Shown: piece by piece, positions 1 through 64,000 of the stretch
Position numbering within the stretch: position 1 is the stretch's first letter
Layout: each line of letters opens with the position of its first letter
The notes under the pieces: model-generated
What the model saw: the letters and a program-made list of their open reading frames with translations, nothing else
The model's database searches: none
What the model was told of the DNA's origin: nothing
Assembly (NCBI GenBank): GCA_902728285.1
Contig: CACVBU010001142.1
Location: 1,103,179 to 1,167,178, forward strand
DNA length: 64,000 nt
DNA from: Clytia hemisphaerica
Lineage: Eukaryota > Cnidaria > Hydrozoa > Leptothecata > Clytiidae
Reading direction: 5' to 3'
Made by a program: the position numbers and the translations under genes

Positions 1-2
1 GA

Positions 3-452
3 TTACATGCAAACATCAAATTTACCATCGAGGAGGAGACTAACGGTATGCTACCACTTTTGGACGCTAAAGTGACCAAGGCTGATGGTAAATTCCTAAA
101 GAATACGTATTATAAGCCTACTCACCACCATGGGCTGTACACAAATTGGTACAGTTTTGCCGACCAAAAATACAAAATAAATCTGGTGAAAAACTTGTTT
201 TCTCGAGTTTGGAAAATCTGCTCAAACGAAAAGATCTTTGATGCAGACTGTGACGTCATAATAGACAATTTGAAAAAGAATCGCTTTCCGGAGCCTCTTT
301 TACGTGCTATCCATAAAAACTTTGTTGCGAAAATGAAAGTTGACTCTTCTGATTCTGTTGAGGAAACTGCCTTAACTGTCCAGAGAAAATGTGTGAAAAT
401 GTATCTTCCATTTTTCGGAAATGACTGCTCAAATAAAATGAACCAATCTTGA
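3..452 (+). pseudogene. 3' part of a Penelope-like reverse transcriptase, cut by the window edge
   Basis: An open frame runs in from the left edge with no start codon and stops at 452. It reads like the C-terminal part of a Penelope-type reverse transcriptase: a segment like IKFTIEEETNG, then LPLLDAKVTK, YYKPTHHHGLYTNW and a basic KINLVKNLFSRVWKIC stretch, the usual order for the palm-to-thumb region. The segment MYLPFFGN matches the point just before the linker to a GIY-YIG endonuclease, but the frame ends soon after and no GIY-YIG domain follows. This is therefore a 3'-truncated or decayed copy. The upstream RT motifs lie outside the window. The family assignment is from memory of motif order; a related non-LTR RT is the alternative. 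Confidence 0.75.
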
Positions 453-605
453 GAAAAGCTAATAATTAAGTAATCGGAAATGTGCTTATAAAAAGAGAGA
501 TTAGATTTGGCCCTTTTTCTTATAAAAAACACGTTTAGCAACCAAAATTTCATGCCTGAATACAACTTTTCTTTCACTTTACGATATCATGAGCAAACAA
601 ACATT
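453..605. other. short intergenic stretch
   Basis: AT-rich sequence between the reverse transcriptase remnant and the TIR element. Nothing recognisable. Confidence 0.5.
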
Positions 606-2661
606 ATCCCAGCCGGCAAAAAAACGTTTAAAAAACGTTTAAAAAACGTTTTTCACAACGTTTGGAAAACGTTTTTTTCAGGTTGTATTTGTCGCATTTT
701 ACAACGTTTTTTCACAACGTCAAAAAAACGTTTTTCAAACGTTTATAGATTACGTTTTTGCAAGACGTTTAAAAAACGTTGTTTCAACGTTTTCTTCTAG
801 CTACTTGAAGGACGTCTTTTTGGAACGAATTATGGACGTCTCTAGGACGTTTCCGGGAAGTCTTAATTTTATTAATTTCGGTATGGTACGTTTCTGAGAC
901 GACTTAAAAACGTCTTTAAAAGTTATTTTAGATTAGTTTGAACACGTCTCTAAGACGTTCTTTGCCAAAATAACTCCTATTCATTGCACTATTATGATAA
1001 AGACCGTACACACATTTGAATTTTCTTTGAATGCTCTTTTCTATACAATTTTCTGGGTATGAAAATCTACAATCAGTATAAATTAAACGTAATGAAATCA
1101 AAAATTTGATGTTCTTTCTCTTCCGTCCTTCCTTTCTGGCATCTTTGTGATAATCATTCCAAACGTTTCCAGTATGATTTGTTATTCGAAGTGTTAAAAA
1201 CGATATCTTGATTGCGATTTCTTTGGTTTCCTTCACACATTTGCGATCCTGACAAAATAACAGACAAATAGTAAATTTGATGTTTAAAGATTTTTTAGCT
1301 GCGGTTGTGACGTTGAAAACTATTTTTTCTTTCCACGGGAAAAAGAATGCTCCAGAAGGATAAAGAAAAAATTTCTTAAATTTCATGGCCAAACTTTATG
1401 TTTCACGAAATGTATTCTACCAAGGACTTTGCTAAATTATTGTCGTTGAGACAGGGGTGTTTTCAAGTCAAATTTCAGTAGTTTGAAGTACCAAGCTCAC
1501 TCAGTGATGCAGGGGTATTCGCAAGAAATTAGCATAGTTTTGGAAAGATATTATTAAAGTCTTGTTACATTTCACCTACCTTTACTAGCATATTTTCGGT
1601 ACTTTCTGCTGGCGACCACACAAAGTCAGCAGGATAGTCGCAATAAGGAAACCAATAATACACTCCAGCTTGAATCTGAGGGAAAAGAAGCTAAAATAAA
1701 AAGTTTTAACATAAAGTTTACTGAAGATAATGTAATTTTTCCAGGGTTTGCTCTCAAAAATAAATATCATCAGAAATTGAAACCTAAAATAAGCTACACC
1801 GATAAAGCCTCTAAGAATTAACTTAAATATCAAAAGCATTTTCAGTTTAATGTAAACTACTTACATTATCTAGTTGATTTTTGTAAGAGAACCAGCTTCT
1901 TCCAGTCTTCGTGCATGAAACATCCAACTTTTACAGAACCTTTACTTTGTTTAATTTTTGTTTTGAACTACAAGTTATTTCGAATTCGAACGTTTGAACG
2001 TTCGAACGTTCGAAAGCTGTCCAGAAAAGAAGCCATTCCATTGTTAACTCGGCGGACGATGGGGGCGGCGAGTGGATGGGACGGGGAGCGGGTGCGTGGT
2101 TTTTTAATTTGGAAAGGACACCATTTGGAAAGGGCGTGACAGAGAGAATCTACGGGTGGGCGATCTTACGAGGTATTCAAACAGGGAGTGGGCGTTTTAT
2201 TAAAATATATTTAACGCTTAAAGAGAAGTCAATAAAGTAATAGAGAAAAAGATATATAGAATATCTTTCCTATATCTCAGAGCAGGTAGGTAAAGTCTCA
2301 GAAATTTTCTCGGGATAAAAGCTGAGAGTCAATGAGGTTATATTTATATATTGCAAAAATAAATCTTGGGCACTACACTTTCGTCTCAAAAAAACGCTTT
2401 ATAGACGTTTAAAAAACGTTGATCAAAATCACGTTTAAATCAAGTTTAGAAAAAACGTTTATTAAACGTTGTTAGCAAAACCTTTGAAAAACGTTTGGAT
2501 TATAACGTTTCAACAACGTTTTATAAACGTTATGAGATAACGCGTTTTCTCTACAACGTTGAAAAAACGTTTTTAAAACGTTTTTTGGCAACGCGTTTTT
2601 TCACAACGTAATTTAAACCTAAAAAAAACGTTTTGAAAACGTTGTGTGCCGGCTGGGATAT
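606..2661. mobile_element. 2-kb TIR element with ACGTTT-rich subterminal arrays, no transposase
   Basis: The ends form an inverted repeat: TATCCCAGCCGGCA at the left matches the reverse complement of the right end (TGCCGGCTGGGATA). Inside each end lies a dense array of A-runs joined to CGTT or ACGTTT (about 618-800 and 2385-2645), so the ends could pair over about 200 bp with imperfections. The middle has no frame I recognise, so it is most likely non-autonomous. It also holds a short near-palindrome of TTCGAACGTT units at 1985-2014 and a GC-rich patch at 2050-2110. The target duplication is unclear; a 2-bp AT is possible. Superfamily not assigned. Confidence 0.6.
1985..2014. repeat. near-perfect palindrome of GAACGTTC units
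   Basis: A 30-bp segment made of TTCGAACGTT units that reads almost identically on both strands, with one base off. It lies inside the TIR element and may be a protein-binding or cruciform site; no function can be read from it. Confidence 0.5.
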
Positions 2662-2699
2662 AACGTCAAAAAATGGAGTAATTTGGTTTAGAACATTAA

Positions 2700-3085
2700 T
2701 CTATGCTTATAAATAGTGATTCTTATAGATAAAAATGCGTTTTTTGAGCCAAAAATTTTGTGAAAATCTGCTTCAGCCATACTAACCATACTTTACCCAT
2801 GATAACACTCTGCTTACATGCAAAAAAATATAAAAAATTAATGATACAATTTTTCACAAAATCCAAAGAACCCTTTTTTTAGCCGTTTTTTGGCTGAAAT
2901 TTACCCAAAAAAAATTTTTCCGGAAAATCGGGCTCCATCACATTTTGGCCACCACCATTTTACACCTTTGTACCAAAAATCAAAAGATTCCTATGATTCA
3001 ATCCTGAGAAAAGTTGGTAACAGACGAACGGACGAACGAACGGACGAACAAAGGTTAATTTATAGGACCTCCAGGTAGGTCCAAA
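2700..3085 (+). repeat. fragment of a dispersed repeat, ends in GACGAACG run
   Basis: Text such as CGGAAAATCGGGCTCC, CACATTTTGG and a run of GGACGAACG units, followed by GGTTAATTTATAGGACC and AGGTAGGTCC, recurs at 48.4-49.92 kb and, in reverse orientation, at about 14.79-14.87 kb. This is one copy of that family with its GACGAACG-rich terminus intact. The palindromic GGACC-type end suggests a defined element boundary. Confidence 0.6.
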
Positions 3086-4348
3086 AATGTAAGATATACC
3101 ATCGAATAGAGTCTAAAATTTTGAACGAGAAAATGTACAGCAACTTGCTTCTTACTTCAAAATACTAACGCAATTACGGCGTTTCAAAGCTTTTAAAATT
3201 ACGGTAAAATGCGAAACTTGGAATTTACGTCAAAATCAGTACTTAACGTCAAAAAAGTCTAAAAACTGCAAATGCAGGTCTCAATTTATCGACTCCACGA
3301 AAATCGAAATCTAATGGGCACCTTGACTTTGATATATTTTGAAAGCTGATGCATCAGCGCACTTTTCTATACCCCTTTTATCGACTTATCTGCAACCTAG
3401 CGGTCAGCAGTAAAGAAATTGTAAAAAAATCGAAGAAAAACCACTTCTCAAAACTTCTTAAATCCTCAAAATGATCGGTTTATCGTCGTTATATTTTGCT
3501 GAATTCGGTTTTTTATTCAAGGATACGATGTAAAGTATCAGTCCGACTAATCAAAAGTCTTCCAAAGCGTGTTTGTGACTTGTTACTGATTTACTTGATT
3601 TACATCAGACCTGCATTCTGTGACGCACCTACATTCTGTGGGCCAGGGACTGAATATGTATAATAAATGTTGACGATTGATTTTAACTGTTTTTAATGTT
3701 TTTATATCTATTTACTTTAATTTTAGACCTGAAGATGGATAATAATCCGAAATAGATTGTCAAAAAATAAAATAAGAAATTGTTGGTACAAATCTCATCA
3801 CAAAAAATAATAATTTAAGAAATTGTGAATTATGACGTCATAATTTGATGACGTCATAAATCGTAAAATCGGACAAATGATGCATCTTGCTAATAGCTAA
3901 CTTTTTCAAACAAAAATAAATTAAAAAAAATATTGACGTCAGCAAAAATCAGCAAAAATCAGCAAAAATCGATTTTTCGCAAAATTTGCTGACGTCATCA
4001 TTTTTTTCGAAAAAAATGTTGAGTTCTTCAATACAAATAAAGAGGAAAATGAAAAAGGATTTTATATTTAGTTGATTTAGTTTAGATTTTCTGATCAATC
4101 TAAAAATCGATGTTTCTATATTGAAAAAAAACCTCAGTCACCTTTAACGCACCCACTCGCTGACAACAATTGACGTTTTTCTAATAGCTAAATCGAATTT
4201 GTGACCGACCCTTAACATATGCCATAGCGGATATAAACAATTATCGTTCCAGCTTAAAAAAATTCTAGAGCCTATGCTAATGAACATATCTAATAAGGCC
4301 CCCACTTTGTTGCACCCACTTTTGGACGCGTGCCATATAAGTTACACG
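3086..4348. other. intergenic, with CRE-like palindromes
   Basis: No coding frame recognised. The only clear structure is a cluster of TGACGTCA palindromes (3833-3840, 3848-3855, 3934-3941, 3990-3997). The last two bracket a hairpin whose left arm carries three AGCAAAAATC repeats. Confidence 0.5.
3833..3997. repeat. four TGACGTCA palindromes, two forming hairpin ends
   Basis: TGACGTCA is identical to the cAMP-response-element core. The first two copies are 7 bp apart. The last two sit in inverted arms (TGACGTCAGCAAAAATC against its complement near 3990). Similar GATGACGTCATC palindromes occur at about 15.11 and 15.27 kb in repeat DNA, so this is more likely part of a mobile repeat than a promoter. 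Confidence 0.5.
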
Positions 4349-4460
4349 ATGAGATCATCCTTCGATCCATCGATCCATTGGTCCAATGATTCGTCGATCT
4401 GTTGATCTGTTGATTTGATCCATCGATCCGTTGATCCTTTGATCAATCGATCCCGCAGAT
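4349..4460. repeat. degenerate 8-bp GATCCRTY repeats
   Basis: About a dozen eroded copies of the same 8-bp unit that forms the large array at 4758-5215, separated from it by about 300 bp of unique sequence. It is probably an older or split part of the same minisatellite. Confidence 0.6.
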
Positions 4461-4757
4461 CTATAAAGGCCGAAGGGCTGGATATGCAACTTTAAGCTTT
4501 CTCCAGCAAAAAAAAAGTGAAGCACAAATTTGACTTTTAAATTTCGTGCGTGCCGGTGGATAGGATCTAGTATTTTAATTGTTTTCGGAGCACGACATCA
4601 AAAAAAGTGGTCGGCAAACGCTATTTCGCATCCTTCAAACCGGTGAAATTGCATATTTTAGTCACGTGACTTTGGTAGAAAATCCTTCCAAACCTAGCTT
4701 CACTTTTCAATAAAAGTAGTCATTTATCTAGCCCCCTTCAGGGGCTTTTCAGATCTG

Positions 4758-5215
4758 TGGTCGATCCGTCGATCCATTGATCCATTGATCCATTGATCCG
4801 TTGATCCATCGATCCATTGATCCGTCGATCCATTGATCCGTCGATCCATTGATCCGTCGATCCATTGATCTGTCGATCCTTGATCCGTTGATCCGTTGAT
4901 CTATTGATCCGTTGATCCGTCGATCCTTGATCCATTGATCCATTGATCCATTGATCCATTGATCCGTTGATCCATCGATCCGTTGATCTGTCGATCCATT
5001 GATCCATCGATCCGTCGATCCATTGATCCGTTGATCCGTTGATCCATCGATCCATTGATCCGTCGATCCTTGATCCGTTGATCCGTTGATCCATTGATCC
5101 ATTGATCCGTCGATCCATCGATCCTTTGATCCGTCGATCCGTCGATCCTTTGATCCATCGATCCGTCAATCTATCGAACGATTTAACGATCCATTGATCC
5201 GTCGATCCAGCGAAG
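4758..5215. repeat. 8-bp minisatellite GATCCRTY, about 57 units
   Basis: Continuous 8-bp units GATCCATT, GATCCGTT, GATCCGTC and GATCCATC, with occasional 7-bp slips (CCTTGATC). Because 8 is not a multiple of 3, all frames read as a low-complexity 24-bp cycle (DQWINGST-like on the minus strand), which leaves long open frames that are not genes. GATC occurs at every unit. Confidence 0.9.
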
Positions 5216-6453
5216 TTTAATGTTATGTTAAAACGGATAGAAACAGATGCAAGGGTAACTGAATGCAGCTTGATGACGTCAGTTGTGCTTCTTACACGGG
5301 TGATTAGCCAGGCTCTTGGACTTTACAACCTAATGATTGTATGACGTGTACTTTTTAGCTTGCTGTACGGAAACTTGTATTGGTAACAGCCATGCAGATA
5401 AAAACTCAGCGCAGGGCTGATCATCTGCTTTCAGGGAATTTCATTACATAATCTTTCCGCGCTTAATTATTGGAGGTATAATGGTGTCGTCTTTAAAAAA
5501 TGGTCTATTAAAAAAACAGTATAGAGCAAATCTGGAGTCCCGCAATGGGAAAGGATGGTGTATAGAAATATTTTAGAAATATACTTTAAACTTGCCGACC
5601 AAAAATTTTCTTATCATTCTATCCTAGCATAGAAAATTTTTTTGGTCTAAAAATCAAAAAGAAACTGAAAATTTCAAAAATCAACAAAATACTTTTTTTT
5701 TTTCTGACCGACCAACCCTCCTACAAAATCTAGTGTCGGGTTACGACAAACCAACATTTTTTACTAAAGATTATATCTAAATTTAATGTTTTTAGGGAAT
5801 ACATTACCTACAACAACAACAGTTACCAGTAAGTTGCGTTTAAAGTGGCCTTTTTTTTTAATAATACAACCCTGCCAGGACAGTCCGGTGCTTGAACTGC
5901 CAGTGTCAGGTGCTGAATTTTCTAAATTTTCGAAAAAACCCAACAATCGGCACCTGACACCGCCTTCGGGGCGTTGGGCGGTTCTCCGCCCTGTATTTTC
6001 TCTGTCACTTTTATCCACGTGACTGCGTTGAGTTTGGTGATCACCTGCTTATGCCTCGTAGTAAAAAGTGCCTAATGGTGCCGTTTTAGTTATACATTAA
6101 TTTAGGTTACGTAAGTGTAACCACGAATAATCTGGAAATCATGAACCGCGCTCGTTTTTCAACCCCTCAAATTTATTTTTCTGCGACACAAGCAAATTGT
6201 CACAAGCAATCAATCTGAACTGAACTACCCTGTATTTATTTATTATATTATTGCCAATTTTTATCGTACTTATTGAGTCGTTGGATTGGACTGAATATAT
6301 ATTGGAAAACCCTTTTCTGCAAACTGGGCAACAGCCAGGTGCTTTTCAGCGGTGCTGAGCCTGAGCACCCGACAATTTAACACCCAACTGTCGGGTTGCA
6401 AAATTTCTAAATTTCAGCACCCCACTGTCGGGTACGTCGGCAGGGTCGTGCTA
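5216..6453. other. intergenic with short MITE-like debris
   Basis: No gene recognised. At 5880-5965 and 6340-6440 there are short inverted copies of CACCTGACA/TGTCAGGTG and ACTGTCGGGT with AAATTTCTAAATTT between them, which look like scraps of one small palindromic element. Confidence 0.4.
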
Positions 6454-7141
6454 TAGTAGGGGGAAATTTGTAAAATCTCGATTTTTTTAGTCAAAGCACT
6501 TGTTATACATTTTTGGAAAGCTAAGGGGTAGGGGAATCAAAATAACTTGGGTGCCAATTTTGTTTCGGACACTTTGGTGTGATTTTCGGACAAATACGAC
6601 GGTCTCGGGCAAAATCATAGGGTGAAAAATTAGTGAAAATTTTAGCTTGAGAAAACGGAGACCTGTTGTATATTTTTGGAAAGCTCTCAAAAAATTAAGA
6701 TTAGTGATATATTGCGAGTATAGGTGATTTCAGTACCTAACTCGAGATATTGAGCTTCCGAAAGCGCAAAAACTGGACAAAATAGCTGTTTCTGGCTGAA
6801 AAACACTGAAAAACACTGTTTTTAAGGATTAATATCTCGAGGTAGGTAAAGAAATCACCTATACTCGCAATATATCACTAATCTTAATTTTTTGAGAGCT
6901 TTCCAAAAATATATAACAGGTCTCCGTTTTCTCAAGCTGAAATTTTCATTAATTTTTCACCCTATGATTTTTGCCCGAGACCGTCGTATTTGTCCAAAAA
7001 TCACACCAAAGTGTCCGCAACAAAATTGGCACCCAAGTTATTTTGATTCCCCTACCCCTTAGCTTTCCAAAAATGTATAACAAGTGCTTTGACTAAAAAA
7101 ATCGAGCGACCTCAAAAAAACGAACAAATTTCCCCCTACTA
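6454..7141. mobile_element. foldback element, near-perfect 0.3-kb inverted arms
   Basis: The sequence from TAGTAGGGGGAAATTTG rightward to about 6757 is repeated as its reverse complement from about 6826 to 7141, leaving a loop of about 70 bp. Arms agree over about 300 bp with scattered differences. CTA flanks both ends (6451-6453 and 7142-7144), a possible 3-bp target duplication. No coding capacity. The structure is a foldback or long-TIR MITE; a 3-bp duplication would suit a PIF/Harbinger-type origin, but that is inference. Confidence 0.8.
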
Positions 7142-7522
7142 CTAATACTATGCACTGAGAAAGGGATAATCAAACAATTTCTTATATTTTACCTCTTTAT
7201 TTTTCAACATTTTGAATCTAGTTGCTATTAAAACCTGATGATATTTTCATATTTCACCTTCAGCTACTTACAGACCAAGAATATGTCTAACCAATTCTGG
7301 CTCATGTAAGTTAAATCTCTAGGTCATTCTTTATTGAGACAGACAGTTTGAAATGGAGACCAAAAGCAACTTGTGTAAAATTACTGGGGGACAAAAACTA
7401 ACTTTCAACTTTCTATCAGTAATCAAGGAACTAAAGATTGCCATGAAACTACTTTGTTACCCTAATTTATTTTTCTTATTGCTTATACTGATTGAATGAT
7501 AGTATATTGCTTTCTATTCTAG
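7142..7522. other. region upstream of the first HECT mini-exon
   Basis: The true 5' end of the HECT gene was not found. A possible small exon at about 7275-7303 (ACAG before, GTAAGT after, containing an ATG) ends in phase 2 and so does not join the phase-1 exons downstream. It may be untranslated or chance. Confidence 0.3.
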
Positions 7523-7750
7523 CAACCTTCACTCCATTGGGCCTACCACCAATGGTGGCAAGAACTTTAGGTAATATTACCCCATTCTCATTTTATACTT
7601 TGCAGGGATTTAAAAAAATGAAAACAGCAAAAAATCAAATACAATTTTAAAGCATAATGCTTCCTCCGAATTAAAATTATTTCAATTTTCTGTTGATAGC
7701 TCATCCACTGCCCAGACCACCACCTCATCAAGTTGGCTTACCCTCCAACA
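7523..7750 (+). CDS. two Pro/Thr-rich mini-exons of the HECT gene
   Basis: Exons 7523-7570 (48 bp) and 7700-7750 (51 bp), each preceded by a pyrimidine-rich stretch ending in TAG and followed by GTAATA or GTAAGT. In phase 1 they read TFTPLGLPPMVARTL and AHPLPRPPPHQVGLPSN. The second shares QVGLPS with the repeated exons downstream, which suggests it is their diverged ancestor or sibling. Both are open in another phase as well, so support is from context and phase agreement. Confidence 0.55.
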
Positions 7751-10700
7751 GTAAGTAAACAACCTTTTACAGTAACTTTAAAATTATAAATTTTAAAATT
7801 ACTATTGTACTTATTCTTTTTTTATGGTTCAGTGACTTGATCTAGAAAGTTAGAAAAATAACTAGAAAGCACATATAGAAGACTCCTCAGAAGAGTCAAA
7901 AACCTTGGCGTGACCACTCTAGAAAAAATACCATTTATGAAACCAAAGCGAGTCCAATTTGGTGGACACTGCCTTCGCACATCCTCTGAAGTTATATCTT
8001 CATTAGTACTCTGGAAAACCAAGGTTTGTGAAACAGCAGTCAAGAAAATTTACATTTTAGTGATCAGGGCTGCAAATAAGAAGTTCAAGTCTTTCACTCA
8101 TCCAAAAGGGTTAAATACCAAATTTAAATATTTTAGGGGTTGAATTCTTTTAAAAGAACGTCATCATATATTCATTAAAGCTTGTTTTTTTCGGTAAACA
8201 TTTTTGAGTAGTTAAGATTCTATAGGTTGAATTTTGAATGTCAATCATGTTATTTTAGTTGTTCTTTGTTTGTTATTGGTTTTAATAATCAGGTAGGGCC
8301 ATAAAAGTATCACTTGTTTCAATGTGTTAAAATGTAAGAAAGTGGTGCTTAACCTCCATTAGTATATCTAGTAAGTAAATAACCCTTTTTACATAAGTAA
8401 ATTGTCTGTTATCTTTTTGAATGTGTTCAACTGTAAGCAATGGTGCAAAAGTTTTCTAAAAATAAAGTATAAAATGTCTAACTTTTCTTTTTTAGTAACA
8501 CAAACACAGAGAGAGCAAACTCGACAAGTTGGCTTGCCCTCCATTAGTACATCTAGTAAGTAAACAACCTTTTACATAATTAACTTGCCCATTATCATTG
8601 TGAATGCGATCAGCACTGTAAGAATTTGGTGCTTCATATAATCTAAAAATTAAGTATAAAATGCTCAATTTTCCTCTTTTTACTTCAGCAACACAAACAC
8701 ACAGAGAACAAACTCGACAAGTTGGCTTGCCCTCCATTAGTACATCTAGTAAGTAAAAACCTTTTACATAATTAACTTTCTCATTATCATTGTGAATGCG
8801 ATCAGCACTGTAAGAATTCGGTGCTGCATATAATCTAAAAATGAAGTATAAAATGCTCAACTTTCCTCATTTTAGCAACTCAAACACAGAGAGAACAAAC
8901 TCGGCAAGTTGGCTTGCCCTCCATTAGTACATCTAGTAAGTAAACAACCTTTTAAATAATTAACTTGCCCATTATCATTGTGAATGCGATCAGCACTGTA
9001 AGAATTTGGTGCTTGATATAAAGTATAAAATCTCAACTTTCCTCTTTTTACTTTAGCAACACAAACACACAGAGAACAAACTCGACAAGTTGGCTTGCCC
9101 TCCATTAGTACATCTAGTAAGTAAACAACCTTTTACATAATTAACTTTCCCATCATCATTGTGAATGCGATCAGCACTGTAAGAATTTGGTGCTTCATAT
9201 AATCTAAAAATAAAGTATAAAATGCTCAATTTTCCTCTTTTTACTTTAGCAACACAAACACACAGAGAACAAACTCGACAAGTTGGCTTGCCCTCCATTA
9301 GTACATCTAGTAAGTAAACAACCTTTTACATAATTAACTTTCCCATTATCATTGTGAATGCGATCAGCACTGTAAGAATTTGGTGCTTCATATAATCTAA
9401 AAATAAAGTTTAAAATGTTCAACTTTCCTCTCTTTAGCACCACAAACACAGAGAGAACAAACTCGACAAGTTGGCTTGCCCTCCATTACTACATCTAGTA
9501 AGTAAACAACCTTTTACATAATTAACTTGCCCATTATCATTGTGAATGCGATCAGCACTGTAAGAATTTGGTGCTTCATATAATCTAAAAATTAAGTATA
9601 AAATGCTCAATTTTCCTCTTTTTACTTTAGTAACACAAACACACAGAGAACAAACTCGACAAGTTGGTTTGCCCTCCATTAGTACATCTAGTAAGTAAAA
9701 ACCTTTTACATAATTAACTTTCTCATTATCATTGTGAATGCGATCAGCACTGTAAGAATTCGGTGCTGCATATAATCTAAAAATAAAGTATAAAATGCTC
9801 AATTTTCCTCTTTTTACTTTAGCAACACAAACACACAGAGAACAAACTCGACAAGTTGGATTGCCCTCCATTAGTACATCTAGTAAGTAAACAACCTTTT
9901 ACATAATTAACTTTCCCATTATCATTGTGAATGCGATCAGCACTGTAAGAATTTGGTGCTTCATATAATCTAAAAATAAAGTTTAAAATGTTCAACTTTT
10001 CTCTCTTTAGCACCACAAACACAGAGAGAACAAACTCGACAAGTTGGCTTGCCCTCCATTAGTACATCTAGTAAGTAAACAACCTTTTACATAATTAACT
10101 TGCCCATTATCATTGTGAATGCGATCAACAATGTTTGAAAAGGATACACAAAATATCAAATATTTCTCTTCTAGCTTTTGCAAACCCCAACGTTGGTATG
10201 TCGACATATCAGTCTGGAACATCAGTATATACTTCTACGAGTAAGTTGGTTAACTTTTCTTGTGCATTTAATTACATCTTTCTATGGACAAATCCATAGC
10301 AATAGAACAATGCCATAGTGTGATTTTTTTTTCAGAAAATAGGAAAAGAGGGGGGGGGGCAAAATGGTTTTCAAAAATCTAAGGGGGTAATCAAAAGGGG
10401 GGGGGAGAAAAAATGGCCCCAAAAAGTCTATGGGGGGAGAAAAAATGGCCCCAAAAAGTCTATGGGGGGAGAAAAATCTGGGGGCATTATTTTTTCTACT
10501 GTGGAAAAATATTTTTTCTCTGTAGCTAACTTTGTCTAACCTAACATCTAAAAAATATATATGCTTGAATTTTATACTCAATGTGAGTTTCAGAAAAGAA
10601 GAGGATTAACACAAGTGTTTAATATTACAAGATAACGTGAATAGAAGCATCAAGAGCAAAAATTGAAAAAGAAAATTTCTAGGGGGGGATTTTTTTTCAA

Positions 10701-13700
10701 ATCTCAGGGGGGGATTTAAATGGGGGGAGAGGGATTTTTTTCCCATTTTCTAGGGGGGGGGGACCAACCTACTAGGACACTATGAATGCTTTAAACAGGT
10801 GTTCCAACCCCCCTCTCAAAATCATCACCACCTATTTTTGCTCAAACCCCCTCTTAAAAAGGGAAATCTCCCAACCCCCCTATGTTTTATCCACCCCACC
10901 CCCTATTTTTTGTAAAATATTGACTTAACCCCCCTATTATATGACTCTGTATGCACCTCTTAATCAGTTTACCCTAAATTTTTGTGCTGGCCTAAGAATG
11001 TGTACCAATTAGATAAACATTTAGAGTGACAAAGAGAAGGAATATCTCTTTTTAATGAGTCGAAATAAACTTTCGGGAGCATCAGTAAATACTTCGACCA
11101 GTAAGTTGATGAACTTCTTTATGCATTTCAATGGATCTTTTCACTGGCAAATCTATAACAAACAATGGTACTGAAAACAACATCCATAAAATTCTCAATT
11201 TTTCTGTTTTAGCTTCTACAAATCAATTAGTGTCCACCCCATCTGCAGCAGCAGTATATACTTCTACTGGTAGGTAGCTGACTTTTTTCAATGCTAGAAA
11301 TTTGATACCTGTTCTTAGGGTATCTATCTTAAAATGCAAATCAAAGATTTTGCTGTTCACTAGAAAACACATAGTGTGCAAGGGGGCTCCAGGTCCCACA
11401 AAAAAATGCCACCTAGAACCCTCATAGTCCAGTACCCCCTAAACTTGAAATTTTCTGGCTTGTTTACATACACAAAATGCTGAGGTACTTGAGGTACTTC
11501 TTAAAGATTGAGCGGACTTTGTGTAAGGTAAATGTTATGTTATAAAAGAAACGCTGCAGGCAAAAAAATTTTAAATGACAGTTTGAGTTTATAAAATTGA
11601 CCTTCACTGTAGCCAAGACTAAAAAGTCCCACCTTAAAATTCTATGTCCCACCACAACTGTACTGATTTCTCCTCCCCCCCCCCCTAAAACGTCAAAACT
11701 TTAAAGTTTAGTCCTAACTAGACATCCAAAACCGAAATCAACAAACCCCCCTAAAGATAGGGGGTGCACACTATGAAACTTAATTGGGTAATTTGCTCCG
11801 AAAGGCTCTATTTTTTAGGTTTGGTGCCCCAATGATTTAGGTTTTTTTATTCTCTACATGCTCACACTTGTAAAATCAAGTATTTCAAAAGAATTCTGAA
11901 TAAGACATCACAAACTGACCTATTTGTTCTTAACTTGAAGGAGTTTGAGTGAGGTATTCAATCTAAAAGGTGTATTATGAGTATTTTTTACCATTTCAAG
12001 AATTTGGCAATTTTTTTTTATTCTTCTTTTTGTTCAAAATGTCTGCGTGAAGGACTGCTATCTTTTTTTTCTATTACAGCCCCTCAGCTACACATGCTTC
12101 CAGCTCAGCCAATAACAAACAGTTCAATCTTAAATCAAAACTCTTTTGAACAAAATCTTGAAAGCTGTATAAATTCAGTCACAGACGTTCGTAGGATGGC
12201 AGCCCAGCCAGAACCGAGGTCCAAAACCTCCAAGAAAAGAAAAAGGCCTGGGCGAGGACCAGATATTTCAACTGTAAAGTTCAAATTCTATCATCTACCT
12301 GTTGGATCCAGTATTCCTAGATTCAGTGCCAAGAAAGACGGTTATTTTGAAAAACTTTTTCTTGATCACAAAAATGATGGATATGGTGAGTTTTCGAACT
12401 GATGACAATGTTTTTGTATTACCCAGCTGATGTATGAAAAGAATGCATTGGTCATCATAGCTACCTGACCAATTTCACTTACCTTACAAAGTAGATTAAT
12501 TTAAAGGCTTTTTAAGCAAAATATCAAACATAAAGCTAAAGGGACTGAAAAATGCCAAGATTTTAATTTGTTTAACTCAAAATATTATGGATCTTCCTTT
12601 TTCATAGGTTTTCCAGGCGTATGCTGGAATTTCAACAAGAACGTCTACAAAGATAGCTCATTGTCATTGGATTTGACCGAGAGCCAATTTTCAGACACCT
12701 TGCAACAACTTTTTCCAAAATTGCAAGGGCAAATACCAAATTTTTTTAAACTGTCAACTAATCGTCAAGCACAACATGTGACAGTCAAGAAACCAACCTG
12801 CTTGAAAGAAAGTGGTTATTCTGGCATCTATCTCGTCACAACAATGACTGAGATTCCAAGGAACTCCAGTATGTAATTTTACATCAATCTTTTTTTAACT
12901 CTTGGGTACCTCATACTGCCTCATTGAGAGGAAATGGAGAAAATCTAAAATCTAAATGAAGGGGTTGGTATTAAAATGGGTGGAAAAATTTCGATGAGTA
13001 TGGCAATACAAAGCAATTAAGGCAAAAAAGGAACTTTCAAAAAATATTTTTGCAAAATTAATTAGCAGGAGGAATGGTTATTAAAAAAATTGAGAGGACG
13101 ATTTAATTTTAAATGTAAAAGAGTCTTGAATAATGAAACTTCCTTTTCCCTACAAAATGCAGGTAGAGCACTATCAAGTTCCACCCTGATGTTCTATTCC
13201 TTCTATAAAAGAACCTTTTACAAGCTATGTGGCGAGTGAACTGGTCTTTATATTTATTTGATCTTTTTCTTTGTTAAAAAAAATCAAGTTAACTTTCTCT
13301 TTCTCTTTGTTCACACACGTGCTCCTCGTTACAAAACGTTTCTCTTATTTTATCATCATCATAGTTTTTTTACAACCATGTATCGATATAGAATAAGATT
13401 CTCAGAAAATGATATCTAACTGAGACAGGCTTGTTTAAAGTTAAGCTTGCTTTATTCACTTAATGACAAAACAGGTTCTTATGCTAGGCACTTGTTACCA
13501 CTGAGACATGGGTGTTTTGTTTATGCAGTGTCAAATTACTGCAATTTTAAGGCAAAAAAAGACCATCCTATTTAACTTCTATGAGTGGTTCTAAAAATTA
13601 AGCTTTGGGATATCGAAATTTAGCACAAAATTTTTTTTCGTTTTTTCCGTCACCCGGTGGACCGGAAACAAAAATATTTTTCGGGTTCGCCCGATTGTCA

Positions 13701-16700
13701 CAAATGCTGGTAAAATCTTGACTCAGTGGATTGGGCTTATTAATAATGGTTTCAAAAAACCTTTGAAGCTGTAGCCATGTAAAACCAATTTACATCATTT
13801 TGAGGGGGGCTGATTTTTTTCCAATCACTTAAAATACTTCGTTTGATATAACTGTAGACACACCATGTAATGATGTAATGACACACCAATAAAGATGTTC
13901 TTTTAACTTTAATTTAAAAGGATACGCTAAAAATCTTAAAAATGAAGGGGTAGTACAAGGTAGTAGGCTTTCTTTCAATTCTGAGGGTGGTAAATCATTG
14001 AAGGGTAAATTAAGATGAGTTTTGATATTTCGTTTTCAATCTGCACATTTTGCAAGTTTATGTTTTTTATTTGCATTTTTATTCATTATGGCTTTCAAAC
14101 AGATGGAGCTGGAACATCATCATCATCATCACATCAGATTTCAGTTTCTACTAACATCAATCAGATCCTCCCAACTGCTGGTAAGTCATCTCATTTGGCG
14201 CATTCAAAACAATTCAATAATTAGTTTATAGTTTTGTCTATCATTAGATTCTTTTCTTCATAAAAGTACATCATATCTCGGTTTATTTGGTGTGTTCAAC
14301 TGCTGCCATTGATGTTGATGTTTTGAACATCTTTAATCTGAAATGTGGTCTTTATACTAAAAGATAAAATTTCCAAACCTAAACATCAGCTGTGTTCCAA
14401 TAAAAAAGACGTTATATCTTTGTAGTATTAAATGGTAGACAGACACTGCAAGCGTTTTCGTGTTTGTGCTAGTGTTAAAGTAAAAGCTCTCTGGGACTCT
14501 GGTTTATTAAATGGTTATTTTCGTGAAACACCTCCTCAAATTTGAAACTCCCTTATGTATCATGGCCTCTGCTATTGCCTAGTAAAATAATATTACAGAT
14601 CATCAAACTTCTAGTTTGGTCAGGCTTGTTAATTCTGCTTTGTTTTCCAAATTCAGGTAGCTTATCATCCAATTCTAATAATGTAATCTCCGCTAACCCA
14701 ATCATCACAAACACTGGTAAGTCTAGTAAGGATTCACTACTCAATACAATTAATAGGATAAAAGAGGTTTCCTTTACTCAACCTTGAGGTCCTCTAATAA
14801 ACCTCACTTCGTCCGTCTGTTTGCCCATCTGTTCGTTACCAGCTTTTCTTTAGAAAATTTTATTTAAAAAATAAATATTCAAAATCAATTTTTCACTGTG
14901 CTTGTGAGAATTGTGCAGAAGTTTGCCTTGAAAATCTTAAAATCGAATTAGGAATATTTGGTACGTTTTAAAGCTTTTGTTGTTGTTTGGGCAGCGTCAT
15001 CAGAAAGAGCGCCAAATTCTGATATGGATCCATATATAAAACATCAAATTTGGTCAAATGGTTCCAAAGTTATGAGCTTTTTCATTTTTGCCTGGAAACG
15101 CTTGTGATGACGTCATCAAAAAAACTTTTGACCACCATAACTTTTGATAGGAAATTCAACTTTTCAAGGCATGTTTTATACCTCAATTTTCATCAGAATT
15201 TCATGCTCTTTCTGATGAAATCATCAGATTTTGAAAATTTCCAAAAAAATTATTTTGTGCCCAGCCACCTGATGACGTCATCTGACAGGTGGCCAGATGA
15301 CATTAAGTGTATTCCAGTGCATTCCAAAAATATTGGCAGTCTGCACATTTTGGTTAATTACTTTTGAAGGAAAAAATAAATAATCAAAAGGAATGCCTCG
15401 TTGGAAAGATAGTTCTGAGTGGAAAAATTTCAGGCTTTAAAATTTCGAAAATGAAAATGAAAAATGAAGAAGTTTTTTAATGGACCAAAATATTTTATAC
15501 TTTTCTGAAACTTTAAACTTCGCTGACTTCAAATATGTATTCAGATTTTTCATATCTTTCTTCGATCAAAAGTAACAGCCCATCAAAGTAAGCTTAAAAT
15601 GGTCAAAAAGGGGCAAAATGGACCCACTTCGGAGGAATATAGCTTTTGATTGAAGAAAGATATGAAAAATCTGAAAACATATTGGAAATCAGCGAAGCTC
15701 AAAGTTTCAGAAAAATATAAATTGAAGTTTTTTGGCCAAGTAGAAAAAATCTTTATTTTTTCTTCTTCATTTTTCATTTTCATTTTCGAACTTTTAGAAA
15801 GATTTTAAAGCCTTAAATTCTTCCACTCAGAACTATCTTTCCAACGAGGTATTACTTTTAATTATATCTTTTTTCTGTCATGAGCAATGTATTAAACTGT
15901 GTGGACTGCCAATTTTTTTGAAACAAAGTTTAATAAGGTGTTAATGCTTAAAATTAAGTTTTAGATCCCCTATGGGTCATCTGTGCCAAATTTCAGCCTT
16001 TTATCACAATCTGAAGTATTGTGCTAACAGACCTCACTATAGGAAATTGATTCCAAAAGAGGAGAATCAATTGTGATTTATTGAATACATCTAAATTTAA
16101 TGCAGAAAATTTTCTTTTTGTATTTGGTCCATTTGGTATTTTTGTAACACATTTCTGGTTACATAATTACAGACCCTTTAAAATCAGCCGATAAGAATTG
16201 ATGTTTAGTACCAAACATAAAGCAAAAAGTCATCAAAAGTGTTAGAAAGTGTTATTGAATTTCCATTTTTAGCTTCAACACAACAAAGTGAAGCATCTTT
16301 AAGTCACATTCAACTACTATCTCAACAAATAAACAACCCCCCAAGTAAGCTTCCAGACATCTCAATTTTACTAATTTTGGAGAAATTTGGAAATAAATGT
16401 CCTACTTTTTCTAATGTTTGAGTATTTTGTCCTATTTGTCCTAATTTTTAGCCAAAAATTTTTGTCAAAATTTTTCAAAAGTGACAAAGAAATTGGCTAA
16501 GAGGCCTGAAGTTGTATTAGTTCTATTTTGAGAGTGTACATTTAAATTTTTGCTTGGAAAAAAACTGTTTCTTCAAATTATCATATCAATTCTTCATGTG
16601 TCCTGGAAAAAAACACAAAAAATTATGCAAAGAAAAATCCTTAAATTCACTTTTGATGACTTGCTTGTGAAAAATTGGGAATTGAATAATTTTTTCAACT

Positions 16701-19700
16701 ATCAAAGAATTCCCGTATTACAGAAATGTACATAATAGAATAAAGATTAAAGATCTTTCCCAATCGTGAGAATTCTGTAACACGGGAATTCTTTGAAATT
16801 ATTCAATTCCCAATTCCCAATTTTTCACCAGCAAGTCATCAGGATTTTATTTTAAAGAGATTTTTGTACGCTATTCCGATACACTGTACATTAGAATTAC
16901 AGATATCTAACACAACTTTCTTTTCTTATTTTAGCACCTCGGCCATTGGTCATGTCTTCATCACAATCCGCCCGACCATCGACTAATACCACCAATACCA
17001 CAAGTAAGTTTTATATTCTGAAAATTATTGAATTTTTGGAAAAGCTGTTGACCTAGAAATGAATATCATATTTAAACTGAAAATGAGGAAAATGTCTTTC
17101 TTACTACATTAAGGGCACAAAGTTTGGCGATAACTAATTTTAGGATTTGCCAAACTCGCCAAAATTAGTTCTCTGATAGTTACAATGCCCCTAAAACCCG
17201 TCTACTCTTCTGTGCTTAATTTTGACCCCCCCCTCCCCCATTTTATGGTTTTTCTTCCGGATTTCCACCCCCTGCTTAATTTCCCCCTAGGCATGGAAGA
17301 CAAACCTTTTATTTATCTTTAGCCCAATCACCAGTGACATTCTCAGACAGTGAAGATGAGGATGACAATCAAAATTCCGCAAGTAAGTTTCATATCTTTA
17401 TCCAAAATATTCTGTTTTTATTTAAAAAAACGAAATGAAGTTTACTGTTTGGTCTACAATAGTTGACATATTGCCTACGTGGTTTTTCCAAGCACTTATA
17501 AATGCCTCCTTTAGACGGTGGCATTAAAATCGATTCAAATTGAGTTTTAAGAACTCGATTTGAAGGAAAACTTTAAGTTCATTGCTTCTTTCACATCACA
17601 AAAAAAGTAAAAGATCATAATTCTGCCAAAGAGCCAAAGTAAACATTTACAAGTCTGCTTTCTTCTTACTTAAAGGGACATAACAGTACTTGCGAAATTT
17701 GTAAACAAACTGTATGCAGCGGATACAAAATCAAAACAAATGTCACATGTCAAAATAAAAAATCAAACCAAATATGGCTAATTTTGATTGTTCAATTGTT
17801 TTACAAGTTTGTTTTGGACACGTGATTTTAATTGTTCTCTTTAAAATGACACGTGGTTCGCGCAATGTTTACATTTTACTACTGTAATGTCCCTTTAAAC
17901 CTATAAAAAACAATAAAATGAGTGAAACTCGGGCTAGCCCTGCACCCAAAGGGGGCGGGGTTAAGGCACCCTAGACCCCCCAGCCTCGATTATCCAATTT
18001 ATGACTGGATGTCGCGGCTAACACCTTTGCTGAAAACTCAATTACAAAGCAGAAACGGTGGCATTGCTTAGCTCTAGTTTAGACGGGCCACTTTTTGCCC
18101 TGCCTATTCTAATTGTGAATTAAAGTGGGCTGTCTAAAGTCGATGTATAGCCCTCTTTTGACGTCAATGCAATGTCTTCTTTCAAACCTTTACAAGCAAA
18201 GATTATAACTGCCAACTTTGTGCCCTCTTTCTGCCTACTCTAACAATTAGAATAGGCAGGGTAGAAAGTCGGCTGTCTAAACTAGAGCTAAGTGCTTGGA
18301 AAAACCCCTGCAACACTGCCAAGTTTTTTTATTATTATTTTTTATTGTTCCTAAAAGATGACCATCATTATCCTGTTTTTCGAGCAATCTTTTTCAACCG
18401 AATGGAAGCTATTCAGGGTAGAATTTTGGCGTTCGAACATGGGCGCACCCCCTCTTTATTCTTTCACTCAAAATTATCTTTTCAACGAGGTATTACTTTT
18501 GATTGTATCTTTTTTTCTTCAAGAGCAATGAAATAAAGTGTGCGGACTGTCAATTTTTTTGGAATATACTTGTTTTTTAAGTGGGGTAAAAATAGAATTG
18601 GATGTGGAGATCTTTAAGGTCATAGAACCTAATGTTAGAAGTGCCTAATGTTAATAAAGTTGGGTAACATACTTTTCATACAACTTCCTTTTAGGATTTC
18701 CTGAACTACAAACTGTTCGATCCGTTCGAAATTTCTTCATTTCTCGGGCCAACATATTGATGTACGTGCTGCCCCAGTACATAAATGACTCAATTTTGGA
18801 CGATGGTCTAAATGTTGAATTTGACGGGGAACCAGCGATCGATTTTGAAGGTTTGACGAAAGACATGTTCACGTCTGTCTGGAGGTCTGTGAAAGACAAA
18901 TATATGTGTGGCGATAACCTCAAGAGGTTTGTGGTGACACCAGGGAACATCCCTACCAAAGAAGAGCTCGAAGCCCTTGGAAGGGTTCTACAGCATGGTG
19001 TTACCCTGCAACGCTTTGTCCCAATATTTATAAATGAGGCACAGCTCTACATGGTCTTAACCACAGAAATTCCAACTGATCAAATGGTTTTGAAAACTTT
19101 TCTGTCTTGTTTTTCAGAACGAGAATCTGATATCCTAAAACATGCTATTGATGCCACAATCTTTGATCCGAAAATGAAAGATTCACTGATGTCGATATTG
19201 ACCTCTTTTCAAATAAGAGGGCTTCCAGAGCCAAAGGATTTCAAAAAGTTTTTGTTTGATATTGGTTATGTTGAAATTATCATCAAACCGTATTTCTTTT
19301 TACGGAACATTTCAAGGAAGATTTGGTCCATCAATGAGAAAACATTTGTTGATCGTATCCAATGCTTGAAGCCAACAGGTGAAAAACTTGTCAAGGCAAT
19401 TATTAATGGTGAACCGAGTGATCCTCACGAAGATCGTGTTCTTGATTTTTTGAAACGATTCTTTTATGATCTTGATGCTGAAAAATCTGGGACCATTACC
19501 CGGTTTATTACAGGAATGGAGGTGTTGAATGACGAAACGTTTATAAACGTTGAATTCAATGGTGAGATCAATGTTAACCTTATGTTCCCAAAATCAAATC
19601 CATGCGGGAACACGCTACACTTGTCACGGTATTATTTAACCTTCGAACATTTATCAGACTCAGTCAACACCATAATAAATGATCCATCTTCTTGGAAAGA

Positions 19701-19716
19701 TTTTACCTCTAGATAG
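7523..19716 (+). CDS. HECT-type E3 ubiquitin ligase gene built from phase-1 mini-exons
   Basis: A multi-exon model read from splice sites. Exons: 7523-7570, 7700-7750, nine 60-bp exons in a tandem array (8496-10070), 10175-10240, 11213-11269, 12080-12385, 12608-12868, 14103-14180, 14657-14716, 16273-16344, 16935-17003, 17323-17382 and the terminal HECT exon 18695-19716. Every junction is phase 1, so all internal exons are symmetric, and most donors are GTAAGT-like. The N-terminal part is rich in Ser, Thr, Pro and Gln. A basic KKRKRPGRG stretch and an unrecognised conserved-looking block lie on the 12.1-12.9 kb exons. An acidic SDSEDEDD precedes the HECT domain. HECT ligases accept ubiquitin on a cysteine and pass it to substrates. 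The layout resembles G2E3-like ligases. The 5' start is not located, and which mini-exons are used cannot be told without RNA data. Confidence 0.75.
7751..8349. other. intron sequence before the exon array
   Basis: No domain or splice-bounded exon recognised. Short frames on both strands look like chance. Confidence 0.4.
8350..8370 (+). pseudogene. decayed 3' remnant of a repeated exon
   Basis: The text AACCTCCATTAGTATATCTA, followed by GTAAGTAAATAACC, matches the last third of the array exons plus their donor and intron start. The upstream two thirds and the acceptor are missing. This is an eroded tenth unit of the array. Confidence 0.6.
8496..10070 (+). repeat. tandem array of nine near-identical 60-bp exons with their introns
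   Basis: Units repeat every 181-193 bp. Exons: 8496-8555, 8689-8748, 8876-8935, 9057-9116, 9250-9309, 9438-9497, 9631-9690, 9823-9882 and 10011-10070. Each is exactly 60 bp, has a polypyrimidine-TTTAG (or TTCAG) acceptor and a TCTAgtaagtaaa donor, and is open only in phase 1. Each encodes a 20-residue unit close to TQTQREQTRQVGLPSISTS. The introns are duplicated too (for example GCGATCAGCACTGTAAGAAT in almost every one). Two variants of the exon start alternate: CAACACAAACACACAGAG and CACCACAAACACAGAGAG. Spliced together, the array would add about 180 residues; any subset can be skipped in frame. The last intron diverges after GCGATCAACA at about 10127, marking the array edge. Confidence 0.85.
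10175..10240 (+). CDS. HECT gene mini-exon (Ser/Thr-rich)
   Basis: A 66-bp exon after TTCTCTTCTAG and before GTAAGTTGG, phase 1 in and out. It reads AFANPNVGMSTYQSGTSVYT plus STS. The last half is echoed by the 11213-11269 exon and by a decayed copy ending at 11100. Confidence 0.6.
10290..10960. repeat. G-run and C-run rich intronic repeats
   Basis: Runs of 6-9 G with the repeated text AAAAATGGCCCCAAAAAGTC (two direct copies at 10405-10470), later mirrored by C-runs such as AACCCCCCTA at 10800-10945. Short, imperfect and non-coding. Possibly a nested MITE of the G-run type also seen at 33.69 kb. Confidence 0.5.
11061..11100 (+). pseudogene. decayed copy of the 10175-10240 mini-exon
   Basis: GGAGCATCAGTAAATACTTC plus a GTAAGTTG donor match the end of the 10175 exon. 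No acceptor in the right phase is visible, and in phase 1 from the nearest AG the frame stops. It looks like a duplicated exon that has lost function. Confidence 0.5.
11213..11269 (+). CDS. HECT gene mini-exon
   Basis: A 57-bp exon between TCTGTTTTAG and GTAGGTAG, phase 1 in and out, reading ASTNQLVSTPSAAAVYTST. Its AVYTST end is shared with the 10175 exon. Confidence 0.6.
11270..12079. other. intron with C-run repeats
   Basis: No exon recognised. Short C- and G-run segments at 11380-11450 and 11670-11770 resemble the repeats at 10.3-10.96 kb. Confidence 0.4.
12080..12868 (+). CDS. two larger HECT-gene exons encoding an unrecognised folded region
   Basis: Exons 12080-12385 (306 bp) and 12608-12868 (261 bp), phase 1 throughout, flanked by CTATTACAG/GTGAGT and TTCATAG/GTATGT. 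The first carries a Gln/Asn/Ser-rich start, then a basic SKTSKKRKRPGRG stretch that could be a nuclear localisation signal, then VKFKFYHLPVGSSIPRFS. The second carries GFPGVCWNFNKNVYKD, LFPKLQGQIPNFFKLSTN and ESGYSGIYLVTTM. The mix of hydrophobic and aromatic residues suggests a compact domain rather than a linker. I do not recognise the family. Confidence 0.7.
12869..14102. other. intron
   Basis: No exon with matching phase and splice sites recognised. AT-rich, with short poly-A and poly-T tracts. Confidence 0.4.
14103..14180 (+). CDS. HECT gene mini-exon
   Basis: A 78-bp exon between CAAACAG and GTAAGTCATC, phase 1. It encodes a Ser run (GAGTSSSSSHQISVS) followed by NINQILPTA. The ATC/TCA triplet run could slip in copy number. 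In another frame the same triplets read as six histidines, which is an artefact. Confidence 0.6.
14657..14716 (+). CDS. HECT gene mini-exon
   Basis: A 60-bp exon between AAATTCAG and GTAAGTCTAG, phase 1, reading GSLSSNSNNVISANPIITNT. Confidence 0.6.
14787..14870 (-). repeat. reverse-oriented end of the GACGAACG repeat family
   Basis: AAACCTCACTTCGTCCGTCT and CTGTTCGTTACCAGCTTTTC are the reverse complement of the terminal text of the repeat at 2700-3085 and 48.4-49.92 kb, including the GGTTTATTAGAGGACC-like end. Confidence 0.5.
15325..15920. mobile_element. 0.6-kb foldback element in a HECT-gene intron
   Basis: The arms are inverted copies: TATTGGCAGTCTGCACA ... GCCTCGTTGGAAAGATAG ... TCAGATTTTTCATATCTTTC on the left, and their complement on the right, ending TGTGGACTGCCAATTTTT. 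The loop is short, near 15575-15640. A partial copy of one arm lies at about 18465-18560. GATGACGTCATC palindromes lie just to the left (15110, 15270). Non-coding. Confidence 0.75.
16273..16344 (+). CDS. HECT gene mini-exon
   Basis: A 72-bp exon between CATTTTTAG and GTAAGCTT, phase 1, reading ASTQQSEASLSHIQLLSQQ then INNPP. Confidence 0.6.
16654..16842. mobile_element. small foldback element in intron
   Basis: TGATGACTTGCTTGTGAAAA, GGGAATTGAATAATT and AAAGAATTCCCGTATTACAG are repeated as their reverse complement after a loop of about 30 bp. About 190 bp in all, non-coding. Confidence 0.65.
16935..17003 (+). CDS. HECT gene mini-exon
   Basis: A 69-bp exon between TTATTTTAG and GTAAGTTT, phase 1, reading APRPLVMSSSQSARPSTNTT then NTT. 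Confidence 0.65.
17323..17382 (+). CDS. HECT gene mini-exon with acidic patch
   Basis: A 60-bp exon between TATCTTTAG and GTAAGTTT, phase 1, reading TQSPVTFSDSEDEDDNQNSA. The SDSEDEDD run is a typical CK2-like acidic patch, here just before the HECT exon. Confidence 0.65.
17481..18306. mobile_element. MITE with GGTTTTTCCAAGCACTTA ends
   Basis: The left end GGTTTTTCCAAGCACTTA at 17481 is mirrored at the right end (18289-18306). Inside, 18064-18119 and 18243-18294 form a second inverted repeat (CTCTAGTTTAGAC ... CCTGCCTATTCTAATTGT). It lies in the last intron of the HECT gene and contains another MITE at 17670-17898. Confidence 0.6.
17670..17898. mobile_element. nested MITE bounded by TTAA
   Basis: Ends are TTAAAGGGACATAACAGTA and its near complement TACTGTAATGTCCCTTTAA. 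TTAA at both borders fits a TTAA target, as used by piggyBac- and Kolobok-type elements. 229 bp, no coding sequence, inserted in the larger MITE. Confidence 0.65.
18465..18560. repeat. partial copy of the 15.3-15.9 kb foldback arm
   Basis: TTTTCAACGAGGTATTACTT and AGAGCAATG ... GTGCGGACTGTCAATTTTTT match the right arm of the foldback at 15325-15920 with a few changes. Only one arm is present. Confidence 0.6.
18695..19716 (+). CDS. terminal exon: complete HECT catalytic domain
   Basis: A single exon after CCTTTTAG, phase 1, with stop at 19714-19716. It encodes about 340 residues, the usual HECT length. The N-lobe start is recognisable (LNVEFDGEPAIDFEGLTKDM). The C-terminal loop reads NPCGNTLHLSRYYLTFEHL. 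The cysteine (codon at 19603) sits where HECT enzymes have the ubiquitin-accepting cysteine in T-C-x-N-x-L-x-L-P, but the preceding Thr is Pro and the final Pro is Ser. It is therefore probably active but diverged. The domain is closest in style to G2E3-like HECT proteins. Downstream is repetitive DNA, so this is the gene's 3' end. Confidence 0.9.
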
Positions 19717-19789
19717 TTCTAGGGTCGCCCTCTTTTATTATTTGCACATCTTTTCGTATTTGTAATCAACCCTGCCACAGGCACATCAG

Positions 19790-20725
19790 AAACTTTTATT
19801 TGTTGTTATTTTAGAGAGATTTTATTTGGCTACCTTAGTGGAAACATTTTTACCTGTAAATACTTAAAAAAGAGATTTTATTTGGCTTCCTCGGGCACAT
19901 CAAAAATATTTTTATTTGTTGATATTTTAAAGAGATTTTATTTGCCTGCCTTAGAATAAACATTTTTAATTATTGATATTTTAAAGAGGTTTTATCTGGC
20001 TTCCTCGGGCACATAAGAAACATTTTTATTTGTTGATTTTTTAAAGAGGTTTTATTTTGCTTCCTCGGGCACATAAGAAACACTTTTCTTTGTTGATATT
20101 TTAAAGAGATTTTATTTGGCTACGCTACCTTAAACTGTATTTCAAAAGCTTGTGGACACTTAACTTTTTTAAACTTTTCGCAAAAATTTACCCCATGTTT
20201 GTAGATACTTTAAAAAAGAGATTGTTTTGGGTTTAGACACATTAAAAAACATTTCAACTCTTGTAGATATTTTTAAAACAATTTTATTTTGCTTAAGCAC
20301 ATAGAAACATTTTTGACTAGTAGATATTTTTAAAAAGATTTTATTTGGCTTAGGCACATTAAAAACATTTTAACTTGTATATATTTCTAAAAAAGAGATT
20401 TTATTTTGCTTAAGCACATAGAAACATTTTTGACTAGTAGATATTTTTAAAAAGATTTTATTTGGCTTAGGCACATTAAAAACATTTTAACTTGTATATA
20501 TTTTTAAAAAGATTTTATTTGGCTTAGGCACATTAAAAACATTTTAACTTGTATATATTTCTAAAAAAGAGATTTTATTTGGCTTAGGCACATTAAAAAC
20601 ATTTTAACTAGTATATATTTCTAAAAAAGAGATTTTATTTGGCTTGGGCATGTTATAAACATTTTAACTTGTAGATATTTCTAAAAAAGGGATTTTATTT
20701 GGCTTTAGCATACATTTTAACTTTG
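19790..20725. repeat. diverged 57-85-bp tandem repeat downstream of the HECT gene
   Basis: A dozen or more units with the text AGATTTTATTTGGCTT, AGGCACATTAAAAACATTTT and AACTTGTATATATTT. Units at the right end are most alike; those on the left are older (AGAGATTTTATTTGGCTACC). It may include the 3' UTR of the HECT gene. Confidence 0.8.
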
Positions 20726-22882
20726 TCACTCTTTTTTAGTAAATTTTTGTTGAGGCTCGGCTGTTCTTGTTGTTTTTTTTTTGGAACTTTCAGCCTTAAA
20801 TTGTTCTTATCCTGTTCTTACTTCTAGCGCAAGTGTTTTCAGGGTATTTTTGGTTTTGTACCCTAATTACGTCAATTAAGCCCTTATTTTACTAAAACTC
20901 AACACTTCCAGACTCAGGATTGTTCTTTAATTTTCTTATAAAAAAGAGTAGATATTTTTAAAAGGAGGTTTAATTTATTTGGCTTGTCACAAAATATCTT
21001 TACTTGAGGATGTTTTTAAAAAGATTTTATTTTGCTTCTATAAGCACATATCACAATGCACTTTTACTTATATATAAAAAAAACAGATGATTTTACTTTG
21101 ATATTGTATTATTTTTTCTTTGCATTTCATCTTGATTACATTTTCAATATTCTTGGTTATGATATCACAACTTCAGAAAATAAGTCTTTAAATTGAATTG
21201 TTCGCAATTCTCTGAATTTTGTCGCCAAAACGATTGGTATTTTTGGTTTTACACGTTTTTTTATATAAGCATGGGTTAAATTTTTGTGAGCCTCATTATG
21301 CTTAGGAAAATTAATTTTTTGAGCCTCGAATATGCTTATGCTATGCTTACCTAATGGTACAAACTACACATTGTGCATGTTTTTTTGTAATTTGGGAGAT
21401 AAATGCTTTGAAATTTTGTAAAATTGAGGCTCAGCATATGCTTAGGCAATGCTTAAGTTTTTGCAAGATTTGAGCCTGGTTATGCTTATAAGCGTTATGC
21501 TTTGATTTATCTCGTTTGTTTTGATTTATCTCTGTCATTACCGAGTTTTTATTTTATTTTTTGATTATGTACATTTTTTTTTTTCAGAAAAGACAGATAT
21601 TACAAACCTCTGTTGTCCTTAATGACGCTAATTTTCCTTAAGATAAAAACGATGAATTTTCGAGATTTTGTATTTTGTTTACAGAGAATCGGTCAGATGG
21701 ACTAAATTGGTCTCAACCGATTTCTAAGTAATCAAAACTTTAAAACTCTATACTCCATTCAGTTAGCTGGGCCATTTTGGTCTCAACTGGTCTTTGGAGT
21801 ATAGAATATAGATATTTTCTCAGAAACGTGAACTGGGGACGAGTTTTTCACAATTGCTACAATTGAGCCTCCGAATAGTTGGAAAAATACTGAAGTTGAG
21901 CCCAGTGCGTTGCGCACGTTCGACTATTTCGATATAAGCGCCGCACAACGGTCAGGTTTAAAATTAGGTAATTTGGTGATGTTATATACTCGATGTTTTT
22001 CTAATTCTAGCCAAATATCATAACTATAACCAAAATATTCTCCCTGGAATGCAAGATTCGGACGTTTCCTTTACTCACCCCCTAGACATGGGTCATACCC
22101 CTATGAAAAATCATTAGTTTAACCCCCTGGACACGAAAAATTACCCCTGGACATTGCAATTTTTAGGACTTTTTTGGGATCCTTGACGATTCATCCTCGC
22201 CACTCCTTATGAATGGATTTTTTTTCTGGAAGAGAGGCCATTTTTACATTATGAAATAAGCGCCGCACCTAAAATCACGAAAATATGGTATGCGTATGGC
22301 TGAAATTTGGCCAGCCTGTACCAACCCCCCACAGCGGGGCGATTTTTCAAAATTAGAAAAAAATCTTTCCGTGTGAGGGTTTGTGACGTCGAGGCGATTT
22401 TCTTGTTCAAGAAGAGAAAAAAATCTATCAACCTTTTATAAAACATTGGCCCTTGTCGCTAGTTTTGTTTACTTGATTTATTCGAAAACCCGTGTATTCC
22501 GTTTTTCATATTCCTACCTACGCAATATTCTTAAGATTTAACTTAAGTAAATAAAGCCTGGGATACACGAGCACGAGGTTGAACTTTGTCATCATCATTT
22601 GTCAGCTGAATTTTCATAGTTTTGAAAAAACTTTGGCGGGTACATGCTTGTATTTAATTTATGGCGGATTTTATCAAAAACTGCCAAATCTGACAAATTT
22701 AATCCCGGCAAAAATTAATATACTTCACACTTAAGGTATTAGGCTGCATGTTTGATGTTTGTTATTTTTCAAAATGTTCTGTCGAACGTTTTAAACATTA
22801 GAACAGAACACAAACTGAAATTACCAATTTTTTAGTGTGAATGCTGGAATTTCTAATGTTCTCCAATTTTCTGTCTTTCTTC
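20726..22882. other. intergenic, no gene seen
   Basis: AT-rich with short dispersed repeats: GCTTATGC/GCTTAGGC words at 21270-21500, and a segment containing ATAAGCGCCGCAC repeated at about 21938 and 22257. No splice-supported coding frame or known domain. Confidence 0.4.
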
Positions 22883-23786
22883 ATACTCTTGGGTACCTAA
22901 TAAGCGTCCCCCGTTAATTAATTTTTCGAAAATTTTCCCCCCAGGATATTCTTATTCCAACCAGGGATATGTTTGTTATAGCGGAGCTGGATGAAGGACG
23001 AGAATTCCTTAGCGGGTTGCTTCTTTGTCTTTTCTATTGTAAACTGTTGATAATAGAAATCCATCTCTGTCCCCCATGTTCTGTTTTTATAAGAAAAATG
23101 AAGCAGACAAAGTATTCATGCAGTACGTTTGCACATATTTTGCTATGATGTTCTCGCTTTACATTAAATTAATATTTGTAGAAGATACCCCAAAAGCTTC
23201 CTTGTAAATGAAATCTATTTTTATCAGCATGTGTTATGAATTTGAGAAGCTTTCATGATTTCTCTTTAAAAATTTCGGATGTAAATATTTTGACAAATAT
23301 TGTTTCAATTGATTTAAATTTTTTCCATAATCAGACATACCGACTTGCTATCTGAAAATATCAGTTAGAAAGTGAGGTACCCCGCGGTGTAGCGCGGTAT
23401 TTCAAATCAAAAAGTACTATTTATAATCTTAGCACACTTAGCGAAGAAACTTCTTATAACTTTACTAATGAATACAATGTTTTTCATTTTTTTAAATTGT
23501 CATTCACCAATGTTTTACAGACCCTCTTTATAATTAAAAGTTTTTGATCGTGACGGATAAATGCAGCAGCAGCAGCAGCATTGGCTAAGTGGAAATCCAA
23601 ATTAATAATTTGGGAAAATATTTTTCAAAGTTCCCTTTTTTACACTAATCCTTCTGTATCAGCCTCATTTTCAAAACTTTTTCAACCAGGACATTTTTAT
23701 TCCAACCCCTGCTTATTAAGTTTTGAGATTTTTTCCACCCACCCCGCTTATTCCAAACCCCCCGTTTATTAGGTACCCGAGAGTAT
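22883..23786. mobile_element. GGTACC-type MITE split by a 0.67-kb insertion
   Basis: The ends ATACTCTTGGGTACCTAATA and its near complement at 23766-23786 match the compact MITE at 53306-53472, as do the internal sequences GTTAATTAATTTTTCGAAAA (left) and AAGTTTTGAGATTTTTTC (right). In the 53-kb copy the halves are adjacent; here about 670 bp (about 22966-23640) separates them. The insert has no recognised gene and includes a (GCA) run at 23566-23581. Confidence 0.65.
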
Positions 23787-23919
23787 TCAGAATGTCTTCC
23801 AAAAGATTTCCTAGATTCCTAGAGATTGTTTTTTAAACTTTAACACTATTTGTTTATTACCCACTTACAACTTATGAAAGGCATTTCACTCATTTCACCC
23901 CTTTTTAGGGCATGTACTA

Positions 23920-24165
23920 AAAGACGGATCGACGGATTACTAAAAGACGGATCGTCGTATTTTGGATTACTAAAAGACGGATCGTCGTATTTCGGATTAC
24001 TAAAATACAGATTAATAGACGGATCGTCGTATTTCAGATTACTGAAAGACGGATCGTCGTATTTCGGATTACTAAAAGACGGATCGTCGTATTTCGGATT
24101 ACTAAAACACGGATTGTCGTATTTCGGATTACTAAAACACGGATCGTCGTATTTCGGATTACTCG
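23920..24165. repeat. 30-bp minisatellite (GGATTACTAAAAGACGGATC)
   Basis: About eight units of GGATTACTAAAAGACGGATC plus GTCGTATTTC. Because 30 is a multiple of 3, the plus strand stays open and reads as repeated GLLKDGSSYF, but there is no start context, splice site or known domain. I treat it as non-coding. Confidence 0.8.
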
Positions 24166-24536
24166 TGTGGAAGGAATTCCTCGTGTGCTAGCTTCCTCCT
24201 TCTTCTTAAAATTCTTGAAAATAGTTGCAGTGACTGGTATGTAGTGTGAAATTGTTGATAGTTGAGGAAAATATGTAAGGCATACACTAATTACCTAATT
24301 ATTTTCATTGTTTGCTACGTCTGCTGAATTTTTAATCTATAGCAAGAATGGGCCATTGGGTCAATGTTAGTTAAATATATAGAAAGCTCCATGATAGTCA
24401 TAAAGTATCTACTAGGGTGAAGTGGAGGATTCTATTTGAGTTTGTGGTCTGAAATTTTAAATTTGTGGTCCATTTTTCGTCAAAAATCAGTATCTGACAG
24501 GGTCCATTTTTCACCCGGGGGGGCACTGGGTTTGCG
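24166..24536. other. intergenic
   Basis: Nothing recognised apart from fragments of the ACCCTTACAGTG-type repeat that continues into the next element. Confidence 0.4.
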
Positions 24537-24824
24537 GACTGACGGTATGTGCGGGCCAAAAATTGGCTTTTAAAATTGCACCCTTACAGTGCAGCAAAAA
24601 TCAGTGAAAATCATACCCTTAGAGTGCATTTTCCCCAAAATTTTCTATCCTTTTCGTGCAAAAAATGGTCAAAATTCTAGCATTTTTGGTCAAAATATCT
24701 AGATTTTTCAAAAATTTTCTGAAATTTCTACCCTTACAGCGCAGGCGGCAAAAAACCCACCCTTACAGTGCATTTCGGATGCCTTGAAAAATACACCCTT
24801 AGTGCCCGCACATACCCGTCAGTC
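24537..24824. mobile_element. MITE with GACTGACGGTATGTGCGGGC ends
   Basis: The 20-bp left end is repeated in inverse at 24804-24824 with one extra C. The interior is a loose tandem of CACCCTTACAGTGCA. Fragments of the same family (CCGCACATAC, ACCCTTA) occur at 53.69-53.91 kb. Confidence 0.65.
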
Positions 24825-25973
24825 ATTTTGCTTGGCTGCCCCCCCCCCGGGATTTTTCAATCTCCAGCGGCACGTCCTCGTCGGTCGTCAAGGTCAGTGC
24901 CCCTCCCCGGGGTTTTTCAATCAATACATTCCTTTTTTTCACCATATTTTTATCAATTTTAGTTGCTTTTAGTTGCTTTCTCAGTTTTGGATTTCATCCC
25001 TAAGCAAGTTGCTCAGGTTTTTGGTGATTTTCAGGGCTATAAGCCAGTCAGTTGTATTTTCATGTGCATTTCATTTTGATAATTTTGGCTATTGCAGAGG
25101 AAATATTTATCCGCATTTTGCGGCTCTTGTTTTTCAAATCGAACAAATTTGGAACAAATTTCTCTGATTTAAAGCAAAAAATATCCGTCTTTTCAAACAA
25201 TCTGTTTGAAGAGATGGAAATGATATGATGATACGTTAACAAAATATTACATCAAAACATTACATCATTGTGTGGGATTTTTATTCTAGCCAATCCCAGC
25301 TAATCACGCCGTCAGTAAAATAAAAAAAAGTGATTAGGCATGGGTAGGAGGTTGGAATAGAATAGAAAAAATACAAGAGTTTGGTTTGACCATTTCGTAA
25401 AGCAATTTCGTCAGCTTTGGCAGTGTCCACCTTTTGGAGGGAGTTTTGACCATAGAGGTTTGGCGAGAAAACGGCCGGGGGAAACATTTTACCCGCTAAT
25501 CAAATTTGCTTTCTGATAGTTTTGAGGTTTTGATGACGCTGAGTTCAGTGTAGTAGTCTAGGGGATATTGACAGGTGAAAAGTTTTCCCATGTAACACAA
25601 AAACAAAAAATTTTTATGAAAATCCCACCCAATAACACGGATACTACAATACTTCCTTTCCTTCCTATTTGCAAGAAAATTGGTCACTTGGTTATTCTTA
25701 TCCAGTACTTTCAGTTTGTTTTTCTCCAAATTTAGTGATACGTTATTGCTACAACTTCAGGTAAAACAAAATTTGGTGATAGGCGAAAACCACCTGACCA
25801 CTTATCAGCGTCACCCAGTCTATCAAAAAGCTCTAAGTGGCCCCAGGCTAGGCGTTTGTTGAATAACACGTTCTTTTCTGTACAACTACTCTGTAAGTGA
25901 CCAAATTACAGACTCGATTACAGAGTTGTAAAGCAAAATTAGGAGTATCGATTCACATTCTTGTCGCTGTCTA
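24825..25973. other. intergenic, no gene seen
   Basis: Two C-run/GGGG copies of the text CGGGATTTTTCAATC at 24850 and 24905. Several 60-80-codon frames occur on both strands, but none has a recognisable domain or splice support. Confidence 0.4.
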
Positions 25974-26206
25974 CAGGGTGTCCCTAATTAAAGTATCGAG
26001 TCGAAACACAACTATGAGTAGAAAGTTTTATGTGCGTGTTCACAAAATTGTATTTTAAGCTCTCCCTCTTTTTTCTTTGTCATTACGATTAATTTATACG
26101 TTTATAAGCCTGTGTGATGGACAACGTTCTTATATTTTAGCGATAACACACACAAACTTTTCTACTCAATCGCATGTTCAAGCTCGATACTTTAAGGGAC
26201 ACCCTG
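25974..26206. mobile_element. MITE with CAGGGTGTCCC ends at a TA target
   Basis: TIRs of about 60 bp start CAGGGTGTCCCTAATTAAAG at the left and end CTTTAAGGGACACCCTG at the right, with ACTTTCTACTC matching further in. TA flanks both sides (25972-25973, 26207-26208). Both features fit the Tc1/mariner group. 233 bp, non-coding. Confidence 0.75.
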
Positions 26207-26613
26207 TACATTGGGTTTTTGAAACTTTATTCACACATAGCCAATGCCCAAATATGTTATACTGAACTTGATGTCCACTTATATGGACACGGTGCACTTA
26301 AAGATTAATAGTCATGTGATCACTATAGATGAGCTGTGTGAGGCTAGGATCAGTGTTTGCGACGGTTCTTTCTGATAAAGTTGTCGATTTTGTTGTTAAC
26401 GATTGGATCTCGGGTAAATTCAAGTTCCGTAAGCTGAATTATGAAAACAAATAGTGAGAGCTATTATTTGACACGTGGATAAATACAAAGCGTCATCCTC
26501 GGGTCTCTTATGGAATGTCCAGAAAACAAGAACAACATAATCTGAAAAATACCTCGTTAGCCAAAAGATATTGAACAAAAAGAAAGGAGGCGTATTTGTT
26601 GGTGCCTAATTGC
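26207..26613. other. intergenic, no gene seen
   Basis: Nothing recognised. Confidence 0.4.
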
Positions 26614-27070
26614 CCTAAAGGTACTAATATCCGCACATATTAATTTTCGCGCAATTTCGCGCAGAGGTCTCGAAATGCAAGAAATTTAGTATCAAAATAA
26701 CTCGCAATGTGAAGGTGCGCATTATTTTCGAGAATCCTTGGAAATTTGATAAAAAATGTTCTCAAAGCGCGATAATTGGCCTTATAAAAGTGTTATTTTG
26801 AAGAAAATATCTCTCATGCGTAGACTGGGAATCCAGTCGTTTATAACGTTTTTGTTGAAAGCGGGAAATTTTTATGTCGGGATATGGTTAAAATAATTGA
26901 TGCTCCTGACAAGTTTTCTATTTCCTATTTTTTACTGAGTTAAGTCGTCTAGCATGCTAGACTACTCATGCGCGAAAATTGATACAAAAAAAAAATCAAA
27001 CTCGTATAGCTCGTGCGCGAAATTTACAAATATTTTTTCGTCGTGCACGAAAAATAGTACCTTTAAGGTG
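26614..27070. mobile_element. MITE-like element with CTAAAGGTACTA ends
   Basis: CCTAAAGGTACTAAT at the left is matched by AATAGTACCTTTAAGG at the right. The inside is rich in CGCGAAA/TTTCGCGC words near both ends, suggesting longer imperfect arms. Non-coding. Confidence 0.5.
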
Positions 27071-27750
27071 TTTCCGGCTCCTATTATAAATCATCAGCCA
27101 AAAACAGTGATTTATACAGTTTGGAAAATCTAAAGGTACCAATGGACCGAGTAATAAACTATTTGTAACACTATCAACGTTATAGCGAATCACTGTTTAA
27201 AATTTGAGGTCAAAAAGAGTTTTCAAAAAAGTTAAGACAAAGTATTTTCTTATCAAACTATTATTAATTTTTTTTCTTCACAAAAGAATAAGCAACGTTA
27301 GCAGTACAATGATACCAAGAAGTGTATCTATTTTAATAATGTTAGTAATATCAGGCGAAGCCAATTTACTTTATTGTTCTACGGGCAGACCATTTAAATT
27401 TTTAGGATCTGTCAGTAGGCATAATAAAAATAAAAAATTTCAAAATTTTGGGTCAGTAAGAGCAAAAGAACAAAAAAATTTTTTGACAAAATAATAAGAT
27501 CAAGGTCATATTATTTTAGAAACTGTAGCAACGGTAAAAGAGATTTTTCCTTTCATTCTTTTGAAAAGATTAGTAAGCTTATACATCCTCTTGTGTTGAA
27601 TTTATAAATTTTCCAAAGTTTTCTTTTTGAAAATCGATATTATTATTTTTGGCTAAGTGTGGCAAAAATAGGGTCGGTCGGGCCCGTAGATCAACAAATT
27701 AAATTGGTCTGGCCTTGGTAATATATTTTTCTCGAGTAATTATATTAATG
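27071..27750. other. 3' flank of the pseudokinase gene
   Basis: A short plus-strand frame at 27204-27494 with a hydrophobic stretch has no recognisable domain and no splice support. The rest is AT-rich. Confidence 0.4.
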
Positions 27751-28779
27751 TTAAAGGTCCATATTTAAATAACAATCAAGGATCGAGGTGTGAAAATCGT
27801 CTATCGTAATCTTACTTTCCATTCGATAGCATTTCCGCCAAAGAGAATCTAATTGACTGTAAGAAGTGAAGTCGACCTTTGGTAGCCACTTGATGAGACC
27901 CGCAACGATAAAACTAACAGAGTATCGATCCGACGAGTAAGAAGGCGACTCCAACCCTTCGAGGACCCTGCGCGGGAGATGATAACAACCAGCATAGGTT
28001 GATTGCTGAGCAATGGTCAAAGGCTTACTGGATTCTGATCTACATGCCAAAGACAAACTTAAAAACACCGGGGAGTATGAAAAGGTTTGCCCCCTCAATG
28101 CTATATTGTCTTTGGTAATGTTATTGTTCAAGATTCCTGATCTATGCATGTGTATTACTGCCTCTCCGACACCTTTCAAGATTGAACGTAACGATGCAGT
28201 ATCTCTCACCATATTTTGATCAAAAAAGTTTTTTAGGGTAAAGTTCGGTTCTTTTGACTGAACGATAAAGCAACGACTTTCCCATAACAATAAACCATGG
28301 TAGTCTGTTATGTTTGAGTGAGTTTGTAGTATTCGCGAAATTCTTGCTTCCACAGACATAATAGTCAGGTTTTTTTCCTCTGGAAAATTAAAATCTGGTT
28401 TTACTTCCTTCAAAACAACATCTTCGCCACTGCTTAAGGTATACATGAAAACATTTCTGAAAATTCCTTTTCGGTAAAAATGTTTTGGAATCCGAAAGTC
28501 ATCAATGTTTACAAACTGAACTGAAGTATCAAGGATGGTCGAATCCACATAACCAAAAAAATCAGAATAAACAGCTGAGTCAACGATATACAATGAACGT
28601 TTTGATACGTAAGGTTTTATTTTCAACCGGGTCAGTTCTTTACTTCGATAACCAAGAAGTTTGTTTTGGTGTATCAGTCCTTTCTGTTTATCTTTTTCAG
28701 CAATTACTTGACGTTCTTTTTCCTTCATTGAATCTCTCAACATTGAAACCATTTCTTTCAAACATCGTATTTCTCTAAC
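27751..28779 (-). CDS. terminal exon with the kinase-like domain
   Basis: Starts after TTTTTAAG at 28779, phase 0, and ends with TAA at 27753-27751. 342 codons: about 50 residues of coiled coil, then about 290 residues of kinase-like fold. The ATP-site lysine motif is present, while the HRD and DFG equivalents are replaced. The C-lobe text RYSVSFIVAGLIKWLP fits helix F of kinases, including the D in SSDRYSV that anchors it. Confidence 0.75.
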   Translation of the reverse strand, partial: VREIRCLKEMVSMLRDSMKEKERQVIAEKDKQKGLIHQNKLLGYRSKELTRLKIKPYVSKRSLYIVDSAVYSDFFGYVDSTILDTSVQFVNIDDFRIPKHFYRKGIFRNVFMYTLSSGEDVVLKEVKPDFNFPEEKNLTIMSVEARISRILQTHSNITDYHGLLLWESRCFIVQSKEPNFTLKNFFDQNMVRDTASLRSILKGVGEAVIHMHRSGILNNNITKDNIALRGQTFSYSPVFLSLSLACRSESSKPLTIAQQSTYAGCYHLPRRVLEGLESPSYSSDRYSVSFIVAGLIKWLPKVDFTSYSQLDSLWRKCYRMESKITIDDFHTSILDCYLNMDL

Positions 28780-31700
28780 CTTAAAAATAAAAAAAATACA
28801 GTTTAATGTTAAAAAACCAATGCTTGTATGATATTCTATAGTCTATAACTGAGATCCTAGAGTAAAACTCAATTATTTTAATGGCATGAATAAACTTACA
28901 AGATGAATTTCGTGAAATTTTCCATGAAAACTGCGATGTTTGATTCTTTCGGAGCCAATGTTACAATTAAGCTAAAATAGTGTGATGAAATGAATTTTAA
29001 TTATACTAGAACACACTTGAAAAGTCAGACTCATTACTGCAAATAAGGCTCTTACATAAACTGCTGAGCGTTTTATATTCTTGTTTTAGTTACTGTTCTC
29101 GTTCTGTTCATTGTGGCCCTTCGCGGAAACAAGTCATTAGCTGCCTAAAAGCTATTGAATTTTTCGGAGCATGCCACTCAAAACATATGTTATTATTATT
29201 GTTATTATTATCATTATTATTATGTACTGGGCCTGACTGGGCCCAATTGTAAAATTTGAAAGCAAGTTGTACTCATATCTGTAACATTAAAATTGATTTG
29301 GGGAGCAATTGTAAATTGAATGGGCAAACCTATATTTGTCCTGGTCGCCTGGGTCCCAAAATCAATATTTTCAAAAAAAAAGAAAAAAAGAAATCCCAAG
29401 TATTTATCCAAGGACCAAGTTAGTGTGCAAAATTTCAGCCAAATCAGACCATTTTTAAGTCTCCAGGCTGCCCCAAAGTTTTTTAGCCAAAATTAGCTTA
29501 TTTTGGCTGTAAACACTTGTCCCCAATTAAATTTGATTCACAAGCAGAACAACACGTATGTCACTAACCTTTATTTCTTGTACTTTGTCTTGGTTCATGT
29601 TTGATTCTATACCAGTATGGCACTATGGAGAAAATAAAATACAGAAATAAATTATTACCATTCAACGATACTTGTATGGCTAACTAGGATGGAGTTTAAA
29701 AAACTAAACTTCACAAGAGCATCAAAAGTCTAATGGGAATTTGTATATGGGAATCATCCCATCTTCCTTATATTGACACTAAAAATTCCAATTTGAATTT
29801 CATCAATTTCTCTCAATAAAAATAGTTTCATTTACAATGCAGATGAATGACAAAAAATGTCGCTTGTCTTTTTTCACAAACTATTTACATACTTCTGATA
29901 TGTCTGATATGTCATCACTGGTTTTTGATTCATCGTCTGAATTTTCCTAAAATAGGAAAGTTTTGTTAAACTTATATTAGAAGTTATATTAGAGAGTGTT
30001 ATATATATTAGAAGTAAGCAGAGCTGAACACAGGGGCGTATCTAGGATTTTTAGGATACCCTGCAAAAAAGATTCAGCTATATATAGTGTCTAAGGAGGG
30101 CCCACCATGGTTGGGCCTGACGGGCTAGAAAATTTTTGAATTTCGAACCTCTAGATTGGCTAAAACAGCCACCTTTTTATGCCCAATGTACCATGAACCA
30201 GAGATAAAGAATTAAAATTCATTTCATTTAAACACAAAATGAAGCTGGTAAAACTAAGATAGTTTTTTGGGTTAAATTGTTTTAAGAACCAAAAAAAGAG
30301 TGGCCTCTAAAATATGGAATAAATGAAGGAAAGTGAAAGGAGGTGTAAAAAAAATAAATAACTATCATGAATTTTTTAAAGAACTTTTTGAACTTTATAT
30401 ACAGAAAAAAGTGAAAAATGATAGCAAAATAATACAATACAAACAAAAGATTATAAATTATACAAAAATCTTTATCTGATCGTGATGATAGCAATAACAA
30501 TAATAATAATATTTACCAAACTGTCTAACATTTTTTATTATGATTTTGATTCTTATTGTGTCAAATTTATTTATCTTATTGCTGCCAAAAGGTGACTTAA
30601 ACAATTTCAAGCAGATTAATAATAAAAGCCTTTTGCCATTTCAAATGAAAATTTAGAGAAAAAGAGCAAAACTATTTTATTCAGACTGGTCAAGAAAAGA
30701 GTATTTCATTAGAAAATTGATTAATGTGATGCATTAAAGTATCCAAAACTAGAATTTGTACTGAAGCTGAAATCTCTATAGTTGGTTCATCTTGAAATTG
30801 TAGTCTAGCCCCATTCTGGTGTCTCGTTTGGAACTGTTTGCCAAATCCAGCAGAGAATCCTGTACCAGGGGTAAAAAGCCCCCAATCCGAATTGAAAACA
30901 AACCATATGTCATCAGAAACTCATTTATTCATTATGTACATAATGCAGCATGTTTTATGTTTGGTATCAAAATTCAGTTGTTGTGTTATAAATTTTATAC
31001 ATTATGCATCCAAATTCATTTGCATTGGCAATTACATATCAAAATCAAATCAAGATGTACTTTCCATTACATGACAAATATTGATATCCAGTTTACAGGG
31101 AAAATTTTGAATCCAAAAACTTCCAAGAAACTAAATGTTAGGTACACATCATCATTTTGATTGAATTATTCCATTCTGTTGTTTCCTTTAAGTTAAATAT
31201 GGTTTCACTGATCTTATTAGCAGACTTTGTCAGTGTTTACAAAGATTTCGTACCAACCACGTGAAGGTGCAAAATAATCCATTGATCTAGGGGCTACTGG
31301 ACAGTATGATGGCAACGGCAACTAACCTGAAAGTATATAATGAAGAGGGAATTAGGATCTTTGCAGCTACACCTACATATTTAACAAACACAAAACAACA
31401 AAATTTAAGTCAAACAACAACTGGATAACCAATGAAATTAATCTTATATAATAACCGGCTGACTGTGGGTAACCGCCAACCGCAATGCTTCATGACTGAG
31501 CCAATCTACTAAACTTATTGGATGGGTTTTTTTGGTTCTGAGAATAATACTTACAATTCAGGAAAAGTTCTGCACACGTGCAAGGCATCGAAGTGTATCC
31601 ATCAAAGAATTGTTGCCCACAAGATGGAGAGAAATGGAACTGTACAGGCAATTTCCATTTGGAAGAGAACTAAAACAAAATAGAGAAATCATTTTTAAGA

Positions 31701-33532
31701 TTGTCGTGCAGTTTTTATGACCAGTACTTGACTGGCAGGTGCTGGCCCGCAAACTAAACATAGTCAAATACAATATGTTTGTGTACCTCAAAATAGTGTG
31801 CGGAGAAAGACCCACACAGATCTTTTTCTCTCCCCAGAAAAATTTTTTAACCGGCCAAAACATATTAAAAACATTAGGGTGTCAAGGTCAGAATCACAAA
31901 ATTTTCAATGTTATTTTTTTTCTCTTATTTCAAAATAAAACCACAATAGGTTGGTTGTCCCTTTGCCTCTTAAATTGCCACATATTCATCTCCTGTCGTC
32001 AACCTTTTCTTAGCCAGAGTGATTGGCCAAACAAACAGTAAGTACGTACCCCGATTGATCAAATATCTTATAAATATTTCATGATTGGCCACTCACTCAC
32101 CACTCACCACACACAACAAGTGGTTTTGTTGATTACCAAAAATTATGAGTCATAGGCCATAGGCAGATAAGTAGAGAAAGAGGGGGGAGGGAAGCAGTTT
32201 TTCCTGCACTTATGCTTATCAGATTATAATTGATAACATGCAGGCATGAAAAATAATAGAAAAAAATACCACATACCTTACAGACTTGACTTTCCTTGTT
32301 GCAATGGATTTCAGAAGATAACCATAAGAAGAAAAACAAACATTGAGATGACCTTGATAGCAGCCCTCAGATGACGAATTTGGAGAAGATCGAAAATGTG
32401 CAGGCTTCAAAAATTCTTCAGAATTTGCGACAAAATAGATAAAATCAGGACTGTCTATTCTGTTTTTTCTTCTCCAAGCATCTAAAGCCATTTGACGAGT
32501 CTTGACTTTTAACGTTTTGACACTAACAGCCATCAAATCCCGGGCAAACCCTGCATTTTGACCTCATCCAGGTCTTTCTGCAAAATTTTGCAGGGTGCAG
32601 GCCTGCAAAACGCTTTTGTACACAAAATCTAAAATACAGACTCGAATTCACGCTTCCTGTAACGCGACTTGATAAACAGTTTTCTTATATTTACCGCGGA
32701 CTTTAAGTCAGTAAAATAAATCTAATGACACTAACGAATGATCCGGAAAAACAACTCCGGGTAGGCTAAAAACAAGCTGCGACAAAAAAGACTCCGGAGC
32801 ATACCCTGCGAGTGCATGTTTTGCAGGGGTGTCGCACCGCCCCTGGAACAATTTTATCAAATCAATTTTACAAAAAATGAATCATGAAGTGCTCAACTGA
32901 GTAGTACCACTTTTCTTGAGAAACAGCAAGGCTAAAACGCTTATTAAAAGTAATGCTACTAGTACTACTCATTGGTTTTTACTGGATTAGCTAGACATTT
33001 TGCATCACAACTTAGCTTATAATGAATTTATTCAAAAAGAAAATTTTAAAATCCGTAAGTCACTCAGAATTCTATGAACATAGTACTAAAAACCTACCTC
33101 TAATCGATACTTCTTTTTGATTCTATTGACAACTTTGTCTAGATACTCTTTTTCATTAGTATTGGTGATAGGCTCTGGTCGTGGACGTAGTTCTTTCTAA
33201 ATCACAAAGAAATTAAGCATGATAATAATTTTGTCATAATTGTGAACGCTAATAAAAAATTCTTTCAGCCAAAATCATTTCTATTTGTGTTTTGTAAAAC
33301 CAAAGCATATTCACAATTAGTTTCTTTTTTACAAATATTGGACTACAGGTAAACATTACAGTCAATAGTCCAAAAACTTTGAAACTTGTCTGTCTTGATA
33401 AGATTGAATATACCTAAAACACTATACCTCAAGACTCTTTCTGACACGATTTTTAGTTTTCTTGAAAAAGCTAGTTTCATTAGCATTGCAAAATGCCTCC
33501 TTCATTACATAATGTACTTTATCTAATATCAT
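27751..33532 (-). CDS. coiled-coil protein kinase-like gene, predicted pseudokinase
   Basis: Exons on the minus strand, all phase 0: 33532-33428 (ATG at 33532), 33196-33098, 29946-29893, 29622-29569 and 28779-27751. Each has AG before and GT after it and the joined frame is open. The first two exons encode basic, Asn/Lys-rich helices (MILDKVHYVMKEAFCN; YLDKVVNRIKKKYRLE). The third is acidic (ENSDDESKTSDDISD). The next, with the start of the last exon, forms a probable coiled coil (CLKEMVSMLRDSMKEKERQ). The last exon holds a kinase fold: a VVLKEV lysine and a helix with EARISRIL. The catalytic loop reads GILNNNITKDNIAL, with Asn in place of the catalytic Asp, and the DFG position reads LSLACR. 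It is therefore likely catalytically dead and may act as a scaffold or allosteric partner. More exons may lie between 33.1 and 29.95 kb. Confidence 0.7.
29187..29224. repeat. ATT/GTT microsatellite
   Basis: A triplet run of TTATTATTG and ATTATTATC units in a pseudokinase intron. Confidence 0.7.
30029..32846. mobile_element. possible hAT-like insertion in a pseudokinase intron
   Basis: The left edge CAGGGGCGTATCTAGG is a form often seen at hAT ends. The right edge reads CACCGCCCCTG, which complements the first 8 bases, and CCCTGCAAAA lies just inside both ends. A clean 8-bp duplication was not found (GCTGAACA left, GAACAATT right). The element would contain the OTU-like exon fragments. The boundaries are tentative. 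Confidence 0.35.
31558..32550 (-). pseudogene. two-exon fragment with an OTU-like protease motif
   Basis: Exon 32550-32277 (phase 1 in, phase 2 out) joins exon 31669-31558 (phase 2 in) with matching splice sites (AAAATGCAG, GTATGTGG, TTTTGTTTTAG). The second exon reads LPNGNCLYSSISLHLVGN, close to the OTU-type cysteine protease start motif (P-D-G-N-C-L), with Asn at the usual Asp. It stops after 37 codons, so the domain is truncated. The first exon (KVKTRQMALDAWRRKNRID; DSPDFIYFVANSEEFLKPA) is not recognised. It sits in an intron of the pseudokinase gene, but its phases do not fit that gene, so it is most likely a transposon gene remnant. Confidence 0.55.
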
Positions 33533-33689
33533 GTTTAGTTATGTATTGCTCTAAAAGAAATAAAACAAATGAATAAACAAAAACACAGTGCTGTAAAACA
33601 GGGAAAATTAGGAGTTTCAAATGGAGATATACAACACAAATGGGTCGAAGGTAGAGAGAGGCAACTTGATAGTCTAAAACAGGTTTTTC

Positions 33690-34075
33690 AGTTCAGGGGG
33701 GGGGGGTACCAACTCAGTGTACTGGCCCATAGGGTACTAACTTGATTTTTGGATATTTTTCCAAAAAATTAGACCACCACCCTTTTTAGTACACTGTACT
33801 AACTTTTCTCCACGACCGAAGCTTTGATACCACCCTTTTAGTACACTTGTACTAACTTTTCTCCATGACCAGAGTTTAGGTTCCAAATAAACTAATAATA
33901 AACTAATTTTCCTCACCCAGCAGACTTTTTACCAACTCAGAGCACCACCCATTTTAGTACAATGTATATACTAGCTTTTTCAATGTATTTTTTCAGAGGA
34001 CCACCCTTTTAGTACACTGTACTAACTCAATTTAAACTCAAAAATACACCACCCCACTGGGACAGTGAAAATCGC
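33690..34075. repeat. imperfect tandem repeat with TAGTACACTGTACTAAC
   Basis: A G-run followed by five or six degenerate units containing ACCACCCTTTTAGTACA and CTGTACTAACTT. The TAGTACA...TGTACTA word is itself palindromic. It lies just upstream of the pseudokinase start codon. Confidence 0.65.
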
Positions 34076-35185
34076 GCAGAAAAAAAATCAGATACATCGA
34101 AACAGTTTAAACAAATTTGAAATAATTTGAAAAATTAAGTGATAATATGTAATAGCTATTGCACGGTACATTTTCTCTATTTGAAAGGAAAAATAGAAAA
34201 AACATCTTAAAGGTTTTTTTTGTTCATCATAAAATTGGCTTCCCTAAAATAAAAAACGGTTCTTCGGCCTAGAAAGAAAATGGTAAACACAAAAAAAATG
34301 AAAATCACGAATAATGGAGTTTTAATATGATACGATTTTTCAAATCTTTAAAATCTTCAAATTTTTAAAATCAAAGTGGTTTCAACTCAACTAGGGAAAA
34401 TAATAACATTGGTGTTCAAACACATTTTTTTCTATCTTGATTTAATCTTTCTTTGAATTATTAAAAACAAATGAGATATTAAGGCTGAATTAAAGGTCTG
34501 GATGAGACTAAAAAATCACTTGCATCCTAAAAGTTTGATATACAATAGCATACTAGACACACCAGTTAAAGTTTTCAATGAATTTGCTTGTCTGTCACGT
34601 GTTTTGACATTTTTTGAGGAAATCATAAATCACATGGAACAACATGCTTATCCTCCATTATTATCCTTAGCACTCATAAGAAAAGAAATAGGAAGAGAAA
34701 ACTTTAAACATTCTATACCAGAAAAAAATAAAAACTTTATACCAAAAAAACTTTAAACATTTTATACCAGAAAAAATTTAAAAAGATTTTAAAAAGTTTA
34801 TACCAAAAAAACTTACAATATTTCTATATAAAGAAAAAGGGAAGATCGAAGCTCTATTTATTCAATCAATTAATCAATCTTTTATTTGAGACATCTTCAA
34901 CTTAAAACAAACTTAATTTTAATCAAATCTGATAAAGGACTGTTTTTAAAACAGTTATCCAAAGGGTATGTACTCTAGCTGTCAGTGCAAACCGAATTAT
35001 AACCAAATAAAAATTACTAAAGAAGTCATATTAAACAATTTATCTTAGTAAAATTCGCTTGGTAAAAGTGATTTATTTTAAAAATTAACATTCAAACCTT
35101 TAAATGAAATAATAGACAAATTACATCAAAGAACTGGTCAACACTGATAGCATGCTGTGAAAACAGCAACAACCTTTTATAGAAA
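34076..35185. other. intergenic between the pseudokinase and integrase genes
   Basis: AT-rich with repeated ACTTTAAACATTTTATACC words at 34700-34815. A plus-strand frame at 34502-34756 has no domain or splice support. Confidence 0.4.
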
Positions 35186-38100
35186 TCACATGGAACAACA
35201 TGCTTCAATATACCTGACAACATTGCCATAAATATCAATGCCATCTGATTGAGCGCTTGCATTTATTTGCTGATGTAGATTAGATAGCTGAGTTGGTGTA
35301 AGCGGTGCAACATATCGAGGCACAACAACTTTGATGTCATCAGGCTCCACTAGATTGTATGAATCTAAAATTTCTTCCACAGTAATGTTAACCTCATTGA
35401 TATCACGTCTAAATAGATTATTCATTGCGGTTGAATTTTGATGATAACATTTGAGGCTTCCTTGATACCATAATTGCAGAGGGCTGTTATTTTTTTCTGT
35501 GCGAACAGGGTGGTTGTTGTGGGCAAATTGCCAATTCTTCAAGGCATTTTGGATGCGGGGGCTGAATACATATTGTAGGCTAAACATATGGATTGGGTTC
35601 AGGATATCCAGTATATTGTGGTCCTCCATATGGTAGAAAATGACATAGTATTTGTGCAAGACTTTCCAATAGACATCTCTCCAGAGTCTTTCAATCCTTT
35701 GGTTGTGTACTGAGCGCCCACGTATACAACTTCCTCTTCTTTCCCCATTAAAAACTTCCATCATATGCTCAACATGATTGAATTCCTTCCCCTTGTCAAG
35801 TCTAACTCTGCTAGGAACACCAAAATCTTGCACACTTTTAATAAATGTGAACAGAGCAGAGGAAGCCTTGTTATCTGTAGATAAATTAAGTTGGGAGACA
35901 AGTCTTGAAAAGCCATCAATCTGACCAAAAACAACATATCCCCATCTGAAGAAAAAAAATAACCAAACACATTTTAAACATACTCCTCTGTAAAGATTGT
36001 TTTTTTATTTTACTTTATTCTTGTATGAGAATTTAAATTATACATGTTGTCTGGAAAATAATAATGAGACCAACCCTAACGACTAAATTGATTAGTCGAA
36101 CTAATTGAAAATCGTAAACAATTGAGAATTCAATTAGTTTGATTAATTGTTTCAAGTTCGACAAAGTTCGATAACAGGATTTGTTCGACAAGTTCGACAA
36201 ATATATTAGTTTGACTTAATATATTCAATATATTCGACAAAGTTTGATGATAGGATTTGTTTGACAAGTTGTGGATGTTCAAGGAAAAAGCATGTTAACG
36301 TGCGTTACAAAACCATTTTTGCACTGAAGTTTCCCAATTTTCACCCTTTATGACTGGTTCGATAGCAACAACTAAAATTAATTGAACTTAATCGAACTAT
36401 TAGTCTTTGAGAAAAGTTCGATTAAGTTCGATTGAAATTAATCGAACTTATGATTTTGAAAAAATATACCTTTTTTCAAAGAGGACGTCCTGTTGAATAA
36501 TTATGTAGTCCAGCCATAAAAACAATGATAGAGCCATGCATAATTACTGTATCATACATATTGTAATAATTATGCATGGTTTTATCATTTGTTTTTCTGC
36601 TGGACTACATAATTATTCAAAAGGTCTATTGTGAGAATTCTATTAAAGTGAGAATTCTATTAAAGTTCGACAATCGAACTTAGTCGAACTTCGACTAAGT
36701 TCGACAAAGTTTGATTAAAAAAGTGGTTTGATTGGTTCGATTAAAGTGGTCTGGAATTTTATTTACAATTTTCCCTATTTTGACTTTTTTTACAGTCTAA
36801 AATCTAAAACAATCTTTCTGCAATTCAAGATTCATAAAGCGCACTGTGCACTAATTAAATTCTGTTTTTACCGATTTGGTTTTTCAAATTTAAATAATTA
36901 TAATAATAATCTTTTATTATTATATTTTATATAATTTTCAAAAATATTAGATGTTTTTTATGTTTGATTCTTTTTATTTTTATTATATATATAATCACTT
37001 TTCTTTTCTAAAGGACAGATTCCTAAACTTTCACATATATATATAAATAATTCAACAACAAGTCTGAAAAAAGATGGGAGAGAAATCATGAAAAGGACCA
37101 AAAGAAAACAATCCCTGTTGTATGTTTGATTATTTTATTTCATCTGGTGCAACGGAAACAAAATTTTTTAGGATAGGCCAGAAAGAGACTAAGTTTTTGA
37201 CTTGCCTTACCTTACTAAAGCATGATTAGAGTCAATATGCCATAAACTATTAGGTGAAGGCACACTATATTGTCGCCGCTTAATTACTTGAGCCCAACGT
37301 TGTGCTGCACCAACAGGGTCTATTTCTGCTAAAAGCTTTTGACATCTGTTGCGTTGCAATATTATTGGTGGTTCCAATCTTTTAAGATGAGCAATCATCT
37401 CTCTGATTCCTGAGTTTGGAAAATCTTTGTTTATTTCCATCATAATCAGCTTTGTTTCCTCATCACTCAATGTGGTGTATCTGTCACGAATCGAAGGCAT
37501 TTTTTCTCTATTCATGAAATTGTGAATTGTATTGTAATGAAGCTTCTGACAGTGTAGCTCTAAAGCTCTAAAACAGCATCTAATAACATGAAAACCAGAA
37601 TATGATTCTTCAATGGGAATCAAAACTATAAAGTGCACTTACAAACATCAATTTGTCAGATCTAACAAAATTTATAACGGCACTGTCATCATTGACAATA
37701 AAACAAACAATATTCTGTCAAGAGCCTTGTAAACATTCCAACAACTTCCATCGAAATGATCTATCAAAGCTCAGTCTACCATTTTAGCGCGGTCCAAGGA
37801 TTGAGCCGAGAACTCTCGCAGAGCGCCCGAGCTCCCACGCAGCGCACACCGCGGGGATGAAAAACTTCAATCTGTCAATCATTTTCTCAAGCGAAGAGTA
37901 CGCAAAGCGATTCTAGCTTTACGATAGTGCCGCGGATCATCAATGGATAGTATTCAATTATCATTATCCCTTTATTTTCATTACTAGAACTTTTGCAAAA
38001 AAAAGGAAAAATAGAAAAGTTGTATTTTTTACTGCTCTATTCACATACTGAATTTGAAAGATCTTCTATGTGGCGTTTTTTTGCAAACTTCAAAAAACTG

Positions 38101-38667
38101 ATTTTTGTCCCGCCTTTGCGGGATTTTGGCCTAAGTGCTTGAGTGCAGCATAGGGTACAAAGTCCAAATATGCGTTTCCCGTAATTTTTGTACGAAGAGT
38201 TAGGTCTACACTGTCTGACCTAACAAACCATCTTCAGCTATCCTGCGTACTGGAAAACCAAGTGATAACAGTTTCTCAAGTTTTGCTTTATCAATTGGAA
38301 ATCTTGATCTTCGATTTAGTTGAGTTGGTTCTTCAACAACGTCATGTGGCAGAACCATATCATCACCCCCTTCCAAATGTGTATCAACTGTAACATCATT
38401 CAGTCCCTCAATGGGAACTGTCATGATGTCAATTTGGTTAAGCAAACTTGTTATGCTATCTTCAGTTTGATTATAAAGAAGCACATCCGTAATAGACTCA
38501 AGCCTTCTAACATTTAGCAGGATTGCTTCTAGTTCATTGCGTACGTTTCTCAAGGTTTCATGTGTAGGAGAAAGTTCAAGTGTTCGCCTTATGCCAGGAA
38601 TCCGTGCAACAATTGTATTGAAAGCTTCAACATCGGAAAGTGACTGAACTCTTTCCAGTCGATTCAT
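35186..38667 (-). CDS. three-exon integrase-core protein gene
   Basis: Exons 38667-38220 (ATG; phase 1 out, unusual donor GTCAGA), 37559-37211 (phase 1 in, 2 out) and 35945-35186 (phase 2 in). The joined frame is open to the stop. Exon 1 encodes a helical N-terminus and the start of a helix-turn-helix (KLEKLLSLGFPVRRIAEDGL). Exon 2 completes it (YNTIHNFMNREKMPSI) and starts the integrase fold (LWHIDSNHALV, first catalytic Asp). Exon 3 has GYVVFGQIDGFSRLV, then VRLDKGKEFNHV (second Asp) and SVHNQRIERLWRDVY (the Glu), so a complete D-D-E set is present. This matches a family of cellular-looking integrase-core proteins common in aquatic animals and derived from mobile elements. No TIRs or LTRs were seen around it. 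It may be a live element gene or a domesticated one. Confidence 0.8.
36040..36740. repeat. TTCGA/TTCGAC-rich repeat with internal hairpin, in an integrase intron
   Basis: Dozens of copies of GTTCGA, TTCGACAAAGTTCGA and AATTAATCGAACTT on both strands. Inside is a separate inverted repeat (36493-36620). Similar TCGAAC-rich text is found at 63712-63850. Confidence 0.6.
36493..36620. mobile_element. 128-bp hairpin MITE
   Basis: TTGAATAATTATGTAGTCCA at the left is the exact complement of the right end, and GCCATGCATAATTA is matched by TAATTATGCATGG near the centre. It is inserted in the TTCGA-rich repeat. Confidence 0.65.
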
Positions 38668-38961
38668 GATGACTCTTATTTATCTTTTCTATAAACAAAA
38701 CAAATCCCCAAATCACCCAAAGATTAATCTCACAAGCATTTACATTTACAAGCATCAAAAGTAAGTAAGTATTTATGCATTTCCCATGCAGCCATAGCAT
38801 AGCTTCTAGGAAAACGTAAGATACAAACCTCCGAGATGTGATCCTTATCTCTGATCCCGTCTTTCTCTTTTCTGACTGTCTGACTGTCTGAGTTTCTCAT
38901 TTCTGACTGAGTTTTCATACCTGTCAATCATTTGACCATCAATTTCGACCAGTCTAATTTT
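38668..38961. other. 5' flank of the integrase gene and SINE body
   Basis: Contains the tail of the SINE-like repeat (a CTGACTGT repeat at about 38870-38890) and no recognised gene. Confidence 0.4.
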
Positions 38962-39046
38962 CGCACCGAGTGGGATTCGAACCACCACCAAAGAAAGACC
39001 TTCGGATCCGGAAGCCAGCGCTCTATCCCTTGAGCCATCGCCGCAC
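38962..39046 (-). repeat. tRNA-derived SINE head
   Basis: On the minus strand there is a pol III B box GGTTCGAATCCCAC (38983-38970) and an A box TGGCTCAAGGG (39037-39027), spaced as in a tRNA, with a GATAGAGC D-arm. The anticodon stem has an extra base and the acceptor ends do not pair, so it is not a working tRNA. The SINE body probably runs left to about 38860. Confidence 0.6.
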
Positions 39047-39587
39047 AGCAAAATCCCGCAATACACCGTTTTCATGTCTCGGGAAACCCGGGTGGCCCGT
39101 CTTGCGGAAGGTCTCGGATTTTCGAACTTGGTAGGAAAAATAGGCGGTGGGTGTGGCGTTCAGTAAAGTAAACAAACCACATTTTTGTTGTTCTCCTTCC
39201 CTATTTTCCTTAAAATCAAGGATTTGCACTGAAATCATTTATTTTGATATAAAACAAGTCTTCCTCCAAATGTTTGAACAAAATAATCCAAAAAAATTCT
39301 GCAATTTTTTTCGAAAAAAGACCCAAATGCTTGCACTAAAGCACCTCTCAATATTTCAGTATAAAGGCATAATTTGTCTAGTTGAAGCTTTATCCCTACA
39401 TATATTTCTAGTTTTTCACTATTTCTAGCATTATTTTCAAGAAATATACATCTTTTATTCAGAAAAAAGTAATGGTGGTGTCTTTCTTGGTCTTTGTTGT
39501 TGCTATTTGAGATAAAGGCAACACTCCCGAACCACTTTCGATTGTTTATTTTTTGAAGAAAGCCCGCGAAAATTTTTCAACAACAAA

Positions 39588-41657
39588 ATGGCCGAAAACA
39601 ATCAAGAAAAAACAACTTTTGAGACTTTCAAATTATGGTCTGAGGTTTCATTGAGAAGATACTTAAATTCACATGGAAAAGATACTAATGGAACATTTGA
39701 TGAACTTGTTGCAAGGTAAAAAATTTTCAACAAGGGGATTTGAACTCTCACTCAGTCAATTTCTATATTTCAAACACCGTACATCAATAAATTAGTTGAT
39801 TGACAGCTTGTTTTATCAGTTCATAAATAGTTTTTTTTAACTTGTGGTTTTAAAAACAGTTTTTTCTTTTTCAGGACCTATGTCGCTCACTGTGAGAACG
39901 CTCCTCTTGTGCCTACAAAGCAGAGCGAAGAAAAAGCCCTTGAAGGAGAATATGTTCTAAAACTAAAAGTTGGCGAAAAAAGGATCAAAGACCCCTTGAA
40001 AATTCAATACGGATGGCTCAAAGAGAAGGACGCAATTACGAAATGGCCTTCAATGTACTATCAAGATATGTCTCGCTATGTAAATCTCCAGGGTCCTCAG
40101 TTTATCGCTCAACTTGACAGAGAATATAAACTAGGAAAAGCATTCAGATATTTCACCGACGGATTAGTTGACGACATTTTGTATTTGGAAATTGACGAGG
40201 ATCTATGCTTTATTAAAACACAGGTTTGCAGATCTCAGGCAATGAGGAAAAAAAAGTATCATGTTTGGGCCGTTTTGACAAAGGATAAAAGTGATGAAAC
40301 ACCTGGAGGAGAAATTTTAACGGCGTGTTGTGGTTGCTTGGCTGGTTTAGGTGGCATGTGCAATCATCTCATCGGAATGCTTTTTAAAATTGAAAATGCT
40401 GTCACCAAAGGTCTGACTAAACCTTCCAAAACTAGTCAAAAGTCTACTTGGAATGATCGATCTCGTGGACGAGCTAATCTTGTTTTTGGTCCAGTTGAAG
40501 AAGTTGTTTTCCAAAAAAGTCATTATTTGAGCGAATCGGATCGTGACCTTAGGGAAGAGGCAAAAGGTTTCAGAGCGTTCGAGGGGTCCCTCTATAAACA
40601 ACATAAAGAAGAACTTAAAGATTCTAATAAACTTCGTGATAGACTTTTTCAATGCTTAAAACCAGATATTCCAAACAGTCGTTTTGCTGAATTTATGGAG
40701 GAAAAGCCATTAAATAGAAAACAAATTCAAGATTTTGACCTACCAAAAACAATATTTGAATCAAAAATGGCATATACATATAACACTGAATTAAGTCCTA
40801 AAGAAAATGCTGGACTATTTACATATGAATTAAAAATATCTAAAAAAAATATCCTAGATCTCAGTGAAGCTACAGTTGGACAAGGTGAAACAGAAATTTG
40901 GAAAAATCATAGACAAGGTCGGATGACAGCTTCAAACTTTCACTCCATTTTCACAAAATGTGCAACACTCCGAAAAAATCCTGAGACTGATTGTACTTCC
41001 CTTACAAATACTCTTTTGGGTAAGTCAGGCCCATCAGGTAACGAGTATGCTATAAAACACGGAAATAATTTGGAAGAACGTGCTAGAAGAAGATATCGTC
41101 ACATCATGAAATCCAAGCATAGAAAGTTTGAAGTAAAAGAGGCTGGTTTATTTCTGTTTGAAAAACATCCTTTTGTCGGTGGTTCACCAGACGGTCTGGT
41201 TTCATGTGTGTGTTGTGGAGAAGGAGTCTTGGAAATTAAATGTCCATTCAATGTCAGGGACTCTGTTCCTAGTCACGAAAATGTTGCTTACTTAGTTAAA
41301 AATGACACAACTGGTCTGGTGAATTTAAAACGAAATCACAATTATTTTTTTCAAATACAAGGTCAATTAGGTGTTACAGGTCGCAAGTACTGTGATTTCT
41401 TTGTGTATACAAGACACGGGGAATATATGGAACGTATAAAATTTGAACCTACGCTATGGACTGAGATTTTGGACCGTTTAAATTGTTTCTGGATTGACCA
41501 TTTTTGTATAAAAATACTTCTTGGTAATGATGACGAGGAATCTTTAACTCAGGCTACAAGTGGGCTCAAATTGACAGATGACGTTAATGATGGAAAGAAG
41601 GAAAACTCTCACCCTGTCCAAAGTGGCATTCCAAATAAAAAAGCTAAATATCAATAA
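39588..41657 (+). CDS. SAP - SWIM finger - YqaJ nuclease protein of the transposon
   Basis: Two exons: 39588-39715 (ATG at 39588, phase 2 out, GTAAAA donor) and 39875-41657 (CTTTTTCAG acceptor), about 636 residues. The start choice rests on the first in-frame ATG of exon 1. The N-terminal LRRYLNSHGKDTNGTFDELVAR fits a SAP DNA-binding helix pair and crosses the splice junction. A SWIM-type zinc finger reads CCGCLAGLGGMCNH (C-x-C-x7-C-x-H). The C-terminal half has the YqaJ/lambda-exonuclease-like motifs GRMTASNFHSIF, GGSPDGLV, LEIKCPF and QIQGQLGVTG, where the Asp, Glu and Lys residues form the metal site. It probably processes DNA ends during or after transposition. It converges with the transposase gene. 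Confidence 0.85.
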
Positions 41658-44143
41658 ATAAATAAATTAAAATTAAATTAAAATAATAAAATCATTAAAA
41701 TATATATACTGAAATTTTCACGAATTTGATAAGGAAAAATTTAAATTTTTGAAAAATAATTCAGGAAATTAAAATTTACTACGAAAATAACAATTACAAA
41801 TAAAACAATTCACTTGCCAATCTACATTTGAAATAATTCAAAATCTCACTTGCGTATTTTCATAGGAAAATCTAATTTGCGTATTCTCAAAGGAAAATCT
41901 CATTTGCGTATTTTCATAGGAAAATCTTGTTCACGTATTCTCAAAGGAAATTCTTGTGTATTCTAAAGGGAAAATCTTATTCCCACATTCTCATTAGAAA
42001 AATATAATTATGAAATTATTTTATGAAAATATAACTCACCAACGTAGAATTTGCTAGGAAAACATTTTAAAAATAATTATGTTGTCTATTAGCAGAGGAA
42101 ATTTACACAGAATCCCCAAAAAAGGTATTTTTCAAAAATAAATCTCATTTGCGTATTTTCAAAGGAAAATCTTATTTACGTATTCTCTAAGGAAAATCTC
42201 ATTTGCGTATTTTCATAGGAAAATCTTGTTTGTGTATTCTAAAGGGTAAATCTTATTCACACTTACTTATTACATTAGAAAAATATAATTATATAAAGTT
42301 AATTTATGAGAAATTAAATTGTGAAAATATAACTTCATCAACGTAAAATTATGAAGTTAATTTATGAAAATATAACTCATCAAAGTAGAATTTGCTAGGA
42401 AAAAATTTTAAAAATAATTATGTTGCCTATTAGCAGAGGAAATATCTTATTTACACAGAAACCCCAAAAAAGTATTTTTTTTAAATAAATCTCATTTGCG
42501 TATTCTCAAAGGAAAATCTCATTTGCGTATTCTCAAAGGAAAGTCTCATTTGCGTATTTTCAAAGGATATTCCTATGTGTATTCACACTTACTTATTAGA
42601 AAAATATAATTATATAAAGTTAATTTATGAGAAGTTGAATTGTGAAAATATAACTTCATCAACGTAAAATTTTCTAGGAAAATATATTATAAATAATTTT
42701 TGTCAATATTTTCTAATGTGGTTGAAAATGTTATTTAAAATGAAAGTTTATCATTTATTATGTTTATTAATTAATATGTTATCAATATATTGGAACCATG
42801 CTATAATCAGTGCGTCACAAACCGCCATATAAACAAAACTCAACATCCTCACAACAGTTGTCTTTTTGATTTCCCAAACATTCGTCTAAAGCGTCCACTT
42901 CCACAATAATTTATGTAAATTGCAATTTTGGTCAGTCCACAGTCGGCTTCAACATATACACGTGTTTTTATTTACGTGACCGAAGTGTCTACTAAAACAA
43001 TCCGGGGGTAAGTGGCGAAGCAACACAGCAGATTATTCATAAAGTAAAGAAATATCTTTTGGCATTGACAATCAAAAATAATATATTGTATTATATTTCC
43101 TTAATTTAAAAATCAAAAATTCATTTTTCATTCGTGAAAAACAAAAAATAAAATAATGAATTAATATATTACATACTAAGACGCCCCCGTTTTTTACTCT
43201 CGTTTAATTTCCGATCTTCGGAACGTGCAAAACGCCCGTCCGCCCAATATCCACCCAATCAGCTTAAATTCACTTTAATTGTCCTTTGACTTTCAAAAAA
43301 TAGTATTTAAAAATTATGAATTTATAATAATTACAAAAAAAAAAAAAGTTTGATACTTCATCAGTGAATTATTCAATAAATTCCTAGTTTCAATTTTTTT
43401 CAGTGGGCGTTTTTCTAGGGCTTCGTTTATCGCGCAATTTTTGCGTCACACAAACTTTCTCGGCCGCTCGTAATAATTATACATTGCCAAATTTGGTTCT
43501 CCATTGTCAAGTCAGGATCGATGGTGACGTCACCTAAGCATAAAAAAGAAAGGATTTCGTCAGTTTTATGCATATATTAATTTGCGAGATATTCTATTCG
43601 CCGCGCGAGCGCACTTTTCGTAGACTAGTCGGAATACTTTCTTTTACTCGCGGGATTGATGGTAACTTTTCATCTTCGTTATTTTTAAAATGAAACACAA
43701 CCGAAAAAAAACGAAACTTCAGAAAGTTGCGTATTTCAAGTGAGTAAACGATTCTGACAATTAACAAAATTGATGATGATGATTTTTTTTCGGTCAGGCA
43801 AATGTCTCGTATTGGGGGTTCTAGTCTTGACCCATAAGCCTACGTGAGATTGAAGCGTTTGGATAAACGAGACAAAACTCCAAAAAAGCTGGTGTTTTGA
43901 AGCGCTTCCGTGCGATCGAAATATCGCTGTTTGAGACGCACTGATAATAATCTATTGTGTCATTTCAAATTTTCAATTCTATTTTCTCAGGAATAAAATG
44001 ATATCCTTACTAAAAATATCATCTAAGAATTTAACAAAGCATAAATTTTGGAAATTATATAAAGAAAAACATCAACAACCTACTTGAAAAAAAATTAAGA
44101 ATTCAATGCACACCTATTTTTGAACAACATATTAAGATTTAGG
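41658..44143. other. space between the two transposon genes
   Basis: AT-rich. The left half is a tandem repeat region (41840-42660). The right half (42.8-44.1 kb) has no recognised gene. A CGCGCGAGCGC patch lies at about 43602. Confidence 0.5.
41840..42660. repeat. tandem repeats of CATTTGCGTATTCTCAAAGG type
   Basis: About a dozen 28-30-bp units (TCTCATTTGCGTATT, CTCAAAGGAAAA) in three blocks, separated by longer repeated segments (GAAAATATAACTCATCAACG; TTATGTTGTCTATTAGCAGA). The block-plus-spacer pattern gives a higher-order repeat of about 300 bp. Confidence 0.75.
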
Positions 44144-46273
44144 TTACTTGTAAATTGGCTTTTTCAAGTTTGTCAAAGCTGAACAAATTATTAAAATATC
44201 GTCCACTTGTGGAATTAAAGAAATCGGAATTTCTTGGGATAAAATACGAAAAGTCTTTATTTCTCCAATAACTTGTTCAACAATTATACGCAATTTTGCA
44301 ATGGAACTAGTTGCTTTAAGAGCTGCTGCTGATAATTGACTCTGACCTCGTCGTCCTGGTGGTACTTTAAAGTGGATGCTTCTTTCATTACATTCATCCG
44401 CAATGTTAAATCCTTTATCAGCCATTAAAGTAGTGTGCGGTGGTACAAGGGAAAGGTAATCAGTATGTAAGGTAGTTGCTTTGTCTGAAATTCCTCCAAC
44501 ATAAGCAGGCGACATAAAAATAACACTAGAGTTTGCAGAAACTGCAACCAAAACTTTTAAGGTGTTGTGGTGCTTGTATTGAGACCAAGTTAAACGCTGA
44601 TTGATGAGACCTTTGGGAGTCTCGATAAAAAGTTCAGTAGCATCTATGATCGAATGTAGATTTTTAATTGGTTTGAAAACAGGTGGTTTGGTGATATTGA
44701 GAACTCCCTGATCAGGAACAAAAATGAGAGACTTCATGATAGAAGATGAAACTTTCAACCATGTTCGAATAACTCGACTAGTTGTTGACATTGAAACTCT
44801 GAATCGGTTGGCTAAATCTTTCTCAAGTAAACCAAGCCTAAGTTTCATGAGAAGCATTAAAAACTCATCCTTTCCACACAATTTTCTCTCAGGACCCATC
44901 CTAGCAGGAATCTTTGAAAATTTTCGTTTTAAAATGGTAGAAGTAAATTTGAATCCAACCCATCTACGTTTGACATATGGAAATATAAAGTTGAAAAGTT
45001 TAACAAAAGTGGAAATTTTTTCAATTCCAGTATAAAATAGACAATTTTTGTCATCTTTGATGGTAATTTCATGTATAGGCAGTTTACACGTACAATTTTT
45101 CTTCAACTTTTGATTTTCACGTCGCAAAACAATACAATTCGATCGATATCTTGTCAGCAGCAGCTCTTTCTTGTGAAGACCATCTTTGAGTTTATTAATT
45201 TCTTTCAAAGCAGCAAAATATTTAGATTTAAGCATCCAACCAAAACAAAGTAAGCTAGCTACAGTAACCATGCAAGAAAAAAACATTACGGTACGTACCA
45301 TGACGGAAAACAAAGAAAGAAGGGAGAAAAAGACATTGACGGTTTGCATTATTAATTATGGGTTTATTATTAGGAGACTCATCACGTGTAGATGGAATGG
45401 GTCCAGGTGAAACATCAAAATCGATAGCTAGGGATGAATCATCAACAACAGGGTTTGGGACATCAGTAGGGTTGGGAACAACAGCATCATCATCATTATC
45501 GTTATTATTATTATAGCTTAGACGTCTCCTAGTAGTTTTGTTTTTATTTCCAATTGCAACATCAACGTCAACATTATTATTGAGGAAAATTGTAGGGTGT
45601 GGGTTGGTTTTTGTGGGCATGCCGTCAGGAAAATGGACAGAACACACTCTCGACTGTTTGTGCCTGCTAGGTGACCACAACAAGTTTTTATTTGATGGTT
45701 CCCTGCGATTAATCAGTTCTCGCCAAATCATTCTCGCTTCCGGATTTTCTCTTTCAGTGGGAAATGTGAACAACCTGTGAAGGAAAAATTGGATTTTTGT
45801 TATTCAATTAACCAAACAAGCAAAAAATTATATAACACACCTAGTTAATTCCATTTTTGTTCACCATGGGTATTGACAAACCTGAGGATTTAGCTCCATC
45901 TTGGAAATTGAATTCAAGCCCCACTATCAGAAATGGAAAAAAGGAATGCAGTCTTCATTCCCTCAAAATTTAGAGTCTGAAAGCTGTGGCACTTAAAGTG
46001 CCACCAACACTCAGTAATCTGTATGTATCTGACCTTGAAACCTTAAATAAATAAACCTGACTTATGTTTTCACATGTTAAATAAACAAAAAATCACTTAC
46101 TGGAAGGGTGGTAAACAAGTGCAAACTGAGTTTGAATATGTTGTCTGGTGCAAGTCACACCACTCATCTTCCCATTTTGAAAATCTATAATCACTGCTCT
46201 TGCAACCAACAACAGCACAAGTTCTCGATCTCGAACGTTTGGAAGATGGACGACTGTTGTTATTCGAAGCCAT
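44144..46273 (-). CDS. THAP-domain DDE transposase of the transposon
   Basis: Three exons: 46273-46101 (ATG at 46273, phase 2 out), 45774-45299 (phase 2 in, 1 out) and 45258-44144. Exon 1 starts with a basic Ser/Arg stretch, then CAVVGC, the first Cys pair of a THAP-type C2CH finger. Exon 2 continues LFTFPTERENPEARMIW and ends the finger at RVCSVHFPDG, followed by an acidic Asn/Asp-rich linker. Exon 3 has a coiled coil, then a helix-turn-helix (CGKDEFLMLLMKLRLGLLEK) and a DDE_4-type catalytic domain: SIIDATEL (Asp at 44644), LMADKGFNI (Asp at 44419) and IVEQVIGEIK (Glu at 44278). The second intron would be only 40 bp, which is very short; without it the frame is broken. Likely the element's active enzyme. 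Confidence 0.85.
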
Positions 46274-46413
46274 TACCCAACAAATACAGATGTGCAAAGA
46301 TTGCAAAAGATTCAAAAATCAAAAAGTTGTAGGAAAGAAAGTCGACTGAAAACATATAAACTGCTTCCTGCGACAGCGCAGGTCCGTGCCAAGTTTCCTA
46401 CCTTTTCCTACCA

Positions 46414-47182
46414 TCAAAATAGGAATCGGCGCGAAGACCGTAATGCGCATGCTCAGCTGAGACATGAAACCCGTGTATTCATAACATTTTATACCAAACT
46501 GGCAAAATACGGGGGTAATGTTATTATAATATGGGTAAAAGTACCCCTTTTTTAAACCTGACTGAAATTCGAGCCGTTACTAGCAACCCTGCGGGGCCCA
46601 AGGCGCCGAGTATGCACCCGGCACAGTGACAAGCCGTTACTAGCAACCCTGACCTAAACAATCCCAAACAGCAAAACCCCCGGAAAATTTAAAATGTCGG
46701 AATGAGCAATAGCCGATCACATTTTGGAGGTTTGTCTTTTATGTTTTCCTAGCTTCTATAGTAGCTTAGACTACCATATTTCTGGGGTGAAGTGCGCGCT
46801 TAACTTTAAAAAAATGCATGGACACACGAAAAATATTTAGCTAATCGGCTGCCGTGATTGAATTTTTTTCGAAATACTAAGTATTGTGCGATATACTTCG
46901 TATTTCGATCCGTTAAACCTAGAATAACGACGATAAACTAAGAATAACGGCCGATATACCAAGAATAACGTTCGATATACCAAGATTTTCGTTTTTATGT
47001 GACAAATGTATTCCATACACACGCCCAGGATCTAGACGATGCTATCGTCCGTATAATATGTTATTATGATATAACATAGTTTGTATATTATAAAACGTAT
47101 CAACATAAAAGGGCTTGCGGAACGAGCGTTCTGTTTTCGCAAAGCGAAGAAATTTCAAAATGTACAAGAAATCGACTCCATT
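46414..47182. other. intergenic right of the transposon
   Basis: AGCCGTTACTAGCAACCCTG is directly repeated at 46572 and 46632, with a GC-rich segment between. A short tandem of CGATATACCAAGAATAACG-like units lies at 46885-46990. GCGGAACGAGCGTT at about 47117 recalls the palindrome at 51.95 kb. No gene recognised. Confidence 0.5.
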
Positions 47183-48172
47183 ATTAGTACTAGTAATCGT
47201 ATGGTTTGGAGTGCAATTAACGATTAATCACGAGTAACAAAGGAGAAAATAGTAATTTGCACGAGTCCGAAGGACGAGTGCAAATTACGGTATTTTCTCC
47301 TTTGTTACGAGTGATTAATCGTTAATTGCACGACAAAACATACGATTCCGAGGTAATCGTCAGTAAACATTCGAAAACCTCCTTTTTTTCTTTTGTTTAA
47401 AAAGAAAACATTGCAGTGTAATTTTTCTTTGTTTTCAATTAAAAGAAGCTATTGTAACGTAAAATTTCTTTGTTCTTTTTATATTGAAGAAAAAAAATGT
47501 CTTTGTTTTTTATTATAAAGTAAAAAAAAGTCTCTGACACAGGACTTGGGAGAGAAAAGAATAAGGGGACAAAAGTGTCCCCCCGCCGAAGAGTGCAAAA
47601 AGTGGTAATAGTGCAATTAACGATTAATTGCACTCCTCTAAACCAATCAGATTCGAGTAATTTTGCACGGCTGACGATTAGTACTAGTAATCGTATGGTT
47701 TGGAGTGCAATTAACGATTAATCACGAGTAACAAAGGAGAAAATAGTAATTTGCACGAGTCCGAAGGACGAGTGCAAATTACGGTATTTTCTCCTTTGTT
47801 ACTCGTGATTAATCGTTAATTTCACGACAAAACATACGATTCCGAGGTAATCGTCAGTAAATACATTCGAAAACCTTTTTTTCTTTTGTTTAAAAAGAAA
47901 ACATTGCAGTGTAATTTTTCTTTGTTTTCAATTAAAAGAAGCTATTGTAACGTAAAATTTCTTTGTTCTTTTTTATAATGAAGAAAAAAAATGTCTTTGT
48001 TTTTTATTATATAGTAAAAAAAGTCTCTGACACAAGACTTAGGAGAGAAAAGAATAAGGGGACAAAAGTGTCCCCCCGCCGAAGAGTGCAAAAAGTGGTA
48101 ATAGTGCAATTAACGATTAATCGCACTCCTCTAAACCAATCAGATTCGAGTAATTTTGCACGGCTGACGATT
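47183..48172. repeat. 494-bp tandem duplication with a 110-bp hairpin in each copy
   Basis: 47183-47676 and 47677-48172 are nearly identical. Each begins ATTAGTACTAGTAATCGTAT. Each contains an almost perfect hairpin (GATTAATCACGAGTAACAAA ... GAGAAAATAGTAATTTGCAC and its complement), a poly-T/AAGAAG stretch, and a closing palindrome (AGTGCAATTAACGATTAATC-type, near 47611). The copies abut directly. Non-coding. Confidence 0.85.
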
Positions 48173-48400
48173 AATATGCAGAATTTAAAGAACAAACTAA
48201 TAAGACCTTACATTTCACCTAGAATATATTAGCGAGTCATAACAATAATGCCAAAAAAGAGGATGTTGGAAAATTAGAAGACAACAAGCAACATGCTGAA
48301 TGGACCTACCTGATGATGAAAGCTGAATAATAAGGCAATAAGGAGAAAAATGAAAACAATCAGTCAAACGATATAGCGCTTTGCAAAAATGCATAACACA
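48173..48400. other. spacer
   Basis: Nothing recognised. Confidence 0.4.
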
Positions 48401-49922
48401 TTAAATCTTATCATTGATTGTTGATGGGGGAAGAGGGAAGGGGAGTAGGGAAAATAGAAATAGAAAGTTCCGGTTGCAAAAATCAGTTTTATTGACAATT
48501 GAATCATGCTTAATGGTGGGATTTGTTATCAATAATGTTTTTGTGTGAAAAAAACAAAGAAGTAAGAAAAAAGCCAAATGAAAATCTGCAAAAACGGCGA
48601 TTACCGGCATATTTCCGGCATTTTCAGCCGGGAAAGAATTTTTCGCAAAAAGTAAACTCGGTCATGTTTTGAGCATTGCGAATACGCATCTTTCTGCAAA
48701 AAATCATTTCAATTTCAAAAATCAAATTCGAGATAATGTCAAAAAACTGGTTTTACCGGCATATTTCCGGCATTTTCAGCCGGAAAAAAATGTTTTTTCG
48801 AAAATCGGGCTCCGTCACATTTTAGGTATTGTCATCTTGCATCAGTGTGCAAAATTTCATAAAAAAATATAAAGTACAGCTCGAGAAATTCAAGAAATAC
48901 TGTCTTTCCGGCGAAAATGGGTTGTTCCGGCGATTTTTGAGTAGTTCCGGCTTCAAAAATCAATTTTTTTGAAAATTGAAACATGCTTGATGGTTGGCAT
49001 TGCTATTAATAATGTTTTTGAATGAAAAAACAACCAATTATAAGAAAAAAAATCCAATGAAAATCCAGAAAAACGGCGATTTCCGGCATATTTCCGGCAT
49101 TTTCGACCGAAAAAAATTTTTTCTCGAAAATTGGACTCGGCCATGTTTTGGGCATTGTTAATACGCATCTTTGAGCAAAAAATCAGAAAAAACTAATGAT
49201 AAAATCTCGAGAAAATGCCAAAAAAACAGTTTTTCCGGCATATTTCCGGTATTTTCGGCCGGAAAATTTTTTTTTCGAAAATCGGGCTCTGTCACATTTT
49301 GGGCATTGCCATTTTGCATCATTGTGCAAAAAATCATGAAAATCTGTCAAGTATAACTCGAAAAAATGAAGGATATCTGTTTTACGCCGGTTTTCGGCTG
49401 TTCCGGCGATTTTTAAGGAGTTCCGGATTGAACAAATTATTTTATTGAAAATTAAATGATGCAAAGTTTTGGGTATCACCACAGAGAACCTTTTTCTGTA
49501 AAAAAATGGTCAAATAAGTTGAAAAAGTGTCACGGAAATACGAAAAACGGCGATTTCCGGAACATTTCCAGTTCTACAGGCCGGAAAATTTTTTTTTTCG
49601 AAAAACGGTTTTCAACATCTTTTCGGTAGTACTAACGCGCCTCTATGTACAAAAAATCAGAAAAAACTAATGATAAAATCTCGAGAAAATTCCAAAAAAC
49701 CGCTTTTTCCGGGACATTTCCGGACCTGGCGACCGGAGAAAATTTTTTTTCGAAAATCGGGCTCCGTCACATTTTGGGTATTGCCATTTTGCATCATTGT
49801 GCAAAAAATTAGAAAAAACTAATGAGCCGATCCCGAGAAAAGCTGGCAACAGACGAACGAACGGACGAACGGACGAACGGACAAGGGTTAATTTAAAGGA
49901 CTACCTTAAGGTAGGTCCAAAA
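48401..49922 (+). repeat. diverged tandem repeats ending in the GACGAACG terminus
   Basis: Six or more diverged units with CCGGCATATTTCCGGCATTT, TTCGAAAATCGGGCTCCGTC and ACATTTTGGGCATTGCCATT, ending at GACGAACGAACGGACG then AGGGTTAATTTAAAGGAC and GGTAGGTCC. One unit with the same terminus lies at 2700-3085 and an inverted end at 14.79 kb. It looks like one long, internally repetitive mobile element in its fullest copy. Confidence 0.7.
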
Positions 49923-50129
49923 AGTCATTTGTGCTCCATTTTGTAATACTTGTAGCTTTAAATAAATTTCCCTGATTAAAAGTACAAGAATATCATTCTG
50001 TTCAATACAACTTTCCACAAAAGTAAATAACAAAAATTAAAAATTAAAACTCTAAAGAGTATAGCATTGTAGCATGGACGTAATAACATAGGGGTATTAC
50101 AGTTTAGACTAAGAAACTCACGGAATGCA
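49923..50129. other. spacer
   Basis: Nothing recognised. Confidence 0.4.
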
Positions 50130-50530
50130 AAAATTCACATACCTTAAAGGAAGAAATTTTGGCAGGAATTTAATTTGGCAGATGCCCGAAAAGTTCTTTA
50201 GATGGAATTTAATTTGGCGGATGGATGAAAAAACTAAATTTGGCAGGAATTTAATTTGGCGTTTGCTGAAAATTTTATCCTTAAAATGGCGTAAAAACAG
50301 CAAAAAAAATGCAAAAACACCTTAAAAGAGATCATATTTTCAAAAAGTTTAATTTGGCGGGAATTTAATTTGGCGGATGGCGGAAAAAAGAAATTTTGGC
50401 AGGAACTTAATTTGGTGGATTCTGGCAATTTTATGAAATTGATCTATCTATGGTCAAATTAGCTAAATCCCCGTCAAAAAATTGTATTTTGGCCAATTGC
50501 CAAATTAATTCCACGCCAAAATTTATCCAC
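50130..50530. repeat. AATTTGGCGG-rich degenerate repeat
   Basis: GGCAGGAATTTAATTTGGCG and GATGGCGGAAAA-like text recurs about six times with variable spacing. TTGGCCAATTGCCAAATTAA at the right edge is in inverse orientation, so the block may be a decayed inverted-repeat element. Confidence 0.6.
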
Positions 50531-51947
50531 TTAAAGTATATTCTAAGGCGGCGATCACAACCATCTTTCATTTCAATTCACCAAAAACATGCTCAAGAGT
50601 TTTGAGGAAAATGCTTCAAAATTGCTTATTTTATTTGGGAATTATTTAAAGTGTTTGAGCTGAATAATAATGATCACCAGCACCAGAGAATTTGAAATTT
50701 TCTACTACTGACTGAAAAAGATTCAAATAAAATGGAAGTGTATTAGTGATTGCTGCCTTAGTATATGTAAAAGTTATAAATGTCATTGAACATCACATGT
50801 CACAAAACATGATCATAAATTGACCCCCTTCTTGTGTTGCATTAATACGTACATAATAAGCGTTTGCTTGATCTCAAACCACAACAAAGTCTTTCTAATG
50901 CCATGATGAATAATTAAGCAACTCCTGCAAATATTTTGTCTGCTCTTCACAGCAGCGTACCTCCTAATCAGCCTCAAGGAATGTTACTGACCACAATCAC
51001 TCAATATTCGATATGGCGTATGATCTTTTTCGTAAAAGTGTTACTCGAATAGTCGAACAGTATTGGCTGACAATGTGACAAAAAAAATCATTGTTTGGCA
51101 ACAATACCCGCTGAATGTTAAGTTTAACCATGACATAATTCCAATAAAATCATAGGGTCTAAAAAGTTAAAATATTTCGAAATCCGAATGTTGTTTTATA
51201 AATCTGACTTGGCTGTTAGTTGCAGATATTTGGTTTGATCAAGCAATAAAAATAGTTTTCCATGAGATTAATTGATGTAATAGTAATGGTTACTCCAATC
51301 AATTATCACAAAAATGTGCCATGAAGTTTGAATGCCACAAAGTAAACAACCATCATCACACCATTTATGGAAAATTTCAGCAGTGCATGACACGTTGCAT
51401 GACAGCGCACCACCATCAGCAAGTGGAGGATAGGACAGCTCTCACCTCTCCCAGAGGAAGTGGTTAAAAAAACCTCAAGAATGATACTCGTTTAAAATTT
51501 CCAATAAGTGTGAACAGCAGCAACGTCATTTTACAAGCAAAAGATGCCTTCCAGCTTAAAAAATCAACAGGATCCTGCCTTGACAAAAATCGCCATCTTT
51601 GTTTATTTTTCGCAAGTGTGCAAAAGTGAAAGTAGCAGCAACGACACAAAAACAGACATCTCGCACTTGATTGGATAGTCAAACTCGATATAATTTTAGT
51701 ACCACTTTTACTTTTTTTAAAAATATGTATGATTTTTGAAAAAAATGACAAAAACAGAACCAAAGTTTTACTAGAATTAATTTTCAATAAGATTTACGAG
51801 GTAAATGCTTCTTTTCGGTGGCTAAACAGGTGCCATTCTTCAATACAGAGCAAAGTCGACATTTATCGTCGGAGGTAGCAGTTTTGGAAACACTTTTTTG
51901 AACATATACAAATTTACGCCCCGCGTACGCAGATCTTGCCAAAGGAT
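50531..51947. other. intergenic, no gene seen
   Basis: AT-rich with no splice-supported frame or recognised domain. Confidence 0.4.
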
Positions 51948-51996
51948 GCGGAACGCGCGTTTGAGCGCGCTGCGCGCGCTCAAACGCACGTTCCGC
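51948..51996. repeat. GC-rich palindrome
   Basis: GCGGAACGCGCGTTTGAGCG ... and its complement meet at a TGC centre. It differs sharply in base composition from its AT-rich surroundings. Related half-sites occur at 52155-52190 and 47117. Confidence 0.7.
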
Positions 51997-52222
51997 AAAT
52001 ATGTTTCGCGGCGGATAGAGTCTGTGTTTAAGACAACGGCCACTCCCGTAAAAAAATTCCCCTCTTCACGTTTGTTCCTTTTTTAGATGAAACTCGTCTT
52101 AGACTATAGCATAGTCTAGCCCAGATCTAGAGAAAGGATGCTACACTCCCTTCCGGGCGCTTCGCGCCCTCAAAACGGTCGTTCCGCAAAAACGAAAAGA
52201 AGGGAGAAAGCTAGTCTACATA

Positions 52223-52386
52223 ATTCTTGATATGCGTAAGTCAAGATGACGTCATATTTTTTAACGGAAGCACCCAAAAAGCCGGTTTTTGACCTCTGTG
52301 TTTTTATTTGTAGTAACAGAGAGAGGTCAAATCCCGGCTTTTTTAGGGTGTTTCCGCTAGAAAAATGACTTACGCATATCAAGAAT
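52223..52386. mobile_element. 164-bp MITE with ATTCTTGATATGCGTAAGTC ends
   Basis: The 21-bp ends are exact inverted copies. Inner arms CGGAAGCACCCAAAAAGCCG and TTTTTGACCTCT are matched on the right with small differences. The whole element folds into one hairpin. Non-coding. Confidence 0.75.
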
Positions 52387-52876
52387 AACCCGTCAAAATT
52401 TTTGCACGAGGTTAAGCAATATCGTCTAGCAAGAAGCTATCTATTACGTACGGAATCTATTACGGGAGTTGTTAGACTGGATCCGAGGCGTTTTATCCTG
52501 ATTTATAAAGCTTCACGACATAGAGAAAAAAGAGGTTAAGCGAAGGGCGATCTATTACGGGGGGGGGGGCATAAAAGACAGCTCTGCTTCAATAAAACCT
52601 AAGTGCGGATGCGATTTATCCGGAGAATTTCAATATTCAAAACAAGAGCAGTGCTCATAGCCCGAAGAGTAGGAGTTTTACGCTCGAAACGAAGGAAGAT
52701 GTGACGTAGACTAGGAGAAAGCTGGATTGATTGTTTTTTTAGAGAATCATGGAAAGCTTCCGAGAAAATATGGCATTTAGTGGTTTCTAAATTTTTATTT
52801 TCATATGGAACAAGTGCTAAAGATAAACCTAAGACAATAATTAGTCTCTACAACAACAACAACAAAATTAAAAATA
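52387..52876. other. intergenic
   Basis: Contains a G10 run at 52560-52569. No gene recognised. Confidence 0.4.
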
Positions 52877-53102
52877 AACGTTTAAATATATTATAAGTTT
52901 AAAAGGATAACGTTTAAATATATTATAAGTTTAAAAGGATAACGTTTAAATATATTATAAGTTTAAAAGGATAACGTTTAAATATATTATAAGTTTAAAA
53001 GGATAACGTTTAAATATATTATAAGTTTAAAAGGATAACGTTTAAATATATTATAAGTTTAAAAGGATAACGTTTAAATATATTATAAGTTTAAAAGGAT
53101 AA
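52877..53102. repeat. perfect 32-bp minisatellite, seven units
   Basis: Seven units of AACGTTTAAATATATTATAA plus GTTTAAAAGGAT without visible changes until the last unit runs into AAAATTTAAACAG. The identity implies recent expansion. Confidence 0.9.
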
Positions 53103-53305
53103 AATTTAAACAGAGTAGCTTATAAGTATAGAGTCCAGCAGTCTCACTCACTCACCATCAACAATTAAGTTTGTTTACGTTCATTAGACTCTGTCTTTAG
53201 GTGAAATATTTTGTGCATAACACCAGTAAGTTGATGGGAAAAAACATTGATCGTGCGAGTGTGAACTGTCTCAATATGTAGGGGAGGGGGTCCCGGGGGG
53301 GGGGG

Positions 53306-53472
53306 TATTATCAGGTACCTAATAGCCGTCCCCCCGCTAATTAATTTTTCGAAAATTTTCCACCCAGGACATTCTTATTCCAACACCTCCCCCCCCCCCG
53401 CTTATTAAGTTTTGAGATTTTTTTCAATCCCCCTGCTTATTCCAACCCTGGCTATTAGGTACCTGAGAGTAC
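53306..53472. mobile_element. compact GGTACC-type MITE
   Basis: Ends TATTATCAGGTACCTAATAG and TATTAGGTACCTGAGAGTA are inverted copies. The middle has a C-run and AAGTTTTGAGATTTTTTT. It is the uninterrupted sibling of the split copy at 22883-23786. Confidence 0.7.
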
Positions 53473-53495
53473 TAGGTGAATGAGGAGTATGTGCA

Positions 53496-53645
53496 GACGG
53501 GACCTCCGAAAACGCGAACGAGACCTCCGAAAACGCGAACGAGACCTCCGAAAACGCGAACGAGACCTCCGAAAACGCGAACGGGACCTCCGAAAACGCG
53601 GACGGGACCTCCGAAAACGCGGACGGGACCTCGGAAAACCGATCC
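53496..53645. repeat. 21-bp minisatellite GACCTCCGAAAACGCGAACGA
   Basis: About seven units of GACCTCCGAAAACGCGAACG plus A or G, drifting to CGGACGG at the right. The plus strand stays open as repeated DLRKRER because 21 is a multiple of 3, but there is no gene context. Non-coding in my view. Confidence 0.85.
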
Positions 53646-53823
53646 TTTATAGAGAGACTGATTTTTGCTGAAAAGGTGACCCTTAGGAGAGACTTTTTTA
53701 CAATTTATTCTCTCGAAATCAAGAAAATTTCCTAAAAATCTTTAACTTTCCAACCCTTAGAGAGACTAATTTAAAACTTTCTGAATTTTTTTACCCTTAG
53801 AGACTTTGAAAGGTGAAAAAACC
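53646..53823. repeat. ACCCTTAGAGAGACT-type repeats
   Basis: Short degenerate repeats of CCCTTAGAGAGAC related to the CACCCTTACAGTG text of the 24.5-24.8 kb MITE. Confidence 0.5.
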
Positions 53824-53908
53824 TACCCTTACCATCCGCACATACACAGCACCCATTTTTGCATAATTGGGCAAAAATGGGAGCTAAGAATGTGCGGACG
53901 ATAAGGGT
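53824..53908. mobile_element. 85-bp hairpin element
   Basis: ACCCTTACCATCCGCACATA and CACCCATTTTTGC at the left are complemented by GCAAAAATGGGAGC and TGTGCGGACGATAAGGGT at the right. Confidence 0.65.
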
Positions 53909-53997
53909 TGATTTATCACCTTCTGCTAAAAATAAGAAACTTTAAAATTATAAAATCAAAATCTGTGAAAATAAACATAAGGTGATTTGAATTTCCT

Positions 53998-54334
53998 TTA
54001 TTTTCGCTCCTGATGTGCACTAGTTCTTTTTTTCTTCTTACTACCACCTGCACATTGCTGACAAATCCAATTTTCTGGGGCTTCATTGCTGATAAAAACA
54101 CATTGCCTAAAACATTAGATAATGTAGTTTAATTTACACCGCTTATTATCAAACATAAAATTACAAATTAAAAGTTATTTTCTTGACAAAATCATTGACA
54201 AAAGCTGCGTCATAATAATTGAACAAGTTAAACGTACCAATGAAACCATTTTCCACACTCTTCACACTCAACCATATTTGCAAACCATGCGCATTTGCAA
54301 TGATAACATCTCCAAAAGTCATGCATGCTCTGGA
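53998..54334 (-). CDS. exons: C-terminal PHD finger
   Basis: Exons 54334-54238 and 54106-53998 join in phase 2. They give WRCYHCKCAWFANMVE, CEECGKWFHWQC and ENWICQQC: all eight ligands of a C4HC3 PHD finger in the usual spacing, followed by a basic tail (GGSKKKKRTS) and the stop at 54000-53998. PHD fingers often read histone H3 tails, so this could guide the protein to chromatin. The preceding exon (54664) most likely ends at ACAAAAG/gtttgg (54512), phase 1. Confidence 0.75.
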
Positions 54335-57300
54335 CTGAATATATTTAAAAAACAGTAAATAAAAAATATGCAATGAGTTGGAGGGATGTTTAGATGGTTG
54401 ATTTATGACATTTCTGGAAACAAAACATAGATACATAGGCAAGCAATTCATTAAAATAGCATATTTGAAAGGGGTCCATAGGTGTCTTTATCTTTTCGTT
54501 ATATTCCAAACCTTTTGTTTTAAGCTTTTCCCAATTCTCTTTATCCAATCTGCTCTCCAAATGTTCGATGTTGTAGTTTATTATTTCATCTGGGATTTCT
54601 TGAATTTTGGGGCGCAAGCCAAATGGTCGGATGTTCAATAGGTGGTTAACTTTGTTGGGATCACCTAAGATAAATCATTTGGACAAAGATTAGTCTATAG
54701 ATTTTTGTGTTTCTATTTATGTGAGGCATACAGTTAAACAATAAGGGTAATAATAATAGTTTGTTGTAAAGGACTTTTTCTCTTCTTGTAAGCAAACTTT
54801 ACTATCCTAGGCATGCTTTAATCCAGCGTTTGAGATTTCGGGTTCCAGCCATTTGGAATATAAAAGACTAAATTTTACTTTTCTTGGTGAACAAAAACAC
54901 TTGTGTGATCATTTTGTTTTTCTTGATAATTACTTAAAATAAAAAATACTTACATATTGGTGTTCTTTGGATTGTATTGGTACTGTCACCGTCTAAATGT
55001 AAATCATGATAAAATCTGAAGGTGATTCATAGATTCATATGGAAACTTTTCAAAATTGGGCATTATAAAGCAAAATTAGACACAAAAATTTCGCCCCTAT
55101 TTTAGGGGAAGAAATGTTTATGGAAAGAAACTTATTATTTCCACGAAAAAATTATAGTACAACTATACTCTTATGTGTGAGAATTCGGATCAGAAAAAAA
55201 CACCGCATTCTGTGGCCCAGGGACTGTACCTGGGTGTTGGTCACTGCTGTTAATCATCAGTGGTTTTGCATTGTGTTCTCCTTGACCTAAAATTTACAAA
55301 TGTGACTAAATTATGCATAAATCTAGGTTTGTATTTTTTCCCAAGTTGAAAAGTCAAAATGAAAAAACTAGGCTAACCTTTACTTAGCAAAATGCTCACC
55401 ATGGCAGGGTATCTCCCAAAAAGTAGCATATGTCTATTTTTCTAAGGAACAGCAACGCACACAACAAATCAAGCTCAAAATGGTAATGCTAAGAGGCCTA
55501 ATAGAAGTTGTACCTTCATTTTGGTTACTGCTGATATCCACCATTGGTGTTTCATCAGGTTCTTTTTGACCTAAAGTTTAAAATTTACATGCTTCATTTA
55601 TAGAAATCTACTTTGCTCTGTATCACAGAATTTTCGACAGGTTCGAATCCACGCGTCATTCCCACTTAAAATTGCCATAAATTACAAAATATATTTTTAT
55701 CCCTATCGGCATTTAGCTCCTTCAATGGAAATCCCCATACTGAGACAGGGGTGTTCCAAAAAGTAGGTACCTTCATTTTGGAGGTTAATTGATTGGCTGA
55801 ATAATGACTTTTTCTCAGCCGCTGTAGGTTTGGCCAATTTACATCTGTTTCGTTTTCTTTTCTTTTTTGTGGAGAAAAACCGTGGCTGCTTTTCGATGTT
55901 CTTATTCCAATGTGTTTTATTTGGGGCAATATATGGCTGCAGCTTGTTCTTTTCCAATGACGCAAAAGTGTATCTGAAAGCAACTTATAAAGTTATATGG
56001 TACCACCGGACCAAATGTGTTGTTGTTCGAGGCCAATCGTATCTCCTAAGTTACCACACCTCCTTTTCTTTTATTTTCGTTTCTACATAATTAACATGTC
56101 ATTTTTATGACATGCCTCTTGACACCCCCTCCCATGAAGGCTTGCTAACTTGGAGAAAAAGAAGTTTTGAAATAGAAGTATCAGAGGAGAAAATATAGGC
56201 AATGCTATTTTCTATGAGTAATGATGAGATTGAGTATGGATAAACAAGGATGAAATATTTCACACCGTGCAGAATTCAAATCTTTTAATAAAGTCTTCAA
56301 ATTGCCAGCATTGCCAGCGTTTGTATACTCCAAAGTTAATTGGCCAATGACTTGTTCGATGTTTCTTTTAATCTTGGCTACGTTGTCAATATTTTCGTCG
56401 TTTGGAAGGCTTTGAATGATAGTGTTGATATCATTTTTTATCTAAAATTAGAGAATGGATTAAATAATAAGCAGCTTTGAAGGTATTTTAAGTGTTCCCG
56501 CCTCTAAAAAAAATTGAGTCCCTTTCTTTTATTAGGTGTATTAAAATTCTACGAAAATTTGTTTAAAAAAAATCACCTTTACGTATCTTTGTAGAGGACT
56601 CTGTACAATGTTCTGTTCATCTGTCAAGTTTTCTTCCACGGCTGAGTTCTAAAGGAAAATACTTGTTAAATCATTGTGATGCTGAATTGTGAAATTTTAA
56701 TAACAAGTTTTCAAGTTTCAGTCTTGAAAATATCTGCATGAGACTTTCTATCACAAGGAAAAAGAGAAAAGAAAACTTTGAACATATTATAGCCATTGTG
56801 ACCTTATATGAGATAAGACACATTAACAAAAATATTCCGATGTGTAGAGCTGAAACCTTTAAAAGTATATTAAAAATAAACTCTAACCAAGTTTACAAGT
56901 TGATGTAGGTAATGCACATGTTTGCAGCTCAAGCTATTCATGAGAGAATCGATACATGTGCAGGTGTACTGGTGAATACAAAATTGACAATCGGTACACA
57001 TTAGCCTGCAAGTTGCCTCCCTGCATTTGTCCTTCTGAACCAATTTGATTTCGTATCTCTTAGTTTTATGATTCTCTGAAACGATTGACCATTTGTTGTC
57101 ATTGATTTGATTTACTTCTGTTGCCATTGTCAAGCTTCTTTTGTGCCTGTCATAAATGACGTCTGAGCGGTACGTGTTTTTACCTTTGGTCAATTTAATA
57201 AGACGATGGAAGACACTATTTCTGCTGTATTTTACAAGATTGAACACTGCTTTATCTAATCGCTTGTTTTGTTTTCCGTTCAAGTATTGATATTTGAAAA

Positions 57301-60300
57301 CGCGATGGAATGCCTCAACAAACATGTTAGTGTTTATACCATCTCCCAAACGGTACGCATATCCCCAATTCCTCCGCTTTCGTCTCCACGAACTTTCAAA
57401 ATAATTGGCTAAATCCTTCGTATCATGTCTCGACTTAAGTGATTCCAATTTTGTTGCCATGACTCCTTCTAGTCGCAGGAATTCATCTTCATTGGTCTCT
57501 TCAAGTATTGTGCGAAACATTTTGTAAAGTTCTGCTTGTAATTCCAAATCTTTAACAACTATAAAAACGAGATTGTATATAACATTTGATTACCTGATTA
57601 GAATTTCAATATAATTTCAGCTTCATGAAATCTGATCTAAAAAACCATACAGTATCATAAAATGAATAAAACCAAAAGAGCCTACCAACCTATTAAAGCT
57701 GCTTTCCAGGCTCTGTCGACATGCCATGTACACCATAGCCAGCGGACCGTAATTTGGAACACATTTTCAAATGCCTCGTGGTATTGGCTCGCTGAAAAAA
57801 AAGCATAATAGAAAATATTAGACTTTTTTCCCTCTCTGTCTCAAATCAATGATTTTAGCGATACTGGATGATTCTTACATTCTTTTCAATTCTTCAAGAA
57901 CCTAGTGTATAACATGCGTATTAAAAACCATGCTAATAGAATAGAATATATGAACTAGTGTGAAAATTAAGAATTATTTATAAATAATACCGAGATCACT
58001 CATAAACCAAGCCGGAGTCATGTTTCCATTGTTTCTTTTCACATGTTCAAAAAAGAAGGAGATAAATTCGTAGGTCTCATGATTGGTTAAGCACCATGCG
58101 ATTGGTTGTCCTTCTCCAAATTCGTCCACCACCAAAAGCGTGTTAAGGGAAAAGTCATAGCCATTGGTTTTGTGGGTGGAATCACAACATACGCCATTCT
58201 TGGAAAATTCATTGGCTAAGTACTTTTGATGATCCGTTTGAATCACAATCATGAAGTCTTTAGGTTTCTTCTGAAGCTTTCCCTGTTAACAAGAAGGTTA
58301 TTATTGTGAGTCTACCAAAGATATAAGATTTAATTCTTAGTTTTAATCCCCTCTGAAAATATTTTTTGACAATTATTGGTATATTCAATTAACACCAGAA
58401 ACTTGAAAGAAGAGTGTACTTTATTGATTACATTTAAAACAGAATCTATGATCATATAAGCTGATTTAACCGAAGGTTTGTAAGATAAATTTAAAACACA
58501 GAAACATCATTTTATTTATTGATCTATGATGGGCACAAACACTCTCATAACTTTTCATTTCACGTTTTGAGCAGTTTTTAAGAATTTGTTTGCTATTTAT
58601 TAAAATGACATGTGATAAAATATAGATGGATGCCTTGAATCTTGTAAAATAGAATAGGATTATGAGCTTCGTTTTTCCATTCTTCTATCCATGATAACAA
58701 ACTATTCTGATCATTTTCGTGTCTTCTGATGTCATCAATATTGAAAGCTACGGCGATGTTACCTATGAACACAGATAGAAATACCTCTTGTGTGCCAAAT
58801 TTCTTAAAAAATTACCAACTAGATCAAAATTTAAGGGGTGGTACAGGGTAGTAAAAAAAAAGACCTCCCTAGTTCTGAACCTCACCTAAAAGCATAGTAT
58901 TAATCAAACATAATTAATAATAATTTAACAAAGTTATGGAAATCAATATCGAGTCGAACGAGCTATAGAGCTTATTCCTTACGTATATCCTTTTTCTCTA
59001 GAAGATGTAAACGATTCAATTCAACCACACCACCCTCTCGAATGTTATCCAAAATCGTCTCTCTGGGCACTTTACGTGACAGTTGAGCAGCAACTTCATG
59101 ACGTTGCCTATAAAAAAATGGCAACAAATCTATTTATTTCTTTGTGTATGTAACGTTTTACGTAACAGTTATTCTACAATTGACCTTTTCATAAATTACG
59201 TCACGAACATCACTTGCCTTGTTTTGAAATTATTGCCATGGTGATTAACTCCCAGCGAGTTTTATTAAAACTCCTTTCTATTCATAAAACAATCATTTAA
59301 TGTCTCAAGGGAAATAATCACCACAGAAATTGTTTGAATACGAGAAGTAATTTATTCAAGATATTCTTTCAGTGATAATTCTCCATATATGTTCAACATT
59401 ACTAAAGCAAATACAGTGTGATACCTTTTAGATAACCATACATGCTCTAACTGAACACTGTGCGAGTAGTGGGTGTAGCAAACATCAACAGTCAATGCAT
59501 CGGATTGAGGGTCTTCAGTAATTTTGATTACTGATGTACAGTTGTTGTCTATTTTGCAGGTTCCTAACAAAAATAAAGAAAGTAAGTATTAATGAAATAC
59601 AACACAAAGAAATCATTTGAAAGCTCTCTAGCAAAGATTTGTTGAGAAAATACTTCTGGATAATCATCTTATTATCATCAATTAGAAATTTACCACTTGT
59701 TTTAGTTCTTCTCCTTCTCCCAGATCTTTTCTTTTTGTAAAAACCACTTCTTGAGCACCTGAAGGCAGTATGCTTGACTCCATCCTTCCCCGTCCATCCA
59801 CCATATGATGTATAGCTACATTTACTTTGTTCCTCAAGATCGCTCTTCCAATCTAAAAATTCTGTAAAAAAGTGAAAATAAATTTGGATTTTGTCTTTCC
59901 ATGGAAATTCACTTTTTATGTTGTGTAGTCTAATCAAGGCTGACATTAACATCATAAGAAGGCACCTCATTGAATATATGATGTCAGCTTTTAAAGAATC
60001 TAAAGTATAGATATCATTTAGTACTTATGAAATCTTTATTTCAATGTTCAGTTCCAAATATGTTATGCACTAAGGCTATCCACTTAAAATTCAACACCTT
60101 GGATAAATTGCGAAAGATAGACTTTGTAAACAGTCAATAATGATCATTAGTATTTGTAAGTCATATATGTCAGGATGATGTTCGTACACGTATTATGTGA
60201 CTAATATATCAAACTTGTCAAAGTAAAGCAAATTGTCATCTACCTGTCTATTATTGCTCAGCAATATATCAACTTGAACACTGTATGTGAGAAAAAAATT

Positions 60301-62165
60301 ATAATCGTCTTTTGTCCATGTGTCTTGTAAGAAGGTTTTGTAAATCTATGTAAGTGTAAGTCAAGAATGTTACATTTGTATGTCATGTCCAGTTGAAGAA
60401 GTCATTGATATCTTATAACGTAAAGTATCAGGTATGGGAAAAGATCTAGCAGAAAGAAATTTCTCTTTTCTCATTAAAAGTAATCAATGTTGTCCAAGTA
60501 AAAATCTGAATTAAGTCAAAATAAAACACAATACCTTGATGACTTCCAAAATGCAATGTTTCATTACGAAGAATTTTGGAATGTTTCTCCTCTAGATGTT
60601 TAGATAGTTCCAAGACTCTCTGAAATTTTGTACCACACTCGAGACAAATTGTTTTTCCTGTTTGTACTTTAGCAGAGTCTTCAGTTTCGTGTATTCTACC
60701 AATATGCCTTTTAAGACTAGAATTTCGAGTAAATGTTTCAGTGCAGTGAGGGCAAGAAATCCTTTTTTTGTTTCTCTTTTCAGCCTCAGCTTCTTCTGTA
60801 GGAGCAGGTGTGATATTTTCTCCTTTTTTCTCAGTCTCAGATTTCGAAGGAACAGGTATGGTATTTTTCACTTCTTTTTTAGTCTTAGCTTTTGGAGCAA
60901 TCTTTTCTCCTCCTTTTTCAGTTTCAGCTGCTTTAGAAGGCTCTAGTTTAACAAAAATTTCTTCTTTAAGCCGTGGGATTTCTGAATCTGAATCAGAATC
61001 TGAATCTGGAGAGATGACATCCGTAGTTGCATCTGGACATACATTGTGAATATCAATATGCTTTGTTGTGATCCATGCAATAACAACTCGTCTCAAATAA
61101 TTGTTGAAGAAAGTTGGTTTCATCAGAAAATTTCGGCTTTGGTTTGATTGATGTTCTTTCTGTAATCTGCCGGAAATAATCATGACTAAGGCAGTATATT
61201 GCTGCAATAACAATGGATATAATTCCACATATATTTCCACATGTTTGTAGTGGATAACGGATGCAGTTTTCACCGCATCTAGTTTTTGCTGAAGAATGGT
61301 TTTCTGGTTGGTGGGCATACTTGATAGTGTTAATGCTAAATCCAGGTATCTTCTTTCTACACATTTGTTCAATTTGTTCTTTCAGGTCACCAGGCATGGG
61401 CCAACCAAGGGAATCTCCATAAAGACCACATTTGCTTTCCATATCAACAAAAAAACAAACCCAATGAGACCCTTGTTTCCCTTGAGCCGCATTAGCAATA
61501 AAAGTTTCCTTGTTGACATACCGCCCAACGTTGATGAAAAAACAAAGTCTTTTATATTCAGAAATATTGGAACATCTTATCTCCTTTGTCATATTTAGAT
61601 AAACACACAAAGTTTCCTTTTGCTGTTTGTTTAGCTGATGAGAAAACCAGAGTATCTGGCTGCCATAAACCAACCTTTTGACACACAGAGCACTCATTTC
61701 CATTGCTGACATCAAGTAGTTACTACACACTTGTTTTGCAGGTTCATTTAAAAGGAATGATCGAAAGCTGTTTATAACAGCTTGAGAGGGTGGATGCCCA
61801 ATCGAATTTGGAGTTTGGCAACTGTCATTAAACCAATCAATTTCACTTGACACCTCTTTCTTTAGTTCCTTTATTTTGTGCAACTGAAGGAATTTTTGAA
61901 CACAATCCCATGAAAGTTTTCCTACTTCTGTCTCAATAAACCAATGTCCTGAAGCAATGGTATTTGCATTACCCAAAATACTACTCCAACTAAGGAGATG
62001 TGTTTCAGGAGGTAGAAAAGGTGCTTTGAAGGGATCTATATACATAGGTTGACTAGTTGAGTGGCACATCTGATGTTCACGTATTTGTCTTGTTGGTACA
62101 TCTCTGTATTTGTATGCATGATAGCGTGTAAAGGTCTTTAATAGGTCATCATCAAATAATGTATG
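53998..62165 (-). CDS. Ulp1 - C2H2 - FLYWCH-like - MULE transposase - SWIM - PHD gene (5' partial)
   Basis: About 17 exons joined by phase-matched GT-AG sites: 62165-60535, 59861-59694, 59563-59425, 59107-58983, 58762-about 58600, 58282-57991, 57791-57690, 57558-56888, 56648-56583, 56441-56266, 55973-55771, 55570-55514, 55286-55230, 54992-54954, 54664-54512, 54334-54238 and 54106-53998. In order they encode a Ulp1-type cysteine protease, two C2H2 fingers, a FLYWCH/WRKY-like finger, a MULE transposase with catalytic residues, a SWIM finger, a linker of tiny exons and a C4HC3 PHD finger, some 1,400 residues in all. The first exon seen starts with an acceptor, so the gene begins further right. 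Two defects: a frame change near 61.1 kb and no good donor for the fifth exon. It may be the autonomous gene of a large MULE or a gene derived from one. Confidence 0.75.
54954..55570 (-). CDS. three phase-1 mini-exons in the linker
   Basis: Exons 55570-55514 (57 bp), 55286-55230 (57 bp) and 54992-54954 (39 bp), each phase 1 in and out. They read GQKEPDETPMVDISSNQNE, GQGEHNAKPLMINSSDQHP and DGDSTNTIQRTPI. The first two are clear duplicates of one another, and the exon before them also ends in QNE. As in the HECT gene, they can be skipped without losing frame. Confidence 0.65.
56888..58762 (-). CDS. exons: MULE transposase core and SWIM finger
   Basis: Exons 58762-about 58600, 58282-57991, 57791-57690 and 57558-56888. 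Motifs in order: FNIDDIRRHENDQNSLLSWI; CCDSTHKTNGYDFSLNTL (first catalytic Asp) and QPIAWCLTNHET; PAWFMSDL (second Asp); CTWHVDRAWKAAL (the C-x2-H motif of MULEs); INTNMFVEAFHRVFKYQYL (final Glu); and a SWIM finger YTCTCIDSLMNSLSCKHVH (C-x-C-x9-C-x-H). This is the standard order of a Mutator-like transposase, and all key residues are present. The donor of the first of these exons is unclear: the expected site reads CAAG/gcatcc, which would be a GC donor in the wrong phase. Confidence 0.8.
59425..59861 (-). CDS. exons: FLYWCH/WRKY-GCM1-like zinc finger
   Basis: Exons 59861-59694 and 59563-59425 join in phase 1. Together they give SKCSYTSYGGWTGKDGVKHT, FRCSRSGFY, a basic KKKRSGRRRRTKTSG, then TCKIDNNCTSVIKI and VDVCYTHYSHSV. 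The C...C...H-x-H layout with a conserved RCSRSG resembles the FLYWCH/WRKY-GCM1 fingers found at the N-terminus of animal MULE transposases, which bind the element ends. Confidence 0.7.
60535..62165 (-). CDS. exon: Ulp1-like protease plus two C2H2 fingers, with a frame change
   Basis: Acceptor TTTCTACAG, phase 0 entry. The first 370 codons hold a Ulp1/SENP-type (C48) protease: GSHWVCFFVD (catalytic His), LYGDSLGWPMPGD (Asp) and LQTCGNICGIIS (Gln and Cys). This frame stops at 61053. The coding sense continues one base out of phase from about 61100-61165 (YLRRVVIAWITTKHIDIH), then an acidic Ser/Asp run (SPDSDSDSDSE), a Lys/Glu-rich linker and two canonical C2H2 fingers: CPHC ... HIGRIH and CLEC ... 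HLEEKH, each C-x2-C-x12-H-x4-H. The exon ends CATCAAG/gtattg in phase 1 and fits the next exon. The frame change is either a single-base indel in this copy, a sequence error or a missed micro-intron. Confidence 0.75.
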
Positions 62166-62545
62166 CTGTAGAAATAAAAATTATTTGAATTGATCATACT
62201 GTCCTTGTTCTAACCAAGTTTCCTGCTCTCCAAAGCCGGCCAGCAGTAGTGATGCAACTTGTTGCATTTTTTTTTGTATACAAGACCCCCCCCCCACTCA
62301 ATACAAAACCATACCGTGAGTGGTCCTAAATCTAACAGCCTTGCCTAAGTCCGATGGGGTCTTTCAAAATTGTTAACATTTTTTTAAACACGAGCAATGG
62401 ATTCAGAATTATAGAGGTAATTTTTTTACAACTTTTTTGAACACATTAATTGACATCTTGACATTATACTATGGTCATGTTTTGTTTCGAGAGTTCTTGC
62501 AATAGTTTATGATAGCTTTTTCCAATTGATAACTCATAATTAATC
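62166..62545. other. upstream of the last visible MULE exon
   Basis: No further exon in the right phase recognised. A C10 run lies at 62286-62295. Confidence 0.4.
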
Positions 62546-63711
62546 CATAATCAACCGGCAAGTACAAAACGCCTACTACCTACTACTTAATACTTACTAC
62601 CTACTACTTACTACCTACTGTAAAATAGCTCAAAACGGCTCGAAATTACCTTTAAAATATTCAGCATGTTAAAATTAGCAAAATCTGAAACTTTGGTGAT
62701 AAAAAAGTTAAAACTTCTTCTTTTATCGTACTTTGAAGAATATTTTCTCTCTTTTATTTTGTTTATGACTTTTTCCCGGGCTTTTTCTATAAGTTTACAG
62801 ACGCACTTCTTCGTAGAAGAGAAAAATATTTCCTTCGCACACTTATTTATTCATGTCAGTTTTATTTATAAGAATCGATCAATCTAAAAAAAGTTAAAAT
62901 ACTTTAAGTAAGTAGAGCCCTATGTTTCACTGGGTACTTGCTGAAAATCCTTTGACATGTCTTTGACATTTATTGACAAAATGACCCTTTTGAATCAAAC
63001 TATTGACAGGGTCGTTAAATGACCTTTGTAGACTTCATTTTATGTAGCAAAAATTCTTATTGTGCTCAATAAGATGCTTTCAGTATCGCCAAGGTAGAAA
63101 TTTTCAGTAAATTTGACCATGTCAAAGTATTGACGAAATGGAATATTAAAAGCTTCGCAAACCAATTCCAAGAAATATTTTGGCACCATTTGATATGATA
63201 CAGATCATACAATAGGATAGAGAGGGGATAGTGGTAGATTGACCCCCTATTTATATTACAGAGCCTTTTTTAGACATTTACGTGTATTCTTATCGTCCTT
63301 ATAGGCCTTATAATAAGAGTCATTCGAGGGAGTATGTTTAGGAAAAAGGAAAGTTCTTATAATAAGAGTCATAAGAGAGAGTAGGTTTAGGAAAAAGAAA
63401 AAATCAAGATAATGGCCTTTTGTTTTATACTTCAGTATACTTATATGAGGCGAAGAGAATATTTACTCACTACGTAAATATGCTAAATATTCTTTTAGAT
63501 AACACTTTTTTCAAGTAAATATAAAGCAAAGACTTGTGTGTTAGCATTCAGATATTACAAAACCAATTTTTTTAGGATAGAGATTTCGAACAAGCGAAGG
63601 AGAGTTCTGGTCTGTAAAGTATACAAACTGAGTAGGTAGTAAGTAGTAAGTAGTAGGTAGTAAGTATTAAGTAGTAGGTAGTAGGCGTTTTGTACTTGCC
63701 GCATAATCAAC
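62546..63711. mobile_element. 1.15-kb TIR element with exact 10-bp target duplication
   Basis: CATAATCAAC at 62546-62555 and again at 63702-63711 flanks inverted ends that start CGGCAAGTACAAAACGCCTA. The ends extend about 65-75 bp as TACTACC/TACTTACTACC runs (62574-62620 and 63630-63680). The element proper is 62556-63701. The inside has no recognised gene. A 9-10-bp duplication is typical of Mutator-like elements, so this may be a non-autonomous MULE. It lies 0.4 kb upstream of the last visible exon of the MULE gene. Confidence 0.8.
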
Positions 63712-64000
63712 TTATTGACGATCTCAATCGAACGGAATCGACGATCGAACCAGTCGAACCAAATCGAACACAATCGACCGATTGAAATTCGATTGTCGAA
63801 TCTCAATCGAACGTCAAAATTCTGGGTAATATTCGATTGGTTCGATTGTTGTTTGACTTCCCAGCATCCAAGCCAGTCAGGACCTCGCTTCACTTTATCG
63901 ATATTACGCAAACGGCAGTGTGCGCTAAATTATTTCGGTTTCGCTTTCGATTTCAAGCAAAGGTCTTAGCAACAGGGCGCGCGTACATAGCAACGGGACT
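63712..64000. repeat. TCGAAC-rich repeat at the right edge
   Basis: Copies of AATCGAAC, CGATTG and ATTCGATTG on both strands up to about 63850, similar to the repeat at 36.0-36.7 kb. The last 100 bp are unremarkable. Confidence 0.5.

Follow-up and report, generated by a model that had tools for sequence, protein, structure and literature searches.

In the SmPoMuc genes of Schistosoma mansoni, tandem repeats are made up of a short exon with the introns on either side, the intronic part of these repeats is more than 94% identical, and the number of exons varies between genes and between transcripts (available text of PMC2576457). The same text describes modular spider silk genes as tandem exon-intron repeats under concerted evolution. 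In schistosome micro-exon genes, very small symmetric exons permit protein variants to be made through alternative splicing (PMC4350168, in the part available). Many homologous tandem exons are also present in human OBSCN and in Drosophila hydra, nine of them in the latter, and NEB and NBPF20 are named as outliers in the same source (PMC9013439, in its accessible portion). For animal HECT ligases, no exon arrays are mentioned in the available text of PMC2837046, in which the word "intron" is absent. The statement of the initial annotation that no such array is known in a HECT ligase agrees with our search of a single open-access collection, where titles and the beginnings of abstracts, including those of PMC2837046 and PMC11353290, revealed none. 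A search of a single open-access collection for symmetric duplicated exons gave no match either.

The locus described here lies in a stretch of 64,000 nucleotides of Clytia hemisphaerica DNA, which was analysed as a whole and is referred to as the window. Nine tandem exons of exactly 60 bp each are located there on the forward strand and span positions 8496-10070. As had been reported in the initial annotation, the exons are equal in length and have intact splice sites, with AG in front of and GTAAGT behind each of the nine. Its observation that the intervening introns are duplicated too was likewise borne out: the eight introns have lengths of 133, 127, 121, 133, 128, 133, 132, and 128 bp, in this order (range 121-133 bp), and are part of the same repeat. 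Tandem Repeats Finder recognized the array with a period of 193 bp, 9.4 copies, 90% matches, and 4% indels. As in arrays of the SmPoMuc and silk type, an exon and its flanking intron are repeated head to tail, and the introns are as alike as the exons. Exact 15-mers of the exon consensus were found only at the nine array exons on the plus strand, and none on the minus strand. Other tandem repeats of the window are positioned at 4763-5166 (8/24-bp repeat), 52877-53110 (32 bp, 99% matches), and 53497-53639 (21 bp, 96% matches).

The first array exon (8496-8555) encodes ITQTQREQTRQVGLPSISTS, where the first residue presumes a preceding A. The second (8689-8748), fourth (9057-9116), fifth (9250-9309), and eighth (9823-9882) exons all encode TTQTHREQTRQVGLPSISTS. 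The products of the remaining ones are TTQTQREQTRQVGLPSISTS (third exon, 8876-8935), TPQTQREQTRQVGLPSITTS (sixth, 9438-9497), ITQTHREQTRQVGLPSISTS (seventh, 9631-9690), and TPQTQREQTRQVGLPSISTS (ninth, 10011-10070). Read in phase 1, the array peptide is (I/T)(T/P)QT(Q/H)REQTRQVGLPSI(S/T)TS, again with the first residue presuming A at the end of the previous exon. All nine exons are open when entered in phase 1. That they are open in this phase only, as had been claimed earlier, is not correct, because phase 0 is also open in seven of the nine and phase 2 in one. The array donors are of equal strength, with a score of 6.7 in all nine exons. An alternative upstream donor GTACAT, 9 bp inside the array exon, had a score of -2.3, compared with 6.7, in the three units for which it was calculated and is unlikely to function; its use would give an exon of 51 bp, which is the length of the exon at 7700-7750. 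Two antisense ORFs, 8492-8866 (minus strand, 124 residues) and 9434-9898 (minus strand, 154 residues), run across the array and are probably a by-product of the repeat.

An older homolog of the array exons is present in the same gene. It is exon 4 of the gene model (7700-7750, forward strand), 51 bp long and of phase 1-1, and it encodes HPLPRPPPHQVGLPSN. The local alignment of 7713-7779 with 9070-9148 spans the exon end, the donor, and the start of the intron, and in this alignment the older exon is 9 bp shorter than the array exon. The older exon is followed by the same intron start, GTAAGTAAACAACCTTTTAC, that is seen in most array units. A broken tenth unit was recognized at 8347-8495 (forward strand). 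It consists of 24 bp of the 3' end of the exon with the donor, followed by the intron; it has no acceptor of its own, and its intron ends with the acceptor that belongs to array exon 1. Compared with the array consensus, the broken unit has 3 differences in 24 exon positions and 30 in 123 intron positions, and just one of the first 23 compared positions of the intron differs. Across the unit, 4 of the first 47 positions are different versus 29 of 100 in the rest (p = 0.006, with the 47-position boundary picked after the data had been seen). Such low divergence at the exon end, the donor, and the intron start (region 8347-8418) may represent a conversion tract or constraint near the donor.

A second cluster of duplicated exons, also on the forward strand, is composed of exon 14 of the model (10175-10240, 66 bp, phase 1-1), the related exon 15 (11213-11269, 57 bp, phase 1-1), and a dead copy at 11073-11100, which corresponds to the 3' half of exon 14. 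The dead copy, aligned as 10213-10312 with 11073-11167, has kept its donor, and no acceptor entering in phase 1 was found for it when inspected by eye. A possible relic of exon 19 near 13690-13713 was not counted, as the similarity is merely 24 bp long. The older exon, the broken tenth unit, and the second cluster point to repeated birth and death of exons; gain and loss of symmetric exons seem to have taken place on more than one occasion in this gene.

The similarity between array units is mosaic. Stretches of 181 columns with one difference were found at an offset of one unit, 368 columns with three differences at an offset of three, and 332 columns with four differences at an offset of five. 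Units 2, 4, and 5 have one and the same exon sequence but 6 to 8 differing sites in the introns, and between units 1 and 6 there are four differing sites in the exon and one in the intron. Exon and intron differences thus disagree between pairs of units, and the pattern fits repeated unequal exchange or conversion inside the array, as expected for arrays of the SmPoMuc and silk type. Units that are about 90% alike form an array of a type that is hard to assemble, and the copy number could have been inflated through misassembly of one or a few units. This is highly improbable, as the eight exon and 16 intron site differences, the four indels, and the mosaic would not be produced by a simple assembler duplication.

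The best explanation of the locus, to which we assign a probability of about 0.62, is a recent amplification of a symmetric phase-1 exon together with its intron, by unequal exchange, in a divergent gene of a HECT-type ligase, with lengthening or tuning of a linker as the result. Unequal exchange in a tandem repeat would have amplified one symmetric 60-bp exon along with its intron, and each array exon would add 20 residues rich in Thr, Gln, and Ser, probably disordered, upstream of the HECT-like region. Since all exon borders found in the gene are in phase 1, symmetric exons could be gained, lost, broken, or skipped with the frame unshifted. With borders of one phase, changes in number would be tolerated, and the length of the linker could drift or be tuned. 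We infer that the exon copy number varies. It follows from arithmetic that a protein may carry from 0 to 9 units, as proposed in the initial annotation, and that individuals may differ in copy number; both are predictions.

Alternatively, the array could be a neutral 193-bp repeat that expanded recently and carried the exon along, so that most or all of the nine exons are skipped, or are included without consequence. The splice sites and the frame would then seem to be kept merely through the youth of the copies. The divergence of exons and introns agrees with such an origin. Across the eight full units, the diversity (pi) is 0.045 in the exon and 0.049 in the intron, and variable sites amount to 8 of 60 in the exon versus 16 of 133 in the intron (p = 0.82). 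A substitution level without difference between exons and introns had been named beforehand as a finding against the use of the exons, and it is the level observed. In a neutral simulation with 26 substitutions (by the author's count) and four indels placed at random, the copies stayed undamaged in about 7% of runs. The conservation of splice sites and of exon length, put forward earlier as an argument for use, loses much of its force in the light of these values, because the introns are as conserved as the exons and the chance of no damage under neutrality is 0.07; conserved splice sites are weak evidence of use here.

Other features of the array speak against neutrality. The sole frame open in all nine exons is the frame required by the gene, and the length is a multiple of three, a coincidence whose chance we estimate at about 1 in 9. 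The older homologous exon at 7700-7750 is likewise in phase 1. All four indels of the array are intronic and missed the exons (P = 0.18 for this alone), and the nine exons do not stand out from the rest of the model in their donor and acceptor scores, which are inside the range seen there. Nine exon variants were counted, five synonymous and four non-synonymous. A non-synonymous count as low as this has P = 0.053, 0.075, and 0.091 for a transition weight (kappa) of 1, 2, and 3, respectively; the synonymous excess (five of nine variants) is not significant and was rejected as proof of coding. Coding use is suggested by the phase agreement, the nine undamaged copies (about 0.07 if neutral), and the weak synonymous excess taken together, and the sequence of the array is compatible with constraint, without proving it. 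All in all, we regard a purely neutral repeat as unlikely, and amplification of a used exon as the preferred reading.

The gene model around the array consists of 23 exons coding for 922 residues, and it ends in the HECT-like exon at 18695-19716. All 22 internal exons have a length divisible by three and phase-1 borders. This agreement is partly by construction, since the 14 non-array exons were picked by eye while exons of the form AG...GT open in phase 1 were sought. For six of these 14, including the three longest, phase 1 is the sole open entering phase, and the phase of the gene therefore has support outside the array. An automatic scan of 5601-18800 for open exons with a length divisible by three, for which splice weights were entered by hand and thresholds were fixed after the model, revealed 23 phase-1, 11 phase-0, and 6 phase-2 candidates on the plus strand, and one of each phase on the minus strand. 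Among the 23 phase-1 candidates are all nine exons of the array, along with some alternatives that overlap; in total, 17 of the model's 22 internal exons were recovered. Exons 1, 3, 17, 18, and 20 each fall short of a scan threshold; the donor of exon 17 is weak (4.8), as are the acceptors of exons 18 (3.7) and 20 (3.8). As to the first exon of the gene, no phase-1 candidates were found at the scan thresholds upstream of 5796 in the scan starting at 5601.

The two longest internal exons, 16 (12080-12385) and 17 (12608-12868), are on the forward strand and open when entered in phase 1 only; no Pfam match was found for them. Exons 18 to 22 (14103-14180, 14657-14716, 16273-16344, 16935-17003, and 17323-17382, forward strand) are short, of phase 1-1, and mostly rich in S, T, and N. 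The ORF that surrounds exon 19 gave a Pfam match to EAD6 with E = 0.02 and 15.5 bits, where the cut-off is 27; the match was considered to be due to chance.

The last exon, on the forward strand as well, is open from 18697 for 339 codons, which are followed by TAG. Pfam gave no HECT match for it with E up to 0.1 or up to 10. With E up to 10, the unrelated GSAP-16 (E = 0.14) was reported for 18730-19713, and three shorter pieces gave nothing. When 177635 PDB sequences were searched with E up to 10, only two matches were obtained, and both were Rsp5 (E = 0.25 and 0.35); the C-terminal third of the exon matched nothing in PDB up to E = 10. The exon was also compared with lobe profiles of our own, made from two N-lobes and three C-lobes (the sequence of one of the C-lobes was checked). 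In a set of 5101 sequences, composed of the last exon itself, 5000 shuffles thereof, and 100 further ORFs from the window, it ranked first for both the N-lobe and the C-lobe profiles, with E per sequence of about 5e-6 and 4e-4, respectively, and the best shuffles scored near to it (6.7 and 12.5 bits, compared with 7.2 and 13.2 bits for the exon). The start motif of the N-lobe and then the C-lobe stretch around Cys follow each other in the expected order. The catalytic Cys of HECT domains sits about 30-40 residues from the C-terminus, and the candidate Cys, part of NPCGNTL, occupies position 37 counted from the C-terminal end, itself included.

Single-sequence structure prediction of the last exon reached a mean pLDDT of 33, too poor to search with. 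No relatives of it were confirmed in viral_contigs and genome_contigs, which cover viruses and prokaryotes and were searched with a single-protein query for close relatives only. The last exon is likely HECT-like, as judged from its sequence; the HECT assignment of the gene is weak. Of the earlier description of the array as part of a HECT ligase gene, the HECT-like last exon stands, but the sequence is too divergent for Pfam to call the domain. We infer that the array exons are spliced in, and into the transcript that also contains the HECT-like exon.

Several other ORFs with Pfam matches are located elsewhere in the window. On the minus strand, an ORF of 363 residues at 27751-28842 matches protein kinase PF00069 (E = 3.7e-8, 33.5 bits), barely over the cut-off of 31.7. 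Two ORFs at 35186-37638 (minus strand) match consecutive parts of the integrase core domain PF24764, with E = 1.2e-67 and 3.2e-5; the latter match is just under the cut-off, and the pair is perhaps one split element. An ORF of 608 residues at 39831-41657 (plus strand) contains a YqaJ-like domain (PF09588, E = 1.9e-18). A DDE_Tnp_4 transposase (E = 8.4e-38) with HTH_Tnp_4 (1e-13) and an adjoining THAP frame (7e-6) is coded at 44144-45803 (minus strand), and an ORF of 311 residues with a C2H2 zinc finger (PF13894, E = 1.4e-6) at 60446-61381 (minus strand).

The array peptide of 180 residues contains 23% T, 17% Q, and 14% S, and its mean hydropathy of 0.385 is below the disorder boundary of 0.431 according to a simple charge-hydropathy calculation. 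From this composition, the array stretch is probably a disordered linker rich in T, Q, and S. Its most likely role is that of a flexible spacer upstream of the predicted catalytic part. Given that the exon borders are all of one phase, the length of this spacer would be adjustable by 20 residues at a time.

It can also be imagined that the nine exons form a regulated alternative array, from which splicing includes a variable number, or one, depending on tissue or stage. As all nine have a length divisible by three and fit phase 1, any subset keeps the frame, and the short, near-identical introns would make skipping plausible. However, little would be gained by a choice between units whose nine peptides are nearly identical, and there is no graded strength among the donors, all nine of which score the same. 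No unusual RNA structure was revealed in the stretches folded, namely unit 4 (z = 0.73), its intron (z = -0.44), and units 4-5 (z = 0.49), and these stretches alone were folded. A frame block of the Dscam type against joint inclusion is absent, since with all nine exons 60 bp long joint inclusion stays in frame. The Rfam scan of the window at gathering scores gave no match. Regulated choice among the units is rather improbable.

The units could also act as a motif array, in which candidate LC8 sites anchored by TQT recur with a period of 20 residues and make the linker a multivalent scaffold pairing two ligase chains. TQT is present in seven of the nine units (1-5, 7, and 8), spaced at multiples of 20, and is absent elsewhere in the 922-residue model. 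TQT is the typical anchor of LC8 motifs, and LC8 has some multivalent partners, among them Drosophila ASCIZ, in which there are seven sites (available part of PMC10046861); the anchor and multivalent partners are also described in the accessible text of PMC12057147. Against this, units 6 and 9 carry PQT, so that the anchor shows little sign of being strongly constrained, TQT is missing from the older exon at 7700-7750, and in a repeat so rich in T and Q the motif would be likely to occur by chance. We therefore consider the LC8 scaffold very doubtful. Both regulated splicing and the motif array are compatible with the preferred reading of an amplified linker exon, and their odds are not exclusive. 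Still more speculative is the possibility that the copy number is a heritable and fast-changing setting of the linker, in which individuals differ, with the units as docking sites, e.g., for LC8. If it were true, unequal exchange would directly alter the valency and the reach of the ligase.

The old exon, the broken unit, the nine young units, and the second cluster with its dead member are all located within 4 kb. The locus is a compact natural case of birth, homogenisation, and death of exons in a gene with borders of a single phase. If the array exons are used, a disordered linker of an enzyme could change its length by steps of 20 residues with no frameshift. If they are unused, the locus calls for caution, as the intactness of splice sites would mean little where tandem copies are young.

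The exons of schistosome micro-exon genes are shorter and mostly dissimilar to one another, whereas nine near-identical copies are present here. Silk repeats form most of the silk protein, whereas the array described here would be one linker. In spider silk genes, the introns are more homogenised than the exons (PMC2576457, text available), and here both are homogenised equally. According to the same text, the SmPoMuc exon has 27 bp and its unit, which contains microsatellites, about 1 kb, and the genes belong to a mucin multigene family; the array of Clytia has an exon of 60 bp in a unit of 193 bp and resides in a HECT-like gene. The homologous exons of hydra are mutually exclusive first exons, and OBSCN codes for a giant sarcomeric protein (PMC9013439, accessible portion). 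With animal HECT ligases (as presented in the available text of PMC2837046), the gene shares a HECT-like last exon with the N-lobe motif and the C-terminal Cys in order, and it differs from them in being too divergent for Pfam. The architecture is already described in other genes, and the HECT-like host is a new instance of it.
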